From Arctopsyche grandis (lineage: Eukaryota; Arthropoda; Insecta; Trichoptera; Hydropsychidae): 64,000 nucleotides of DNA. Below are positions 1-64,000 of this stretch, piece after piece. A program made the translations under genes and the position numbers. The DNA is taken from the NCBI RefSeq assembly GCF_051622035.1, contig NC_135360.1, positions 32,629,206-32,693,205 on the forward strand, in the 5' to 3' direction. Below the pieces are notes generated by a model. That model was not told the origin of the DNA, ran no database searches, and saw only the letters and a list, made by a program, of their open reading frames with translations. How positions within the stretch are numbered: position 1 is the first letter of the stretch; each line of letters begins with the position of its first letter.

Positions 1-430
1 ATTATTTATTGGTATGATGTAAAAATGCTAAAATGCAAAAAAATGCAAGGACCGATTCGCCGTTATTATGCCCTCAGCGTATTTGTCTCGGGAGAAATGT
101 GGGCCCGGAAGACAAACAATCTCGAGCTGGCAGTTGACACGCCATTACACACCGATGAAAATTAAAACGGACCGAAGAAGAAACGTCTTTTTTTATTCCC
201 GTTTGCCTCCGACTCTTCTGCATTTATGTGCATTATAACGCGCTCGTTTCGGCGGAAACGGACCGAAAAACGACCAAAAACCGGTTCGAACCGATTCGGA
301 GCGCGTCACCGTACCGAAGATTCGACAGTGATTGGTGACAAATCGAAAATCATATTTTCAACATTCCATCGTCTCGACAGATGAAACAGGTGGGAATTTT
401 AAATTGCATGTAAATTGAAGACCCGAGTAA
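1..430 (+). other. Possible non-coding first exon or promoter patch
   Basis: This stretch is richer in GC and CpG than what follows, especially 235-330. It ends in a good splice donor, GTAAGTATG, at about 428. No long reading frame is present. It may be a 5' UTR exon of a plus-strand gene whose coding exons lie elsewhere, but no partner exon was found, so this is inference from composition and one splice signal. Confidence 0.2.
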
Positions 431-499
431 GTATGTGTGCGAAAACTTTTTTTGAAAACCAAATTTGTAATATAATACATCATTTCATGTAGAGAGACA

Positions 500-985
500 C
501 ATAATAGACGTGTCTTTAAGTTCGTTTTCAGAATTGTATATTTATCCAGATAGGGATTTCGTTATTCGAATAGTTGAGCAATTTTTGATATTTTACAATA
601 ACGATTCATTTCACCTCTTTATGAAATCTTTCCTTTCAGGTCCTTTTAATAACACACCCACGTATTTTCCTTTCATTCATTCAATGACCATACCACAACC
701 AACTTAATTGAATCCGTTCAATGAAAACGTTTCTAAATCCCGATAGGCGAGTAAGACATTTTCAACTCTCATATTTTCCATTAGATTTCTTCTCAAAAGC
801 ATGCAAATATCTATTCGAAATATATTAAGCTATTCTGTCATCTACAGGTGAATGCTCCAAGGGATGAAATAATATATTTAGATAAAATCTAAGTAGATAT
901 TTGTTCACAAGATTGAATTTTCCATAAAATATACAATATTGTTGCGTAGAGGTGGGTTCAGGATCCAAATGAAAGGCCAAAGTCG
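500..985 (+). repeat. Unclassified dispersed repeat, copy 1
   Basis: Positions 596-985 match 2530-2933 in the same orientation, with many substitutions and small indels. Both copies end at a GGGTTCAGGATCC-containing segment. Positions 500-590 match 1031-1120 as well. No coding capacity is visible. The family is not recognised. Confidence 0.6.
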
Positions 986-1114
986 CATATAGAGATACTT
1001 ATATTCATATGTACATATGATTTAATAATAGATGTGTTTTTATGTTCGGTTTGATATTTTCAATTAGCATTGTATATTTATCCAGATAGCGAGTTTGTTA
1101 TTCGTATAGTTGAG

Positions 1115-1442
1115 CAAATTTATGGGAAAACGTTTGATGATTACTTCGTAACAGATGAGTTCTCAATATATAATAAATTAGTTTATTAATTGAATTATGT
1201 TGAATTAGTTTATTAAGTGAATTCTAAAACCAAAAAGGCGATATAACATATGTATACAGGAAAGAGACACGAAAATCCTTTCGTGTCTCTTTCCTGTATA
1301 CATATGTTATATCGCCTTTTTGGTTTTAGAATTCACTTAATAAACTAATTCAACATAATTCAATTAATAAAATAATTTATTATACATATATTGAGAACTC
1401 ATCTGTTACGAAGTAATCATCAAACGTTTTCCCATAAATTTG
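1115..1442. repeat. Long near-perfect inverted repeat (hairpin)
   Basis: The left arm is 1115-1274, the 4-nt loop is 1275-1278 and the right arm is 1279-1442. The arms match over about 160 nt, with one 4-nt indel and only a mismatch or so near 1375. The arms end at CAAATTTATGGG and its complement. A transcript would fold into a long dsRNA hairpin. It may be a foldback element, a recent inverted duplication or a hairpin-RNA locus. Confidence 0.85.
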
Positions 1443-1454
1443 ACTTCAATCCCT

Positions 1455-1625
1455 GACCCAGTGTTGTTAGACAGACCTTGGATATATGTATGTGATTCCA
1501 GGTCGATCATTTCGTATCAGAATTTGGCAATTTATCTCATTTCATTGTTGAAACGATTCCAAATACACTGGCAACATATCTTCAATTGTCACCATAATTT
1601 GAATATAATTTCAAATTTATAATAA
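1455..1625 (+). repeat. tRNA-derived SINE fragment
   Basis: Internal part of the SINE family described at 8409-8848. It has the body motif CATTGTTGAAACGATTCC and the TGTCACCATAATTTGAATAT segment. The tRNA-like head and the 3' hairpin are absent. Confidence 0.6.
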
Positions 1626-2529
1626 TAGTTATAAATTTATAAAAATTACAAATGTACAAATTTGGCCATCGGTGTCACCTTGGACCAAAACCCATAATGG
1701 CACCATGGTAAATATAGATTAAAAAAATTTAAAGTTGTAATAAGTAACTAATCCTGAGAGGTTTGAATGAATATACATACGTGCATATGATGTATTGGAC
1801 TAATTTGATTTAAAAAAATCCATTCATAAAACTAGTCCATAAAAATAATCAATGAAGTATAAAAAAATCGAAAGAAAAAAGTTGAACGCGCAAGTAAGAC
1901 ACAAACCTAAAATTCGTTCAAAAATGAGTTGGATGACCGAAAATAAATCGATAAATAATCGAAGATCGTGCAATCGAATAGCGAATCGTAACAATGGACA
2001 CGACTTGCTCAAGACTAGAAGGATCGTATCATTTTTTACGACGGTGATAATGATAGAGTTCGTAATATAAACGTTCTTCGACAGCGCAAACGCACAATTA
2101 AAAAGCTTTTAAGGCACCCTATTATTTATGCACACTCATCGCGGAGTATTTCTGTTCGATTGGAAAAATTTTAATTTGAGTTTTGTGATGGGGAACGTGT
2201 TATTAAATTAAATCTTCGGAACCTTTTTCCAACGCGTGCAACAAAAGGCGAACCAAAAAATATATCACATTATATTATATCTATTATTATACCCGTACAT
2301 TTATTGTGGGACGTAAAGAATAGAACTGTAATTACGACACGTCGTTTCATTGTTTGAGTAAAGTGGATGCGTTTGTTTCGTGATTGATGTCGGAACGGTA
2401 ATGTGATATTCAATTTTGGTGTCGGAAACAGTTTTAACACTATCATCAATCGCTTTTTTAGTAGGCCTAAATACCGCAGCTTCAAAACTACATAGAATAG
2501 ATAGCAATTTTACAAAAACTATTCATTTC

Positions 2530-2933
2530 ACTTCTATTCTTTTCACCTCTTTATGAAATCTTATCTTTCAGGTCATTTTAAGCACACCCACTTATTTTCC
2601 TTTCATTCACATACCATACCACAGCCAGCTTAATTGAATCCTTTCAATGAAGACGTTTCAATATCGGTTCTAAAACTTGATAGGCGAGTAAAACTTCTTC
2701 AACTCTCACATACATATTTTCCATTAGATCCTTTTCAAATGCATGCAAAGATTGATTCAAAATACATTTAGCTACTCTGTCATCTACTGGTGAATGTACC
2801 AATGGTTGAAGTATTATATTTAGATAAAATCAAAGTACATACATATTTGTACACAAGATTGAATTTCCAATAAAATCTACAATATTGTTGCGTAGGAATG
2901 GGTTCAGGATCCATAATGAAAGGCCAAAGTCGC
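2530..2933 (+). repeat. Unclassified dispersed repeat, copy 2
   Basis: Direct copy of 596-985. Beyond the shared end (about 2930) the sequence continues in GC-richer unique DNA to about 3250, followed by a short CT microsatellite near 3250-3263. I considered a solo LTR starting at TGTTGCGTAGG, but the homology extends upstream of that point, so I left it unclassified. Confidence 0.6.
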
Positions 2934-3449
2934 TTCACAGCATTTATTCAACGATTCAAGAGGTCCACGCGGATCCAACGCTCACTCCCGAATATGCTGA
3001 TCCACCGTGTATATGTACATCCTTATAAAGGACAAGTTTCCCAGTACAGCTTCCCAGATCCATTAATGTATCTATTGTCTAGGCGCTTACAGGTCTACCC
3101 TGGCGAGTTTATTCTATCTATTGTTTACGCACGCACTCGCCCAGGGCTGTGAGAACTTAGCGTATCCTTTTTTCGGGCACTTACTGAGTCCCGTTAGCCT
3201 AATCCGGGGTATCTATTGTTCACCCCTAGAATGCACTTAGACAGTGGATACTCTCTCTCTCTCATGTTCCCACATTAAAATATAATGAATGTTTGTTTTT
3301 AATTTATCTATGTATGTACGTAGTAATACTAGATGAAGTTTTGTGATTATGTGAAAATTCGAACTCGAGATTTTGATTTTTTTTTTTGTTTAGCCGCTAA
3401 GCAAATCTACAATTCTAGATTCAGGTCCATCAATTTCGATATATTTATT

Positions 3450-3930
3450 TATTTACTATACATATACGGCCGCAAGGACTATTGAACAATAATATTATAA
3501 ATAGAACAATAAAACAAAAAAAAACACAATATTAATATAAGAAAAAATATGAGTTTTAAAACTAATTGAATAAATAAATTAATTAATTAAAACAATAAAA
3601 TAAAACGCATTGAGCGTTTGTATAAATCAGAAAAATGATGATGCAACAATTTTTTTAAACTATGTTTACTAATATTAAAAAAATCGAATTGGCTAAATTC
3701 GTTCCCCAGTTTGTGAAGCCGAGGTAACGTTGAATTTTTGTTATAACTAGTGGCATAATTTTTGATATGGAATAAATAGTTGCATCTGGTAAATCTCCCC
3801 GGTGTATGAAAATTTATGAGGTCCACTAATTCACTACAGTCCATAGCTCCGCTGAGTTCACCGAACATTATTGCTCGTATTATTATCATTATTGGCATTA
3901 GTGCTCTGATTATTCTAAAAAGTATCAACT
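3450..3930 (-). mobile_element. 3' end of a non-LTR retrotransposon (degenerate)
   Basis: Minus-strand frame 3928-3587 reads as the C-terminal tail typical of LINE reverse transcriptases. It has basic, leucine-rich residues with a CSELVDLINFHTPGRFTR segment followed by SxxxLPRLHKL. Past the stop the strand runs into an AT-rich tail ending in TAAATAAATAAATA near 3465-3450. The rest of the element is missing, as usual for 5'-truncated copies. The clade is not certain; CR1/Jockey-like is likely. Confidence 0.6.
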
Positions 3931-3962
3931 TTTACCCGCCCGAGCAACGCCGGGCGGGTAAA
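3931..3962. repeat. Perfect 12-bp-arm palindrome
   Basis: Arms TTTACCCGCCCG (3931-3942) and CGGGCGGGTAAA (3951-3962) flank an 8-nt loop. It lies directly at the 5' break of the LINE tail. It is probably part of a small GC-rich repeat or insertion end. Confidence 0.6.
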
Positions 3963-4837
3963 ATTCGACTAGTAAAAATAAATTAAAATTTAATTTCGGG
4001 CATGTAATGCTTCGCCGATTCGGCACTGTTTAAAAGCGATAAGCTTATTAAAGTACGACGCACACCTACGCCTTTTGCCAATTAACCAAATTCGGCAATC
4101 AGTGGTTGCGTATCTTACGCTCCAAACACGTTCCGTATCATCGATACTTACTCTTTTTATTTTCATTTTCCTTTTTTTTATTTATTTTTATTCCATTTAA
4201 TGTGCCGACTTTATGCGAGACCTGTGTATGTGTGTACGTATATAATATATGTCAAGTACAAATTTTCGATATTCAACATCGACATTTTCATTTTAAGTAT
4301 ATGTTATTTTTATTTTGACTTTTTTCTCGTCGTTTGGTACAAGCTGAATATGGCCGCATGAGAGAAAATCGACTATGCGTTTTTTGCTCTATTCCGTTTT
4401 TGTTCCAATAAAACGAGAAGTAATTTAATACTTGACATATCAACTGCCTCTGAACGCTGCTTTTTATGCCGATGTTGTCGTTATGCACGTTCGCCATATA
4501 TACGAATTCCCAAAATACTGAAAAGAACGTTGAAAATCGACAAGGGCTGAACTAATTCCATAACAATACGGTTCAATCTTAAATGAATTATTTTTTTCTT
4601 CACTTTAAAGACAAACATTTTTATAATGAGCATAAAAACTCACACTAGCAAAGTTTTAACTTTCAAGTTATCCTTCTATTTTATCTATTAAGCTGAAATT
4701 ATATAACTCGTTATATATGCACTTATTTTTTTTATTGCACTCGCCTTTATAGATCGCTCCAAAGCGACGAATGTACTAATACAGATACGATACAATAATA
4801 CAATCAATACAAGCATTTTATACAATGCGAATTCATA

Positions 4838-5118
4838 CAAACATCATCCATAGTGACATCTATGGAGACATTTTTGCAGCATTTTTATTATGGAAATCCA
4901 AGCGAACCCCAAGACGCTGAACAACTTGAGATGTGAATAACTTGATGCTGAATAGCTTGAGAGATTGGAAAGGAGATGCTAATTTACAGGAACCGTTTCA
5001 ATGAAAATCAGAAAAATCGGCAAACTCTGATCGGAAACGATCGATCTGGAGTAATAAATCAAGGTTTGGCCAGCAGCGGGACTCTAGTAGGACTCCAACC
5101 GTGACCAATCTGCTAACC
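4838..5118 (-). repeat. tRNA-derived SINE copy
   Basis: Reverse-orientation copy with the GGAACCGTTTCAATGAAAATC body, the GATCGATCTGGAGT segment and the GGCCAGCAGCGGGACTC head. It lacks the 3' hairpin. It abuts the left end of the MITE at 5120-6038. Confidence 0.7.
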
Positions 5119-5662
5119 ACACACAGCGATGCATGTGGCACGTGGGTTTTTTTAGATACTTAAACATGCGCACAAACATGGGCACGCCCAACACAAACTG
5201 TCCCTAAATCACCCCTTGGAGTGTTTTCGGTAAAATTTTATCTTTGCTTGACAGTGATCGATAACGGTGTATCCCATATTTGAAAAAATATAGCAGAACT
5301 TGTCGAAATAATAAAATCGTACGAAATAAAAAATAGATAAAGTAATGACATTGAGGATTTCAAGCTTTTATTGTTTAATAATTCAGTTTTAAACTTAATT
5401 AGTAAACAATTAACAATAGATAAACAAGTGTCCGGTTTATAAACAACATTTGAAACGACATATACCATTCATAAACGAACAAGGATAAAGCAAGGATAAA
5501 ATTTTACCGAAAATGGTCCAAAGAGTCGTTTTGGTATACATATATCACTAGCAAGCAAGGATAACCACTATTATAAAATTGCAACGAAACGGCTCATTGT
5601 GTTTCGTTTTGAAAAGACGGTACCATGTACATATATACCACATGATACCACGTATGTGATGA

Positions 5663-5808
5663 CTAGAGGTCGGAATCTGAAGGGGCCGGAAACGTGCCGC
5701 CTATTGTTCCATTGTTGTAAATCCTTTGTAAAAAAGGTTCGGCAAACCTTTAACAATGCATTTACAATCTTTGAACAATAAACAGCCCCTTCAGATTCCG
5801 GGCTCTAG
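5663..5808 (+). mobile_element. Small MITE, 6-bp-TSD family, copy 1
   Basis: Inverted ends CTAGAGGTCGGAATCTGAAG and CTTCAGATTCCGGGCTCTAG. Flanked on both sides by TGATGA (5657-5662 and 5809-5814). The core contains GGTTCGGCAAACCTTTAACA, shared with the copies at 5815 and 9519. Confidence 0.75.
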
Positions 5809-5814
5809 TGATGA

Positions 5815-5949
5815 CTAAAGAGCGGACCCAGAGCGCGCTGTCCATTATTCACATGTTGTAAATGCATTGTTAAAGGTTTGCCGAACCTTTTTTACAAAGC
5901 ATTTACAATAATGGAACAATAGACGGCACGCTTCCGGTCCTACCTCTAG
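5815..5949 (-). mobile_element. Small MITE, 6-bp-TSD family, copy 2 (inverted)
   Basis: Same family in opposite orientation, immediately next to copy 1. It is flanked by TGATGA at 5809-5814 (shared with copy 1) and 5950-5955. The inverted order shows two insertion events or an inverted duplication at the same target. Confidence 0.7.
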
Positions 5950-6189
5950 TGATGACGTACACCATATTTTTTTGTCTGCATGTTTAAAACTATCTAAAAA
6001 AAACGTCCCACATACCGCGCTGTGTGATTTCGCCCTTAGACATATGTATGTAGTGTCAATTTAGGGTGACCTGTCAAATTATATTTGAAAAAAATATTAC
6101 TGAGAACAAAAAGCTTCATCTACTGGCAGAAAATTTCTCATCGCTGAGAAACAGTTACGATAAACAGACAGCTACAGAAACAGTCCATC

Positions 6190-6600
6190 CATCAATTTTT
6201 TCCAATATTTTTATACTTTAGTTTAGTTATGTAATGTGCTATTTAATTCATATTATAGCTTTCATTCTTTTCCTTTTCATTTGCTTATTTTGTATTTACC
6301 TTTTTCATTTGTATTATATTTGTAAATTTCAATTTCTTCTTATATTCTATTTTATAACCTTTTCCAAATATTTTAATACTATAGTTTAATTATGCAACGT
6401 TCTACATATTTTGTCATGCCTTTATTCTTTACTTTTTAATTTGTTTTCCTTATATTTATCTTTTTCATTTTTGTAAAAATCTATTATTGGACTCGGATGT
6501 TACATATATTATTTATTTACTATTTGTTTTTTTTTATACATATCTATGCACATCCTGTCTGTTGATTTTTCAATTAATAAAATAAATAAAAATAAAATAA
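6190..6600 (+). repeat. Tandemly duplicated AT-rich LINE-like 3' tail
   Basis: Two diverged units, about 6200-6360 and 6361-6490, each running from TCCAA(A)TATTTT to TTTTCATTTxTGTA. They are followed by a tail that ends in ATAAAATAAATAAAAATAAAATAAAATA. The arrangement resembles a LINE 3' UTR with an internal repeat. No coding remnant was found. Confidence 0.4.
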
Positions 6601-6689
6601 AATACCCAACTTAACCACTCGTTTTCTTCACTAGACCGAATCAATATTTCAAAAAAAAAAAAAATCAAAAACGATCCAAATTAAACTTC

Positions 6690-7030
6690 CGACGTTAACA
6701 AAGCGCGTCTTCCGCGCCGGACAAATTGCAAAATTTACAAAAACAAGTCGTCCAACGTGACAGAAAAAAAAACCATTAAAACATTTGTCAGTGTGCGCGC
6801 TCAACCGTCGTGGGGTCGAAGCGAAGACTTTTGTAAATCCATTTCGCAAGACGCGAAACGAATCATCGGAAACTTTCGACCGTTGACAAGCGACCGAGCG
6901 ATAAATCGCCGAGTCGCATTTTCGGGTAAGTCACCCCCGGGTGGTTTCCGCATAATGATATGCGCCAGGTGGGCCCACGGAGATGAGGACATGCCTCGCA
7001 GCCAGCACGCGCTGGACCGGTCATAAGAAA
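6690..7030 (+). promoter_or_regulatory. GC-rich island with splice donor; candidate first exon
   Basis: This stretch is clearly richer in GC and CpG than its AT-rich surroundings. It ends a plausible exon at about 6925 with TTTTCGG|GTAAGT. The overlapping 89-codon plus frame and the minus frames here show no recognisable protein. I read it as a possible 5' UTR exon or promoter of a plus-strand gene with a long first intron. No downstream exon was identified. Confidence 0.3.
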
Positions 7031-7357
7031 AAAAGAGGTAATCAGGTGTGTACAGATTACACGCAACTCACGAATAACACATACCTACCTACCTGGGCAA
7101 TCGCAAATTATCGAAGACGAACTTTTCCAGCTGAATAAAAACCTCGAGGTGGTTTCTCAAAAGTACATATGTACATATATACATCGTAATAATACATTAC
7201 GAGTTAATTGTATTCGGCTGGCCTCATTTCAGCGCACTTATTATACCTATGTACATATAAAATATTTTCAAAAAATTGAGTCCTTGAAATACGACGACCA
7301 TTTCAAATAGAGACCATTTCAAATTCAACCCGACAGATTGAGAATGAAAATCCTTAA

Positions 7358-7973
7358 GAGGGCTGTACACCCGAAACCTTAATTTTGTTGCCGTTCCTTT
7401 CTTCGATATATATATTGAGTGAATGCGACAATATATATCAATATATATATTGAGTGAATGTGACAGTTTCGCTTCGACCAGATAATACGTATTTTAAATC
7501 GACAAAATCGAGGTTTCGTATTCTCCTACATATGTTCTCCTCCAAAACTGGACCAATTTTTAAAAAAAATTCATTATCAGCATGAGAAAGATATTTTCTG
7601 TGCTACTATGTGCGTATTTTTTTTTAAATCGACCGTTAAATAAGCACGCTGGACTCTTTTTGTGGGTGTAAAAAAGAGGCGATTTTATAGATGTTTGGCG
7701 GCTCCTAGCTCATATAAAAAATAACTAATCAAAAAAATAAAACCATAGATGCATCCCAATGGTGGATATCCATCGCATATTATAAAATAATTTGTCTAGT
7801 GCCATAATTTAGGAAGGGAGAAGTGTAATACGTTTTTATGGACAAGGCGCTGGTGTCCAGCCCTCTTGAGAGGGCTTCCATAGCATATTAATAAATAATT
7901 TCTCTAGTGCCATAATTGAGGAAGGGAGAAGTCTAATACGTTTGTATGGACAAGGCGCTGGGGTCCAGCCCTC
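7358..7973. mobile_element. piggyBac-type MITE flanked by TTAA, copy 1
   Basis: TTAA at 7354-7357 and 7974-7977. Inverted ends GAGGGCTGTACACC and GGGTCCAGCCCTC. It matches the element at 41331-41844 along its length in opposite orientation. The last ~130 bp are duplicated in this copy: two versions of TAGTGCCATAATT..GGACAAGGCGCTGG, near 7797-7865 and 7907-7973. Non-autonomous. Confidence 0.8.
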
Positions 7974-7976
7974 TTA

Positions 7977-8340
7977 AGGGCGAAATCAAATAGAGGTGAA
8001 TATGGCACGTGGTTTTTTTTAGAAAAAATGTGGCGTTCACGGGACGCGTGCATTGGATAGTCCTTTCAAAACGACACATACGACCTATGTCGTTGAAATT
8101 TTATGGTAGCATTTATCCTTGCTTGACAGTGATCTATATCAAAACGACCCTTTGGATCATTTACCCTCGATGTCACCACTATTTGAATATGATTTCAAAA
8201 ATTTATTATCTATTATTCAAGGAAGATAGGTGTATGAAATTCGAAAAAACAATATGGGATGAGATTGGTGAGACAAATAAGTAAATAATATGTGTGTTAG
8301 GGTGAAAACACACTGAAGGGAACGACACGACACGTCTTTA
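7977..8340. mobile_element. Degenerate MITE of the GGGCGAAA family
   Basis: It starts with AAGGGCGAAATCA directly after the TTAA of the piggyBac-type MITE. It includes TATGGCACGTGGTTTTTTTTAG and TTGCTTGACAGTGATC, shared with 5120-6038 and 16009-16268. The right boundary is uncertain. A SINE scrap lies at 8158-8205. Confidence 0.4.
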
Positions 8341-8408
8341 TGGCTTTCAGCCAAGGAAGTTCATTGTTAATTCGTACAACCTTAAATTACTCATACATTT
8401 CTTCAAAT

Positions 8409-8848
8409 ATAGCCAGCAGTATGGCATAATGGTAGCGTGTATGTTTAGCACCAAATGATCAGTAGGTTCGATCCGCTATACTGCTGGTTAGATTTGGGGG
8501 TATTTGTGACTCCAAATCTATCGTTTCTTATCAGAGTTTGCCAGTTTTATCTGATCATTGTTGAAACGGTTCCTCAAAATTGGCAAAAAATCATCTTTCC
8601 TGCTGTCACAAATCTTCTATATTTATTGTGTGTATAATTTTTAAAAATTATGCACAAAATCTAAATCCATAGTTGTCTCAATGGATTAATTCTGTAATTA
8701 ATTAATTAATTAATCGTTATTTCGTGTTCTTCAACTTCTGGAAAATACAGTGATTTATGTAATAATAAAATGCTGTATTGTTTGTAATTAATTGTCCAGG
8801 AAGGCACATTGGGGTCTTCCTGTCAAGCCTTCCTGGTATATATCTATG
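8409..8848 (+). repeat. tRNA-derived SINE, near full length
   Basis: The head carries a pol III A-box-like TGGCATAATGG (8420) and B-box-like GGTTCGATCC (about 8464). The body has TTCTTATCAGAGTTTGCCAG and CATTGTTGAAACGGTTCC. The 3' end is the hairpin CCAGGAAGGC..GCCTTCCTGG (8797-8836) followed by an AT tail. This copy defines the family; the others are listed by position. Confidence 0.8.
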
Positions 8849-9518
8849 TAAAAATAAACGTCTCGCTAATTTTATATAGTATTTGTATTATGCTTATATA
8901 TCTGTATTCTTATGTATGTATAGTACTTGTATTATGATTACATATACATATGTATGTACATATGTCACTAACGCGTTTCTTCACTCTTCTTCGAACAGTG
9001 GCCCAATGATATCATATTCTAATCCGAAAAAAAATTGACGCATACTTTTTTAATTAAACATATTGAGTCACCTATTTACCCCCCCAATTAAATTAAGATT
9101 AAGCTCTTCCTTGAGTATTCAATTTGTAATATCTTATTGTTTGCTTAAGATTTCTTAATTATTTATTTATTTTTAATAATTATTTACTTATTAAAAATAA
9201 AATTAAATATGGGCGTAAATTAAAAAAAAAATCAAAAGTATCTTTTGAAAATTATCGAGCGCTCCCATTCGTGAAAATTTCTATTTCGAGCCCTGACTTA
9301 CGTGAGACTCGAATCTGTCAAATTTTTGTATTTAATTTTTTGGTTAGAACATTCTAGCTGATCAATCGTAATAGCGTATTATTCAGTTAACTGAAATAAA
9401 GTGTGGTTAGGCATTTGAAGCGATCTTTAAAAAAACATACAATTTGGCATTTAAAATGCTTCCCTCCTCCCCTTAAGGATATTAGCATCCGAGAACGAGA
9501 TGTTTATCAGTGTTATCA

Positions 9519-9653
9519 CTAGAGGTAGGATAGTCACAGTGCTATCTATTGTTCCATTGTTGTAAATCCTTTGGAAAAAAGGTTCGGCAAACCTTTAACA
9601 ATGCATTTACAACCTTTGAACAATACACGGCCCCCTCAGGCTCCGGTGACTAG
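9519..9653 (+). mobile_element. Small MITE, 6-bp-TSD family, copy 3
   Basis: Same ends (CTAGAGGTAGGA..CCGGTGACTAG) and core as 5663-5808. Flanked by TTATCA on both sides (9513-9518 and 9654-9659). This independent target sequence supports a 6-bp duplication. Confidence 0.75.
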
Positions 9654-9659
9654 TTATCA

Positions 9660-10530
9660 CTCAATTATTGATTGGAACTCATTAGAAAATGATGATGCGC
9701 CTGACAGTCTTCAGTTTCGGACATATCAACGATGACATCTGAAGACCCACGGATATCATCCGCGAATATAAAATAGCCTCATATCACAAAAAACGATAAT
9801 CAATTCCAGCATTATGACCTACGATCAGTCAAAACGGTTGATCCGTGAAATCGTTCTCTTGCTCTGACGAGCCACACCAGCTCATTCATTCACAGGCATC
9901 ATTAACCCACAAGACAAAGAGACCGGGATTAATCTCGAGACGGAGAGAGCCTCGATATATCTCGGTACGACATGAATGATGGATGAGGATCAAAGATCGC
10001 ATGTGCTCCTCTTTACATCGTCGATTGTTCTGAAGCTTTGTGCTCGCCCGCTATTTTGACAGGCCAAATCTACACCAGGGCTAATTGGTCGGAGAGGTGT
10101 TCGTTACGATTGCCAACTAAAAGTAGACTATTATGTGATGATGCTATGGTTCGTTTCTTTTGGTTTGGCAACATTCCAATAACAAACTTTATTATACAAC
10201 CCAAACTTTAATTTGTAACGTGGCTTAAGACCCAAACATAAAAAGCTGGACATGTCAATCGCATCGAAGGATCTCCGCTGTAGAAGGACGAACTGGCCAG
10301 GCCGTTAGTTTATATTTAAAATTTAGTTTGAAGACCAATAATTCAATCAAAGTTGGGCGATTTATAAATATTATTTTTACTATTTTAATATAGACAGATA
10401 CCCAGATACCATAGAGACATATATGGAGAAATTCATTGCGAGAAAAACAATTTATTGCGAGAAACACATATTTTTACAGATTATGTAGTTGAATAGCATA
10501 TTTATAATAATCAAATTAATTAATAAGATT
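9660..10530. other. Intergenic, no gene recognised
   Basis: Balanced-composition sequence without a long frame or a repeat that I could match inside the window. 9890-10060 is GC-richer and could be regulatory. Nothing specific is visible. Confidence 0.4.
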
Positions 10531-10536
10531 AAATAG

Positions 10537-10765
10537 GCTAACAACCTTCCTACCTATGTACTATGTAAGTACCACTATTTGAGCATGATTAATGTGCAAT
10601 AAAATTTATGTACAAGTTAAAATTCATAGATTTATCGTAAATTTAGAGTTTTCAGTGTCTCGTAATTCAGCGACTTGCGTATGTAATAAAAAATGCTGCA
10701 TTGTTTGTAATTGGCCAGGAAGGCGCAACGGAGGTTACCTGTTAGGCCTTCCTGGAATATATGTA
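10537..10765 (+). repeat. 5'-truncated SINE copy with 3' hairpin
   Basis: It begins in the ACCTTCCTACCTATGTACTATG segment and ends with the hairpin CCAGGAAGGC..GCCTTCCTGG (10715-10755). The tRNA-like head is absent. Confidence 0.75.
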
Positions 10766-10794
10766 CATATATAATAAAAATCAACAAATTCAAG

Positions 10795-10925
10795 CTATAA
10801 ACTCGAATTTTCGAGAAATGGGAATAGGTTGCCAAATTTGGTGGAACCGTTTTAACATTTTTTTTTAATTATATACTAAGAAGGCCTAACAGGTAGCCCC
10901 AATGCGCCTTCCTGGCCAGTAACAT
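10795..10925 (-). repeat. SINE fragments
   Basis: Two pieces of the same SINE in reverse orientation: a body piece (10795-10860) and a 3' hairpin piece (10879-10920, AAGAAGGCCTAACAGGTAGC..GCGCCTTCCTGG). Confidence 0.6.
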
Positions 10926-10999
10926 TGTACATTTGATACAAGTATTATTAGTATAATACTATTATTATACAAATATATTACAAATTATAAATTAAATAT

Positions 11000-11345
11000 T
11001 ATACAAAGATGGCTGAAAATTCAAAATTTAGCGAGAAAATGGGTAAGGTTGCCAATTTTTTAGAATCGTTTCAATGAAAATTAGATAAATTGGCAAACCT
11101 CTAGTAGGAAATGATCGACCTGGAGTCACAAACCCAAGATCTGGCTAGCAAAAACCAGTGGGATTTGAACCCGTGACCACTTTGTTCAAAGCATTATACG
11201 CTAACCACTAGAATATTCTACTGGTTTTTAAATCAAAAAAGATCAATCTGAAGTCACATATATCCAAGGTCTAGCCTGCAAGACTGGGCCATAAATTGAA
11301 CGCATAACCCCTCAGTTGAAATCATTACACGCTAACCATTAATTA
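11000..11345 (-). repeat. Two SINE fragments in reverse orientation
   Basis: 11000-11220 has the body and head (GATCGACCTGGAGTCACAAA, then GATTTGAACCCGTGACCAC). 11235-11345 repeats the head part with more decay. Confidence 0.6.
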
Positions 11346-11349
11346 TACG

Positions 11350-13360
11350 CTAATGTTACAATTCTACGCAGTAACATATTGTAGCGTGGACGTGTTAGGG
11401 GCGGGGGTTACAGAGATCGAAGTGAAAGACGCAGCAGTAGTGGTATAGGTAGTTAACTGTTCTTGATCCGTCGGCCTGCCAGCTCCAAATGAAGCACGGA
11501 ACAAAACCGCCTAATATTATTGATACGGCTTATACAGAGATGTCATTGGTCGATGGGTCGCGAGACCTAATTGGCTGTTGTATACATCTTGTTCATTCAT
11601 CGAAATGATTATGAACAAAAGATGCAGTGCCGGCCGAACACCCTTAGAAAGAACTTTCGCCTTTGGCGCTCTAATTTTAAATTTTAAACCGCCTTTGGCG
11701 CATCGTTCGGCGCCCTAACCTATTTGACCCAACCCTCCCCCTAAAACCGACACTGACAAGATGTATATTAGTAATGGTAAACCAGCGGTCTACGAGCACC
11801 AATTACCTAATCCCTACATCATATGTAACAATGCCTACGATCGACAAATCTCGGAGACTGTCGCACCATCTATGATTCTATTTTCTCCCCTCAAGAATGA
11901 CCAACCAACCCTTTCCATGACTTCTACCAAGTATAAAATTAAATTGTAAAAGCTAAGATCGTAAGTCATCGATTGGAGTCGAAATTAGTCCGCCATTCAA
12001 AATGGCGGCAGCTTTGAAGACGACTTAAAATGGCTCTCGGTATCAATTAATATAAAAGCCGATTGTAAACGTCAAAATGCCTTAATGAGACGTTCTGCGA
12101 AATGCCGTCGAATCGTATCACACGGATAATTGAACCGGTCATTGCGAATCTTTCACTGCAATAATGCGACTTTTGTCTGACCGGTTCGAACGCTTTGAGT
12201 TATGAAAGTTATGAATTTGTGCAGGAATTCTTGCATACACACAATATAGTAGAAATAAAATGCACTTACATACGCATACATCTATAATAATAATGTACGT
12301 AAATACAAATGATGAATCATTCCAATGATGGATTCCCAAAATGCAATGATAAAGGGTTGGTATCGTATCACAATAATATGTATTACAAAGGATAGCGTAT
12401 CGTATGATACGCTTTGAAGCGTAACGCGCCATGAAAGAAAAAATCGTATAAAACTTCAAATATATTTTCTGCCTTTGAGAAGAAGATCCGATCGTATAAA
12501 TAAAACGTTGAAATATAATTTATCTTAAATATATGTACATATTTATATTTCCACCCACTGTAAGAAAGGTATATTGAAGTAAAACTTATGTACGGACAGT
12601 TTAGTGATTTGCTTGCAATAACCCGCTTCCTTCCCCTCATTGAGAATCAATGCCATTGCCGAATAATCATTTTGGATTGGGCGACGCCGGGTATGTATAA
12701 TATATCGAACAAATGCATATGTAAAGAAATACGTCTATTTATACTATCCAGCACTGCAAGGCACAGCAGTGCACGAAAAAGACTACGTCTATTCATACCA
12801 TATAGCAGCGCACGTTCAGACACATTTTGGCTGAGTGCAAAGCAAAATCGGCTTACATATCATTAAAGAGCGCGACGATACGGCACAATATTGCTTGCGT
12901 CGTATCGTCGAGTCAATATTTTCACAATATGACGTTTCCGCACTTTCGTTCACTATTTATGTATTTGAGGAATATAAGAAGGTTACAAAACAAAATTCGA
13001 TAAGTAAACATACATATGTATGTATGTATAAGTTCACACGTACCGGCTATAAGAGCATGTTCGATACAAATTGAGCGCAAATGTAGGGAAACTTACACAA
13101 GACAAAAGTTCTATTTTTTATTTTTGTTTATTACTTTAAATCACTAAATATTATACACATTAAATATCAAGAAAATAAAAATTATTTAAAAGGTCAAAAT
13201 AAAATAATGAAATATTGTTTTGAAAAAATGACTATTTCCGGTTTACGAGTTCTGACCAAAACCTTATAAACTATAAATTAGTACATAAAGAACACTTTTA
13301 CATAAAGTCACTTTTTTGGGTTTTCTGAGAGGAAAAATCTAGTTTAAAAAAAAGCTTTTT
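11350..13360. other. Intergenic, no gene recognised
   Basis: No supported coding region. 11391-11650 is GC-richer and might be a solo LTR beginning TGTAGCGTGGACG, but no end or target duplication was found. 11660-11725 holds two copies of CGCCTTTGGCGC. 12393-12414 holds the hairpin AGCGTATC-GATACGCT, and 12866-12912 a pair of CGACGATACG arms. 12735-12800 repeats a TACGTCTATT..CAGCRC segment twice. Confidence 0.4.
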
Positions 13361-13361
13361 A

Positions 13362-15353
13362 TACTAGCCTCTTCTTACTTCACTTTTTATGTGAGATTGA
13401 GATTCGTGCATTTTTTTGCAGTTTCATAACTGCAGGGGGTCAGTATGTATTTCTGGACAATGAAAGGTCTATAAGCAGCTATCGAAAGCCGGGACATTTG
13501 GCTGTCCCGAAAGGTCGCCGGGATGAGAAGCTTGAAACCGGGACAAACCCAGAATACCGGGATCCTACTCCAATAGTGAGCTTTTTAAGATAAACATATA
13601 AAATAATATCGAAATAAACACTGAGGGGTGGAAAAAAGTCACCTATGACAGTGCAATTTGAGCTTTATAACGCAATTCATGCAAAATACATTATTCCACA
13701 CCGTCCCAAGGTCCCAAAGGGTTCGGAAAAAAATCCCAACGATCGTTCAAAACGGTAGACAATGGAATAACGGTTGTATCGATTCGATTCCCAAATGATT
13801 CGGATCAATTGTACGTACGTACATACAAGTGCCCTGAGAAAAGAACCCTTTGCTTTCACTATTGAACGATGATTGGGCACTTTTAAAAATAGAATTTCAA
13901 CCGACTGTGAGAGGCCAAGTGTACAAATTATCCCGAATCGGTCGAAAGATCTGCCTCGAAAGGTCAATAAATCACACGTATATACGCTTCGTGTAACTTT
14001 TGCGTTACGTAAAAGAGCAACTTTCGCACGAGATACTTTTCGTATGAAAAAAATATATTAAAAAAATCGAAACGAACGACAATATACATATAATATTACA
14101 TTTGAAGCCGAGCAGTGCCATCTGTGAGTGACGCAATGAGAATAATTGCGTCATGAAGACGTGCATAATGCAACAATTCTGCAAAATTGCGCAAGATCAA
14201 TAAATAGCTGTGTATTGATTTCAAGTCAGTCACGGTCACGAACGGAACCGATTGTATGAAGGGTTAAAAGTGATAATCGAACCGAAAAAACTATTGACTA
14301 TGATATATGATCTACATAAGTATTAACAATAATAAAAAAGATCATGAATATGCAAAAAAAAAACATCAATATCGTTTATGTAAAATGATAAATCAAATTT
14401 ATGCATCTGGTGCGAGATAAACGAGGGGTGGGTAAAAGTCAGGTAGGTACGTGACTTTTGCTTTTGTAAAATTGGGTATTATTCATATTTGTGCAGCATC
14501 ATTAGCATCATCATCCGAATAAATAAAATTAAAATTACATATACATAACTAAACAGTGGCCATTTTCGAATTATTTATTTTTTTTAAACTGGGCGACGCC
14601 GTGTACGTGTCCCTGATCGTGACACGTCTGTTCATGTGCTTACATATATATACAAAATCACTAGACTTTAAATAATTATTTATTTAAAAAAATCGGATTA
14701 AAAAAACTAGTAAAAAAAAAAGTTTTTTAAAAACATACCTCTTCTATAATATTACTACCGCCATCTATGTTTAAAATTAAAAACTGGATAAACGTCAGGC
14801 ACTTTTCAGCAATTCAAATTTCAAACGCGTCTTATGCGATTTTTTGCACCATCGTAATGGCGGAGGATCCATTTACTTATATTAATGACCAAAATGAGCA
14901 ATATGGCAAAGTATGGAAACGATCGGATAAGAGGCAAATTTTTTCCTGAATTGTAATCGTAAGTGAAACGTAAAGGAGGTATGTAAAAACTAGCCTCGTC
15001 TATGTTTTGTATAGGTATATAATATTAAGATATATAAAGAGTGAAAAAATAAAAAGTTATAGGCGTTTAAACAATTAAAATCTGACAAAGCGAGAGAGTG
15101 GCGAAAAGGGAACAAACGATGGGAACAGTGTGGACAAATGCGCCAATGCGGACAATAGACGTCACCGAGAAAGATGATGGAGTATTTTCGAACGTGTCTA
15201 TTACGATTATTTTTCATCATCGTAGTGGCCGACTTCATTTCCACATATATTGATGACCAAACCGAGCAAAATGGCAAAGTTTGATAACGATCGGATAAGA
15301 ACTCAAATTTCGTCAAAAGAAAAAATCGAAAGTGAAGTAAGAAGAGGCTAGTA
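13362..15353. repeat. Repeat cluster with ACTAGCCTCTTCTTACTTCAC ends
   Basis: ACTAGCCTCTTCTTACTTCA at 13363 is the inverse of TGAAGTAAGAAGAGGCTAGT at 15330-15350. Inside (14780-15353) are units that carry CACCATCGTAATGGCGGAGG and AACGATCGGATAAGA, also found at 37909-38600. This looks like a non-autonomous element with internal repeats. Apparent minus-strand frames here, such as 15445-14990, repeat in the other copies and do not look like a protein. Confidence 0.5.
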
Positions 15354-16008
15354 ATAATAATAAAAATCAGTAAAACTACAGTATAATCAGTAAAAGTAAA
15401 TTTATAGTCGACGCGATTTAGCAGAGGCTTACAAAAAATGTACATTATATGTAATATCGTACTCGACCCGCGATGGCCAATTACATTTCGTTTCAGTTTC
15501 GTATTGCATTTTCAAGAAATACAGCATTGTTCGTGCATACATACGATTTGAATTTTATTTTTTGTTAGTTTTGAGTTCGTGTTTTGTGTTTTCAAATATT
15601 TACATTAATAAAATTTTAATATAAAATACGTAAGTTGCTGATCTTATTAATTTATTTATGGAATACGTATATATTTTATATTAATGTTATTAATTTATAT
15701 TTTTTAGACGATAAAAGTAAATTGTCAGCGTCATGTTATGGACAGCAAAACTTACAGTAATATTATTATAGACCTCGCATTAAATTATATTGTAATAATA
15801 TTATATAGTTAAATAAGAAATAATTAAAAAAATATAAAGAAATTATCTTACGTCCTTATAATGTTACAACACATTGCACGAATGCGACAACATGATCGGT
15901 TCTCGTAAGTCTCTCGCTACATGGGATAGTTGGCGGTTTTGTCTATGTGCGCTTTTTTCGTGTGCGATTTTATCATAAAATATTTACAATCGATCGGTAG
16001 ATAAGCAC

Positions 16009-16268
16009 ACAGCGGTGCACGTGGCACGTGGTTTTCTTTAGATACTTTGAAACATGCGAAAAAAATGGGCCGTGCCTTGCAAATATTCACGGAACGCCCA
16101 GCACGCCCCGCCCCAAAATGACCCTCTGGGGAGTTTTCGGTAAAATAGTATCCTTCCTTGACAGTGATCGATAACGATGTATTCCATATTTGAAGAATTG
16201 TAGGAGACCACCCACAGCGGGGAGCCATGCACACGATGTGCCGTTCATCGCTGTGTGTTTTCGCCCTT
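16009..16268. mobile_element. MITE of the GGGCGAAA/CACACAGCG family
   Basis: Left end CACACAGCGGTGCACGTGGC. The complement of the right end is TAAGGGCGAAAACACACAGC. The interior GTTTTCGGTAAAATAGTATC and TTGACAGTGATCGATAACG match 5120-5300. Confidence 0.55.
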
Positions 16269-16360
16269 ACTCACTTTAATAAAAAAACACTCTTGACCAA
16301 TGTACATAAATTAGACAAAAAAAAATCAGTGTGCTTGCACTAGGCGAAATTAGGCCTTAA

Positions 16361-17315
16361 CCCTTTGACTGCTACAACAACGATAAATCGTTGTTTTGAA
16401 ATCGGCGAAGATTGCTACGACGATCGTTGTTGTTGTCATTAATTGTCGTATTTCAATACTTTCTTTGCCAGCGCATCAGTGGCACGAAACATTTTTTTTA
16501 TATACGTATTTATATTTATTTTTCAATCAAGCTTTATAAATATTTATCAATTTTTTAAAAGCTCTTCAATTTCGGGTTCATCATCAAAGTAAATTTCGGG
16601 TTCGTTGTCAAAGTCATATAAGGAGTTATTACTTGGGAATTGATTATTGTCGATAAATTCATTTTCAGAATCAGTAGAGCTGCTGATTTGTCGAGTTCCT
16701 CGGCGAGGAGCTATTATTTCGCTTTCGTCACTTTCACTGTCCGATATCATTTTGCAGAGTTAAAATAAATGGCAAAAAACAATAGAAATCCGCTTTCAAT
16801 TATATAGGTCACGAGACGTCACGAATTCGTGCAATCAATCAAATGCAACTGAAATGCATACAAAATGTTTATGATACATGTTGAAAAATTATTTGATTAT
16901 TAGAAACTTCGCATCCTTGTGTGTCTCGCTCACACATACACAATTAAAACCAAGAAAGAAAGAGAGAAAGACGGCTACCTGTTTCAAATGTATCGCATGT
17001 TTTAACAACGACAAATACATCGATGTCTAAAAATAGATTATTGAAAAAAATAATGCGTCGGAAACAATCGTCAAAACTTATTTAGTGTATATATGTAGGT
17101 ATCTCTTTCGCTCGCACGCATGTAAAAGCAAGACAGAAAGAGAGAGCGCGAGTCCACAACTGCTTCTTAAAAATGTATATAAAGTATTAAAAAAATTACG
17201 CGCGTTCGGCGAAGCAAGTATGTAAAAAAATATATTATATTAATTTTTTATAAAGTAATTACAAATGTTAGCATTTTTCGCTTGGACATTGAAAAACCTC
17301 GTAGCAGCCAAAGGG
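16361..17315 (-). mobile_element. piggyBac element, internally deleted
   Basis: TTAA at 16357-16360 and 17316-17319. Inverted ends CCCTTTGACTGCTAC and GTAGCAGCCAAAGGG. A minus-strand frame at 16750-16547 encodes 67 residues that look like the acidic, Ser-rich start of a piggyBac transposase (MISDSESDESEI, then many D/E). The DDD catalytic core is missing, so the copy is non-autonomous. The piggyBac identity rests on TTAA, the CCCTTTG ends and the acidic N-terminus. Confidence 0.75.
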
Positions 17316-17319
17316 TTAA

Positions 17320-18840
17320 ATGGAATTGATAATATATAAATTGAAACTTTCTGTAATGATTTTAGATTTGTTTGATTTAATAAGATCGACTGCAGATGTG
17401 TTCAATAATTTTGATTAGACGAATCATTTAAAATATCATGTTAACCATTGAAGGAAGGAGCGTCGAAATCGAACGAGTGTCCCAAACCGGGGTCGAGTAA
17501 AACCCCAGTATTTTTTAATCAAAATACAGCTTTTCTCAATACAAATGGGTTCAATTATATCTTATTAATCATTTTATACATCAACATAAAAAAACGTTTT
17601 AGTCCTATAGCATGTTTTTGACTATTTTTGTATACAAAAATAACGACAAGCAAACGAACATGGGTAAGGCCAACAGGCGACTGCATGACTCAATAGCCAC
17701 GCGCCAAAAGCAACGAAAACAAAAGCTTACGAAAATATAGCTGTCTCTTTCTCTCGCATTGATTCATCGATCAACAAGAACATGCAAGCGAACAGTCAAA
17801 AACATGACTTATCGCTACCGCCTTTAAATCATACTTTGGAACGTATTAATGTATAAATGTATTTTTATACGATGTACCCCTTTTCTAAATCATACAAAAT
17901 CTATTAAAATCAATTTCTTTTAGTTCATTCTATGAATACATGAAATATAGGGTGTATAGCTTTGGAAAACACATAGTTATTACGAAAAACGTAAAAATTG
18001 GGGCACTTGCATACCCCACTTCGGTGAGGGAGGGTTAATACATATGTATATGTAGGTTTTTGTAATGTAATATATTTAAAAACTCAAAAATTGAGACTTA
18101 GTTATACGTACGTATACGTACATATGTACATGGATTACGCGCAATTTTCGTCGCACCTATCAAAAGCGTGAAGTTTGTATGAAGCGACAAAATTGACACA
18201 ATTAATAGGTAAGATCGCGACTGAACGCTTTGACGTTTCACTGATGGAAAATATAAACAAAGGGCATGTGACATTTCCGGACATAACCTAAGTTTCGCGC
18301 ATGCGCTTCGCGTCGCGAATTTCAGCTGCGGAAACGTCAAATCGATTTTCAATTTTCGCCGAGTGTAATGCGGGAATGTTTACGGTGGATTTTAGTGCAC
18401 AATTGCCTACAATCGGGTAAAAATGTTAATTAGAACAGTAAACGTCAAACTGACCTGCTGACAGCCGGATGACAGTTGCCTCGCTAATGGCGCCTCGTAG
18501 CGGCCAACGAGCGAAACACTCCATTCAAGCCGAAGTCGTTCGCCAATTCATTCATTTTCAAATAATTTTGAACCAAGTGTTGCCAATGGTATCATTGACA
18601 AGTGTTGCCTGAATTTAAAACTTCCCCTTTGAATTAGAATATATTAAAATTATCTTGTAAAATCCCCTTCATTCAAAAACAATATTTTAATTTTATTATT
18701 CCTAAAAAATATAGAAGAGGCTTGTAAAAATAATCCTTAACCAACCAGTGATGACGTGTGGATGTAAAACTTGTGCATTGAACAGCAGTGTTACATAATA
18801 AGGTTCAATACAATCGAAGAAGTGTGGAGCACTGTATACT
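17320..18840. other. Intergenic, no gene recognised
   Basis: No supported gene. 17440-18038 is bounded by TTAA and has subterminal GGGGT..CCCCA motifs in inverse order, perhaps a decayed piggyBac-like MITE. 18240-18500 is GC-richer and may be regulatory. Confidence 0.3.
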
Positions 18841-18842
18841 CG

Positions 18843-18883
18843 GCAGGATACAAGAGGAACAGGCTGTTCCTCTTGTATCCTGC
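18843..18883. repeat. Perfect 20-bp-arm hairpin
   Basis: GCAGGATACAAGAGGAACAG and its exact complement are separated by one base. No mismatch is present. Confidence 0.85.
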
Positions 18884-18984
18884 TCGTGCACATTAAGTAA
18901 GGCTGTACGACAAAAAGAGAGAGAATTTCAGCGCACGCCACTTATATATATTGTTTTAACATATAAGCCACATTGTAATTACAC

Positions 18985-19323
18985 CAGAGAAATGTTATAA
19001 TAATAGAAGGGCCCTTACAAATAAATAAATTGTGTCAATATTACGCGGCACGTCTCCATAACTACGCTACAACGCACCGAATTCAGTCAGATCAATATTA
19101 CTTATAAAAATGTATCCCCTGTTGTTTATTGAATGCATTGTGCAATTTTTAATGATGCTTTCCCATCTTGCGAGTAATATAAACAAACAGATAAGTTTTT
19201 ACGTCGAGCACCAAGCATCAAATACGACTGATGCCAAAAATTATTTAGGAATGTCTGTGGACAATCGTCACTTGACAACAATATAACGTCTAAAGCCACT
19301 TCTATTATTATAACATTTCTCTT
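18985..19323. mobile_element. hAT-like MITE, CAGAGAAATG ends, copy 1
   Basis: Inverted ends CAGAGAAATGTTATAATAAT and ATTATTATAACATTTCTCT. Flanks AATTACAC and CATTACAC resemble an 8-bp target duplication (7 of 8). It shares its interior with 40398-41187. Non-coding. Confidence 0.65.
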
Positions 19324-19329
19324 CATTAC

Positions 19330-19570
19330 ACTGTAATTACAGTAAAGTTAAAGTGCTCTGTAATGATTACAAGTACTCTAACGCGTCACTGTAGCCAATC
19401 ACACACTCGTATCACAAATAAAGGTATATAAAACATCCTTGCTTAACATTTATAATTGATAAAATCAACTACGGGCGTTGCTCCACAACCACTGAACCAA
19501 CTCAGCACAACGTAAATTAAACAGGTCAATTTCACCAGCAACGTATTTGTGCGAGCCACAGGAGGAGAAA
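19330..19570 (-). mobile_element. LINE 3' end fragment (reverse)
   Basis: The complement matches 33780-34000, from GGTGAAATTGACCTGTTTAAT to the CTGTAATxxxACAG end. It is the terminal non-coding part of the same non-LTR element. Confidence 0.55.
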
Positions 19571-19775
19571 ACAAATCGAAAGATGAAATATGTGGGTGAG
19601 AAGTATGAAATTAATATAGTGGAGCAAGTAAAAAAATTGAAAGGCCACAGGGAAGATGGATATATGAAATTTAAAAAAAATGTGTGGGTGAGATCGATGA
19701 GAATTTCTCAAAACACAATAGAAGCGTGTTGGGGAGGTTTTCTTTAACAGTGGATGGTGAATGGTTATGATTGAT
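19571..19775 (+). mobile_element. Degenerate RTE-type LINE 3' end
   Basis: Nucleotide similarity to 29640-29905, including GATGAGAATTTCTCAAAACA and CAGTGGATGGTGAATGGTTA. The reading frame is broken. Confidence 0.45.
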
Positions 19776-20690
19776 TTAATATTCTAAATACACCTCTGCA
19801 AGTGCAATGCATAAATTTATTCTTAGGTCGGATAGTTTTACTCTATCGAGGGGGGATACAAGGTCTCTTTAAAAAGAACAGAATTCAAATAAGGGAAATA
19901 CTATTTCAATTTTTTTATTTTTATTCCAGACGATAGTGAGGGTAGTGCAATTGCTATCGTCCACATAAATAAATATAAAATATAATATAATGAAAATTAA
20001 ATTTTTTATGGTGACCGGAGAAACAGTTTCATCAATCGAATATTAATTGATGAATACAAGTGGGTAGCCACAGCAGCAGCAAGAGACGACGTAGGGAGGC
20101 CGCTTTCATCTTGAGAGTGGCCTTAAAGACACGTGACCTTTCAAAAACATCTGCATTAGCAATGAAATACTCACCAACCACATACATTTTTATAAAGAGC
20201 ACCCAAAATTATATTTCAAATGGTTTATAATCAAAAAATCATAATTTTTTTGTGGAAAAGAGGATTTCTCCCCCTCTCTTAGATGTAGCATTAACTACTG
20301 TATAAAACTTTGAAAACCAACACTGTAAAAATAGTCGGGAAAGCAATACAGAATGAAACATTATCAAAAAATGAATGTTCGTTTGCTTGCTATGCAAATC
20401 TACAGTTTTCAATTTAGAACCATCCAATTTAGTATACTACGTTATTCTTATACTTACGATTGCAGATAGTTTTTGGAAGGAGTTATATAGGTATATTTGG
20501 TGTACAATGCTGGATAATAGTGTGTACTTTATAAATATGAATGTGTACAGTATTCGATTTAGAACCACTTAATTTGATATACTTATCTTATGGTACACTA
20601 AATTAGACCATGGGTGGCTTTTGAAAAACGTCCCGATATTTCACAGGCACAAGACTATAATTATAATTGAATAAATACAAACAAACGCAA
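19776..20690. other. Intergenic, no gene recognised
   Basis: AT-rich sequence. Related TATxTTTAGAACCAxxTAATTT segments near 20410 and 20555 suggest a small local duplication. No gene is supported. Confidence 0.3.
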
Positions 20691-20756
20691 TAAATAAGTT
20701 TATTTATTAATGGGCTTGTACAATTTCAACCTATCAAAAATTTTGGAAAATTTTCT

Positions 20757-21161
20757 TCAATTTCTTCTACCACAACGATAGACGAGTGCAACTGAAAAAA
20801 ATGGAAGTAGAGAGACAATCATCAATTTGAGTCGACATTTCACAAACTTAAAGATGCTTCTATACTTACAGATTATAGTAAAACATAAAATTTTCAACCA
20901 GCGAATATATTCATCGCGTTCGCCTTGTCCAATTATACTTTGTACAAGTCGTTGGATAAAAGATGGAACAATTTGTTGAGTAGAAGATGGAACAACTTGT
21001 TGAGTAGAAGATGGGACAACTTGTTGAGTAGAAGACGGGACATTGTTTCTGGTATTTGGAACAATTTGTTTGCTATTTTCTTCGGGTGATTCGATCTTTG
21101 CATCAGACGTGCCCTTCTTGGGTGCACGAATGATGCATTTATCAAAAGAGGACATTTTCAT
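20757..21161 (-). CDS. Predicted small tail-anchored protein (hypothetical)
   Basis: Not recognised. The ATG at 21161 has a good insect start context (CAAAATGA). Two exons fit: 21161-20870 (donor T|GTAAGT) and 20791-20757 (acceptor TTTTTTCAG). They give 108 residues. If the 78-nt intron is kept, the frame stays open and yields 134 residues. The N-terminal half is hydrophilic and has three copies of VPSSTQQ (about residues 41-61). The spliced C-terminus WLKILCFTIIFALVYRCGRR is a single hydrophobic helix with a basic tail, as in tail-anchored membrane proteins. An AATAAA-rich stretch lies about 50 nt downstream. Its role is unknown. Confidence 0.5.
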   Translation of the reverse strand: MKMSSFDKCIIRAPKKGTSDAKIESPEENSKQIVPNTRNNVPSSTQQVVPSSTQQVVPSSTQQIVPSFIQRLVQSIIGQGERDEYIRWLKILCFTIICKYRSIFKFVKCRLKLMIVSLLPFFSVALVYRCGRRN

Positions 21162-21960
21162 TTTGAATAAAAATTTTGATATCCAAACTTACGGACGAAT
21201 TTAAAACAATAGAATATTTTTCACTACAAAACAAAATTTTATACTGGATATTCAAATTTTTCATGGTTCAAAATTAAAATTCTCCGATACCAAAATAGGT
21301 ATTGTTTAAAAATTACAAATAAAAGTACAGAACGTATAACATTTATTGATATTAAAACATACATTTACACCAATGACAATTTCACATAAAATAGTGCGAT
21401 CGAATTAGATAGAAACAGTTATTCAAATGATACTTAATTCGATACAATACGACGCAATGGACGACGTGGATATTTGAATAGTACATTCATTACTTTTCAC
21501 GCTTTCTAACATTCGGTTATACAAACGTTAGGGATGTTTTCAACACACCAGAGCACACGAGGAAGATCATTATTTTATATCAACTATGGTTATATTCAAA
21601 TGGAGTATTCATTATGGATTATATAATAGACATCGATTAAACCGCTCAACAAAAAAATTGTATATCATATACTACGGATTCGTATTCAGTGGGCAGAAAT
21701 GCATTAGAAAAGTTACATTACGGCCGTGATACGAAAAAAGTGGTCCAGATTTGTTGAGCGGTGTTATTATTGAAAATGTATTACTTGAAAATTATTCGAA
21801 CAACATCAATGGAATAAATATGTGTATATATTTTTTTAGAATAATATGTACATGCAAATTTTCATTACATTTGGCCATTCTTGTGTATTAAATGTTATGT
21901 TCAAAACGAGAGCGTCAATCATCAAGTATGCTGATGAAAAATTGAGTCACATCCGACCAA
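21162..21960. other. Intergenic and 3' flank, no gene recognised
   Basis: AT-rich spacer between the start of the small tail-anchored gene and the stop of the SRP receptor beta gene. It holds the inverse pair ACCGCTCAACAAAA (21642) and TTGTTGAGCGGT (21752). No coding region is supported. Confidence 0.35.
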
Positions 21961-21967
21961 ACACCTC

Positions 21968-24470
21968 TCAGTACGATATCTCGGTGAGCCATTGGCATAG
22001 ATAGTTGATATTTGCTGGTTTGTCGTTGCTTTCGTCGATAGCGCAACATTCCACGATCTCGACGTCTATAGACGACTGCGAGAAATCAAAGTCTTTTTCC
22101 TTTTTACCCAGGAATACATTGGTCGAACTATGAGATGGATCAACCGACTGCAGCTGACTTGATTTCGTCTTCCGCAAGAGGTTTCTAAAACACAAACACA
22201 TTAAAATGAACGAAGAATGAGAAAAGTTATATTACAGTAGGACCTCGATTATCCGGATCGTTAAAAACAAACACAAATTTTACGATTTGGATGTTTTGTA
22301 TGTGAAGAATTTGAAATTGCTTTCAAACGTTTACGTTTATGATGGCATAACATAAAACGGAGCATGAGTCATAAATGCATAGCTTAAAAATTCGAAAATG
22401 AGTCAGCTATCGACAAAATTCAACACTCAAAGGACGTTTGTCCTTGAAAATTTGATCGCGATTTAAATATTGATTTTTAATATTACCAATATGGAAAAGA
22501 AAACGTGTTATATCATCATTAAAATACAAATTAGTTATAATTAATGCTTTAAAAAGCGCCGTCTCAAAACGTTTTTTGTCAAATAAATATGGTGTTGAAA
22601 CGTCAACGATCTCGGATACAAAAAAAAACAAACTGAAAAAATTATGAAGTTAACTGATTCTTTAATGTCAGAAGATGGAAGTTCAGAGCGTAAGGCTAAA
22701 ACAAAATCAGGATATGAAGAAGTCGAATGGTGTATTTTGATGTGGTTCATTCAAAGAAGATCGTCTGGATGGCCAACATCTGGTCCATTATTGTATGAAA
22801 AGTATTCGCGATTTGACAGCTTCAAAAAGACCAGCTAACTATAAACAAAAAACCCTAATTGAATTTCTTAACCCTTTGAGTGCTGACGTCTTTTCCGTTG
22901 AAAGCCCGCCACGCAGAAAATTTTGCAAACATTTCCCACTAGAAATCCAATAAACCACAGAGGTCTATTAATGAATGTACTTTTCCAAAACTAGTTACAT
23001 CTTCTTCATTGTTGTTAAAATGTAATGCTCACAATCTAAATACCAGTTAGGGATTTCCATCGGGAAATTCTGCTGTGGTTATAAATTCAGAAATTCCGGT
23101 ACAAACCAGTCTTTATAAACGTTGTCAAATGAATGACATGGAGTACAAAACCCATGTTCAATGCATTTTTTTTCAATTCTATCTGGAAAGGCTCAGCGGG
23201 TAGCATTCTTATTTACTTTGTACATGATCAAAATACAATGCCTATCAGCGTTTTTCAGGCCCATGGATGCGTTGGTCAGCATTCAAAGGGTAAATATAAG
23301 TATAATTTAATATTGATCTTCATGGAAATGTAGAAAAATAAAAATTATTCCTACTGAATGTACACGTTTTTCCCTGTGAATTGTGAATTTTCCGATTATC
23401 TGGACTACCTTCATCCCCAATTAATCCGGATAATCGAGGTTCTACTGTATATGATTCATACGTACATTTCTTTTTCTAACAAAGTCTTAATTACATGACA
23501 TCCTTTAGCAAGCGCTTGGTCTTGCTTATTACACAATATCAAAAAGTGCGCGTGATTGCGCAATATCACAGAATCGGAAAGAATATTGTAGAGATATCTG
23601 CAAAGAGAAGTTGACATGAATTCGGGACATCTAAATATCTCACAAAATAAAACAATCAACGAAAAAAAAATTACTCAGCAACGTCTCTAATTTCCTTTTG
23701 AATCGTTACCGAATCCAATATGAAGACTATTCCTCTCGCGTCATTCTTATACTTATCGAATAATTGTGAGCGTACTCGTTCGTGGCCGGGGACGTCTACG
23801 ATTTTTAAAGGCGTCTAGAAATAAAAAATATTTGAGTGTATATTTGCATGCAAGTGCTTAAGAGAAAAAAATATATACATAATACCTTTCCTATGGCATA
23901 CTCTCCGATGTTTTCCTTAATCGAAGTGTGTGTGTGAACGAAATGGGAATGTAAAAGACGGGCAAATATTAACGTCTTGCCTGAATCACTGAGGCCTGTG
24001 AGTAAGACGCATCTTCGAGACTGCTGGCGGAAAAACCGTATCCAAATGAGTACTGGAAAAGAAAATTCAAACGGTTATATGTATATATAAAATATAAGAT
24101 TAGTGCTGAAGAAATCTGATAAAAATTTTAAGCAGGACATTTTCAAAAAAAAAAAAATTACTTTATAATCTGTATTGAAAAAACGGTCTTAGAAAATTTG
24201 TGCAAATTGGATGAAAGAAATTTTGAATTGGACCAGGACGTAAAACATTGAACGGTGCATCGAAACGATGGTGATTGTGGTATACGAGAGATTGGCAGTT
24301 GTGAAGAATATGGGTGAGAAGTGTGTGCATATGGAGTGTGTGATGGTGTGATAGGTTAGCATTTGGTTTGCCGGTTTGTTGAATGAAAACGGTGACTGAC
24401 TGCAGGTGGCCACCAGGAAGACGATCGTGGAGATGATCAGCTGCAGGGTTTTGTCGTTTTGGGACATCAT
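21968..24470 (-). CDS. SRPRB: Signal recognition particle receptor subunit beta
   Basis: Membrane-anchored GTPase that tethers the SRP receptor alpha subunit to the endoplasmic reticulum for co-translational targeting. Five exons: 24470-24401, 24052-23886, 23814-23675, 23597-23466 and 22184-21968. Together they give 726 nt, 241 residues. All phases join, and the first junction (CA|TA) restores one unbroken transmembrane helix at about residues 9-29 (LIISTIVFLVATCILIWI). GTPase motifs: P-loop GLSDSGKT (43-50), DVPGH (86-90) and NKQD (149-152). The C-terminal FLGKKEKDFDFSQ matches the family. The length is close to insect homologues. An ATGATG start leaves two possible first Met. The last intron is nearly filled by a pogo/Tigger-like element. 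The identification is firm. Confidence 0.92.
22235..23447 (+). mobile_element. pogo/Tigger-like Tc1/mariner element, degenerate
   Basis: TA target duplication (22233-22234 and 23448-23449). Inverted ends CAGTAGGACCTCGATTATCC and GGATAATCGAGGTTCTACTG. A plus-strand remnant at 22644-22838 encodes a CENP-B-type HTH piece (EEVEWCILMWFIQRRSSGWP, then SGPLLYEK) typical of Tigger transposases. The rest of the transposase is interrupted by a piggyBac-type MITE and by decay. It sits in the last intron of SRPRB, opposite to the gene. Confidence 0.8.
22872..23290. mobile_element. piggyBac-type MITE nested in the Tigger element
   Basis: TTAA at 22868-22871. Left end CCCTTTGAGTGCTGACG. The complement of the right end is CCCTTTGAATGCTGACC. 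The right TTAA has lost one T. It splits the Tigger remnant, so it arrived later. Confidence 0.65.
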
Positions 24471-24896
24471 CGTGCGATCGGCTCGAAGGAGAAAAGGAGC
24501 ACTCGTGCAAGTGCCAAATGGCCGTCAAACGTCACCAGCCACCACTTGGCCGGTCTGTAGGCGTACAGTAAGCCTAGCAGTTGCCAGCTAGCACTACTGT
24601 ACTCGTACTGACACAAACGCGCGGGCCTAACAACGCTTTTAACGGCCGTGTACCTGTGATTTATTTATGTATATTCTTCTGGTTCGGTGATTATTGGTCA
24701 CCAAGCGCTCGCCCAAAAGTTACTAAAATCTCTATAACGGAACATCTGTCAGACGAGAAGTCCATTATTTTTTTTTATTTTATTTAAGGATAACCAACAG
24801 TTTTAATTTCAAAACAGAACAAATAGTAAAATACATAACAAAAGACCAATTATATGTTTCCGCTGGTAGTAATAAACTAAAACATACAAGTAATCA

Positions 24897-25350
24897 ACCA
24901 GCAGCGTGGTCTAGTGGTGAATGTTGAATTATTTCGTACTTGATGTTGCGAGTTCGATTCCCGACTGTGTGAAGTCTCGCTGTTGGCCAGACCTTGGTTT
25001 GTCGAGGTCCATCGTTTCTTATCAGAATTTTCCAATTTTTCTGATTTTCATTGAAACGATTCCTGTAAAATTGGCGTTTCCTTCCCAATTTTCTATTGCG
25101 AACCTTTAATTATTGTTATATCTTAGGTTTCGTCATATTGCTCACCATAGATGTCTCTGTGGTTGTTTATCGAATAAAAAAAAAATTCGTATTGTTACAT
25201 AAAAGTTATTAATCGTTATTTATCGTATTAATACGATGTTTGTAATATCTGACCATAGATTTCAGATATTGTTTAGATTTACATGTATCTATGTAATAAT
25301 TATGACCAGGAAGGCGCATTTGGGGCTTACCTGTTAAGTCTTACTGGTAT
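24897..25350 (+). repeat. tRNA-derived SINE, near full length
   Basis: Head CAGCAGCGTGGTCTAGTGG with the B-box-like GAGTTCGATTCCC. Body TTCTTATCAGAATTTTCCAA and CATTGAAACGATTCC. Decayed 3' hairpin CCAGGAAGGCGCATTTGGGG..AAGTCTTACTGG. Confidence 0.75.
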
Positions 25351-25534
25351 ATTTGTATATATGTATGTAAAAATATGTATGTAAAAAATAAAATATGAAA
25401 TTACAAATAAACATAAGAAAAAACAGAGAAATTAAATTATAAGATTATTCAAAAAATGATTTAACTATTGCTCACCTTGCTTGCTCATGCGTATTATCAA
25501 AAATATCAAGTATCTAATCGAATAAAGGTTTTAT

Positions 25535-25795
25535 TTGTGTCGGAGGTGCCGCTGGCGCCGGAGGCGTCGGGGGCGCAAAGGGCGAAGGCCCTGGGGTGCC
25601 GGAGGCATCGGCGGCGATGGGAGTGAAGGCCCCGGGGTGCCAGAGGCATCGGGGACACTAGGGGCGTCGGCGGCGCTGGGGGCGAAGGCCCCGGGGCGTT
25701 GGAGGTGCCAGGGGCGCCAAGGGCGAAGGCCCCGGGGTGCCGGAAGCATCGGGGGCGTTGGGGGCGAAGGCGTCGGGGCATCGGCGATGCACAAA
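25535..25795. repeat. GC-rich minisatellite
   Basis: Imperfect tandem units built on GGGCGAAGGCCCCGGGGTGC followed by CGGAGGCATCGG. GC content is extreme against flanks that are mostly A and T. Several frames stay open on both strands (Pro/Ala-rich one way, Gly/Arg-rich the other) because codons repeat, so coding is not implied. Confidence 0.8.
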
Positions 25796-26387
25796 ACGTA
25801 TTCGTAATTCGTAATCACTTCGTAATTTGTAATTTGTGCATCAATTTTTTTCCAAAACCAGTCGATTCAATATGTTTAACTTTATTTTTATTCGAGTTTC
25901 AATTCGTTTTCGAAACCACCCATTGAAATCAACGGGCCCAACACTAGTACAAGATATAAGCAGTGGCATATATTGAGAGTGAGCTACATATGCACCCTAA
26001 CAAACTATAGACCTCACAGAGTAATTAATTTATTAATTATGTATTATTTAAAACTAATGAATGTGGTGTTTCTCTTACAGTAAGACCTACTATAAAGTAG
26101 CCCTTGCAGATTGAAAGTTATCAAAACCATTCAACCGAAGGAGTAACCAAAAATTGTGAATCTTATTTTTGAAAATTTTATTTTCAACGTGAAAATTAAA
26201 TTTAAATTTTATAAATAAATACTAAAACTTTATAATGCGCGCTTGAAAGTATTGGTTGAGGCCAAACACGTCCCAGTGACGTTTGTGGTCTTTCGAGTGA
26301 CGTTAAATGTCAAAATTATCTTCGTTATTAATCGGTATAAAAGTTCAAAGTCGTCTTCAACAATTGCATAGTTGTCAATTTTTGAAA

Positions 26388-27355
26388 ATGAGCGTCGACA
26401 TCAGTAGTGAGTACTGTTGCATATAAAGAATACAAACATTATATCTCTTATTCATATTGATTTTAACCATTCGAATAGGTTTGCGAATTCGTTACAAAGA
26501 TAGGAGTGAAACTTTTTTGGAAGAGCACCTCGTAGCAAAAGAACCATTTGCACAATTCCATTCTTGGTTCGAACAAGCTAAAAGCAATGCAAAAATACTA
26601 GAACCAAATGCAATGTGCTTATCTACAGCTACAAAGTAAGTTGTATAACATATGTGCTACATTTGAATTTTTGTACATATGATCATTTTTTAGGGACGGA
26701 AAACCTTCCGGTCGTTTTGTTCTCTGCAAGGGATACGGAAAAGACGGCTTCAAATTTTTCACTAATTTGGAAAGCCGCAAAGCTGGCGAACTTGTAAGTT
26801 TGTTTATTGATTACATTTGCATTTCCTCGTTACTAACTCTGTTGTTTGTTTTAGAAAGAGAACCCCAACGCCGCGCTGACTTTCTACTGGGAAGCGATGA
26901 ATAGAAGTATTCGAATCGAAGGCGTTGTCGGAACGTTATCTAACGAAGAATCCGAAACGTACTTTCACGCTCGTCCGGTTCCTAGCCAGATAGGAGCATC
27001 GGCCAGTCATCAAAGCCAGCCGATACAATCGAGAGACGTTCTTTGCGATAGAGAGAAAATCTTAGAGGAAAAATATACAGAAAAAGGAATAACAGTGCCG
27101 AAACCAGATTTTTGGTTATTATTTTATTATTATTAATTTGAAATGCTATCTCAATTTTAAATTTATAAATTTGAATATTTTTGTAATAGGGGTGGTTACA
27201 TATTGAAACCTCACACTGTTGAATTCTGGCAAGGCCAAAGAGATAGACTTCACGATAGAATAAGATTCCGTCTACCGGCAGAAGGCGAAGTTGCTGATGG
27301 TGTCCTGCTTCATCAGGGAGAAAACGGCTGGGTTTATGAACGTCTATCACCATAG
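26388..27355 (+). CDS. PNPO: Pyridoxine-5'-phosphate oxidase
   Basis: FMN enzyme that oxidises pyridoxine or pyridoxamine phosphate to pyridoxal 5'-phosphate, the last step of vitamin B6 salvage; cytosolic. Five exons: 26388-26406, 26479-26635, 26694-26793, 26855-27114 and 27190-27355. Total 702 nt, 233 residues, all phases consistent. Family features: [20 protein letters not shown] (FMN-binding strand), [48 protein letters not shown], and the C-terminal [17 protein letters not shown] dimerisation block ending WVYERLSP. The length is a little short of vertebrate enzymes (about 260), as expected without an N-terminal extension. A polyadenylation-like AATAAA lies at about 27454. It is convergent with the methyltransferase gene. 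Confidence 0.93.
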
Positions 27356-27865
27356 ATTATTGAAGAATGTGTTCAAAATAAATTACATATATATATCGTT
27401 CCTAAAAATATTGTTATATTACATATGTTTATTGTTCATAAAGTCTTCCAATAGAATAAACTATGATAAAGTTTTAATATAATTAGAATTATTCACAATT
27501 TTTTATACTATTATTGCCAAAGTTAACTCTTTTCATTCGCAAGGCTCAAGTTCATTGTTAGCATTACCTTTTCTGTTCCAAAACAGAGTGCATTTGAACC
27601 TCGAAATTCTTCTCATTTCAACAAATTGTAAAACCAGTGTTGGCATTTAGTTGAAATTTATTGTACTTGACCGAAAAAAGACATTTAATTTGAATGTATT
27701 CCGAGTTGGTTATTCAATTCCACTTGAAAAGATTCTGAGCGGAAAGAGTAAAATATGTTATTAATTTGTTTCTTAAATAAAAATAAATAATTATGTATAT
27801 CATTATAAGTATAAATTAAATGATTTGTGCATATGATTTAAATTATTTTATTCAAAAAATATAAA
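27356..27865. other. Convergent 3' spacer
   Basis: Spacer between the 3' ends of PNPO (plus) and the histidine methyltransferase (minus). AATAAA signals serve both sides: about 27454 on plus, and about 27846-27852 (as TTTATT) for minus. No gene is visible. Confidence 0.5.
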
Positions 27866-28995
27866 CTATTTGAAAGTGAGTTTTAAAATTTCTCTCGGTA
27901 TTCCTCCTTCGCTTTTCCAACATATTTCACAATTCATTAATCCATCATCGTTAACATATTTTTCAAAATCTCTAATATTACCACCGACTCCAAAATAATA
28001 TGACTTGGCAGCGACGAGTGCAAATCCTGTTTTTTTCAATTGGTTTTTGATTATACCGTATACTTTTTTATAATTCTTCACATTATATATTGTTTCTGAT
28101 GTTAAAATATAGTCGTATTGATATTTTTCTGAATCTTCGCACATGAGAGTTTGCAGCGATTCCCAATCGCCAGAAAAAAACCGACACTTGGTTTTAATTG
28201 AAGTTCGATCGTCTTCTGATAAATTGAGAAGAACGTTGGGTATAGTCGAACCAATAATAACTTCTTCATTCTGAAAACAATCAATATTGTTACAATGTAT
28301 TCAATATACAAACCGTAAAGTCATAAAACTTTTTTACAGATCAAACTTACATAGTCTTGAAAGTGTACTTTAGCTCCAAAAAGCATAGCAGCAATTCCTA
28401 AAACTCCCGTACCGCAACCTAAATCCAAAACGGTGGCATCTTTCCACATTGCAACATCATTTTCACACATATAATCAGACATGTCAATAGTGCATTCCCA
28501 TACTTTCAAACCACCTAAAAGTTCAAACGATAATTGAAAAGTTGTTGATTAAATATTGGGTTGCGAAATGTAACTAACATACCTTCATATTTTCCCTCGA
28601 CTAGATCTGAATGTAAATCGTCGGCTAGGGAAATATTGTTATCTAGATTTTGTATTCTACCGTCTTCTTTTAAATACGTGACTGCGTCCTGTGGTAGAAC
28701 ATGTCCGATTTGTAAATCGCCCCATGAAAATACATTAGCTTTTATTACTAAGTCGTCAATATTGTCTATAATTTTATCGTTGGGGAATATTTCCTGTGCT
28801 TTTAAGATGTCATTATGTGGTAATTCCGACGATTCAGTAGCTGAAAAGTACAATAGATAAATATTGAAATGAAATAAATCTATATAAATAAAAATATTCA
28901 AAAAATGTACTGGGAATTATTTCTTCGGGACGATCATCTTCTGCTTCGCACGGTGTTTCACTTTCAGGTAAGTTAAATTTGAAGGAAAACATCAT
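27866..28995 (-). CDS. METTL18: Protein-histidine N-methyltransferase, METTL18 type
   Basis: SAM-dependent methyltransferase of the METTL18/HPM1 family, which modifies a histidine of ribosomal protein L3 in yeast and human. Four exons: 28995-28911, 28840-28583, 28514-28351 and 28270-27866. Total 912 nt, 303 residues. Hallmarks: SWGDLQIGHVLP in the N-terminal part, then EGGLKVWECTIDM (about 114-126), SAM motif I LDLGCGTGVLGI (144-155), the HFQDY acidic strand end, and ILTSETIYN. The C-terminus GGIPREILKLTFK fits the family. The N-terminus is short and acidic. Two Met codons (ATGATG) are possible starts. Residues 1-70 are the least conserved part. Confidence 0.9.
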
Positions 28996-29576
28996 ACGAA
29001 ATAATATATATGTATATTATTAAAGATTCTTAATGAAAACAGTTAAGAAATAAACACCGCAATCCAGCACGTGTTTTTGACAGTTGTACAATCGAATTGA
29101 ATTTTTGGCCGTAGCACAATATTTAGCAAATAGTAATTGTCACAAAGCCAATTTACTATTCAATTTGTTTAATTTATGGTTTTAATAAAATAGCGTGTGC
29201 ACGTGCTGGTGCACAAGTTTCCAATATTTTACAAGTTGCAAGTCATTTTTATTAAAAAGATATATTAATAAATTCTCCGGAATGATTATAGCAACCAGAT
29301 TGAAAATTAGCAGCTCAGTATTTTTAGCTATAATAATCTCACTGCGTATTCATATGCAGTTTTTTTTTCTTATATAACTAGACATATAAATATTTTATAA
29401 TACAAATTATACACGTGTCGTGGAATTGCTCTGTAGATTCAAAAAATTATTTTATACTTCATTGAAAATGGTATGTGACTATTCGGGATTACAGAAAATT
29501 TGATTTATGAAAGTCCAGCTTCTGTTTTTAATTAAGTAACGCCGAAATTTATTAAATTTGTAAACTAAAAAAACTG
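28996..29576. other. 5' flank of the METTL18 homologue
   Basis: AT-rich spacer with no coding region or recognised repeat. Promoter elements could not be defined. Confidence 0.35.
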
Positions 29577-29925
29577 TTGAATTACTGTAAATTTAAAAAA
29601 ATCGTTGCCACGGTGCAGTATGCTCGGCATAACGAGAAAAGACAGGAAGCAGAATACGTGGGTGATATAGTAAGGAGTTTGAAATGGCAATGGGCGGGCC
29701 ACGTGGCTAGAAGAATGGACGAAAGGTGGACAAAATCAATGCTAGAATGGTACTTGAGAGAATGTAAAAGGGCAATAGAAAGATCATAGGGAAGATGGGT
29801 AAACGGAATTAGGAAAATATGTGGGGTGGGATGGATGAGAGTTGCGCAAAACAGAGACTTCATCTTCAGAGGTCTTCATCCAGCAGTGAATGGTGAGTGG
29901 CTGTAGATGATGATGATTATACATT
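29577..29925 (+). mobile_element. RTE-type LINE 3' end
   Basis: It reads in frame as the usual RTE tail: WQWAGHVARRMDERWTK, MLEWYLRECKRA, a stop, then GRWVNGIRK and WMRVAQNRD. It ends in a TGATGATGAT tail at 29907-29917. It is 5'-truncated and mutated. The conserved WAGHVAR block makes the class assignment strong. Confidence 0.8.
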
Positions 29926-31237
29926 CGAGAAACCGCATCAAAGTTTGGAAAATACTGTACATCCCTTGTTTTTTTTATTTTTTGTGGAGAAATCGTGTTG
30001 CATTTGTTCGTTTTCAGGCATGCTGAATTTTCAAAGCGAGAGCGCTTTAAGTAAGGTGATCATTTTTCCAAATTCAAAACCAGGACATTTTTTCCGAAAA
30101 CATATTTCTAAACACTTGAATTATTTAAAACAAGGATAAAAGAATCTTAATTTATGAAAAAATGAATTAATTTTCTTGAATGATCTTATAAAATTCTACA
30201 CAAGATTGGTTAAAATTATACTATGTGATAAGCAAATAGTTTCAACATTCAATTTTGTTTTATTACCGGACTATATATTATCCATAAAAGTAAAAAAAAT
30301 CATCGGCTGGTGCATTTGTTCCTGATAAACGGAAACAACATTTGACTAATTTGTCAATATTTTTGTAGGATACATCATTTTCAGTGATTATTCTGCAAAA
30401 AGCGATTTGAAATCTCGATCACGGAACATCCGGCACCCAAAAACTCAATAATACGCGAAATATTGTACTAACAAAAACTCGAATGTCAGATATTCCGAAT
30501 TCACGATTTTCGTGGCAACGATTGTCACGCACGCGATCGCAATGTGCGAAATAATCCGTTTACCGTATATTTATTCATCAATTAGATAAATCTATTTCAT
30601 AAAAAAAAAAAGTGTTCTGGTTTTATCTCACAACTTAACAGGACAGCTGTATACGCCTACTTTAAAGCGCTCGCTCAAAAGTCTATCACACTAACAAAAA
30701 CTCGAGTGCCAAATATTCACAATTTTTGGGCGATCGCAATGTGACTAATAATCCAATTAGCACAGACGGGCCACCACTGACACTCACCTTAAATACATAT
30801 AAAATATTTGGAACGCAGTCAAAAAATTCAACGACTTAAGTTCGCGCTCTTTGTTAAAGAATTTGCGCAACAGAATAAATTGCGCAAAAGCAAAGAGAGG
30901 GGGTGTAGGAAAATGACGAATAATGGTTGGCAATGGGCGCGTCGCCGACGGCCTTTCGACCGTCACTGTCTGGTGCCGTTGCTCGCACGCGGTTAAACTA
31001 CCGGGTGGAGTGGAGAGTAGAGTGGAGTGGAGTGGAGAAGACTAGACCGTAGGGTGTAGAGGGTTCGTGTGACTATCGCGAGTCTTTGCTATTCGCCGAT
31101 CGGGCGGCCAACTCGATAAACGTCTCAACGGTCAAACGGTTCGTCGTACGTCAGCTCCACAGCTCCACAGCTCCACTCTTCGACTAGGAGGAACATTCAG
31201 CTTTACTAAACAACTAAGGGAAGAAGACATCGACGTG
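29926..31237. other. Upstream region of PSME3
   Basis: 30470-30575 and 30688-30755 share diverged pieces (ACTAACAAAAACTCGA and GCGATCGCAATGTG), a small repeat pair. 31010-31045 is a GAGTG-rich minisatellite. From 31000 on the sequence turns CpG-rich and likely holds the PSME3 promoter and 5' UTR. Confidence 0.4.
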
Positions 31238-34200
31238 ATGGCAGACACCGCCAAGAAGGTCAAGAAGGCTACATCAATACCCGTCGATCGACATCTGATC
31301 ATAGTAAAGACCCACACGCCCGCCCCCGCCCCCACCCCCACCCGCCCACGCCGCATCCCACACGCCCTCCCCCGTCCACCGCCCGCTCCCGTCTGATTGC
31401 TGATTAATTTTTACCCCCACCCCCACCCCTCTTCGCTCATTCATTCTGCCACCACACACGCTTTGCACAACACTTGTGCAATTTGCAATGTGCCCCCCCA
31501 CACGTTGCTTGTCCAATTACTCATCCATTTACTTATAGCATAGCTATTTACTCATGGAAACCATTACTCGATTCATATCTTTAAATTAACATGTTCACTA
31601 ATTAAATAGTATACTATGCATGCTTCGAATATACATAGTATCACTTGGGTGTGCTCGGCAACTATCTCAAAACATTATCCGTCCCTTTACTTGATACGGA
31701 ACTAGTTGATAAGTCCACTACAAGTTGGCCGACAAATCTGTACTACTGGTTAATCTATAAAACATGAAATACTTGAATACTGATTCTGCATTAGAAACTA
31801 GAATTGGAATTGATTTAGTGATTAGAATGAAAGAAAAAGCTTGATGAAGCTCATTGGATGATTTCAGCCGTTTAAAGTATATAAAACAATTTTTTTTTAT
31901 ATGTTACAGTTGAAATGTATTTTACTAGTGTTTTTACCAGGCTTCGCTCGGTATTTTTAATATAAACCGCTTACACATGGCCCATCTAATAGTAAACATT
32001 TTATTAAATTTGTTTGAATAGTTTTATTTTATTTGAATATTCATTTGTTTTCTTATTGAATTGAACGTCACGGAATCTACAACCCAAACAAACATACAAA
32101 ATCTCTTTCGAAATTATATGTTAGATGTTTTGACTAGTTGAAATATAATCCAACTACCATTCATATTTTTAGTATTTTGACTAGTTGGAATATATTCCGT
32201 CTAAACTACGTAAGTTGATTCATATGGCGAATTACATTCTAACTGAAAATACACTTCAACTATAAGTTGGTGCCAGGTTAGATGGAGAGATTAGGTCACT
32301 CGATTAGTAAATAGAGTCACATTTTTGTTTTGAACACTTTTTTAGAGTTATATCATAATGCAGTACTCATTGCTTTTATTCGTAATGCCTAGTAAATATT
32401 ATCGCATTATTAAATTATAAAGCATTCGTAAAAACACTGGAGCTGTAAAAACTCAACTTTTATATTACAACTGGTGCACATTGTTCAAAGTGTATTTGCG
32501 CTAGTACATAGAGATATAATTCACTACTTGAATTGTATTCGAATATGAATGACCTGAAACGCCAGTTGGAATATATCACAACTGAAAATACACTTCAACT
32601 GTAACATATATACTACTCGTATGTAACACTAAAAAATATTGGCTTTTTATCTCAAATTCATGTTTTGATCAGTTTTCAATAGACTTGGTCTAGTCCTTAA
32701 AGCAATTTCATTTAATAATACACCATTTCAAAGTGAGAGGGCTTGCAAAAAATGATTTTCTTAAGAAATGAATTATAATACTCCAAGCCTATGTGCTAAG
32801 TTTAGTAATCAGGGCATGAATGAAAAAATGGCCATAAAAAAAGTTAAGATTATTGTTAAGTTGGTAGGAAACTCTTTACAAGGTTTTTTTTTGGCTGTTG
32901 GCAATCTGCACTGTTGGAACTTGTATTGTGACCATTTTGCCCTAATCATCATCCAACATATAGTTATCGATATTTTTGATCCAATTTGATTGTTACACTT
33001 TGAATTTTGTTTTGTAGTGTAACTACATATGTAGCTTAAAAATTATTTTCATTTAAAAGTTTTCTACCGTTGAAAATTACCGGCAATTTACTGGTATTCG
33101 ACCAAATTACCGGTAAATGGAAATGGCGGTAAGTTTAAACCAAGCCAGAGAGGAAAATGATGGACAACATTCAACAACAAGTTGAACGTATTCACCCGAG
33201 TGGTTCTATTTAGCTATTACATATCATTTGTCTGATTGTTTCCATCCCACCTATCATTATCATCACTTGCGACCGTTCACCATTTCCATGCTTATCTCGA
33301 CGTTTTGCTTTCTCTGTATAATCATTTCGCTTGCGTCCTTTTGGATATAACTTTTAGGTACCACCCCGGCTTCCTTTCGTCTTTTGTACAATCTTATAGC
33401 CTAGAAATCCTTGAATGTTTACTTAGTTTTAATTTCTATAAACACTTGAAAGTCTCGAGAGCATTTAAACATTGTTGAATCCATTCACATCGAGAATACA
33501 GTCAGTTAAAAGTAGGTATTTCATATATGATGTATGCAGATATATATTTACGGTTTCTCAGATATCTTTATATGAAATTATATGGTTATTATCCTGGGCT
33601 ATATCCTAGTGCATTCCTATTAGGGGCGTTAGGCTTCAACTCATTAAAGTCTTGTCGTGCTGTTCCTGGAAAAGTACTTTTTAAGTTATTAAATGAGTAC
33701 ACAATCCTTGGGTTCTTAATGAATTTAAGTTTTATCCACTTAGTAAGTTCAGGAACCTGAGGAATCGTGATTTATTTTCTCCTCCTGTGGCTCGCACAAA
33801 TATGTTGGCAACGTCTCCGATATCTAGAGCGATATATCTGCTCAACCGGATTGCTGGTGAAATTGACCTGTTTAATGTAAGCTGCGCTGAGCTGGTTGAT
33901 TAGTAAATATCGTTGAGCACAGATGTTTTATAAACCTTTATTTGTGTATCTGGCCACAGTGACGCGCTAGAGTGCTCTGTAATGTCACTGTAGCTAATGT
34001 GTTAAAAATAAAATATCAACATATGTATTCTTCATGATGTTGTAATGGTTTTCATGAGCCAAAGTTTTCTATTCGGTGAATGTTTTCCATATTGGAAGAC
34101 ACGTAACGAACGCTCATGTACATGAGCGTATTATCTCATATTCTCCGTCGGAAATTCAACGTCATGGACATTTGTAATTCTTATTGTTAGTCGCATCTCA

Positions 34201-37200
34201 TGCATTTCATTTGCTGGGTCGACACGTGACAATACATTATTGTATGCGTGTTGACCCGAGATTAGATCGATTTCGGTTTATTTAAAAAGGCAATATATCT
34301 CTACATCTTTCCAGGTACAAGAGTACAAAGATTCACTGAAGACCAAAGCGGAACAGTTGATCACCAAAGTATTTCCGGCGAAAATAGTCGAACTCAACGA
34401 AATACTCGAAACGCCAAGTTTTCAAAATAGAAATTTCACCGATGTGCATCAGGTATTGTTTTCTTATATTTGTATGAGTTTGTTGTTTTATTTGATGAAT
34501 TTTAACATTTGTGCTTTCACTTTGCAGGAATTAAACATACCGGTACCACCAGCGGTGTCAGTTAATAGTAATAATTGTTCAGACGGTGTCCCACCGGCTA
34601 AGCGCTCCCGCGTGGACGATGATGCATCTGACGTTCCCGGAACTCGCGTCTACTCCTTGCCGAATGGATCTGTACCTTGCAATAAACCTCTTTGTGATCT
34701 TATACACATAGTTAAGCCGCGTATTCGCCAACTCGTCGAGGATTCCAATCTAGTATGTCAGCCTACGGTAACCATCTCCAGTACGAGTGTTACATTGTGT
34801 GTATTAATTTGTGTTCCGTTTGTCCCCTTAGTTAAAAATGTGGATTTCGTTCATGATACCTAAGATAGAAGACGGAAACAACTTTGGTGTGTCTATTCAA
34901 GAAGATACGCTCGCCGAAGTGCAGAGCGTCGAGTCCGAAGCGGCCGCTTTCTTCGATCAAATATCACGGTATTTCACATCGAGGGCGAAGATCATTTCGA
35001 AGGTCGCCAAATATCCGCATATTGAAGATTACCGACGCGCCGTTCAGGTAGTTTGAACTTTCGAGTGTCACTCGAAACATTTGGACGGTTTGTATCTTGA
35101 AAATTTACACTTTAAAGCAAATATTCACTTGTCAAATTAAACCAAACTATGTATAGTAGTTTGCCGTCTTCATTTTGGATGTCAGAAGATGGGAATGTCT
35201 CGACCCTCGGGCATGACGGAAGCGACGATGAAGATGTATAATATGCCATAAAGCATTAATAATTCAAGATTTTCTGATGATACACTATTCCAAGAGGAAT
35301 TGGTGGAACTTTTTCATCACCTGGAAGAGGAAAGCAATGGATCTGGACTGAAATTATGGTTATTAACAGAGTTGATGTTCTTCAAGATATGATGAACCTC
35401 TTGAATATGAAAAGAGCAAATCAGATGGTGTATTTGGGTTCTGCCATTTATGTCGACGGTAAAAGCACGAAAGAGGTTAAAAGAAGAATCCAGATGACTG
35501 GATCGAAAATGCCTCATCCGTCATCAATTTGTAAAGATCTTAGAATCTCGAGAACAGCAAAAATTTGTCTTGTCCAATCTCTAGTCTTCTCAGCAGTGGC
35601 GCCTTGTAAGAATTTACAGTGGCAGGGATGAATTGGACTGTAGTAGCTTGTTGATCATACTGTGACCGAATGCAAACAAAAATAGCATGCATGTGTAATA
35701 TATTGGGAGGGCTGCAGCCCCATGGGCTACATGGACGGCAAAAATAGCTTGCATATTTTATTTTATTATATACATATATACCAAGAAGGCCTAACAGGTA
35801 AACCCCAATGCGCCTGCCCAATTACAAACATTGCAGCATTTTTATTACATAAGTCGCTGAATTACGAGACATTGAAAACTCGAAATTAACGAGATATCTA
35901 TGATTTGTACATACTTTTTATTGTACATTAGCCATACTCAAATAGTGGTGACATAGTAGGTAGGAAGGTTTTTAGCCAATTCAATTGAGGAACCGTTTCA
36001 ACAACGAAATCAGAAAAATGGGCAAACTCTGATAGGAAACAATCGAACTGGAGCACAAATATCCAAATCTGACCAGCAGCGTTACAGATATATTCACAAT
36101 AAATTCTTTTCAATCGAGGTCAACTCACGGGATCGAATCCGGCGCCTCTTGGTGCTAGGCAAAAGTCCAACCACCGAGCCATGCTGCTGGCTAATGTACT
36201 ATAATAGGAGGGTTACAATTCTGAAGCCCATATGGGCGACAAAAATAGCTTGCATGTGTACTATACTGGGAGGGCTGCAGCCCCGCAGTCTCTAGTGCTC
36301 TTTTTATGGTGTGGAGACTCAGAAAGAGTGACAGGAAACGAATTGACTTTTTTGAGTTTTGGTGCTAGAGACTACTGAGTACATTGTACAATGGCTTCAG
36401 TACTTAAGAGCTGGATAGACTTTTCTGTTAGCTTTTCTGTTATGCAATTATTCTGCCGTATTGTTTGTAAAGAACTAGAATACTTGGAGAAATTAATAGT
36501 TCTATGCGGTATGAGTTACATTCAGTGGCGGCTCGTGAAAATTCATAGAAAATAATTGGGCTGTAGTACCGGTGATCAAATGCAGACAAAAATAGAATGC
36601 ATATGTACTCTCCTGGGAGGTCTACAGCCCTACAGCTCATATAGACGGCAAAAATAGCATGCATTTGTACTATACAGGGAGGTCTGTAGCTCCGCAGCAT
36701 ATACCCAGCAGCATAGCTCGGTCGTTCAGCTTCTGCCTAACACCAAGAGGCGCCGGGTTCTGTAGTTTCTGAGTATATCCGGTCGTTTCCTATCAGAGTT
36801 TGCCAATTTCTCTGATTTCATTGTTGAAACGGTTCCCGATTAAAAAATTGTCTAAAAACCTTCCTACCTACTATGTCACCACTATTTGAGTGTGATTAAT
36901 GTACAATAAAATTTATGTACAATTCATAGATGTCTCGTTAATTTGCGAGTTTTCAGTGTCTCTTAATTGAGCGACTTGGGTAATAAAAAATGCTTTGGGG
37001 TTTCCCTGTAAGTCTTTCCCTAAAATAAATAAATATAGACGAGCCGCCACTTGTTACATTATCTTTATATTATGATTTTATTTGGCTAGTGAATATTTAC
37101 TTGAAAGTGTCCATTTTCAGATTATTAATCGTCTAATTCGTTTCTAGCTTGTTTATACAATTGTATGTATTTGATTTTAATATGATTTTCTTTTTACTCT

Positions 37201-37349
37201 TTTAGGAGTTGGATGAGAAAGAATATTTGTCGTTGTGGCTCGTCATGTGTGAAATACGTAATAGATACTGCTCGTTGCACGACATTGTCATTAAAAACTT
37301 GGAGAAGATTAAGAAACCGCGATCGTCGAACGCCGATTCTTTATACTAA
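31238..37349 (+). CDS. PSME3: Proteasome activator complex subunit 3 (REG-gamma, PA28-gamma)
   Basis: Forms the heptameric nuclear cap that opens the 20S proteasome for ATP-independent degradation. Five coding exons: 31238-31258, 34315-34452, 34528-34752, 34832-35047 and 37206-37349. Total 744 nt, 247 residues, phase 0 at every junction. The seven-codon first exon (MADTAKK) joins VQEYKDSLKTKAEQLITKVF. The central insert carries the nuclear-localisation-like PAKRSRVDDD. The diagnostic activation region is WISFMIPKIEDGNNFGVSIQ. The C-terminal SSNADSLY is the tail that docks in 20S pockets. The length agrees with insect and human homologues (245-254). Intron 1 (3 kb) and intron 4 (2.2 kb) are filled with mobile DNA. 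The first exon is the least certain part. Confidence 0.93.
31316..31435. repeat. C-rich low-complexity tract
   Basis: Runs of CCCC(A/G)CCC(C) on plus, hence G runs on minus. The tract starts about 60 nt inside PSME3 intron 1. Several four-run sets could form a G-quadruplex on the non-transcribed complement or an i-motif. Confidence 0.7.
31907..32601. mobile_element. Tc1/mariner-type MITE in PSME3 intron 1
   Basis: TA at 31905-31906 and 32602-32603. Ends CAGTTGAAATGTATTTTACT and the inverse AAAATACACTTCAACTG. An extra internal end (AAAATACACTTCAACT near 32245-32262) suggests a second, nested or tandem copy. No transposase is visible. Confidence 0.65.
33236..34000 (+). mobile_element. Non-LTR retrotransposon 3' end, degenerate
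   Basis: Frames broken by stops read as the C-terminal region of a LINE reverse transcriptase: AFLLGALGFNSLKSCR, then PPVARTNMLATSPISRAIYL with a stop after CAELVD at about 33903. The terminal part also occurs reversed at 19330-19570. It sits in PSME3 intron 1 in the sense direction. Confidence 0.65.
35290..35600 (+). mobile_element. RTE-type LINE internal fragment
   Basis: The frame from 35356 has the reverse-transcriptase thumb block of RTE elements: MVYLGSAIYVDGKSTKEVKR, then ISRTAKICLVQSLVFS. The flanks are missing. It lies in PSME3 intron 4. Confidence 0.7.
35645..35770 (+). repeat. Copy of an approximately 65-bp GGGAGGGCTGCAG repeat
   Basis: Unit: CAAAAATAGCATGCATGTGT, TGGGAGGGCTGCAGCCCC, then a CATATGGACGG-like end. 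Further copies are at 36220-36295 and 36550-36705, all in PSME3 intron 4. Confidence 0.65.
35765..36192 (-). repeat. tRNA-derived SINE, near full length
   Basis: Reverse copy. 3' hairpin first (AAGAAGGCCTAACAGGTAAACC), then the body GGAACCGTTTCAACAACGAA, then the head GATCGAATCCGGCGCCTCTT and CCACCGAGCCATGCTGCTGG. Confidence 0.8.
36215..36705 (+). repeat. Further copies of the 65-bp repeat
   Basis: Units at about 36225-36290 and 36570-36705 (two in tandem), matching 35645-35770. 36290-36545 between them is unassigned. No coding role is seen. Confidence 0.55.
36703..37030 (+). repeat. tRNA-derived SINE copy
   Basis: Head CCCAGCAGCATAGCTCGGTC and CACCAAGAGGCGCCGGGTTC, body CATTGTTGAAACGGTTCCC, and a 3' end missing half of the hairpin. 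Opposite in orientation to the copy at 35765-36192. It lies in PSME3 intron 4, about 175 nt before the last exon. Confidence 0.75.
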
Positions 37350-37908
37350 TATTAGTCATTCCATTATGTCGTAATAATTGATTTGAATGTTTTTTTGTTT
37401 GTTTTTTTTTTTATTTTGTTTACGGGTGAATTGACAATTTTTTTCGTACTGCAATTTTGATTTGTGTGCATATGAATAAGAATCCAACATTTGAAACTGG
37501 TTCGTTTGAAAATAAAATTGAAGCAATTGTTGAATTTTATACATACATATATATTGTTACTGTCCCGTTAAAACTTATTTTCCGATTCGAGCATTTTTGT
37601 CTTTGAATTTGAATAAACTTTGTGCGTCAATGACGTCGTCACTCGTCCTATTGGGAATGTTCAAAGCAGCGGTTTTTGCATGTGATGCTACAAATGTATT
37701 TAAACAATTTTCATGTGATTTTATGTTATCTCATTCAACTTAGGATATATTCAAAATACCTTGTAATATGTTTTATGATAACGAAACGTGACCGCTGTGT
37801 TTGACAACTTTTTTCTAAAATAAAAATAATGTCACTTTAAAAATGTTTTATTTTTTCTATATTTTACCATGATGCCATTATTAACCTGGGCGATAAATTT
37901 GAATTGCG
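37350..37908. other. 3' flank of PSME3
   Basis: Likely 3' UTR with AATAAA at about 37511 and again at about 37611. No other feature is recognised. Confidence 0.4.
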
Positions 37909-38600
37909 TGCGATTTAACTGTACATTGAGAAAATTTTTATAAAATATAGAGTGAAAAAAGAATAAGTTATAGGCGTTTAAACAATTGAAATCTGACATG
38001 GCGAAAAGTGAAAAAAGTCTAAACAAACGCTGGATAAACGTCAGGCACTTATTCGTAGGAGAATTTTCAAACGCGTCTAATACGATATTTTTTCACCATC
38101 GTAATGGCGGAGGATACATTTACTTATATTTATGACCCAAATGAGCAATATGGCAAAGTATGACAACGATCGGATAAGAGGCAAAATTTTTTCAGAATTG
38201 TAATCGTAAGTGAAACGTATAAGAGGTATGTAATAAAAATCTGACATGGCGAAAAGTGAGAATAGGCTAAACAAACGGTGGATAAACGGCGACGACTATC
38301 TCGCTGGGCAGATTTCAAACGCGTCTTACACGATATTTTTGCACCATCGTAATGGCGGAGGATCCATTTACTTGTATTGATGAGCAAAATGAGCAATATG
38401 GCAAAGTATGAAAACGAGCGGATAAGAACCCAAATTTTTTCTGACTAGAAATCGTCAGTGAAAGTAAGAAGAGGTTAGTAATTATATTGATGACTAAATA
38501 GAGCAAAATGACAAAAGTTTGAAAACGATCGGATAAGAACCCAAACTTCGTCAGACGACAAAATCGGTTCTGAACTAAGAAGGGGTTAGTTATTAGTAAA
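37909..38600. repeat. Approximately 230-bp repeat units, tandem
   Basis: Three diverged units with CACCATCGTAATGGCGGAGG, GAGCAATATGGCAAAGTATG and ACGATCGGATAAGA. The same family is at 14780-15353. Minus-strand frames here recur with the units and show no recognisable protein. Confidence 0.6.
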
Positions 38601-38991
38601 AATACTTTGTGTATTAAAAAAAATGTTTGTGCATTAAAATTTTGCATTATTTTCAGTGCATTAAACCATCTCGTATTGTTCATCGAATAAAATATTTTGG
38701 CATTATCATTGAGAAATATGAAACGATCATTCGAAAAAATAGATTTTAGCATTAGAATACATAGATACAAAAAGTGGCATCGTTACAGTCAACTGTCAAA
38801 AGTGTTGAATGTTGTTTACGTATTACTTATGAATATGAATGATGATGTCAGGTCGTAGAGTCGAAACCTAGGTCGTAGATGTCGAAGATCAAAGAGTAAA
38901 AAATAAGGAATCCAGTAGAGAGAAGCGTTCGTTGTTGTTGGTTTGTATTTTGGTATATAGTTCATTTGCATTCCCATTTGAAATCATATTC

Positions 38992-39415
38992 AGCAGTATG
39001 CCTCGGTGGCTGCGTTTATGTTTAGCACCGAGAGGCTACCTGGTTCGATCCCGTGCTAATCTTTAATGCTGCTGGTCAGACTTGGATATTTGTGACTCAA
39101 GTCAATCGTTTCTTATTAGAGTTTGCCAATTTATCCGAACTCATTGTTGAAACGGTTCCTCCATCAAATTTGCAAAAAATCATCCTACCCGCTGTCACAA
39201 ATATCCGAATTTGATTTATGTACAATATGTAAAAAATTATGCACAAGTCTAAATCCATAGATGTCTCTATGGAATAATTCTTTAATTAATTAATTGTTAA
39301 TTTCGTGTTATTCAGCCTATCGCAATACAGCGATTTATGTAATAAAAATCTTGCAATGTTTGTAATTAATTGTCTGGGGAGGCGTATTGTTAGGCCTTTC
39401 TGGTACATTAATATC
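38992..39415 (+). repeat. tRNA-derived SINE, near full length
   Basis: Head CAGCAGTATGCCTCGGTGGC with CTGGTTCGATCCC. Body GTTTGCCAATTTATCCG and CATTGTTGAAACGGTTCC. Decayed 3' hairpin near 39374-39407. Confidence 0.75.
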
Positions 39416-39431
39416 TATGTAAAATATTCAA

Positions 39432-39666
39432 ATATTACATATAGTAGGTAGGATGGCTTTGCCAATTTGATGAGGAACCATTTCAACAATGAAATCAGAG
39501 ATTAATTGGCAAACTCTGATGAGAAAAGATTGACTTTGAGTTGCAAATATCCAAGTCTGACCAGCAACACTCCAGAAATTCTCTCCAATCGATGTCAATC
39601 TAGGGCTTGAACCTGGGAGCTTCTCAGTGCAGCATTAATGTAACCATTTATCTATACTGCTGGCTT
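39432..39666 (-). repeat. SINE copy, 3'-truncated
   Basis: Reverse copy with ACCATTTCAACAATGAAATC and the head GGGCTTGAACCTGGGAGCTT. It faces the copy at 38992-39415, forming an inverted pair. Confidence 0.65.
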
Positions 39667-39904
39667 GTTAAGTGTTTTTAATTAATCGAAGAATACGTAT
39701 CAAATCAAAGTTGCAGTATATTACTTTACCTATTATGTATAACTGAAAAGTGGACATAATAACACAAGTAATACTACATATATTTTTTAATTATTTATTT
39801 GTTCATTTTTAATACACGAATTCTTCTAACAGTAATTTAAAACATTTTAAAAAACGACCATATTAAAACATATATTGTGGATTGTTGAAACAACTAATCT
39901 CTGC

Positions 39905-39985
39905 CTTTTGTAACTAGACCTTGTCAAGATGCCTACGCTTTGGTCAAAAATCTGTTCCCGCCATTTGCAAAGTCTAGTTACAAAG
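39905..39985. repeat. Inverted repeat in the 3' flank of the Dpy-30/ankyrin gene
   Basis: CTTTTGTAACTAGACCTTG pairs with CAAAGTCTAGTTACAAAG, with one or two mismatches. It lies about 90-170 nt past the stop at 40072, upstream of an AATAAA (about 39791-39800), so it is probably in the 3' UTR. Confidence 0.55.
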
Positions 39986-40071
39986 AGCAGCGTATAATCG
40001 TAAAGGAAAACACTATTTTAATGTGATTAGATGTCAAACGAGAAAATTTGCTAAAGTTTGCGTGACAATTT

Positions 40072-43000
40072 CTAATAAGAGTCCTCCTCTTCTTTGAGTC
40101 TCAGAATTTCAGACTTGTTCATGAAATAGTAAGACGGCTGTCTACCCTTGAGATCCTTCAACACCCTCTTAGCACCAGCTTTTATGAGAATTCTGCTCAA
40201 TGACTCGACATTGTCCGCACCCATGGCGTAATGAAGAGCAGTACGCTCCAACTGAAAACATTCCAATAGTAATTAGTAGAGAACCTACACTAATATGTTT
40301 AAAGATTTCATATTATGTACAACCAGTGCTATCATCCAGTTTCTGAAACGAGGGGTTTTCAACAAAAATTTCTTCCAATAGATAATATAGTTACAAACAG
40401 AGAAATGTTATAATAATAGAAGTCGCTTTAGGCGTTATATTGTTGTCAAGTGACGATTGTCCACAGACATTCCTAAATAATTTTAGCATCAGTCGTATTT
40501 GATGCTTGGTGCTCAACGTATGTCCGATAAAAACTTCTCAATTTGTTTATATTACTCGCATGATGGGCAAGTGCATCGTTAAAACTTGCACAATGCATTC
40601 AAAAACACACAATAAACAACATGGGATACATTTTTATAAGTAAATTGATCATTCAAGTGACATATTATTCAATTAACATCGTAGTTTGACAGTTTTTAAA
40701 AGTGTCATGGCGATCGCCCGCATTCTACATAGCATTTCAGGGGTGGCAACAGAGAAATGTAAAAATTATTTTTAAATAAATGTAAAAACATTTCTCTTGG
40801 TGGCGCCGAATACTCAATTATATTAATAACCAATTATTTAAGTTAAATTAATATTAAAATTGTTCATTTTATATTATACATATTTTTGTTGAAACTATAC
40901 ATTACACGTTAATTTAAGATTTCCCAAGGACAGACAAATACAAAAAAGTGGATAAAAATAATCCGCAAACTGAGAAAAGAAACGGATTGACCGCCAACGC
41001 CCAATACCACCATATACTCAAATTGTAAATAAGTCTGTATCAAAATAAAACTTTAATTTCTGTAGTGAATATGTGATGACCCTGATTGTATTCCGTGCGT
41101 TTTAGCGTAACTATGGAGACGTACCGCGTAGTATTGAAACAATTTATTTATTCGTAAAGGCACTTCTATTATTATAACATATCTCTGGCTATGACAGGTT
41201 GTATATGTATCTACGGTCATTAATTAGAGCATTATAGTATAAACGATATAGGACAAGTTTCTTTTTTCTTTAGTGTAATTAATATAAACAAGTGAACATT
41301 CAAAATCAAACTCTTTCATTGAAACTTTAAGAGGGCTGGACACCAGCGCCTTGTCAATACAAACGTATTACACTTTTCCCTTCCTTAATTATGGCACTAG
41401 AGAAATTATTTTTTAATATTTTATGGATATCTACCATTGGCATGCATCTGTGCTTTTATTTTTTTGATTAGTCATTTTTTATAGGAGCTAGGAGCCGCCA
41501 AACATCTATAAAATCGCCTCTTTTTTACACCCACGAAAAGAGTCCAGCGTGCTTATTTAACGATCGATTTAAAAAAAAATACGCGCACAGGTGCATAGAA
41601 AATATCTTTCTCATACCGATGATGACATTTTTTTTAAAATTGGTCCAGTTTCGGAGGAGAAAACTGGAGAATACGAAACCTCGGTTTTGTCGATTTAAAA
41701 TAGGTATTATCTTTTCGAGGCGCAACTGTCGCATTCAATCAATATATATATTGATATATGTACATATATATTATGGCATTCACTCAATATATATATCGAA
41801 GAAAGGAACGGTAACAAAATTAAAGTTTCGGGTATCCAGCCCTTTTAAGAATAAGCTTCTATTGAATGTGCAATTATCTTTACTCAGAAATATTATACAT
41901 GTGAAAGGTTATTTACAAACGTATTTAGTTAAAGTTTCCCGAGTATTTAAATTTTGATCGAAGGTTTTTGAAAACCGGCTGGGTGACAGCACTGCCTGCA
42001 ACTTCTAATTACATTGTCCCCGATCCTGAGTGTCTCTGGGAATGCCCGAGCAATGTATTCGGCCAGCTCGTCCTGCTGTGCCAAGACAGCGATGTGGAGA
42101 CTGCATCGACCGAAGCCATTCTTGGCAACGGCCATCGTTCTTCCTGATTGCAAGGTGTTGCTTTGATTTACCAATATTGCTCTGGCTTGCTGCACGTCTC
42201 CTTGTCGGATACACTGGTGTAGACGCTCACGTGAATCCTGTCACATTTAAATGCTTACAAGTTGTGCATGTCATGTTGTAATCACACTTTTAAACCACCA
42301 ATAACTACCTCGAAACTTTGTATTTGAGACATGAAGGCAGACATTTCAGATTGACCTCGTTGCGATGCGATTTCCGCTATAGGAGTACCTTCATCGTCCA
42401 CCACGTCCAGGATGTGATCGTAGCCTTCGATTAAAAGATCAGTCATCTTCTCAACTTCCCCTAAAAATATAATATATGTACATACATACTGCATCCGCGA
42501 GGGCTACAGACGCTCCGGAATTTCGGAGAGGTCTACCTTGGGGCGACCCATGTTGACGCAGATAGCAACGTATGTAGGAAGATTCGTCTTGAGGTCGATC
42601 CACCTTTAGGTCACCTCAACCTGTATGCGCTTCGACCTCAAGACGAATCTTTCTACACACGTTGCTGTCTGCGTCAACATGGGTCGTCTCACGGTAGACC
42701 TCTCCGGAATTCCGGAACGTCTGTAGCCCCAGAGCACAAAAAATCAAATTGAGTTTGTATTAATCCAGCCAGGACCGCTCTTAGGGGTGATTTGAAGGTG
42801 CAGAATACCCGGGCGCCAAGCTCCACGAAAAATAAATTAAATTTACATCGACAGCATCCGTTAACATGCTGACCAACGTTGATCGTCGGCGAAGTCATAC
42901 AAACATCATCCACAGTGACATCTATGGAGAATTTCATCATAGAAATTGGCGAACCTCAATACGCTGAATAGCTTGAGATTTGCAAGAGAGATTGGAAAGG

Positions 43001-43319
43001 AGATCCTAATTTACGAGACGATCAACCTGGAGTCACAAACCAAGGTCTGGCCAGCAGCTACTAGCGGGAATCGAGCCGTGCTCTACTTCGAAAGCATAAC
43101 ATGCTCAGCTGATGGGATCGAACCCGACAAACTCTCGGTGTTTAGTTTCAACACATCCAACGAGCCACGCTGCTGGCTAAATATACACAGATGTTAACGC
43201 TTTGAATGCTGACCAAGGCTGATCGGCATTTTGCCAACAACTCCATGGGCCTAAAAACCCCGATAGGCGTTGTATTTGGAGCACGTATAAAGTAAACAAG
43301 AATACTACCCGCTAAGTCT

Positions 43320-43380
<61 letters not shown>

Positions 43381-46300
43381 TTCTGATGATAACAACAATA
43401 TTTAATTTTTTATTTGTTTAATTTTTTGGGGGGGGGACACAAATTTTGGATTTGCACCCAGGCGCCAACTACCCTTAGAGCGGCCCTGAATCCAGTCTTG
43501 TTTCTGTTTTCATATTTCATTACAACACATTGGTTTCTTTTTAAAATAACATTTTTGGTATTACTTTAATTTAAATTATTAACATCCATTTCTTTGCAAA
43601 ACTATCTATTGAAATGTCAATGGGCAAAACATTATTAGAAAACAAAAACATATAAATCACAATATTGAAATATGGTTAATTATGTAGAGTAAATAATAAA
43701 ATAATTATTTCAATGCTGCTTTGAACTAAATATGTAGAGTGAATTGTATGTATATAGACCTTGACGGCTTATTGTCATTGCTCTATGTGCCAAATCTTTA
43801 GCTGAAACTACATATATATGTATGTATGTATGTATACTAACCTCTTGCAGCAACTTCCAACAACCAATTATCCAATTCGGTGGTATTATCTGGAATATTT
43901 GCCTGGATGGATACATCCCTGGCAGTACGATAGAGCTCGTCCCTGTAAGCTGGACTAACTCCAGCTTCGCGGACCAGTTGAAGAAGAGCACCTCGTCCGT
44001 GGGATCTGGCAGCTGCAAAGTGGAGCATCGATTGTCCATGCTCGTCCTACATATTAAAATTCAAATAAGATTTGCTAATTGGTCAAGTTTCATAAAACTG
44101 TAAGTGGTGCATACTCGATTGTCACTGCTAAAAGCTGCTTCTGGAGCTCCTGGAGTGTTAGGAGCTGGAGGAGTCGGTGGAACTGGATATTGTCCTTTAG
44201 GCGCGGTGAGATTTTGCGATGTAATCACTGCGTTTATAGGCTGATGATTTTGCTGATCTTCACCAGTCTCCTGTAGAAGTTCAGCAATCATTGTATAACC
44301 AAAAACAATAGCAGTCACATTATTTAAAACAGTTAATTTTGATCGTTACCTGTGTTTTCAATCTGGGTTTATTCTGATTGGCGAAGTTGTAGAGATAAGT
44401 GGCTAGAAAGGCGATAGGATCTTTGGGTCTCTGATTGGCCACTTCCGTCAATCCTTTAATGAGAGGGTCTCCAAGTGCTGTAAAGACATCCTGCACGTTA
44501 TCACTTGAAGAAGAACCGGCCATGTTTGCAAAACGATCGATCATAACAACGGACGCGCGCAAAAGTAAAACAGATCGTAATAATGGTTCGAATTTTTTCG
44601 TTAGGAAATTGTCCTCTGTAATTTTTTCGAGTGCTTATTACCGAAATCGACCTCGACAAACTTCCTAATCATACATTGACACGCGATAATCGACGTTATT
44701 TTAATCACAAAGTCTAAAATTGAACGAGCGAGTGTGCGGAAAAACGTGAGTCTTGCTTACACGAGGCGAGGTATCTGCCCTCTTCGGTCCTGAATATCGG
44801 TATATCCACTTGTCCGTTGTGCCCGTTGTTGGTAGGCTCTGAAAGAAGTTATCAATTATTCAAAAAAGCCACGTTTCAATCGATGACTACCAATACGCTA
44901 ACGTATCCTAAATCGATCGCCGTGACACGAATAGTAATTGAGCGGAGCTCAAAGGGTGGCTCGATTAAATAACATTCAGAGTTTTGGTTCTAAAAAAGCC
45001 AAAACCCAAGACTTAACAACCAATCTGAAATGCACTGCGTTAATTAGCATGAAAGTGTTGAGAAATCAAACTTAATCAATCAAATTAGTTGTATAACGAC
45101 CACTTTTTAGTCAAGTACATATAGGACTATTCACAAATATCTATTATTTTACTAAACATACATACTAGATTGTTATTAGAGCTCGTTTGTGGAAACTTGA
45201 GCTCTCCTGTAGTAGAAGCATATTAGTGCATGGGCAATTCGAGTGACGCAAACGAATGCAAAACTTTTAATGATACTTTATAATGGGTCTCTTTGAGGCC
45301 TTCATAATGGAAAGGACTCTTTTATTCTCAAGTGATCTTATATATTTGCTGCTATTTGAGTCCCATTGAAACAGCTGATCATCGAATATGCTACGGCCTA
45401 TTTGATCAGTGCCATCTGTTGATTAGTACTATTTTTTGTTTTGGATAAAATAGGAATCGTAGTTATCATTTTTTCATTGGCATAAAGCAGGGTTTACACA
45501 GTTTAAGAATAGAAAATGGATGAACGATAATTCACTCAATTTAAATCAAGTTTAACTGTTTCTAAATAAATTATGCAAGGGCAACCTTCGTTCGAATCGA
45601 TTTCTTAAAATTGAAAAGCTTTCAATGTGTTTGCTGAACTTTATTATTGTATTATGTAATAAGTTGAAAGCATAAAAGGAGAGTACACAAAAGGTTCATA
45701 AAACCCATACACGGAATAAACCTCTTTGAATTCGTTTATCTACCGTTTCAATCTGTGATCGTGTATCGGATCTTTATATGAATTAGTATGAAATTTGGTT
45801 TTATTTATGCGACAAAACAAAAACAAAACCGGAAGTTGACATGCGAGTACTGTAATTGATTTTTTATTATTTCAAATCGACTTCCGGGTATCGGAAAGTT
45901 CGTACATTAAAATTTTATCATAACTTCCTCAATTTAGTTCTCGTTTCGTTTAAACCAAACTATTAATGATGGTATATTTACACCTACATAGACTATAATA
46001 ACAGTGTAATTAAGGAAAATAAAACATTGCAAATCTACATTAAAACTGTGGGGTGTATTTTTTAGAGGTTTGTTTTTTTTGAATAAGCAGAAGATTTTTC
46101 AGCAACAGCCAATTTTACAATTGACAGCTGATATTTACTTAATTTGGTTTGCCATTTTACCATGACTAGACTTGCGCCAGAACAATGCTTGCAAATTGAA
46201 TTGCGCAAATTTATTTCGAAAGTATGTGAGACGATGGACGACTTGGAAGCCAACATTCGCCACGTTATTGCCGATATACGGCCCCAGCTGCTCGAAAAAG

Positions 46301-49300
46301 CGATCGAAAATTGAACTTTCAGATTGAGCATATGCCCGATATCATATTTAATTACTAATGGCATAATATTATCTTTAAATAAAGCTAATACCATGGCTAC
46401 TAACACGATTTTTATTTCATTTTAAAGTTCAATACCTCTAAAAAAAATACCCTTTATAAATAAGCACAAAGCATAGTGACAATTCATATCCAATACAAGG
46501 CCTGATCTCAGATTGTACAAAACATGTTAATCATTGCGACGACCTCGGTTTGGATGAATATCATCTGTATGTTTTAAATTTTTTGCATGAAAGCTTGCTA
46601 TTTGCAGATTAAGCATGATATGAAACTAAATGTCGATTTTCATGCAATGAAAACTCTGATTATTGTTCTGTGACCTTTGATTCAAAATCTTCTTATGCTA
46701 TGGTTAAAATGATTACTTTATTCAACAGAGTTTTTTTTTAAACTTCGTAAATCACGCAAAAGTTGAAAAATACATGTTTACTTTAGATTTTTTATAAAAA
46801 AACATAACATTTTTCTACTTTCAGCTGGTCAGAATGATTTAAAAAGACTTGATTAATATCGATTCTTCTTACGTACATCGGATACATTTACATTTCACTG
46901 ATTTTGATCCATGAATTACATCGAATTTGGTTCGGCGTGATTCAGTGAGCATATCTTATGGTCAAACACTGTGCCAACAAAACACGGAACAAATAAATTG
47001 AAAAAAACAGTAAAAAACCTTACGGCATACGAAAAATATGAACGACAAATCACAAAAGCTAATCTTAATCCAGGTACTGACCTATCTAAATGAATCCGAT
47101 GCTCTTGTAAGAAGTCCCTTGAAGATTCCCGTGCTATAGGGCTTTGTTTTCATATCCTAACTTTGACACTAATGAATCATTAAAGTAAAAGCTTCTTATG
47201 TACATACATATACTTAAAGTTACCAAACGAGTGTTCTAAAAACTAATATTTTTTCTTTTGTTTGTTTATGTTTAATGATTTGAATCCACCAAACTGCTGC
47301 GCTTCTTCCTAAAGATGTTCACAAACATTTCAGCAATGTGCATCGAATTTTGCATCGCCAAATCTTTTTCCAATTGCAAAATGTTTGAAACGGCTGTCGT
47401 ATAGTCGTAGAAGGATTGCAGTTCTGTAAGGCCCAAACTTTGATAGTTTCCAACTCGGATCATCTCTGGAGTCAGAGTTTCGCGATGGTTCAGACCTCTC
47501 ACAGTGCATATGTTCTTTAAATTCTCAGAATCTTTGCTCAGATATGGCACGTTTATAGTCATATTGATACGGAGGGAGTTACCCAAGAAACTGGGCCTGG
47601 CTGAAAGATGACCCAACTTTTCGTCCCATTTATATTTGAGCCTGTCTTCAAAGTGGATCATAGTTAGTGCTAGTATGGAATACGCTTTTCCAATTTCAGC
47701 TGGATTGTTGTGAGTTGTGCAAGTCATGACTCTGACATGATCTTGAACGTTGATCCAAACTGCCAAGTTGTGATTGTGTGTGATGAAAACTCCTCTTCCA
47801 TAAGGCCAGTGTTTTCCGTGAAGACGCTGATCATCATCTATCTCCTTGCTGTCACACAGTGGTATCAATAATCCAGATGCTGCTAAAATTGTCCTTATCT
47901 CTGATGGATTCTCCAAGACTTCGTTCATCGTGTAATACACTCCGATCTTTTCGTCTGGGTCTGGGTTTGTAGGAAAGAATAGTTTAGTAAAATCCTCACT
48001 GAGTACTATGTTGGTCAGAGCTTTTTCTACACACTCCAACTGTCCTATGTTCAAATTTAAAGGCAGTTCAAACTCATCAAGGTTTCTACTGCATTCTATA
48101 GTACCATTTAAGATGTAATTTCCAGGTGGGTCTAAATCTAGATTGATCGGTAAATAAGATGGTTGAAAATCAACTTCATCTTCTTTCTTAAGAGTGGTAG
48201 GGAGGAATAGAGATTCTGGATGCATTTGTAAGTCAGAATACATGTTGATACAATGTAAATCTTTGATTAGAGGTAAAAGAAATTCCTCAAATAGTGGGTA
48301 GGCGTAGTAGTCAGGTGCTACTATGCCTCCGTTGAAGTCTTCTTCGACAGCGTTTATAGCATTTTTATTGTTGGGTAGCTTTTTAACGGCTGGCCATATC
48401 ACGTCGAAGAGGTTGTGGTCAAGCTTAGTATATCTGTGCTTTATTCTGTCGAAGATAGGTCTGGTGAGGAACCTGCCCAAGAAGGACGAAGGTGGTCCTT
48501 CGTTGGCTGAAGCACTTGGAGGTGGTCTGTTGGCTGAACGAAGTCTATTATCTTGAAGAAGTTGGAAACATCGCTCCAGCAGTAGCAGAATATCTCCATC
48601 GGCCAGGTCCCTCCTCGATGACCATACGTCGTTGTTAACTAACATTTTATATACAAATTTTAATTTAATATCTACATATGTATGTATGCTCAAAGCGAAA
48701 TTGAGTCGGTCAGTATTTGTCAAATGTTTGATCAGTATTTGGCCTCAACTGTTCTTAATTCAGAAAATATTTGTAACTATCTGTTTATTGAAAAATGGAT
48801 ATCTAATTATATGATTCATTTTTTTGTAAAAGTTTTGACTACATTTTTCAAATTTGAAAGAAAAGATGACGGAGATTGGGTCATTGACGGATATCTTATA
48901 TGTAAATGTTGCCAATAGAACATTAGGTTACTTTTAGAGACTACTCCCATTTTAAACTATATCTAGGTTGATTTGGTAAGCACTTGCTTTACTGTGCTAA
49001 AAAAATCCGCTAGCCACTGTGCTGGACGCCAAGCGTCCAGTTAAATATGTGTGTTTTAAGCCAAAATAATTCAAAACCTGCAATGTTAATGATTGTAATT
49101 TGCCATAAAAATCATTTCATCATGGATCAAACTTCAATTTAGAAAAAAATAAGTGCAAGAAATATAACAAATAACGGCTGAAGCCGAGTCATCATTCCGA
49201 TATCACTCTTAAAATTACCGTTGAGCGCGGCGTACTGAATTTCCCCTCGCTCTCGCATATGTGATGCACGTATACAAGAGGTTTCCGACGAAAATAGTTA

Positions 49301-49734
49301 TTTATTTTGATATTGATCACTGTTTTTATTTCATAATGACATCATCCGAATCAAAGAGGTTTTGATGAGGAATACAAAAAAAATATGAAGACCCTGCATT
49401 CAGTACATTTGAAGAAATAAAATAAAATATAAATCCTGGTCACTCGTTATCCATCACAGGGCGGCAAGCTCTAATCTAATGCTACTTCTTAGTGTACTAT
49501 ATTACATATTTTCAAATAAAAATGCTTGGATCAGACAATGAGTCAGTTTCAGCTGTAATACTGAACAAATATTTAGACCACTTATACTGACCAAAAAAAT
49601 ATGTTAAGTATGCACATGAATAAGACGGCGAAAACAGTCAATGTCGTGAACCTACTCTCCTTCATTTCTCAATGGACACAATTTAATTACGATATAAAAT
49701 GGAAAACATGAAAAAAAACTTACCTGAAAACATT
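40072..49734 (-). CDS. Dpy-30 motif and ankyrin-repeat protein
   Basis: Eight exons: 49734-49725, 44838-44761, 44477-44350, 44270-44115, 44046-43842, 42460-42309, 42237-42013 and 40251-40072. Total 1,134 nt, 377 residues, all phases fit. Exon 1 is ten bases (ATGTTTTCAG before GTAAGT). The exon 2-3 junction rebuilds a Dpy-30 motif at about residues 22-60 (EEGRYLASSLGDPLIKGL, then PKDPIAFLATYLYNF). A Pro-rich linker and ankyrin-like repeats follow (MLHFAAARSHGRGALLQLV; CSLHIAVLAQQDELAEYI; RTALHYAMGADNVESLSRIL). The end KGRQPSYYFMNKSEILRL resembles the exon at 63666-63465. Dpy-30 motifs dock on helices in axonemal, AKAP and chromatin complexes, so a scaffold role is inferred. The first exon is the weak point. 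It lies within the last intron of the neighbouring gene, and exon 2 could also be joined from 49924. Confidence 0.75.
40398..41187. mobile_element. hAT-like MITE, CAGAGAAATG ends, copy 2, with nested copy
   Basis: Outer ends CAGAGAAATGTTATAATAAT and ATTATTATAACATATCTCTG. The interior is shared with 18985-19323 and enlarged by other DNA. A 48-bp derivative (CAGAGAAATGT..ACATTTCTCT, 40750-40797) is flanked by GGTGGC on both sides. It lies in the last intron of the Dpy-30/ankyrin gene. Confidence 0.6.
41331..41844. mobile_element. piggyBac-type MITE flanked by TTAA, copy 2
   Basis: TTAA at 41327-41330 and 41845-41848. Ends GAGGGCTGGACACC and GGTATCCAGCCCTT. Opposite in orientation to 7358-7973 and without its terminal duplication. 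Confidence 0.8.
42501..42730. mobile_element. Foldback MITE with ~97-bp arms
   Basis: GGGCTACAGACGCTCCGGAA at the left and its inverse at the right. The arms match over about 97 bp (including ACCCATGTTGACGCAGA and AGATTCGTCTTGAGGTCGA), with a spacer of about 30 bp. It begins 41 nt upstream of the 42460 exon, close to that exon's branch region. Confidence 0.75.
42890..43178 (-). repeat. SINE copy nested in the hAT-type element
   Basis: Reverse copy with CATCTATGGAGAATTTCATC, GATCAACCTGGAGTCACAAA and the head GGGATCGAACCCGACAAACT. Part of the body is deleted. Confidence 0.65.
43321..43376. repeat. AT dinucleotide microsatellite
   Basis: About 28 uninterrupted TA repeats inside an intron of the Dpy-30/ankyrin gene. 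Confidence 0.95.
44840..46049. other. Large intron 1 of the Dpy-30/ankyrin gene (left part)
   Basis: AT-rich sequence with no supported coding region or recognised repeat up to the mariner relic. It is also the 3' flank of the kinase-like gene. Confidence 0.4.
46050..46455 (+). mobile_element. mariner/Tc1-type element remnant
   Basis: Inverted ends GGGTGTATTTTTTAGAGGT and ACCTCTAAAAAAAATACCC. Plus-strand codons near 46165-46330 resemble the C-terminal end of a DDE_3/mariner transposase (VCETMDDLEANIRHVIADIR, then a stop after KAIEN). The catalytic part is deleted. The minus-strand frame over this stretch is an artefact. Confidence 0.55.
46456..47271. other. 3' flank of the kinase-like gene
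   Basis: AT-rich. No coding region is recognised. No clear AATAAA is seen close to the stop at 47272; an ATTAAA overlaps the stop region. Confidence 0.35.
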
Positions 49735-52700
49735 ATGCGATAGATTGAAAGCGAAAACGTTCAACAAAAAATCAAGTAGTGCAAATCACACGACATAAAC
49801 TGTTTTTGCCACAAAATAAATAATACATTGACAGTCTGAATGTCAAAGTATACTATCTAATACGTGCTTCGAAAAGCGAAAACTACTGTTATTACAACTA
49901 TAGCGTTCCACGTGCAATTATACCTTTGTCGTTGAGCATATCTTCCACGGTTGCCTCGTCTGCTCCGAAGTCCTTCAGCAACTCCTTGTGGGTCAAGTAC
50001 TTGTCGTTGTTCACGAACTCCTCTGGGGTGTGACCCTCCTATTGATATGAGAAAGCTTTGATTACAATTGGATTACAATTTCAACCTAATTGAATCAAAG
50101 CAGCACTCACGTCGTCTTGATCTTTTGGGTTAGCTCCCATGCTCTGCAGGAGATTGTAGTAATGACCGTTATCTTTCAGAACTGCAGAATAGTGCAGGGC
50201 TGTCCTGCCTTCGAAATCCACGGCCGAAAGTGTCTCTGGAAATCTAATTTAATCATATTTAATTTAAATAAGAGCAAAAAGAGCCATGATATATCGATTA
50301 CTGCATACGAATGAGATAAAATCGTCGCATGTTCGTATGACCCAGAACACGCGACACAGTATGTATGTTTAATGCGCAATACATTTTTTATCGCTATTAA
50401 GTTGCAAATTAAATGGTATAACGCTTAATAATGAATTGTGTTACACTTGAACAATTATTTTGCAGTTAAATGTTGATATTTTCAACTTAATAATGTCCGA
50501 ACTATGAAACTTTTAGCATTATGGTCCAAAATGAATCACCTTATTATGAATGAATATATATTTTTAATGAGAAATATATTTTTATTTTTTATTATTTGAA
50601 GTAAAATTTAAGAATATGTAAATTGTATTGAAATGATAAAAAATTAAAAATATTTTAAGTACACTTAAATTATTTACATAATATCACGACACTAATTACA
50701 AACGATAGGTGGGCCAAAAATGATCACTCTATTTACATTGACTATTACTTCGTTATTTTAAAATTGTTTTTCATTTTATTTAATTATAATTGAACAAAAT
50801 TAATTGAAAATATATGATATATTATAAAATATGCAGATATATGTATACCTGGCTGCTAAATAGCGTAAAATAGGAGTTTGTCCGAATATTACAGCAACGT
50901 GCAAAGGTGTAGCACCTCTAGGAGAACATCTATCTCTAGCGATTGCAAATTTGCGTCTGTCCAAAGCTGATTGAAGTTCTTTTAGACCTCCAGAACGAGC
51001 TGCCAAATGCACTCGTTTGATTTTGTTCTGCAAATTAAAATGCCATGTTAGAATTCTGAGATAAAAAGGCTAAAAATATGCTGAAAGAAATAAAAAAAAC
51101 AATACCATATAGGAAGGCACGTTGTCTAGAAAGGCTTGAAGTTCACCGTTTTGGGACATTTGTCCTACTAATCTCTCTCCTTCTCCGTTCAGCACCAAAG
51201 CGGCCAATTGCTCCATATTGCAAGTGTCGATTAGCATTTGAACTTCTTCGTCATCAACGTTTACGTCAGTCTGAAAATGACAAAGGTTTCAATAAGGAAG
51301 CAAGTCAAAATCTGAAAGGAGACACTTGAAGGAAGAAATAGATACCTAAATAGAAGTTACAGGGACTTCAAGCCAATTCGAAAAGAAGCTTACATTAAAT
51401 ACCCAGATCTTATCAATGACCAATGTGCAATAGTAACTACATACATATGTATATGATTCTCGAAAAAAGAAGTAATCACAATACTGAATACTTTATTATT
51501 TATACTATTTTGAATTACAAACATTTATTGAACTACAAGCACAGCATTTCTCAAAATTAAAATGTAAGTGCAAAAAGTGTGCTTCATACTTCACACAACT
51601 CCGTAAAAGTGCTATGTGTTAAATTTGAATATGAGAAGTACTGTGCTTTTTTTTTAACATCCAGGTATTTTTTAGCATTTAAACTACCTCATTTGTATAG
51701 CTAACTCCTTTTTGCTCAGCATCCAAAGAATCTACTTCAGGATCAGCATTGACTATTCCTTCAATGATTGATTCGCTTCCTTGCGAAAGGCGACCGGTAG
51801 AATCTTGAGCTTCTTAACAAAAATTTAAAAAAAGTTTAAGCTTAACCGAACCAAATTTCAGCTCGTTCGAACTATAAAAACATTTTTTTTTACCTGTGGG
51901 ACTGACGTGATTCTTCTTCATATTTTCAACATCTAAAACATCGGCAGTATCCGCCTTATGAAGTTCATCGTATTCAGATTCACTCTCCCCTCGAACATGT
52001 ACGTCATCGTCATCTTCAGATTCAGATTTGTTCAGGTTTTCAGGAGTTTTACTGTTCATCTCTTGTTCTTTATAATCGTCAACGTCTTCATCTTCGACTT
52101 GTGGTGCCTCGTTCTTCTTCTTTTCATCATCGGATTCGTGATCGAAATGGTTTCCATTGTGATGTATTTCATTCCGTTCTTTTTCTTCCAAAGCCTCTTT
52201 TTCTTTTTCTTTTACTTGCTCTTTTTCTTGTTCTACTTCTTGTTCTACTTCTTGTTCTTCTTCCTGTTCTTCTTCTTGTTCTTCTTCTTGTTCTTCGTCT
52301 TCTTCTTCTTCTTGAGACTCCTCATTGTTATTCTGTTCAACTTCTGGTTCTAGTTCAAGCATTCTAGGTGTAACGTTTGCCGTTTTAAGCCTGTCAACGG
52401 GCGTTGGAAATCTTTCTTCAACTTCGTAGCTTCTATCTAATTCATTATTCACACTTTTTTCAAACGCTTCTTCAGCTTCGGTTACATCCTATAAAAAAAG
52501 TTCTCGATTATCATGAATTTAACACATTCAATTAGAATTATACTAAAATGAAACTCCTAATCAAACGATTTCTATACTACTATGTATACTATTCGTTTTA
52601 TTAGTGCTCAAAGCTAATTTATAATTCGTTAATTTTTCACAACTATTCTATTCGAATGTATTATATTTACATATATATGTATAAAATTAAAACCTGTAAT

Positions 52701-54563
52701 ACAATCTCATGGAAGAACGTTCTGAGAACTCAATATTTGGAAAAAGAAGCTTTAATGTGTGCGCCTGTGGTTAATTTTAAATATGCAAAATTGGACTTGC
52801 ACAATTTCGAACACACGTGTAAATAATTTATGTATGACAGTACAGACGAGCCAAAATAAATCCACTTATTTTGTTTACATATGAACTTATATGTGCTTTT
52901 TAAAATCATTACCTTTGTTTCTAAATTGTTAATTAGTTTGAAATTAAAATGCGATACATTTAATTTCAAAAAATTAAAGCCAATACAAATAGGGTGATTA
53001 TTTATGGCCCGCCTCTCAAATAGGCATAATATTAGAAGCCGAGCAAAATTCTGCAATTGAACACACAGCTAAGAACTGAACTTAAAACAACATCCTCACA
53101 TTTTCGGATATCAGATCCCTTTCGAATTCGTTCTCCAAGTCCATCTGCTCTGTGTTATCATCGTAATGATCGCTATTTTCAACTACTAGCATGTCGTGAG
53201 TCATGACTTCAGGACTAATCGGCGTTTTCGGCCTGGGTTTTTCCAAGATTTTTGCAGTTAAAGCGTCTTCAGCAGCTTCATCGACTTCCGGTTGCACTTC
53301 TGGAATAGGCGTAGGTGTCTTCTTTTTAGCTCTCTTGAGTTCACCGATCGGTTTCAACAAATCCCAGTCCCAGGAATTTGGATATGTCACGGAAGCAATT
53401 CTGGGGGCGTCTGGTATGACCCCCAGAAGCGATTTGTCGAAATCTCCGGGTCTTGTCTTGTAATATCCTGCAGATTTCATTTTCTGAAACGGAATTCATC
53501 GATAAACAGTACCCAAATTATTTAGCGTCGATATGATTATCTAATTGGATAGTTACGTTGTCAAGTTTTCCTTCAGGAGCTCCATTTTCTAAAAGTAAAT
53601 TATAAGTCTCGTCGTCGTCTTTAGGCAATGCTGCCCAATGGAGAGGGGTTCTACCATCATTGTCTTGTATCGATGTAGCTTCTGGGTATCTGATTGCGAT
53701 GTGCTCGGCTATATTGGCATGTCCCATTCCAGCTGCCTATTTTAGATTACAAGACAATGATTTAAAGATTTATTTAATCCTTTTAAAATAAATAAAAAAA
53801 TGTATATAGGTATATATAGAGATGTACTTTATGAAGTGCTGTCATTCCGTTAATGTCCTTGCTCGATAGAATGACGGGAGGGACTGGGTCTTCTGTTAAA
53901 GATTTAACTTTTTCAAAATCATTTTCAATGACTGCTGTGTGAATTTCTTTGATGGTTCCCTAAAAGTCAATTGGAATTGTATAGTAATGAAATTAAATAA
54001 TTAGAATTACAATTCATAAGCCATAGCTTAGTGCACTTGTAGAGCTATTGCAAACCAGTAGATATATAGGTTGTGGCTTCAAGTCTCAGCCAAATACGTT
54101 GCTGGCGAGATCTTGTGTTTATTAAAACACTGATCGACCGTCTTCTGTTGGGATTTCCCAATTTTTCCCAATTAACCAATCTTAATTATTGAGACGGATT
54201 CAATAAATCATTATCTTCCCCTAAGTTTCTCGCAAATTCGAGTTATTAGCATCTAAAATTTGTTGAATCTTATAAAAGCTACCTACATAATGTATTTCTC
54301 ACAAGTTTTCTGTGTATCAAAAATTTGTTGATTGTCCATAGATGTCTCTATTTGTATTCTGTGTACTGTTATGTTTGTTATTGTTAGTATTTATTTATAA
54401 ATAATTCATCTAACCATATATGTATGTCGCCTTGTGGTTATTCTTGTCATGGCATGATGTATGTATTTAATAATAAAAAATGTGACTTTGGTTTGGGCAG
54501 AGCTGGGTATATTTACTAGATGTCAAGGTCAAATCATTTATATGTTCAAGTTTCCGAAGGATA

Positions 54564-54648
<85 letters not shown>

Positions 54649-57600
54649 GAATACATGAACACAAACAAAGGTGCTGAACATACTCGTATAATACTTTTCT
54701 ACAATGGTTACGAAGTATGGGAAAAAAGCGCCTGATTTTATGCAATGTATATTACATATACGACAAAGAGAAAATTCTTTTTGCATAAAAGAAGAAAATT
54801 AGGCGCAGTTAATGTTATACAATGAAAATATAATATTATACAATGTACATACATACATAAATACAATTTGTATATACACAATTTTAAAATAAAACAAATT
54901 TCTGATCACCAGAAATTCATAACTTCTGTATTTATTTTATTTCATAGAACATGAACACTCGCCTTTACAGATCGCTCCAAAGCGACGAGTGCACTTATAC
55001 AGATACAATAAAATAAATACACATACGCATTTTATACAATGCGAATTCATACAAATATGCACAGTGACATCTATGGAGGAAATTTTGCAGCATTTTATGA
55101 TTAAATTGGTGAACTTCAAGACGCTGAATAACTCGAGATTAGCAAGCGAGATAGGAAAGGAGATGCCAACTTTACAGGAACCGTTTCAATGAAAATCAGA
55201 AAAATTGGCAAACTCTGATAAGAAACAATCGAACTGGAGGCACAAACCAAGGTCTGGCCAGCAGCGGGACTCTAGTGGGACTCGAACCCGTGATCACTCT
55301 GCACGAAAGCATAATATGCTGTAATAATAAAGCATAATACGACAACATAATATGCTAATATATCAATACACATAAGCATTTTATACAGTGACATCAACAG
55401 TGACATATATGGAGAAATTTTTGCAGAATTTTATAATCAAATTGGTGAACTTCATGACGCTGAATTGTTTGAGATTAGCAAGCGCGATAGGAAAGGAGAT
55501 GCCAATTTTACAGGACCGTTTCAATGAAAATCAGAAAAATTGGCAAACTCTTATAAGAAACAATTGACCTGGAGTCACAAACCAAGGTCTGGCCAGCAGC
55601 GGGACTCTAGTGGGACTTGAACCCGTGACCACCCTGCTCGATAGCATAATATGCTGTAATAATAAAGCACAATACGAAAGCATAATATGCCGTACATATA
55701 ATATCCACGCCGCTGGTTATATATTATGGTTTATATACGTGGTCGAATTTTCTCACGAACAAAATAAAAATGAATTGTCATAATAAATAATCAAGTTACC
55801 ATAATGTGAGGTACTGCCTCGAGAAACCTCTTGACTGTAGATTGACTGGAGACCTCATTCCTAAGACGAGCACCTTCTCCTCTCCAAACGACCTGTTGGA
55901 GCCTTCCAAGATCGCGATCATGACACCAGATCCTGATGTTAGACGGCTTAATCACCAATTCAGCTGAAATTTAAATCAATAACGTAAAAACATGTAGGAC
56001 AAAATTTAAAAATTCATAACGAACCGGAAAATTGATCGACACGTGTCGTCGAACCCTCGCTCTAATTTCCTCGACTGTCTGTGTAAATAGCGTCCGGCTA
56101 GACATTACTTTTGTAAAAAAAATATACCGCAGACACTTAATGGCCTTTTATTTTATGTGTGTGTGTACATACATATGTTTACATTTATAAATAATTTAAT
56201 TTCTCAGAATATGTGCCTTCGTATATAATGTACGATCGATATTAAAACACACACACACACACGTACAATGAGAAATTGCTAATCGATAGTTACGTCGATG
56301 TAATATTCGGGAATTTTCCATTTTTTCGCCTTTTCCGATTATATGAGGCTATCATTATTGGTTGAAGTATATTTCGAACGTGTTGACGACACTTTCTGTG
56401 TTCAATTTTCACATTTGTCTTGATGTAACGATTCAATAAGCCACCGAATAATGTGGTTCGCGTGTTAAGCCACTTCTTAGCAAGTTGTGTGAAGGCAATA
56501 AGTGTTAGGCACGCTACCACGCTATCCTTTGTACTAGGGGAAAATTCTAATTTTCCCAAATTTTCCTATTTTGTCTCCCACATAAGAATAACTATGTAAG
56601 TTTTTTGTTTTGGCACTATAAAAGGAAATGTTCAACACTGAAGATATATTAAATCGAGTAAAAGTTTGAGAATCGAGGTATTGCTGACGTCAGATGTAAA
56701 GTTTTTAGCTTAAATATGGATAAGTTTTGTAAAATAGCGTATTTAAAAAATATTGCGTCAAATTTTGCCTCTAATGAAGGCCTTAGCTAAATTCACCTCA
56801 AGGACAAGACAAGTAAAAAATAAACGAAGTAGGAAAATCAACTGCGATTATACTACTTTTGAATAAAAATACACTCAATCGAAAATATAATGTAATAAAA
56901 AAAATATTTGCTCGAAATTAGGAAACAGATATCTGAGGTCGAATAAAAGGTTTTCTTTTGAAATAATAATATTTATTGTTTATAAATTAATAATAAAAAA
57001 AAACTCTTTTTACTCCGGAAAATTTCCATTTTTTTAAAATGAATATTGCATTAAAATTAATTTAAAAACTAAATTCAATTTCTGACTTTCTAACCAAACT
57101 TCCTAACCAATTAAAAGCATAGAAACATCTATGTACAAATTTGACAAACATTTCACAAAATTTTATATATCAACAAATTCGAGATGCTATAAACTCGATT
57201 TTTTGCTGTAGATAGAATAGGTAACCAATTTATTGGAACCGTTTCAATGAAATCAGATAAATTGGCAAACTCTAATAGGAAACGATCGACCTGGAGCTAC
57301 GAATCCAAGGTCTGACCAGCAGTACCGGGCCAGGGAATTAACCGTGACCACTAGGATGGAAGCATTACATTATGTTGCTAGCTAATTATATGAAAGAATC
57401 TGCCTTTCTTTTTGAAAGCTGAAAATTTTTTGTGGAATTCTTTTCTTTAGTATATTTATACGAACCTTTATATTTTTGGAAATGTCAAAAGTCCATTTTT
57501 TTTCATTTCGAGAAACATCTCGCAAAACATGAAATAAAATGATTTGCGTTTAACAATATTTAAAAATACGGGTGGCCTGTAATAGTACGTTTATTCGTTT

Positions 57601-60600
57601 CCAAGATTCTGGACATATCGAATTAAAATAAGTGATAGCAATTTGTGAATTATGTAGGTCAAACATGAATAGTGTTTTTGGAACTGAAAATTGTACATGC
57701 CGCTTTCAAATATTGTGACTCGTATATAAATTTTATTTATATAAATTATTTGAAATTTAAATACATAAAAAGGCATGGAAATTATTTTTGTATTTTTCTG
57801 AATTTATTTATGAACACGAAAATGAATATGGCATACCTGGAGTGGTGTGACCGGGTTTTGTACCTGAATTGTCATATAAAATAATTCTCGTAAACTACAT
57901 GACAACATTCACTAAACGCAATGTAATAATATAAGATATGTACACTGATATACAAAAGGTCTCCGTGAAAATAAATAAAAAATGGCTTTAATAACAATAT
58001 AAAGTTAATGCATTGCATTGGGTCTGACGAAGTTTAAGTATTCAATTTTGATTCATTCCAAAAAGGCATTGGAATGTCCGTATTTCAAAATAACTTTTAT
58101 TCATAATTGAGAGAAAAAGTGACCAATTCTGTATACAATTTGAGGAAAGTGATCAAATATGAGATAAAATCTTGGAATGTATGCATATTTTATACACTAT
58201 TTTATTAGAAGGTTGACACAAAGGATTGTTTTTCATACTACATATTTAGTATGGAAAATATGATCATATTTTCTAATTATTGGAAAAACGGTTTTTTTTT
58301 TCTAGAAAATAGTTCAAAATTCATTAGATACGTATATAAATAAAATGTGGATACATATTTTAAGAAATTTCAATTATTTTTTTAATAAATAACAAGCGTA
58401 CATACTCGCAATGATTTTATCTCGCAACGTATCAAGATTACACATACACTAGGTACATTCATTTACAAAAAAAATTTGGAAGACTATAAAATTAGCATAG
58501 AGGACAAAATTCAAATTTTCCTAAGGTCAAAGATTATCTCATAATTTTATGAAATCAAGACGAAAAAAAAGAAAACAATGGCTTTGGGCACGACGACGCC
58601 TTTTTACGCGAAAATTTATGTGAAGTTATACTTAAAATTTCGTAAAACACATAATCACGCAATATTACTCTGCAATTAATAACTTTGCTTTATTCAAATT
58701 CACACACACATACTCTAAATTACGATTGGAGATTACGATACATCTGATATTACAAATATAAATACACTCGATATTATCAAACGTGACACTTTATATGACA
58801 AAGTACTACTGTTTCTAACGCTCACTAGTAATTATGAATACATTGGAAAATATAATTATGACGAGCTTGTGTATTTGTGATAAGCTTTGCTACATGATAA
58901 GCTTTATTCTAAATATATGAATCAGATAAGAATACGATTGTGCCAAATCATGCAAAAGTAAGCGTGCTTTTATAATAATCCTACTGCATTGTTCATGTTG
59001 GATTTTTTGCACATTTTTACACACTAACAAATTTTAGATTTCCCACTATAAACATAGTGGAAAACGTGTATCGTATCAAGGGGTTGTTAAATAAAAAAAA
59101 TGATCAATTTTAAACAAATTTCTGAACCTACAAGCAATCAATTTATCTAGACAGAAATTTCAATAAAATTGGTGTTTTTCACATAGAATTTTTTTTAGAA
59201 CAGTTTTAACTTTTTTATTATTTTTTTAATAAAATAGACGATTAATAGTCAACTATTTTAGTTTAGTTGGATCGAATATGATTGGTTTTGAATGATTAAC
59301 AAGAATTCAAAGTCGCCGTTTAGTCAGAAGCTCCCATACAAAGCTCACAACGGCTATTTGTATGGCGGAAGCGATATTTTTAAAAAATCATCATTTTTTT
59401 CATGTTTCCGTTCTGATTTATAAAAGTAAAAGTTAACAAGAGCCTCCAACAGAGGTGTGTCTTTATTTAAAACACAAAATATGCCGTTAAAATCTACTAA
59501 TTTTATAAAATATACCCATCCAAAATGACAAAATGTCATATTTGCGTAAAAATACGACATTTTTGGCCTTGTTGTTATTACTTTTTGAATTTGTTCTACA
59601 AAATGTTGCATTGGAGTTGTAACTACGCATTTCTACCTCCTGAAATAGAATCCCCATAGTATAAGTATGAAAAGTTCCATCAAACACCAAGGTCAATGTT
59701 CAATTCGAGTTTTACTTATACAGGCTCAAGTCGAACCGCTCGTAGTTCCACAAAGTGGATAATTACATCGGTGAATGTGGAAATGTCGATCGGGAAAGTT
59801 GGCCGATGTTTTCATAATCGATTTCAGACATGTCGACCCGTCGCTTTTTGAATTATTAATCGCATGTACTGTAAAAATACGATCGAAACATATTGGAATG
59901 CTTCGAATGGGATCGAACGAATGGAAAGTTCGTCACCAATCAATCACTTCAATGACTGTTTTCGAATTGTGCATAAATCACGATGAAGTTTTCTTATATA
60001 TTAATAATTAATTTGAATTTTAATAATGTAGTATAATCCGCTAAATTGGGAAAAACTTTATTTAAAAAATAGTACAGGGTTGTATTTTCATTGTATAAAT
60101 AACTGAATGTGTTTAAAAAAAACCTCATTTTCAATTCCATAGTTTAAATATTAATAAATATTAAAAAAATATATACATGTGTACGGATTAATGGTTCTAA
60201 ATTGTGGCCACAAACCCACGAAAAGTATAAGAATACAAATTGATTATACTTTCTAATGAAATATTAAAGGAAATTGAGAAAAATTAGTGTATTTTCATTC
60301 ATAATCTTATCAGATTTAACTAATACCGCATTAAAATCTATACAATTGAAAAAAAATAGATTTCTTTTTTTTTTTAATTTAACTTGCAGGAAACCAAATG
60401 TTCTTCAATGCTGTCAAAAAAATTCTTGAAATGAAAATATAAGAGTAGGAATTGTCTATACTTCTAATGAAATCTAGAAAATTGGTCTATTTTTATTCAT
60501 AATGTAATCGAAATCAAAATATACTGCATTCAAATTTGTACAATTTTGATGAACGAACTTCTTTTTTAAAAACTTTAGCCTAAGAGTATTGTTTTTATGT

Positions 60601-61624
60601 TCGTCTTGCTTTTGACACCTATCTTTAAAATTAACATTATTGACATATACCTTTAATGTCTTATTATTAAACATATCAAACAAGGGGCATATTTTATAAA
60701 ACACACTGAAGAAAATTTCACGAAAGAACGACAATTTTAGATAAATATGTATGTATCTAGGTTTCCAATTAAGTTTGCTAACATTTACTATATAAAGCAT
60801 TATTATCTTTTACTTTATGATTTTGTTGACATACTTTATAAGATCTAAGAAATGATGTATAAAAGTTCATTGTTGAATTCCTAAATTTTTTTTAATATTA
60901 ATTTAAATGCAATCAAAATATTTAATTTACTTAGAAAGAGCATATATATCTAGATTTAAAATAAAGTATGCTAACATTTACGATATAAAGCATCTTTTAT
61001 ATTATGATTTTATTGACATATTGTTTAAGATTTAAGAAATTATGCATAAAAGTTCATTGTTGAATCCCTAAATATTTTTTTATATAAATTTAAATGCAAT
61101 CGAAATTGTTAATTTACTTAGACAGAGCATATGTATCAAGGTTTCCAATTAAGTTTGCTAATATTTACTATATAAAGCAATATTATCTTTTATATTATGA
61201 TTTTATTGACATATTTTATAAGATCTAAGAAATGATGTATAAAAGTTCATTGTTGAATTCTTAAATATATTTTTAAATCAATTTAAATGCAATCAAAATT
61301 GTTAATTTACTTAGAAAGAGCATAGATTTATTGAAAGGAAGCAAAAAAAAAAATTAACCAACATTTACAATTCAACAAACAACATTAACACGCTAAATAT
61401 CATCTTTCACAAAACAAAGAACAAATCAAAATTTCCCACAAAAACAACACTTTATCAATCAAAACTTCATATATACGTATGTATATTTCTAGACAAAGTG
61501 AAAACAAAAACCAATGAAAACAGACAAAAACGTAACTTTTAGCACAAAACTCACCATCACTCTTTTCGATAACGCGTCGCCTATTTTTCCTAAGAGTTTT
61601 CCTTTCGATCGGCACAGTCGTCAT
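47272..61624 (-). CDS. Ankyrin-repeat protein with C-terminal phosphagen-kinase-like (pseudoenzyme) domain
   Basis: Thirteen exons: 61624-61555, 56107-56021, 55963-55800, 53959-53828, 53736-53557, 53483-53100, 52488-51894, 51812-51688, 51270-51106, 51027-50849, 50243-50111, 50038-49924 and 48638-47272. Total 3,696 nt, 1,231 residues, all phases agree. Ankyrin module 1 is about 53-211 ([30 protein letters not shown]). A linker has a Glu/Gln-rich tract (about 390-440). Module 2 is about 580-776 ([30 protein letters not shown]). The last exon holds an arginine-kinase-like fold ([62 protein letters not shown]). Against arginine kinase, the catalytic NEEDHLR is NVQDHVR, the reactive Cys is Arg, and the Arg pair before CGRSL is T/E, so activity is unlikely. 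The first two exons are least certain. Confidence 0.8.
48639..49724. other. Intron region between kinase-like exon and Dpy-30 gene first exon
   Basis: No coding exon is seen. 49023-49041 holds a hairpin CTGGACGC-CAA-GCGTCCAG. 49740-49900 is the likely 5' UTR/promoter of the Dpy-30/ankyrin gene if its ten-base first exon is real. Confidence 0.35.
52190..52330 (-). repeat. GAA/GAG-rich coding repeat (Glu/Gln tract)
   Basis: Imperfect trinucleotide repeat within the 52488-51894 exon, encoding runs such as [20 protein letters not shown]. Its complement gives Leu/Phe-rich frames on the plus strand that are artefacts. Confidence 0.9.
54040..54375 (+). repeat. Diverged SINE copy
   Basis: Recognisable by the GCTTCAAGTCTCAGCC head, ACTGATCGACCGTCTTCTGT, and TTGATTGTCCATAGATGTCTC near the end. 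It lies in an intron of the kinase-like gene. Confidence 0.5.
54567..54642. repeat. AT dinucleotide microsatellite
   Basis: About 38 TA repeats. The Ile/Tyr-repeat frames that cross it on both strands are artefacts. Confidence 0.95.
55040..55325 (-). repeat. SINE copy, first of a tandem pair
   Basis: Reverse copy with GACATCTATGGAGGAAATTT, GGAACCGTTTCAATGAAAAT, GATAAGAAACAATCGAACTG and the head GTGGGACTCGAACCCGTGAT. Confidence 0.75.
55375..55650 (-). repeat. SINE copy, second of a tandem pair
   Basis: Closely similar to 55040-55325 and in the same direction, so probably a local duplication. The following AGCATAATATGCTGTAATAATAAAGCA spacer also repeats after both copies. Confidence 0.75.
56108..57139. 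other. Intron of the kinase-like gene, right part of exon 2
   Basis: A TATTTTTTTTACAAAAG acceptor precedes the 56107 exon. 56247-56262 is a CA microsatellite. The rest is AT-rich without a recognised feature. Confidence 0.35.
57140..57385 (-). repeat. SINE copy
   Basis: Reverse copy with GGAACCGTTTCAATGAAATC, GATCGACCTGGAGCTACGAA and a worn head. Confidence 0.65.
57390..60738. other. Long AT-rich intron, no gene recognised
   Basis: No supported coding frame. About 60190-60370 and 60371-60560 are a diverged tandem pair (ATTCATAATxTxATC..ACTGCATT). Short frames such as 59775-60011 show no family likeness. Confidence 0.4.
60739..61321 (+). repeat. Three tandem ~190-bp repeat units
   Basis: Units at about 60739-60942, 60943-61127 and 61128-61321. 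Each runs from GGTTTCCAATTAAGTTTGCT (or a variant) through AAAAGTTCATTGTTGAATxC to ATTTACTTAGAAAGAG. Units 1 and 3 are the closest pair. Confidence 0.75.
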
Positions 61625-61689
61625 TATTTCTAAATACGGTCTTTGTAGATAAACCATCAATCGAAAATACCAACATACAACAACCACCT

Positions 61690-62111
61690 ACATTGTACAG
61701 TGACGTGCAATATGATCATATAATATAATATATACGTCGGTACTAGTGGCGAGTTTGACAATGACTCTAATGTGCTAATGTGTGAATGCGAATCAGCGAC
61801 GACTCCACGTCATGATATGCATATTGTATTGATTGTGAATATGTGATGATTGTTCAGTGTTTGTGTGGACAAATGTTAAGGACGTGCGCACCCATTTGTG
61901 TCTTCTGTCTACTGACTGGTATATCACACGTGGCGACCACGTAAATACTGTTTTTCCAACCCCTATTTAGGCCAGCTGTGTTGATTTCGATATACGGACA
62001 GGGGTTGTATACGAAAGAGTCGAACGCAAGCTATTACTTACGTATTAAATGTAAAAATTGTGGATTTTTTTCGTATGTTTATATTTACGGCATATTTATT
62101 TACTTATTTTT
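61690..62111. promoter_or_regulatory. Possible promoter region of the kinase-like gene
   Basis: Sequence upstream of the ATG at 61624 with somewhat higher GC (61760-62000) and no repeats. No TATA or Inr could be assigned with confidence. This is inference from position only. Confidence 0.25.
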
Positions 62112-62525
62112 TACATATACACCAGGAAGGCCTTACAGGTAACCACAATGCGCCTTCCTGGCCAATTACAAACATTGCAGCATTTTTTTTATTATACAAG
62201 TCGCTGAATTACGAGACACTGAAAAACTCGCAAATTAACGAGACATCTACGAATTGTACATAAATTTTATTGTACATTAATCAATCTCAAATAGTGGTGA
62301 CATAGTAGGTAGGAAGAATATTTAGCCGATTTTACCGGGAACCGTTTCAACAATGAAATCAGAGGAAATTGGCAAACTCTGATAAGAAACGATCGACCTG
62401 GAGTCACAAACATCCAGGTCTGACCAGCAGCCTACGGATATACTCAGAAAAATTATTTTCAATCGAGGTCAGCTCATGGGATCGAACCCGGCGCCTCTCG
62501 GTGCTAGGCAGAAGCTATCTATTGG
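62112..62525 (-). repeat. tRNA-derived SINE, near full length
   Basis: 3' hairpin (CCAGGAAGGCCTTACAGGTA..GCGCCTTCCTGG) at 62122-62162, body GGAACCGTTTCAACAATGAA, and head GGGATCGAACCCGGCGCCTC. Confidence 0.8.
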
Positions 62526-62529
62526 ATGA

Positions 62530-63417
62530 TCTTAGTATGTACAACTTATTCGTATTATAGTATTTCAAATATAAAATATAGGCATATAAAAAAATCCTAC
62601 TCAAGTTCAAACTATCCAAAATGATGCTAGAAGAATTAAATCAAATGAAGCGAAATCGTTTAAATTTCCTCAGAATTGTCTGTCAAATCGATGTGATGAC
62701 GTTATCTACTTGAAATCATTATTATTAATATAAATAAAAATTGTTTTTAAAATTTGTATACAGTCTTCTGACAGATTATTTGATTCCGGTCGGAATTCAA
62801 ACCCACAACCTATTCGTGCTTTTTTTTTAAAAAAGAGGGTACCGGAACTCATTTTTTGTCAAACTTTTTATTAAAGAAAATTATATTCAAATATCGTTTA
62901 AATTAAAATTAAATCAGTTTTTCCTATACCTTGGAGCGAATTAAAAATTAAACAAAATTAATTTGATTTTTTATTTTTTTAATTTTCCGTCCCAGTGCGT
63001 TAATTTACATATATACAAAAAAGCCCTATATATATATGTAAATGAAATATTTCAAAATTACACTTGATTATAAATCAATTAACCTAATATCACCTCAATC
63101 GTTGATATATGTATAGTACAATATATCAATAGGCATAATATTAATAAAATTACTAATATAAAAATTAATAAAGCAAACACCAGTAAGTTAAAGTCTAAAT
63201 AGTTGACATCACTTTACTAAAAAAAAAAAATCAATAGAAAATTCATTGATTGATTGAACGCGCCTGTCTCCATTTTATTGTATTTTACACGGTTCGATTT
63301 CACGCGCCGTCAATGTGACCTATGTATCTATATGTATGTATGTATGTATGTTTTCGACATATTTTTTTATGGAAACGACCAAAATGGCGACGCTTTCGAC
63401 GACAGCATACACGACTG
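62530..63417. other. AT-rich spacer
   Basis: No coding region. A TTTATT near 63274 gives an AATAAA for a minus-strand transcript ending after the 63418 stop. Confidence 0.35.
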
Positions 63418-63666
63418 TTACAATTTTTTTTTGTATGATTTTTTTTTTAATTTCAATGACTCACAGTTTAAAAGCTGCTCGCCGTTGCTGGGCGAGTTCG
63501 GGTTCGGCTTGGGCAAATCCAACAAGCTGATCCTGGTCAAGTAGTATGCTGGAGTGTGCTGACGAAGGTCCTGAGGAGCCCTCTCAGCACCAGCAGCAAT
63601 CAAGATGGACGCAACGCCTTCAGGATCTCCAGACATTGCAGCATAATGGAGCGGAGTACGACCATC
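63418..63666 (-). CDS. Exon of an upstream ankyrin-repeat gene (partial, enters from the right)
   Basis: The acceptor AATTTCAG precedes an exon starting at 63666 in phase 0. It encodes an ankyrin repeat DGRTPLHYAAMSGDPEGVAS, then a tail (QHTPAYYLTRISLLDLPKP) that parallels the last exon of the Dpy-30/ankyrin gene (RTALHYAM.., RQPSYYFMNKSEILRL). Read to the stop at 63418 it is a terminal exon. A strong internal donor T|GTGAGT at 63465 would instead allow splicing to 56107, also in frame. The terminal-exon reading is preferred because the paralogous exon is terminal and an AATAAA follows. The rest of the gene is outside the window. Confidence 0.7.
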   Translation of the reverse strand, partial: DGRTPLHYAAMSGDPEGVASILIAAGAERAPQDLRQHTPAYYLTRISLLDLPKPNPNSPSNGEQLLNCESLKLKKKSYKKKL

Positions 63667-63879
63667 CTGAAATTTTTTTTTATAGATCAAACCACACATA
63701 CATATATATTTGCTTAAAAATAAATATGTACATCTAATATATATATATATAATTTTGAAAGAGATTTTGTAACTATGTAAGTATGTAATGTTGATTGGTA
63801 CTAAACATCGAAAACAACTGACAGTTTCTATGACGACGATTCGATATATATTATTTTGGATTCAATTTTTTTTACATAT

Positions 63880-64000
63880 ATACCAGGAAGCCCTTACAGG
63901 TAGCCCCAATGCGCCTTCCTGGGCAATTACAAACATTGCAGCATTTTTTTTTATCATACAAATTAACGAGACATCTATGAATTGTACATACATTTTATTG
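63880..64000 (-). repeat. SINE copy cut by the window edge
   Basis: 3' hairpin (CCAGGAAGCCCTTACAGGTA..GCGCCTTCCTGG) and the first part of the body in reverse orientation. Confidence 0.75.

Follow-up and report, generated by a model that had tools for sequence, protein, structure and literature searches.

Phosphagen kinases are known as single or tandem enzymes, and the question raised by the locus described here is whether one of them has been joined to ankyrin repeats and, if so, whether it could still work as an enzyme. The window (the whole stretch of Arctopsyche grandis DNA that was analysed, 64,000 nucleotides in length) had been interpreted in an earlier note as encoding an ankyrin scaffold fused to a phosphagen-kinase-like domain. 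Of that interpretation, the kinase fold and, probably, the fusion survive, whereas the active kinase, the number of ankyrin modules and the start of the gene do not.

The kinase-like exon and the ankyrin modules that precede it

The terminal exon of the locus (E12, Table 1) lies in a 490-codon open frame of the minus strand (47272-48744). Pfam places both domains of a phosphagen kinase in it, ATP-gua_Ptrans (PF00217; E = 4.6e-30, 105 bits against a curated cut-off of 22.4) and ATP-gua_PtransN (PF02807; 8.4e-10, 39.4 bits against 25.7), each above its cut-off both in E12 alone and in the joined model of 1367 aa introduced below. The profile search that had been proposed as a check thus finds both domains and, together with the PDB, where all 49 distinct sequences matching the exon at E<=0.01 are phosphagen or protein-arginine kinases, bears out the two-lobed arginine/creatine kinase fold claimed for it. 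As in arginine kinases (PDB 4bhl, 1m15, 4rf6, 4wo8), both domains are full length, E12 can be aligned from the N-terminal helix through the C-terminus, and the blocks WP.GRG, DH.R and GLTE are conserved. Unlike them, E12 carries insertions, a C-terminal extension and an apparent join to ankyrin modules, and it is only about 22-27% identical to the canonical arginine kinase of its own genome. An AlphaFold2 model of E12 was poor (pLDDT 38.7, pTM 0.38, the one helper row being part of the canonical kinase); arginine kinases came top when it was submitted to Foldseek (E = 8.8e-07), yet with a TM-score of 0.19, and we take this ranking to be mostly sequence signal and do not rely on it. A scan of viral contigs with E12 returned no relative: seven stretches fitted a pattern and none was confirmed.

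Twelve minus-strand exons running from 61624 to 47272 join into a single frame of 1202 aa with GT-AG at all junctions and no internal stops. The kinase part of this model starts at residue 748, and not at residues 778-1231 as had been given. The gene span proposed earlier, 47272..61624, holds in that its exon chain joins in frame, but the gene appears to be larger. Exon A3 joins E2 in frame with a phase fit equal to that of the exon 61624-61555, which is frame-compatible with E2, has no known homology and is doubtful as a first exon. We infer that A3 is spliced to E2 and that, further upstream, the gene probably continues with A3 and two exons outside the window; this extended model is the one of 1367 aa. 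An upstream start exon was sought and none was found.

Table 1. Features of the locus and of the neighbouring gene (coordinates on the scale of the window).
Feature	Coordinates	Strand	Remarks
Exons A1, A2 of module A	72923-72715, 69229-69074		outside the window (loci L003/L004)
Exon A3	63465..63666	-	last part of ankyrin module A (DGRTPLHYAA...); entered in phase 0, left in phase 1; Pfam Ank 2.6e-05
First exon of the earlier note (MTTVPIERK...)	61555..61624	-	alternative first exon or chance ORF; donor GTGAGT
Exon E2	55800..55963	-	cap, ankyrin module B
Exon E3	53828..53959	-	ankyrin module B
Exon E4	53557..53736	-	ankyrin module B
Exon E5	53100..53483	-	module B end and linker; open frame without Pfam match
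Exon E6	51894..52488	-	Glu/Asp-rich linker
Exon E7	51688..51812	-	linker; phase 1 in
Exon E8	51106..51270	-	cap, ankyrin module C
Exon E9	50849..51027	-	ankyrin module C; Ank_4 1.4e-05
Exon E10	50111..50243	-	ankyrin module C
Exon E11	49924..50038	-	module C end; phase 1 donor; coding signal stops at donor
Exon E12	47272..48638	-	phosphagen-kinase domain, full length but degenerate, with the stop codon
Pfam domains of E12	ATP-gua_PtransN ~48486-48262; ATP-gua_Ptrans ~47952-47362	-	
Neighbouring gene, exon D1	44350..44544	-	presumed start codon and Dpy-30 motif (~44475-44380)
Neighbouring gene, exons D2-D6	44270-44115, 44046-43842, 42460-42309, 42237-42013, 40251-40072	-	ankyrin module D

The Pfam scan covered four of the single open frames and, E8 included, the joined model in its entirety. 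In the latter, Ank_2 matched three stretches (1.4e-33, 115.7 bits, cut-off 27.3), and with profiles above cut-off the model counts as an ankyrin-repeat protein; among its Pfam matches at E<=0.1 there is no SOCS box, so that, as modelled, it does not qualify as a member of the ASB family. The ankyrin repeats read from the sequence are therefore present, in three related cap-plus-ankyrin modules (A, B and C, with A mostly outside the window) that precede the kinase rather than in two. The Glu-rich linker is there as described: the exon 52488-51894 encodes 199 aa, 38.7% of which are Asp or Glu.

Modules A, B and C have a non-ankyrin cap in common. Leave-one-out profiles recognize it at E-values of 0.0082 in A, 2.4e-07 in B and 5.8e-05 in C, the best of 155 generic ankyrin tiles scoring 1.2, 0.4 and 5.5, respectively. 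The ankyrin module of the neighbouring gene (D) aligns to A with 77.8 bits, to C with 63.2 and to B with 46.2. A control with 200 shuffles (best 23.9 bits) leaves generic ankyrin similarity possible, which the comparison with the 155 tiles (best 49.7 bits) covers. We rejected a common origin of D with A to C as a firm conclusion since D, although it aligns with A and C better than with any tile, does no better with B than with the tiles and is not recognized by the cap profile built from A to C (E = 4.2). In the genome, an exon-by-exon search with module A listed 45 places, which include generic ankyrins and one module B exon and no exon of C or D. The list obtained with module C as the query (E<=0.01) contains a module B exon (3.7e-05) but none from A or D. 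Searching exon by exon is thus a weak test.

The probable junction between the ankyrin modules and the kinase-like exon

The earlier statement that splice phases tie the kinase-like exon to the upstream exons holds for the in-frame GT-AG chain as a whole and for its last junction, 49924/48638, where the donor (GT) and the acceptor (AG) are both in phase 1. The donor of E11 scores 4.8 (left-one-out), the 18 donors of both genes, E11 included, spanning 0.8 to 9.2, and the acceptor of E12 scores 3.6, the 18 acceptors spanning -3.9 to 10.7. This acceptor has a poor pyrimidine tract, and of 70 AGs that were scored from 49900 to 48531, 11 exceed it. Because the open stretch ahead of E12 holds two phase-compatible AGs, agreement in phase is weak evidence by itself.

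Alternatively, the kinase-like exon could be a separate one-exon gene of 457 codons lying behind the ankyrin gene. An in-frame ATG in an A-rich context occurs at 48645, seven bases ahead of the first base of E12. If E11 is read through its donor, a stop follows after eight codons (GIIARGTL), and AATAAA is found downstream at 49330 and 49306, which would allow the ankyrin gene to terminate at this point. Drosophila has divergent stand-alone arginine kinase paralogues with expression in testis, which a separate E12 gene might resemble, and CG4546 is reported as essential for sperm development (PMC10224340). What speaks against a separate gene is, first, that the coding signal of E11, an exon included in the training set, ends at its donor, so E11 seems to splice on. 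Second, E12, which was left out of the training set, has the highest coding score (58.8) of those listed for the region from 39.9 to 50.1 kb, and, from the E11 donor to the Dpy-30 gene, it is the sole coding-like minus-strand stretch (score >9) among those listed, the one exception being a shorter ORF within E12 in a different frame. Third, the string TATATAAA ends directly at the ATG and would be too close to it to act as its TATA box. We therefore hold a separate gene to be rather improbable and infer, from the splice phases, splice-site scores and coding signal, that E11 is spliced to E12; the fusion of the ankyrin modules to the kinase-like exon is the best and, in our judgement, a likely reading.

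The active site of E12

In a pairwise alignment with one canonical kinase, numbered as in the Limulus enzyme, E12 has the changes R124T, R126E, E225Q, C271R and Y68V, and P or R, depending on the alignment, at E314; these six positions have catalytic or ligand-binding roles. The nucleotide-site arginines R229, R280 and R309 are retained, the register at R309 and E314 differing between the BLAST and MAFFT alignments. The phosphagen kinase signature, CP(S/T)N(I/L)GT (PMC7603314), is matched by the canonical arginine kinase of the genome and is absent from E12, which reads RPSFLGN. Neither by the signature nor by the catalytic and ligand residues does E12 belong with the active phosphagen kinases. 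With R124, R126, E225, C271 and Y68 replaced and the signature gone, the domain is very probably catalytically dead rather than a working enzyme. Assignment of E12 to the group 2 arginine kinases of insects was rejected as well, E12 being too divergent and devoid of the signature: TcAK1 and TcAK2, of insect groups 1 and 2, have the same fold but are 70.2% identical to each other and keep the signature and key residues (PMC7603314).

The proposal that a guanidino kinase has been placed in a large complex is thus unsupported where an active enzyme is meant. A working ankyrin-tethered arginine kinase supplying ATP locally would agree with the complete two-domain fold and the three retained arginines, but the losses listed above and the presence of a canonical arginine kinase in the same genome make it very improbable. 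Marginally less probable still is a decayed arginine kinase retrocopy, i.e., a pseudogene caught in the ankyrin gene: E12 is a single exon whereas the canonical gene has an apparent intron near codon 56, like TcAK1 of Tribolium (PMC7603314), and catalytic residues are lost, but free decay would presumably not leave 455 codons open at so low an identity, and the conserved blocks are as in a fold under selection.

A putative scaffold, its neighbour and its meaning

The best overall explanation, to which we assign a probability of about 0.5, is that the product of the locus is a large scaffold protein in which modules A, B and C, the last two separated by an acidic spacer, would be followed by a C-terminal domain of phosphagen-kinase fold, very probably catalytically dead. 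Through its ankyrin array the protein would bind its partners, and the kinase-shaped tail might be a docking or nucleotide-sensing part that pairs, for example, with a real arginine kinase or another subunit. A precedent in trans is ASB9, the ankyrin repeats of which bind creatine kinase; ASB9 and creatine kinase B (PMC7280518) are two separate proteins and ASB9 is a SOCS-box ubiquitin-ligase substrate receptor, while here the kinase part is, in our model, in the same chain. No report of a fusion of ankyrin repeats to a phosphagen or arginine kinase was found among the matches listed for open-licence literature, and the architecture may already sit in automatic annotations. To annotate the gene from its domains as an arginine kinase would probably be a mistake.

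The next gene downstream (model of 370 aa) combines a Dpy-30 motif (PF05186, 1.7e-13), for which the genome has three matches at E<=0.01, with ankyrin repeats; the PDB Dpy-30 chains that it matches are DYDC1 and NME5 (9fqr) and DYDC2 (8j07). The same architecture is found in C. elegans ARCP-1, a ciliary scaffold that localises PDE-1 to cilia (PMC6953435; arginine or creatine kinase is mentioned nowhere in the text searched), and the neighbour by analogy hints at a ciliary scaffold. This link is an indirect one: the ankyrin-kinase model itself contains no Dpy-30 or RIIa motif, which a ciliary or radial-spoke scaffold would carry in the same protein, its cap does not extend to module D, and the genome search with module A brought up no exon of D. 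Its location in a cilium or sperm flagellum is only suggested, by the neighbour and by phosphagen kinases known in flagella, such as Trypanosoma brucei AK3, an arginine kinase targeted there by extra sequence; unlike here, that extra part is a short N-terminal insertion, and "ankyrin" does not occur in the text describing it (PMC4517888). A pseudo-phosphagen kinase with a structural or nucleotide-sensing role in an axonemal ankyrin scaffold of sperm or chordotonal cilia, encoded beside a radial-spoke-type Dpy-30/ankyrin gene, is a tentative idea that we consider unlikely as a whole.

Since the tail has lost its active-site residues, the ankyrin-kinase protein probably works, as judged from its sequence, as a structural or regulatory part and not as an energy enzyme. 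If this is true, the phosphagen kinase family would include a pseudoenzyme with a scaffold role, a dead copy joined to ankyrin modules, and the pairing of ASB9 with creatine kinase would have a counterpart in cis. If the protein resides in the flagellum, it would offer a handle on how the phosphoarginine system is organised in arthropod sperm.

The kinase-like exon and its active site

The earlier note had assigned an arginine/creatine-kinase-type fold to the terminal exon, E12 (47272-48638), and this assignment was borne out. The 490-codon open frame on the minus strand that contains E12 (47272-48744) matches both ATP-gua_Ptrans (4.6e-30) and ATP-gua_PtransN (8.4e-10) of Pfam above the curated cut-offs, and the distinct sequences found with it in a PDB sequence search at E<=0.01 are without exception (49/49) named as phosphagen or protein-arginine kinases. 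A genome search at E<=0.001 found ATP-gua_Ptrans at only 2 places, the E12 locus and an ordinary arginine kinase on contig C1 (the canonical kinase), with which E12 can be aligned throughout, N-terminal helix and C-terminus included (BLAST identity 22% over 387 columns; 26.5% over 343 aligned residues with MAFFT). The canonical gene has an apparent intron near codon 56 and E12 has no intron, which would fit an old retrocopy or an intron loss; a passage on TcAK1 of Tribolium likewise describes an intron near codon 56 (PMC7603314). An open frame upstream of the canonical gene, without a Pfam match at E<=0.1, may serve as an alternative first exon, whose start would be N-myristoylation-like (see the table). 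Judged by the appearance of its canonical kinase, the animal is probably an insect.

Judged from the sequence, the phosphate-binding and the guanidine-binding sides of E12 are both damaged. Compared with the canonical kinase in the alignment, and in what we take to be the Limulus numbering, E12 carries the substitutions R124->T, R126->E, E224->V, E225->Q, C271->R, N274->F and Y68->V, the E314 position is occupied by P or by R according to which alignment is used, and R229, R280 and R309 are retained. The sequence CP(S/T)N(I/L)GT, which the same passage on Tribolium gives as the signature of the phosphagen kinase family (PMC7603314), is absent from E12 and present in the canonical kinase of this genome.

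Extent of the ankyrin gene and its probable junction with E12

The proposal that the kinase exon is spliced to minus-strand exons between 47272 and 61624 that carry two ankyrin modules and a Glu-rich linker holds as a reading frame: 12 exons, from 61624 to 47272, are joined without an internal stop and with GT-AG at every junction into 1202 aa, with the kinase starting at residue 748 and phase 1 at both donor and acceptor of the junction 49924/48638. The proposed limits are probably too narrow: the gene appears to extend further upstream, and instead of two ankyrin modules there are very likely three. The window corresponds to C6:32629206-32693205 of an assembly of 475.7 Mb in 189 contigs, and the extension covered eight 10-kb stretches at or beyond its right edge, adding 78.8 kb. 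Two exons of module A (A1 and A2) lie there, upstream of E2, and a third (A3) lies at the window edge; A1 through E12 form a 1367-aa open frame without a start exon. Because A3 joins E2 in frame, exon 61624-61555 can be read either as an alternative first exon of the gene or as an ORF that is open by chance.

Modules A, B and C have a non-ankyrin cap in common, recognized by profiles built without the tested module at 0.0082 (A), 2.4e-07 (B) and 5.8e-05 (C); six generic ankyrin ORFs of this genome, cut into 155 control tiles, gave best values of 1.2, 0.4 and 5.5, respectively. Since its match is better than that of every generic tile, module A is very likely, by this profile comparison, a true third copy. 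No fourth copy was found among open frames of at least 25 aa in the added 78.8 kb, where two weak matches had E 0.037 (a simple repeat) and 2.5.

We put the probability that E12 is fused to the ankyrin gene at about 0.75, a figure that is a judgement. In favor of the fusion, the E11 coding signal ends at the E11 donor, and the coding score of E12 (58.8, untrained on E12) is the highest among the stretches listed at 39.9-50.1 kb; in the interval from E11 to the downstream gene, the minus-strand scores >9 belong to E12 and to one shorter ORF inside it in another frame. The E11 donor (4.8) and the E12 acceptor (3.6) fall within the ranges of the 18 donors and 18 acceptors used (0.8 to 9.2 and -3.9 to 10.7, respectively). 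Taken by itself, the matching phase counts for little, since the stretch that is open as far as E12 has two phase-compatible AGs. Against the fusion, there is an in-frame ATG at 48645, the E12 acceptor has a weak pyrimidine tract and is outscored by 11/70 AGs scored in and around the E11-E12 intron, and the ankyrin gene may end 8 codons past the E11 donor, with poly(A) signals further downstream. The E11 donor (49924, phase 1) is also phase-compatible with exon D4 (42460) of the downstream Dpy-30/ankyrin gene, and a read-through transcript that skips the kinase exon is thus formally possible.

Neighboring features

The downstream gene model combines a Dpy-30 motif (1.7e-13), listed at three places in the genome search, with ankyrin repeats (Ank_2, 1.6e-10). 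Its Dpy-30 segment matches the PDB chains of DPY30 domain-containing protein 1 (E 0.0002) and NME5 (E 0.0061), both in 9fqr, and of DPY30 domain-containing protein 2 in 8j07 (E 0.0041), which we take to be radial-spoke parts. Its ankyrin part, module D, is closer to A and C than to generic ankyrin ORFs, which is not so for B; the cap profile does not recognize the A-C cap in it, and a genome search with module A has no exon of this gene, and none of C, among the matches listed. Kinship of module D with A-C thus appears likely from these comparisons.

Coordinates of features in and around the window (window positions unless a stretch is named)
Feature	Position	Strand	Remarks
Module A, exon A1	72923-72715 (window scale)		beyond window
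Module A, exon A2	69229-69074 (window scale)		beyond window
Module A, exon A3	63666-63465		window edge; phase 1 end, GTGAGT donor, in frame with E2
Dpy-30/ankyrin gene, six-exon model	44544-40072	minus	370 aa; about 2.7 kb downstream of E12
Pyridoxamine 5'-phosphate oxidase gene exons	26858-27340	+	PNPOx_N 1.8e-08 for 26858-27088; 27188-27340 presumably the second piece
Fragment, presumably similar to the reverse transcriptase C-terminus of a non-LTR retrotransposon	29631-29762	+	
Exon-like text, presumably of proteasome activator PA28 gamma (PSME3)	34255-35350	+	55-aa piece 34582-34746 without Pfam match at E<=0.1
SINE-like element copies (CCAGGTCGATCGTTTCTTATCAGAGTTTGCCAATTT and variants; by eye)	about 62450-62330, 57345-57230, 55620-55490, 55265-55160	minus	introns and flank
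Long AT dinucleotide run	about 54650-54567		intron E2-E3
Open frame with MGGCTSKDKDIKTIEG	L011 (stretch around the canonical kinase) 7109-7477 (C1:39597109-39597477)	minus	upstream of the canonical kinase
552-codon open tandem repeat (NGIKESYGYPRDQNIAEA...)	L006 (stretch beyond the right end) 8191-9846	minus	some 37 kb to the right of the window; three weak Pfam matches, apparently spurious

Possible role of the putative fusion protein

The literature matches listed contain no published account of an ankyrin-phosphagen kinase fusion. The folds are known and their combination may be new as far as the literature was searched; prior automatic annotation in animal protein databases is conceivable. 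Ankyrin arrays serve in protein binding. The ankyrin protein ASB9, according to a passage in one report, binds the creatine kinase dimer and inserts an Asp into the basic active-site pocket (PMC7280518). An excerpt on ARCP-1 of C. elegans, which has ankyrin and DPY-30 parts as does the neighbor gene, describes how it brings PDE-1 to sensory cilia (PMC6953435). Two arginine kinases are reported at high abundance in Culex sperm (PMC9934393), enzymes including adenylate kinases are described as reduced in Tetrahymena radial-spoke mutants and said to act with arginine kinase(s) (PMC12399478), and a text on trypanosomes refers to an arginine kinase of the flagellum (PMC4517888). In view of these last three reports, a flagellar location of the putative fusion protein would be plausible. 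Unlike in the ASB9-creatine kinase pair, the ankyrin and kinase folds would here be parts of one chain with the kinase part dead, and because of this arrangement the role of the kinase part may be that of a docking face or a nucleotide sensor.
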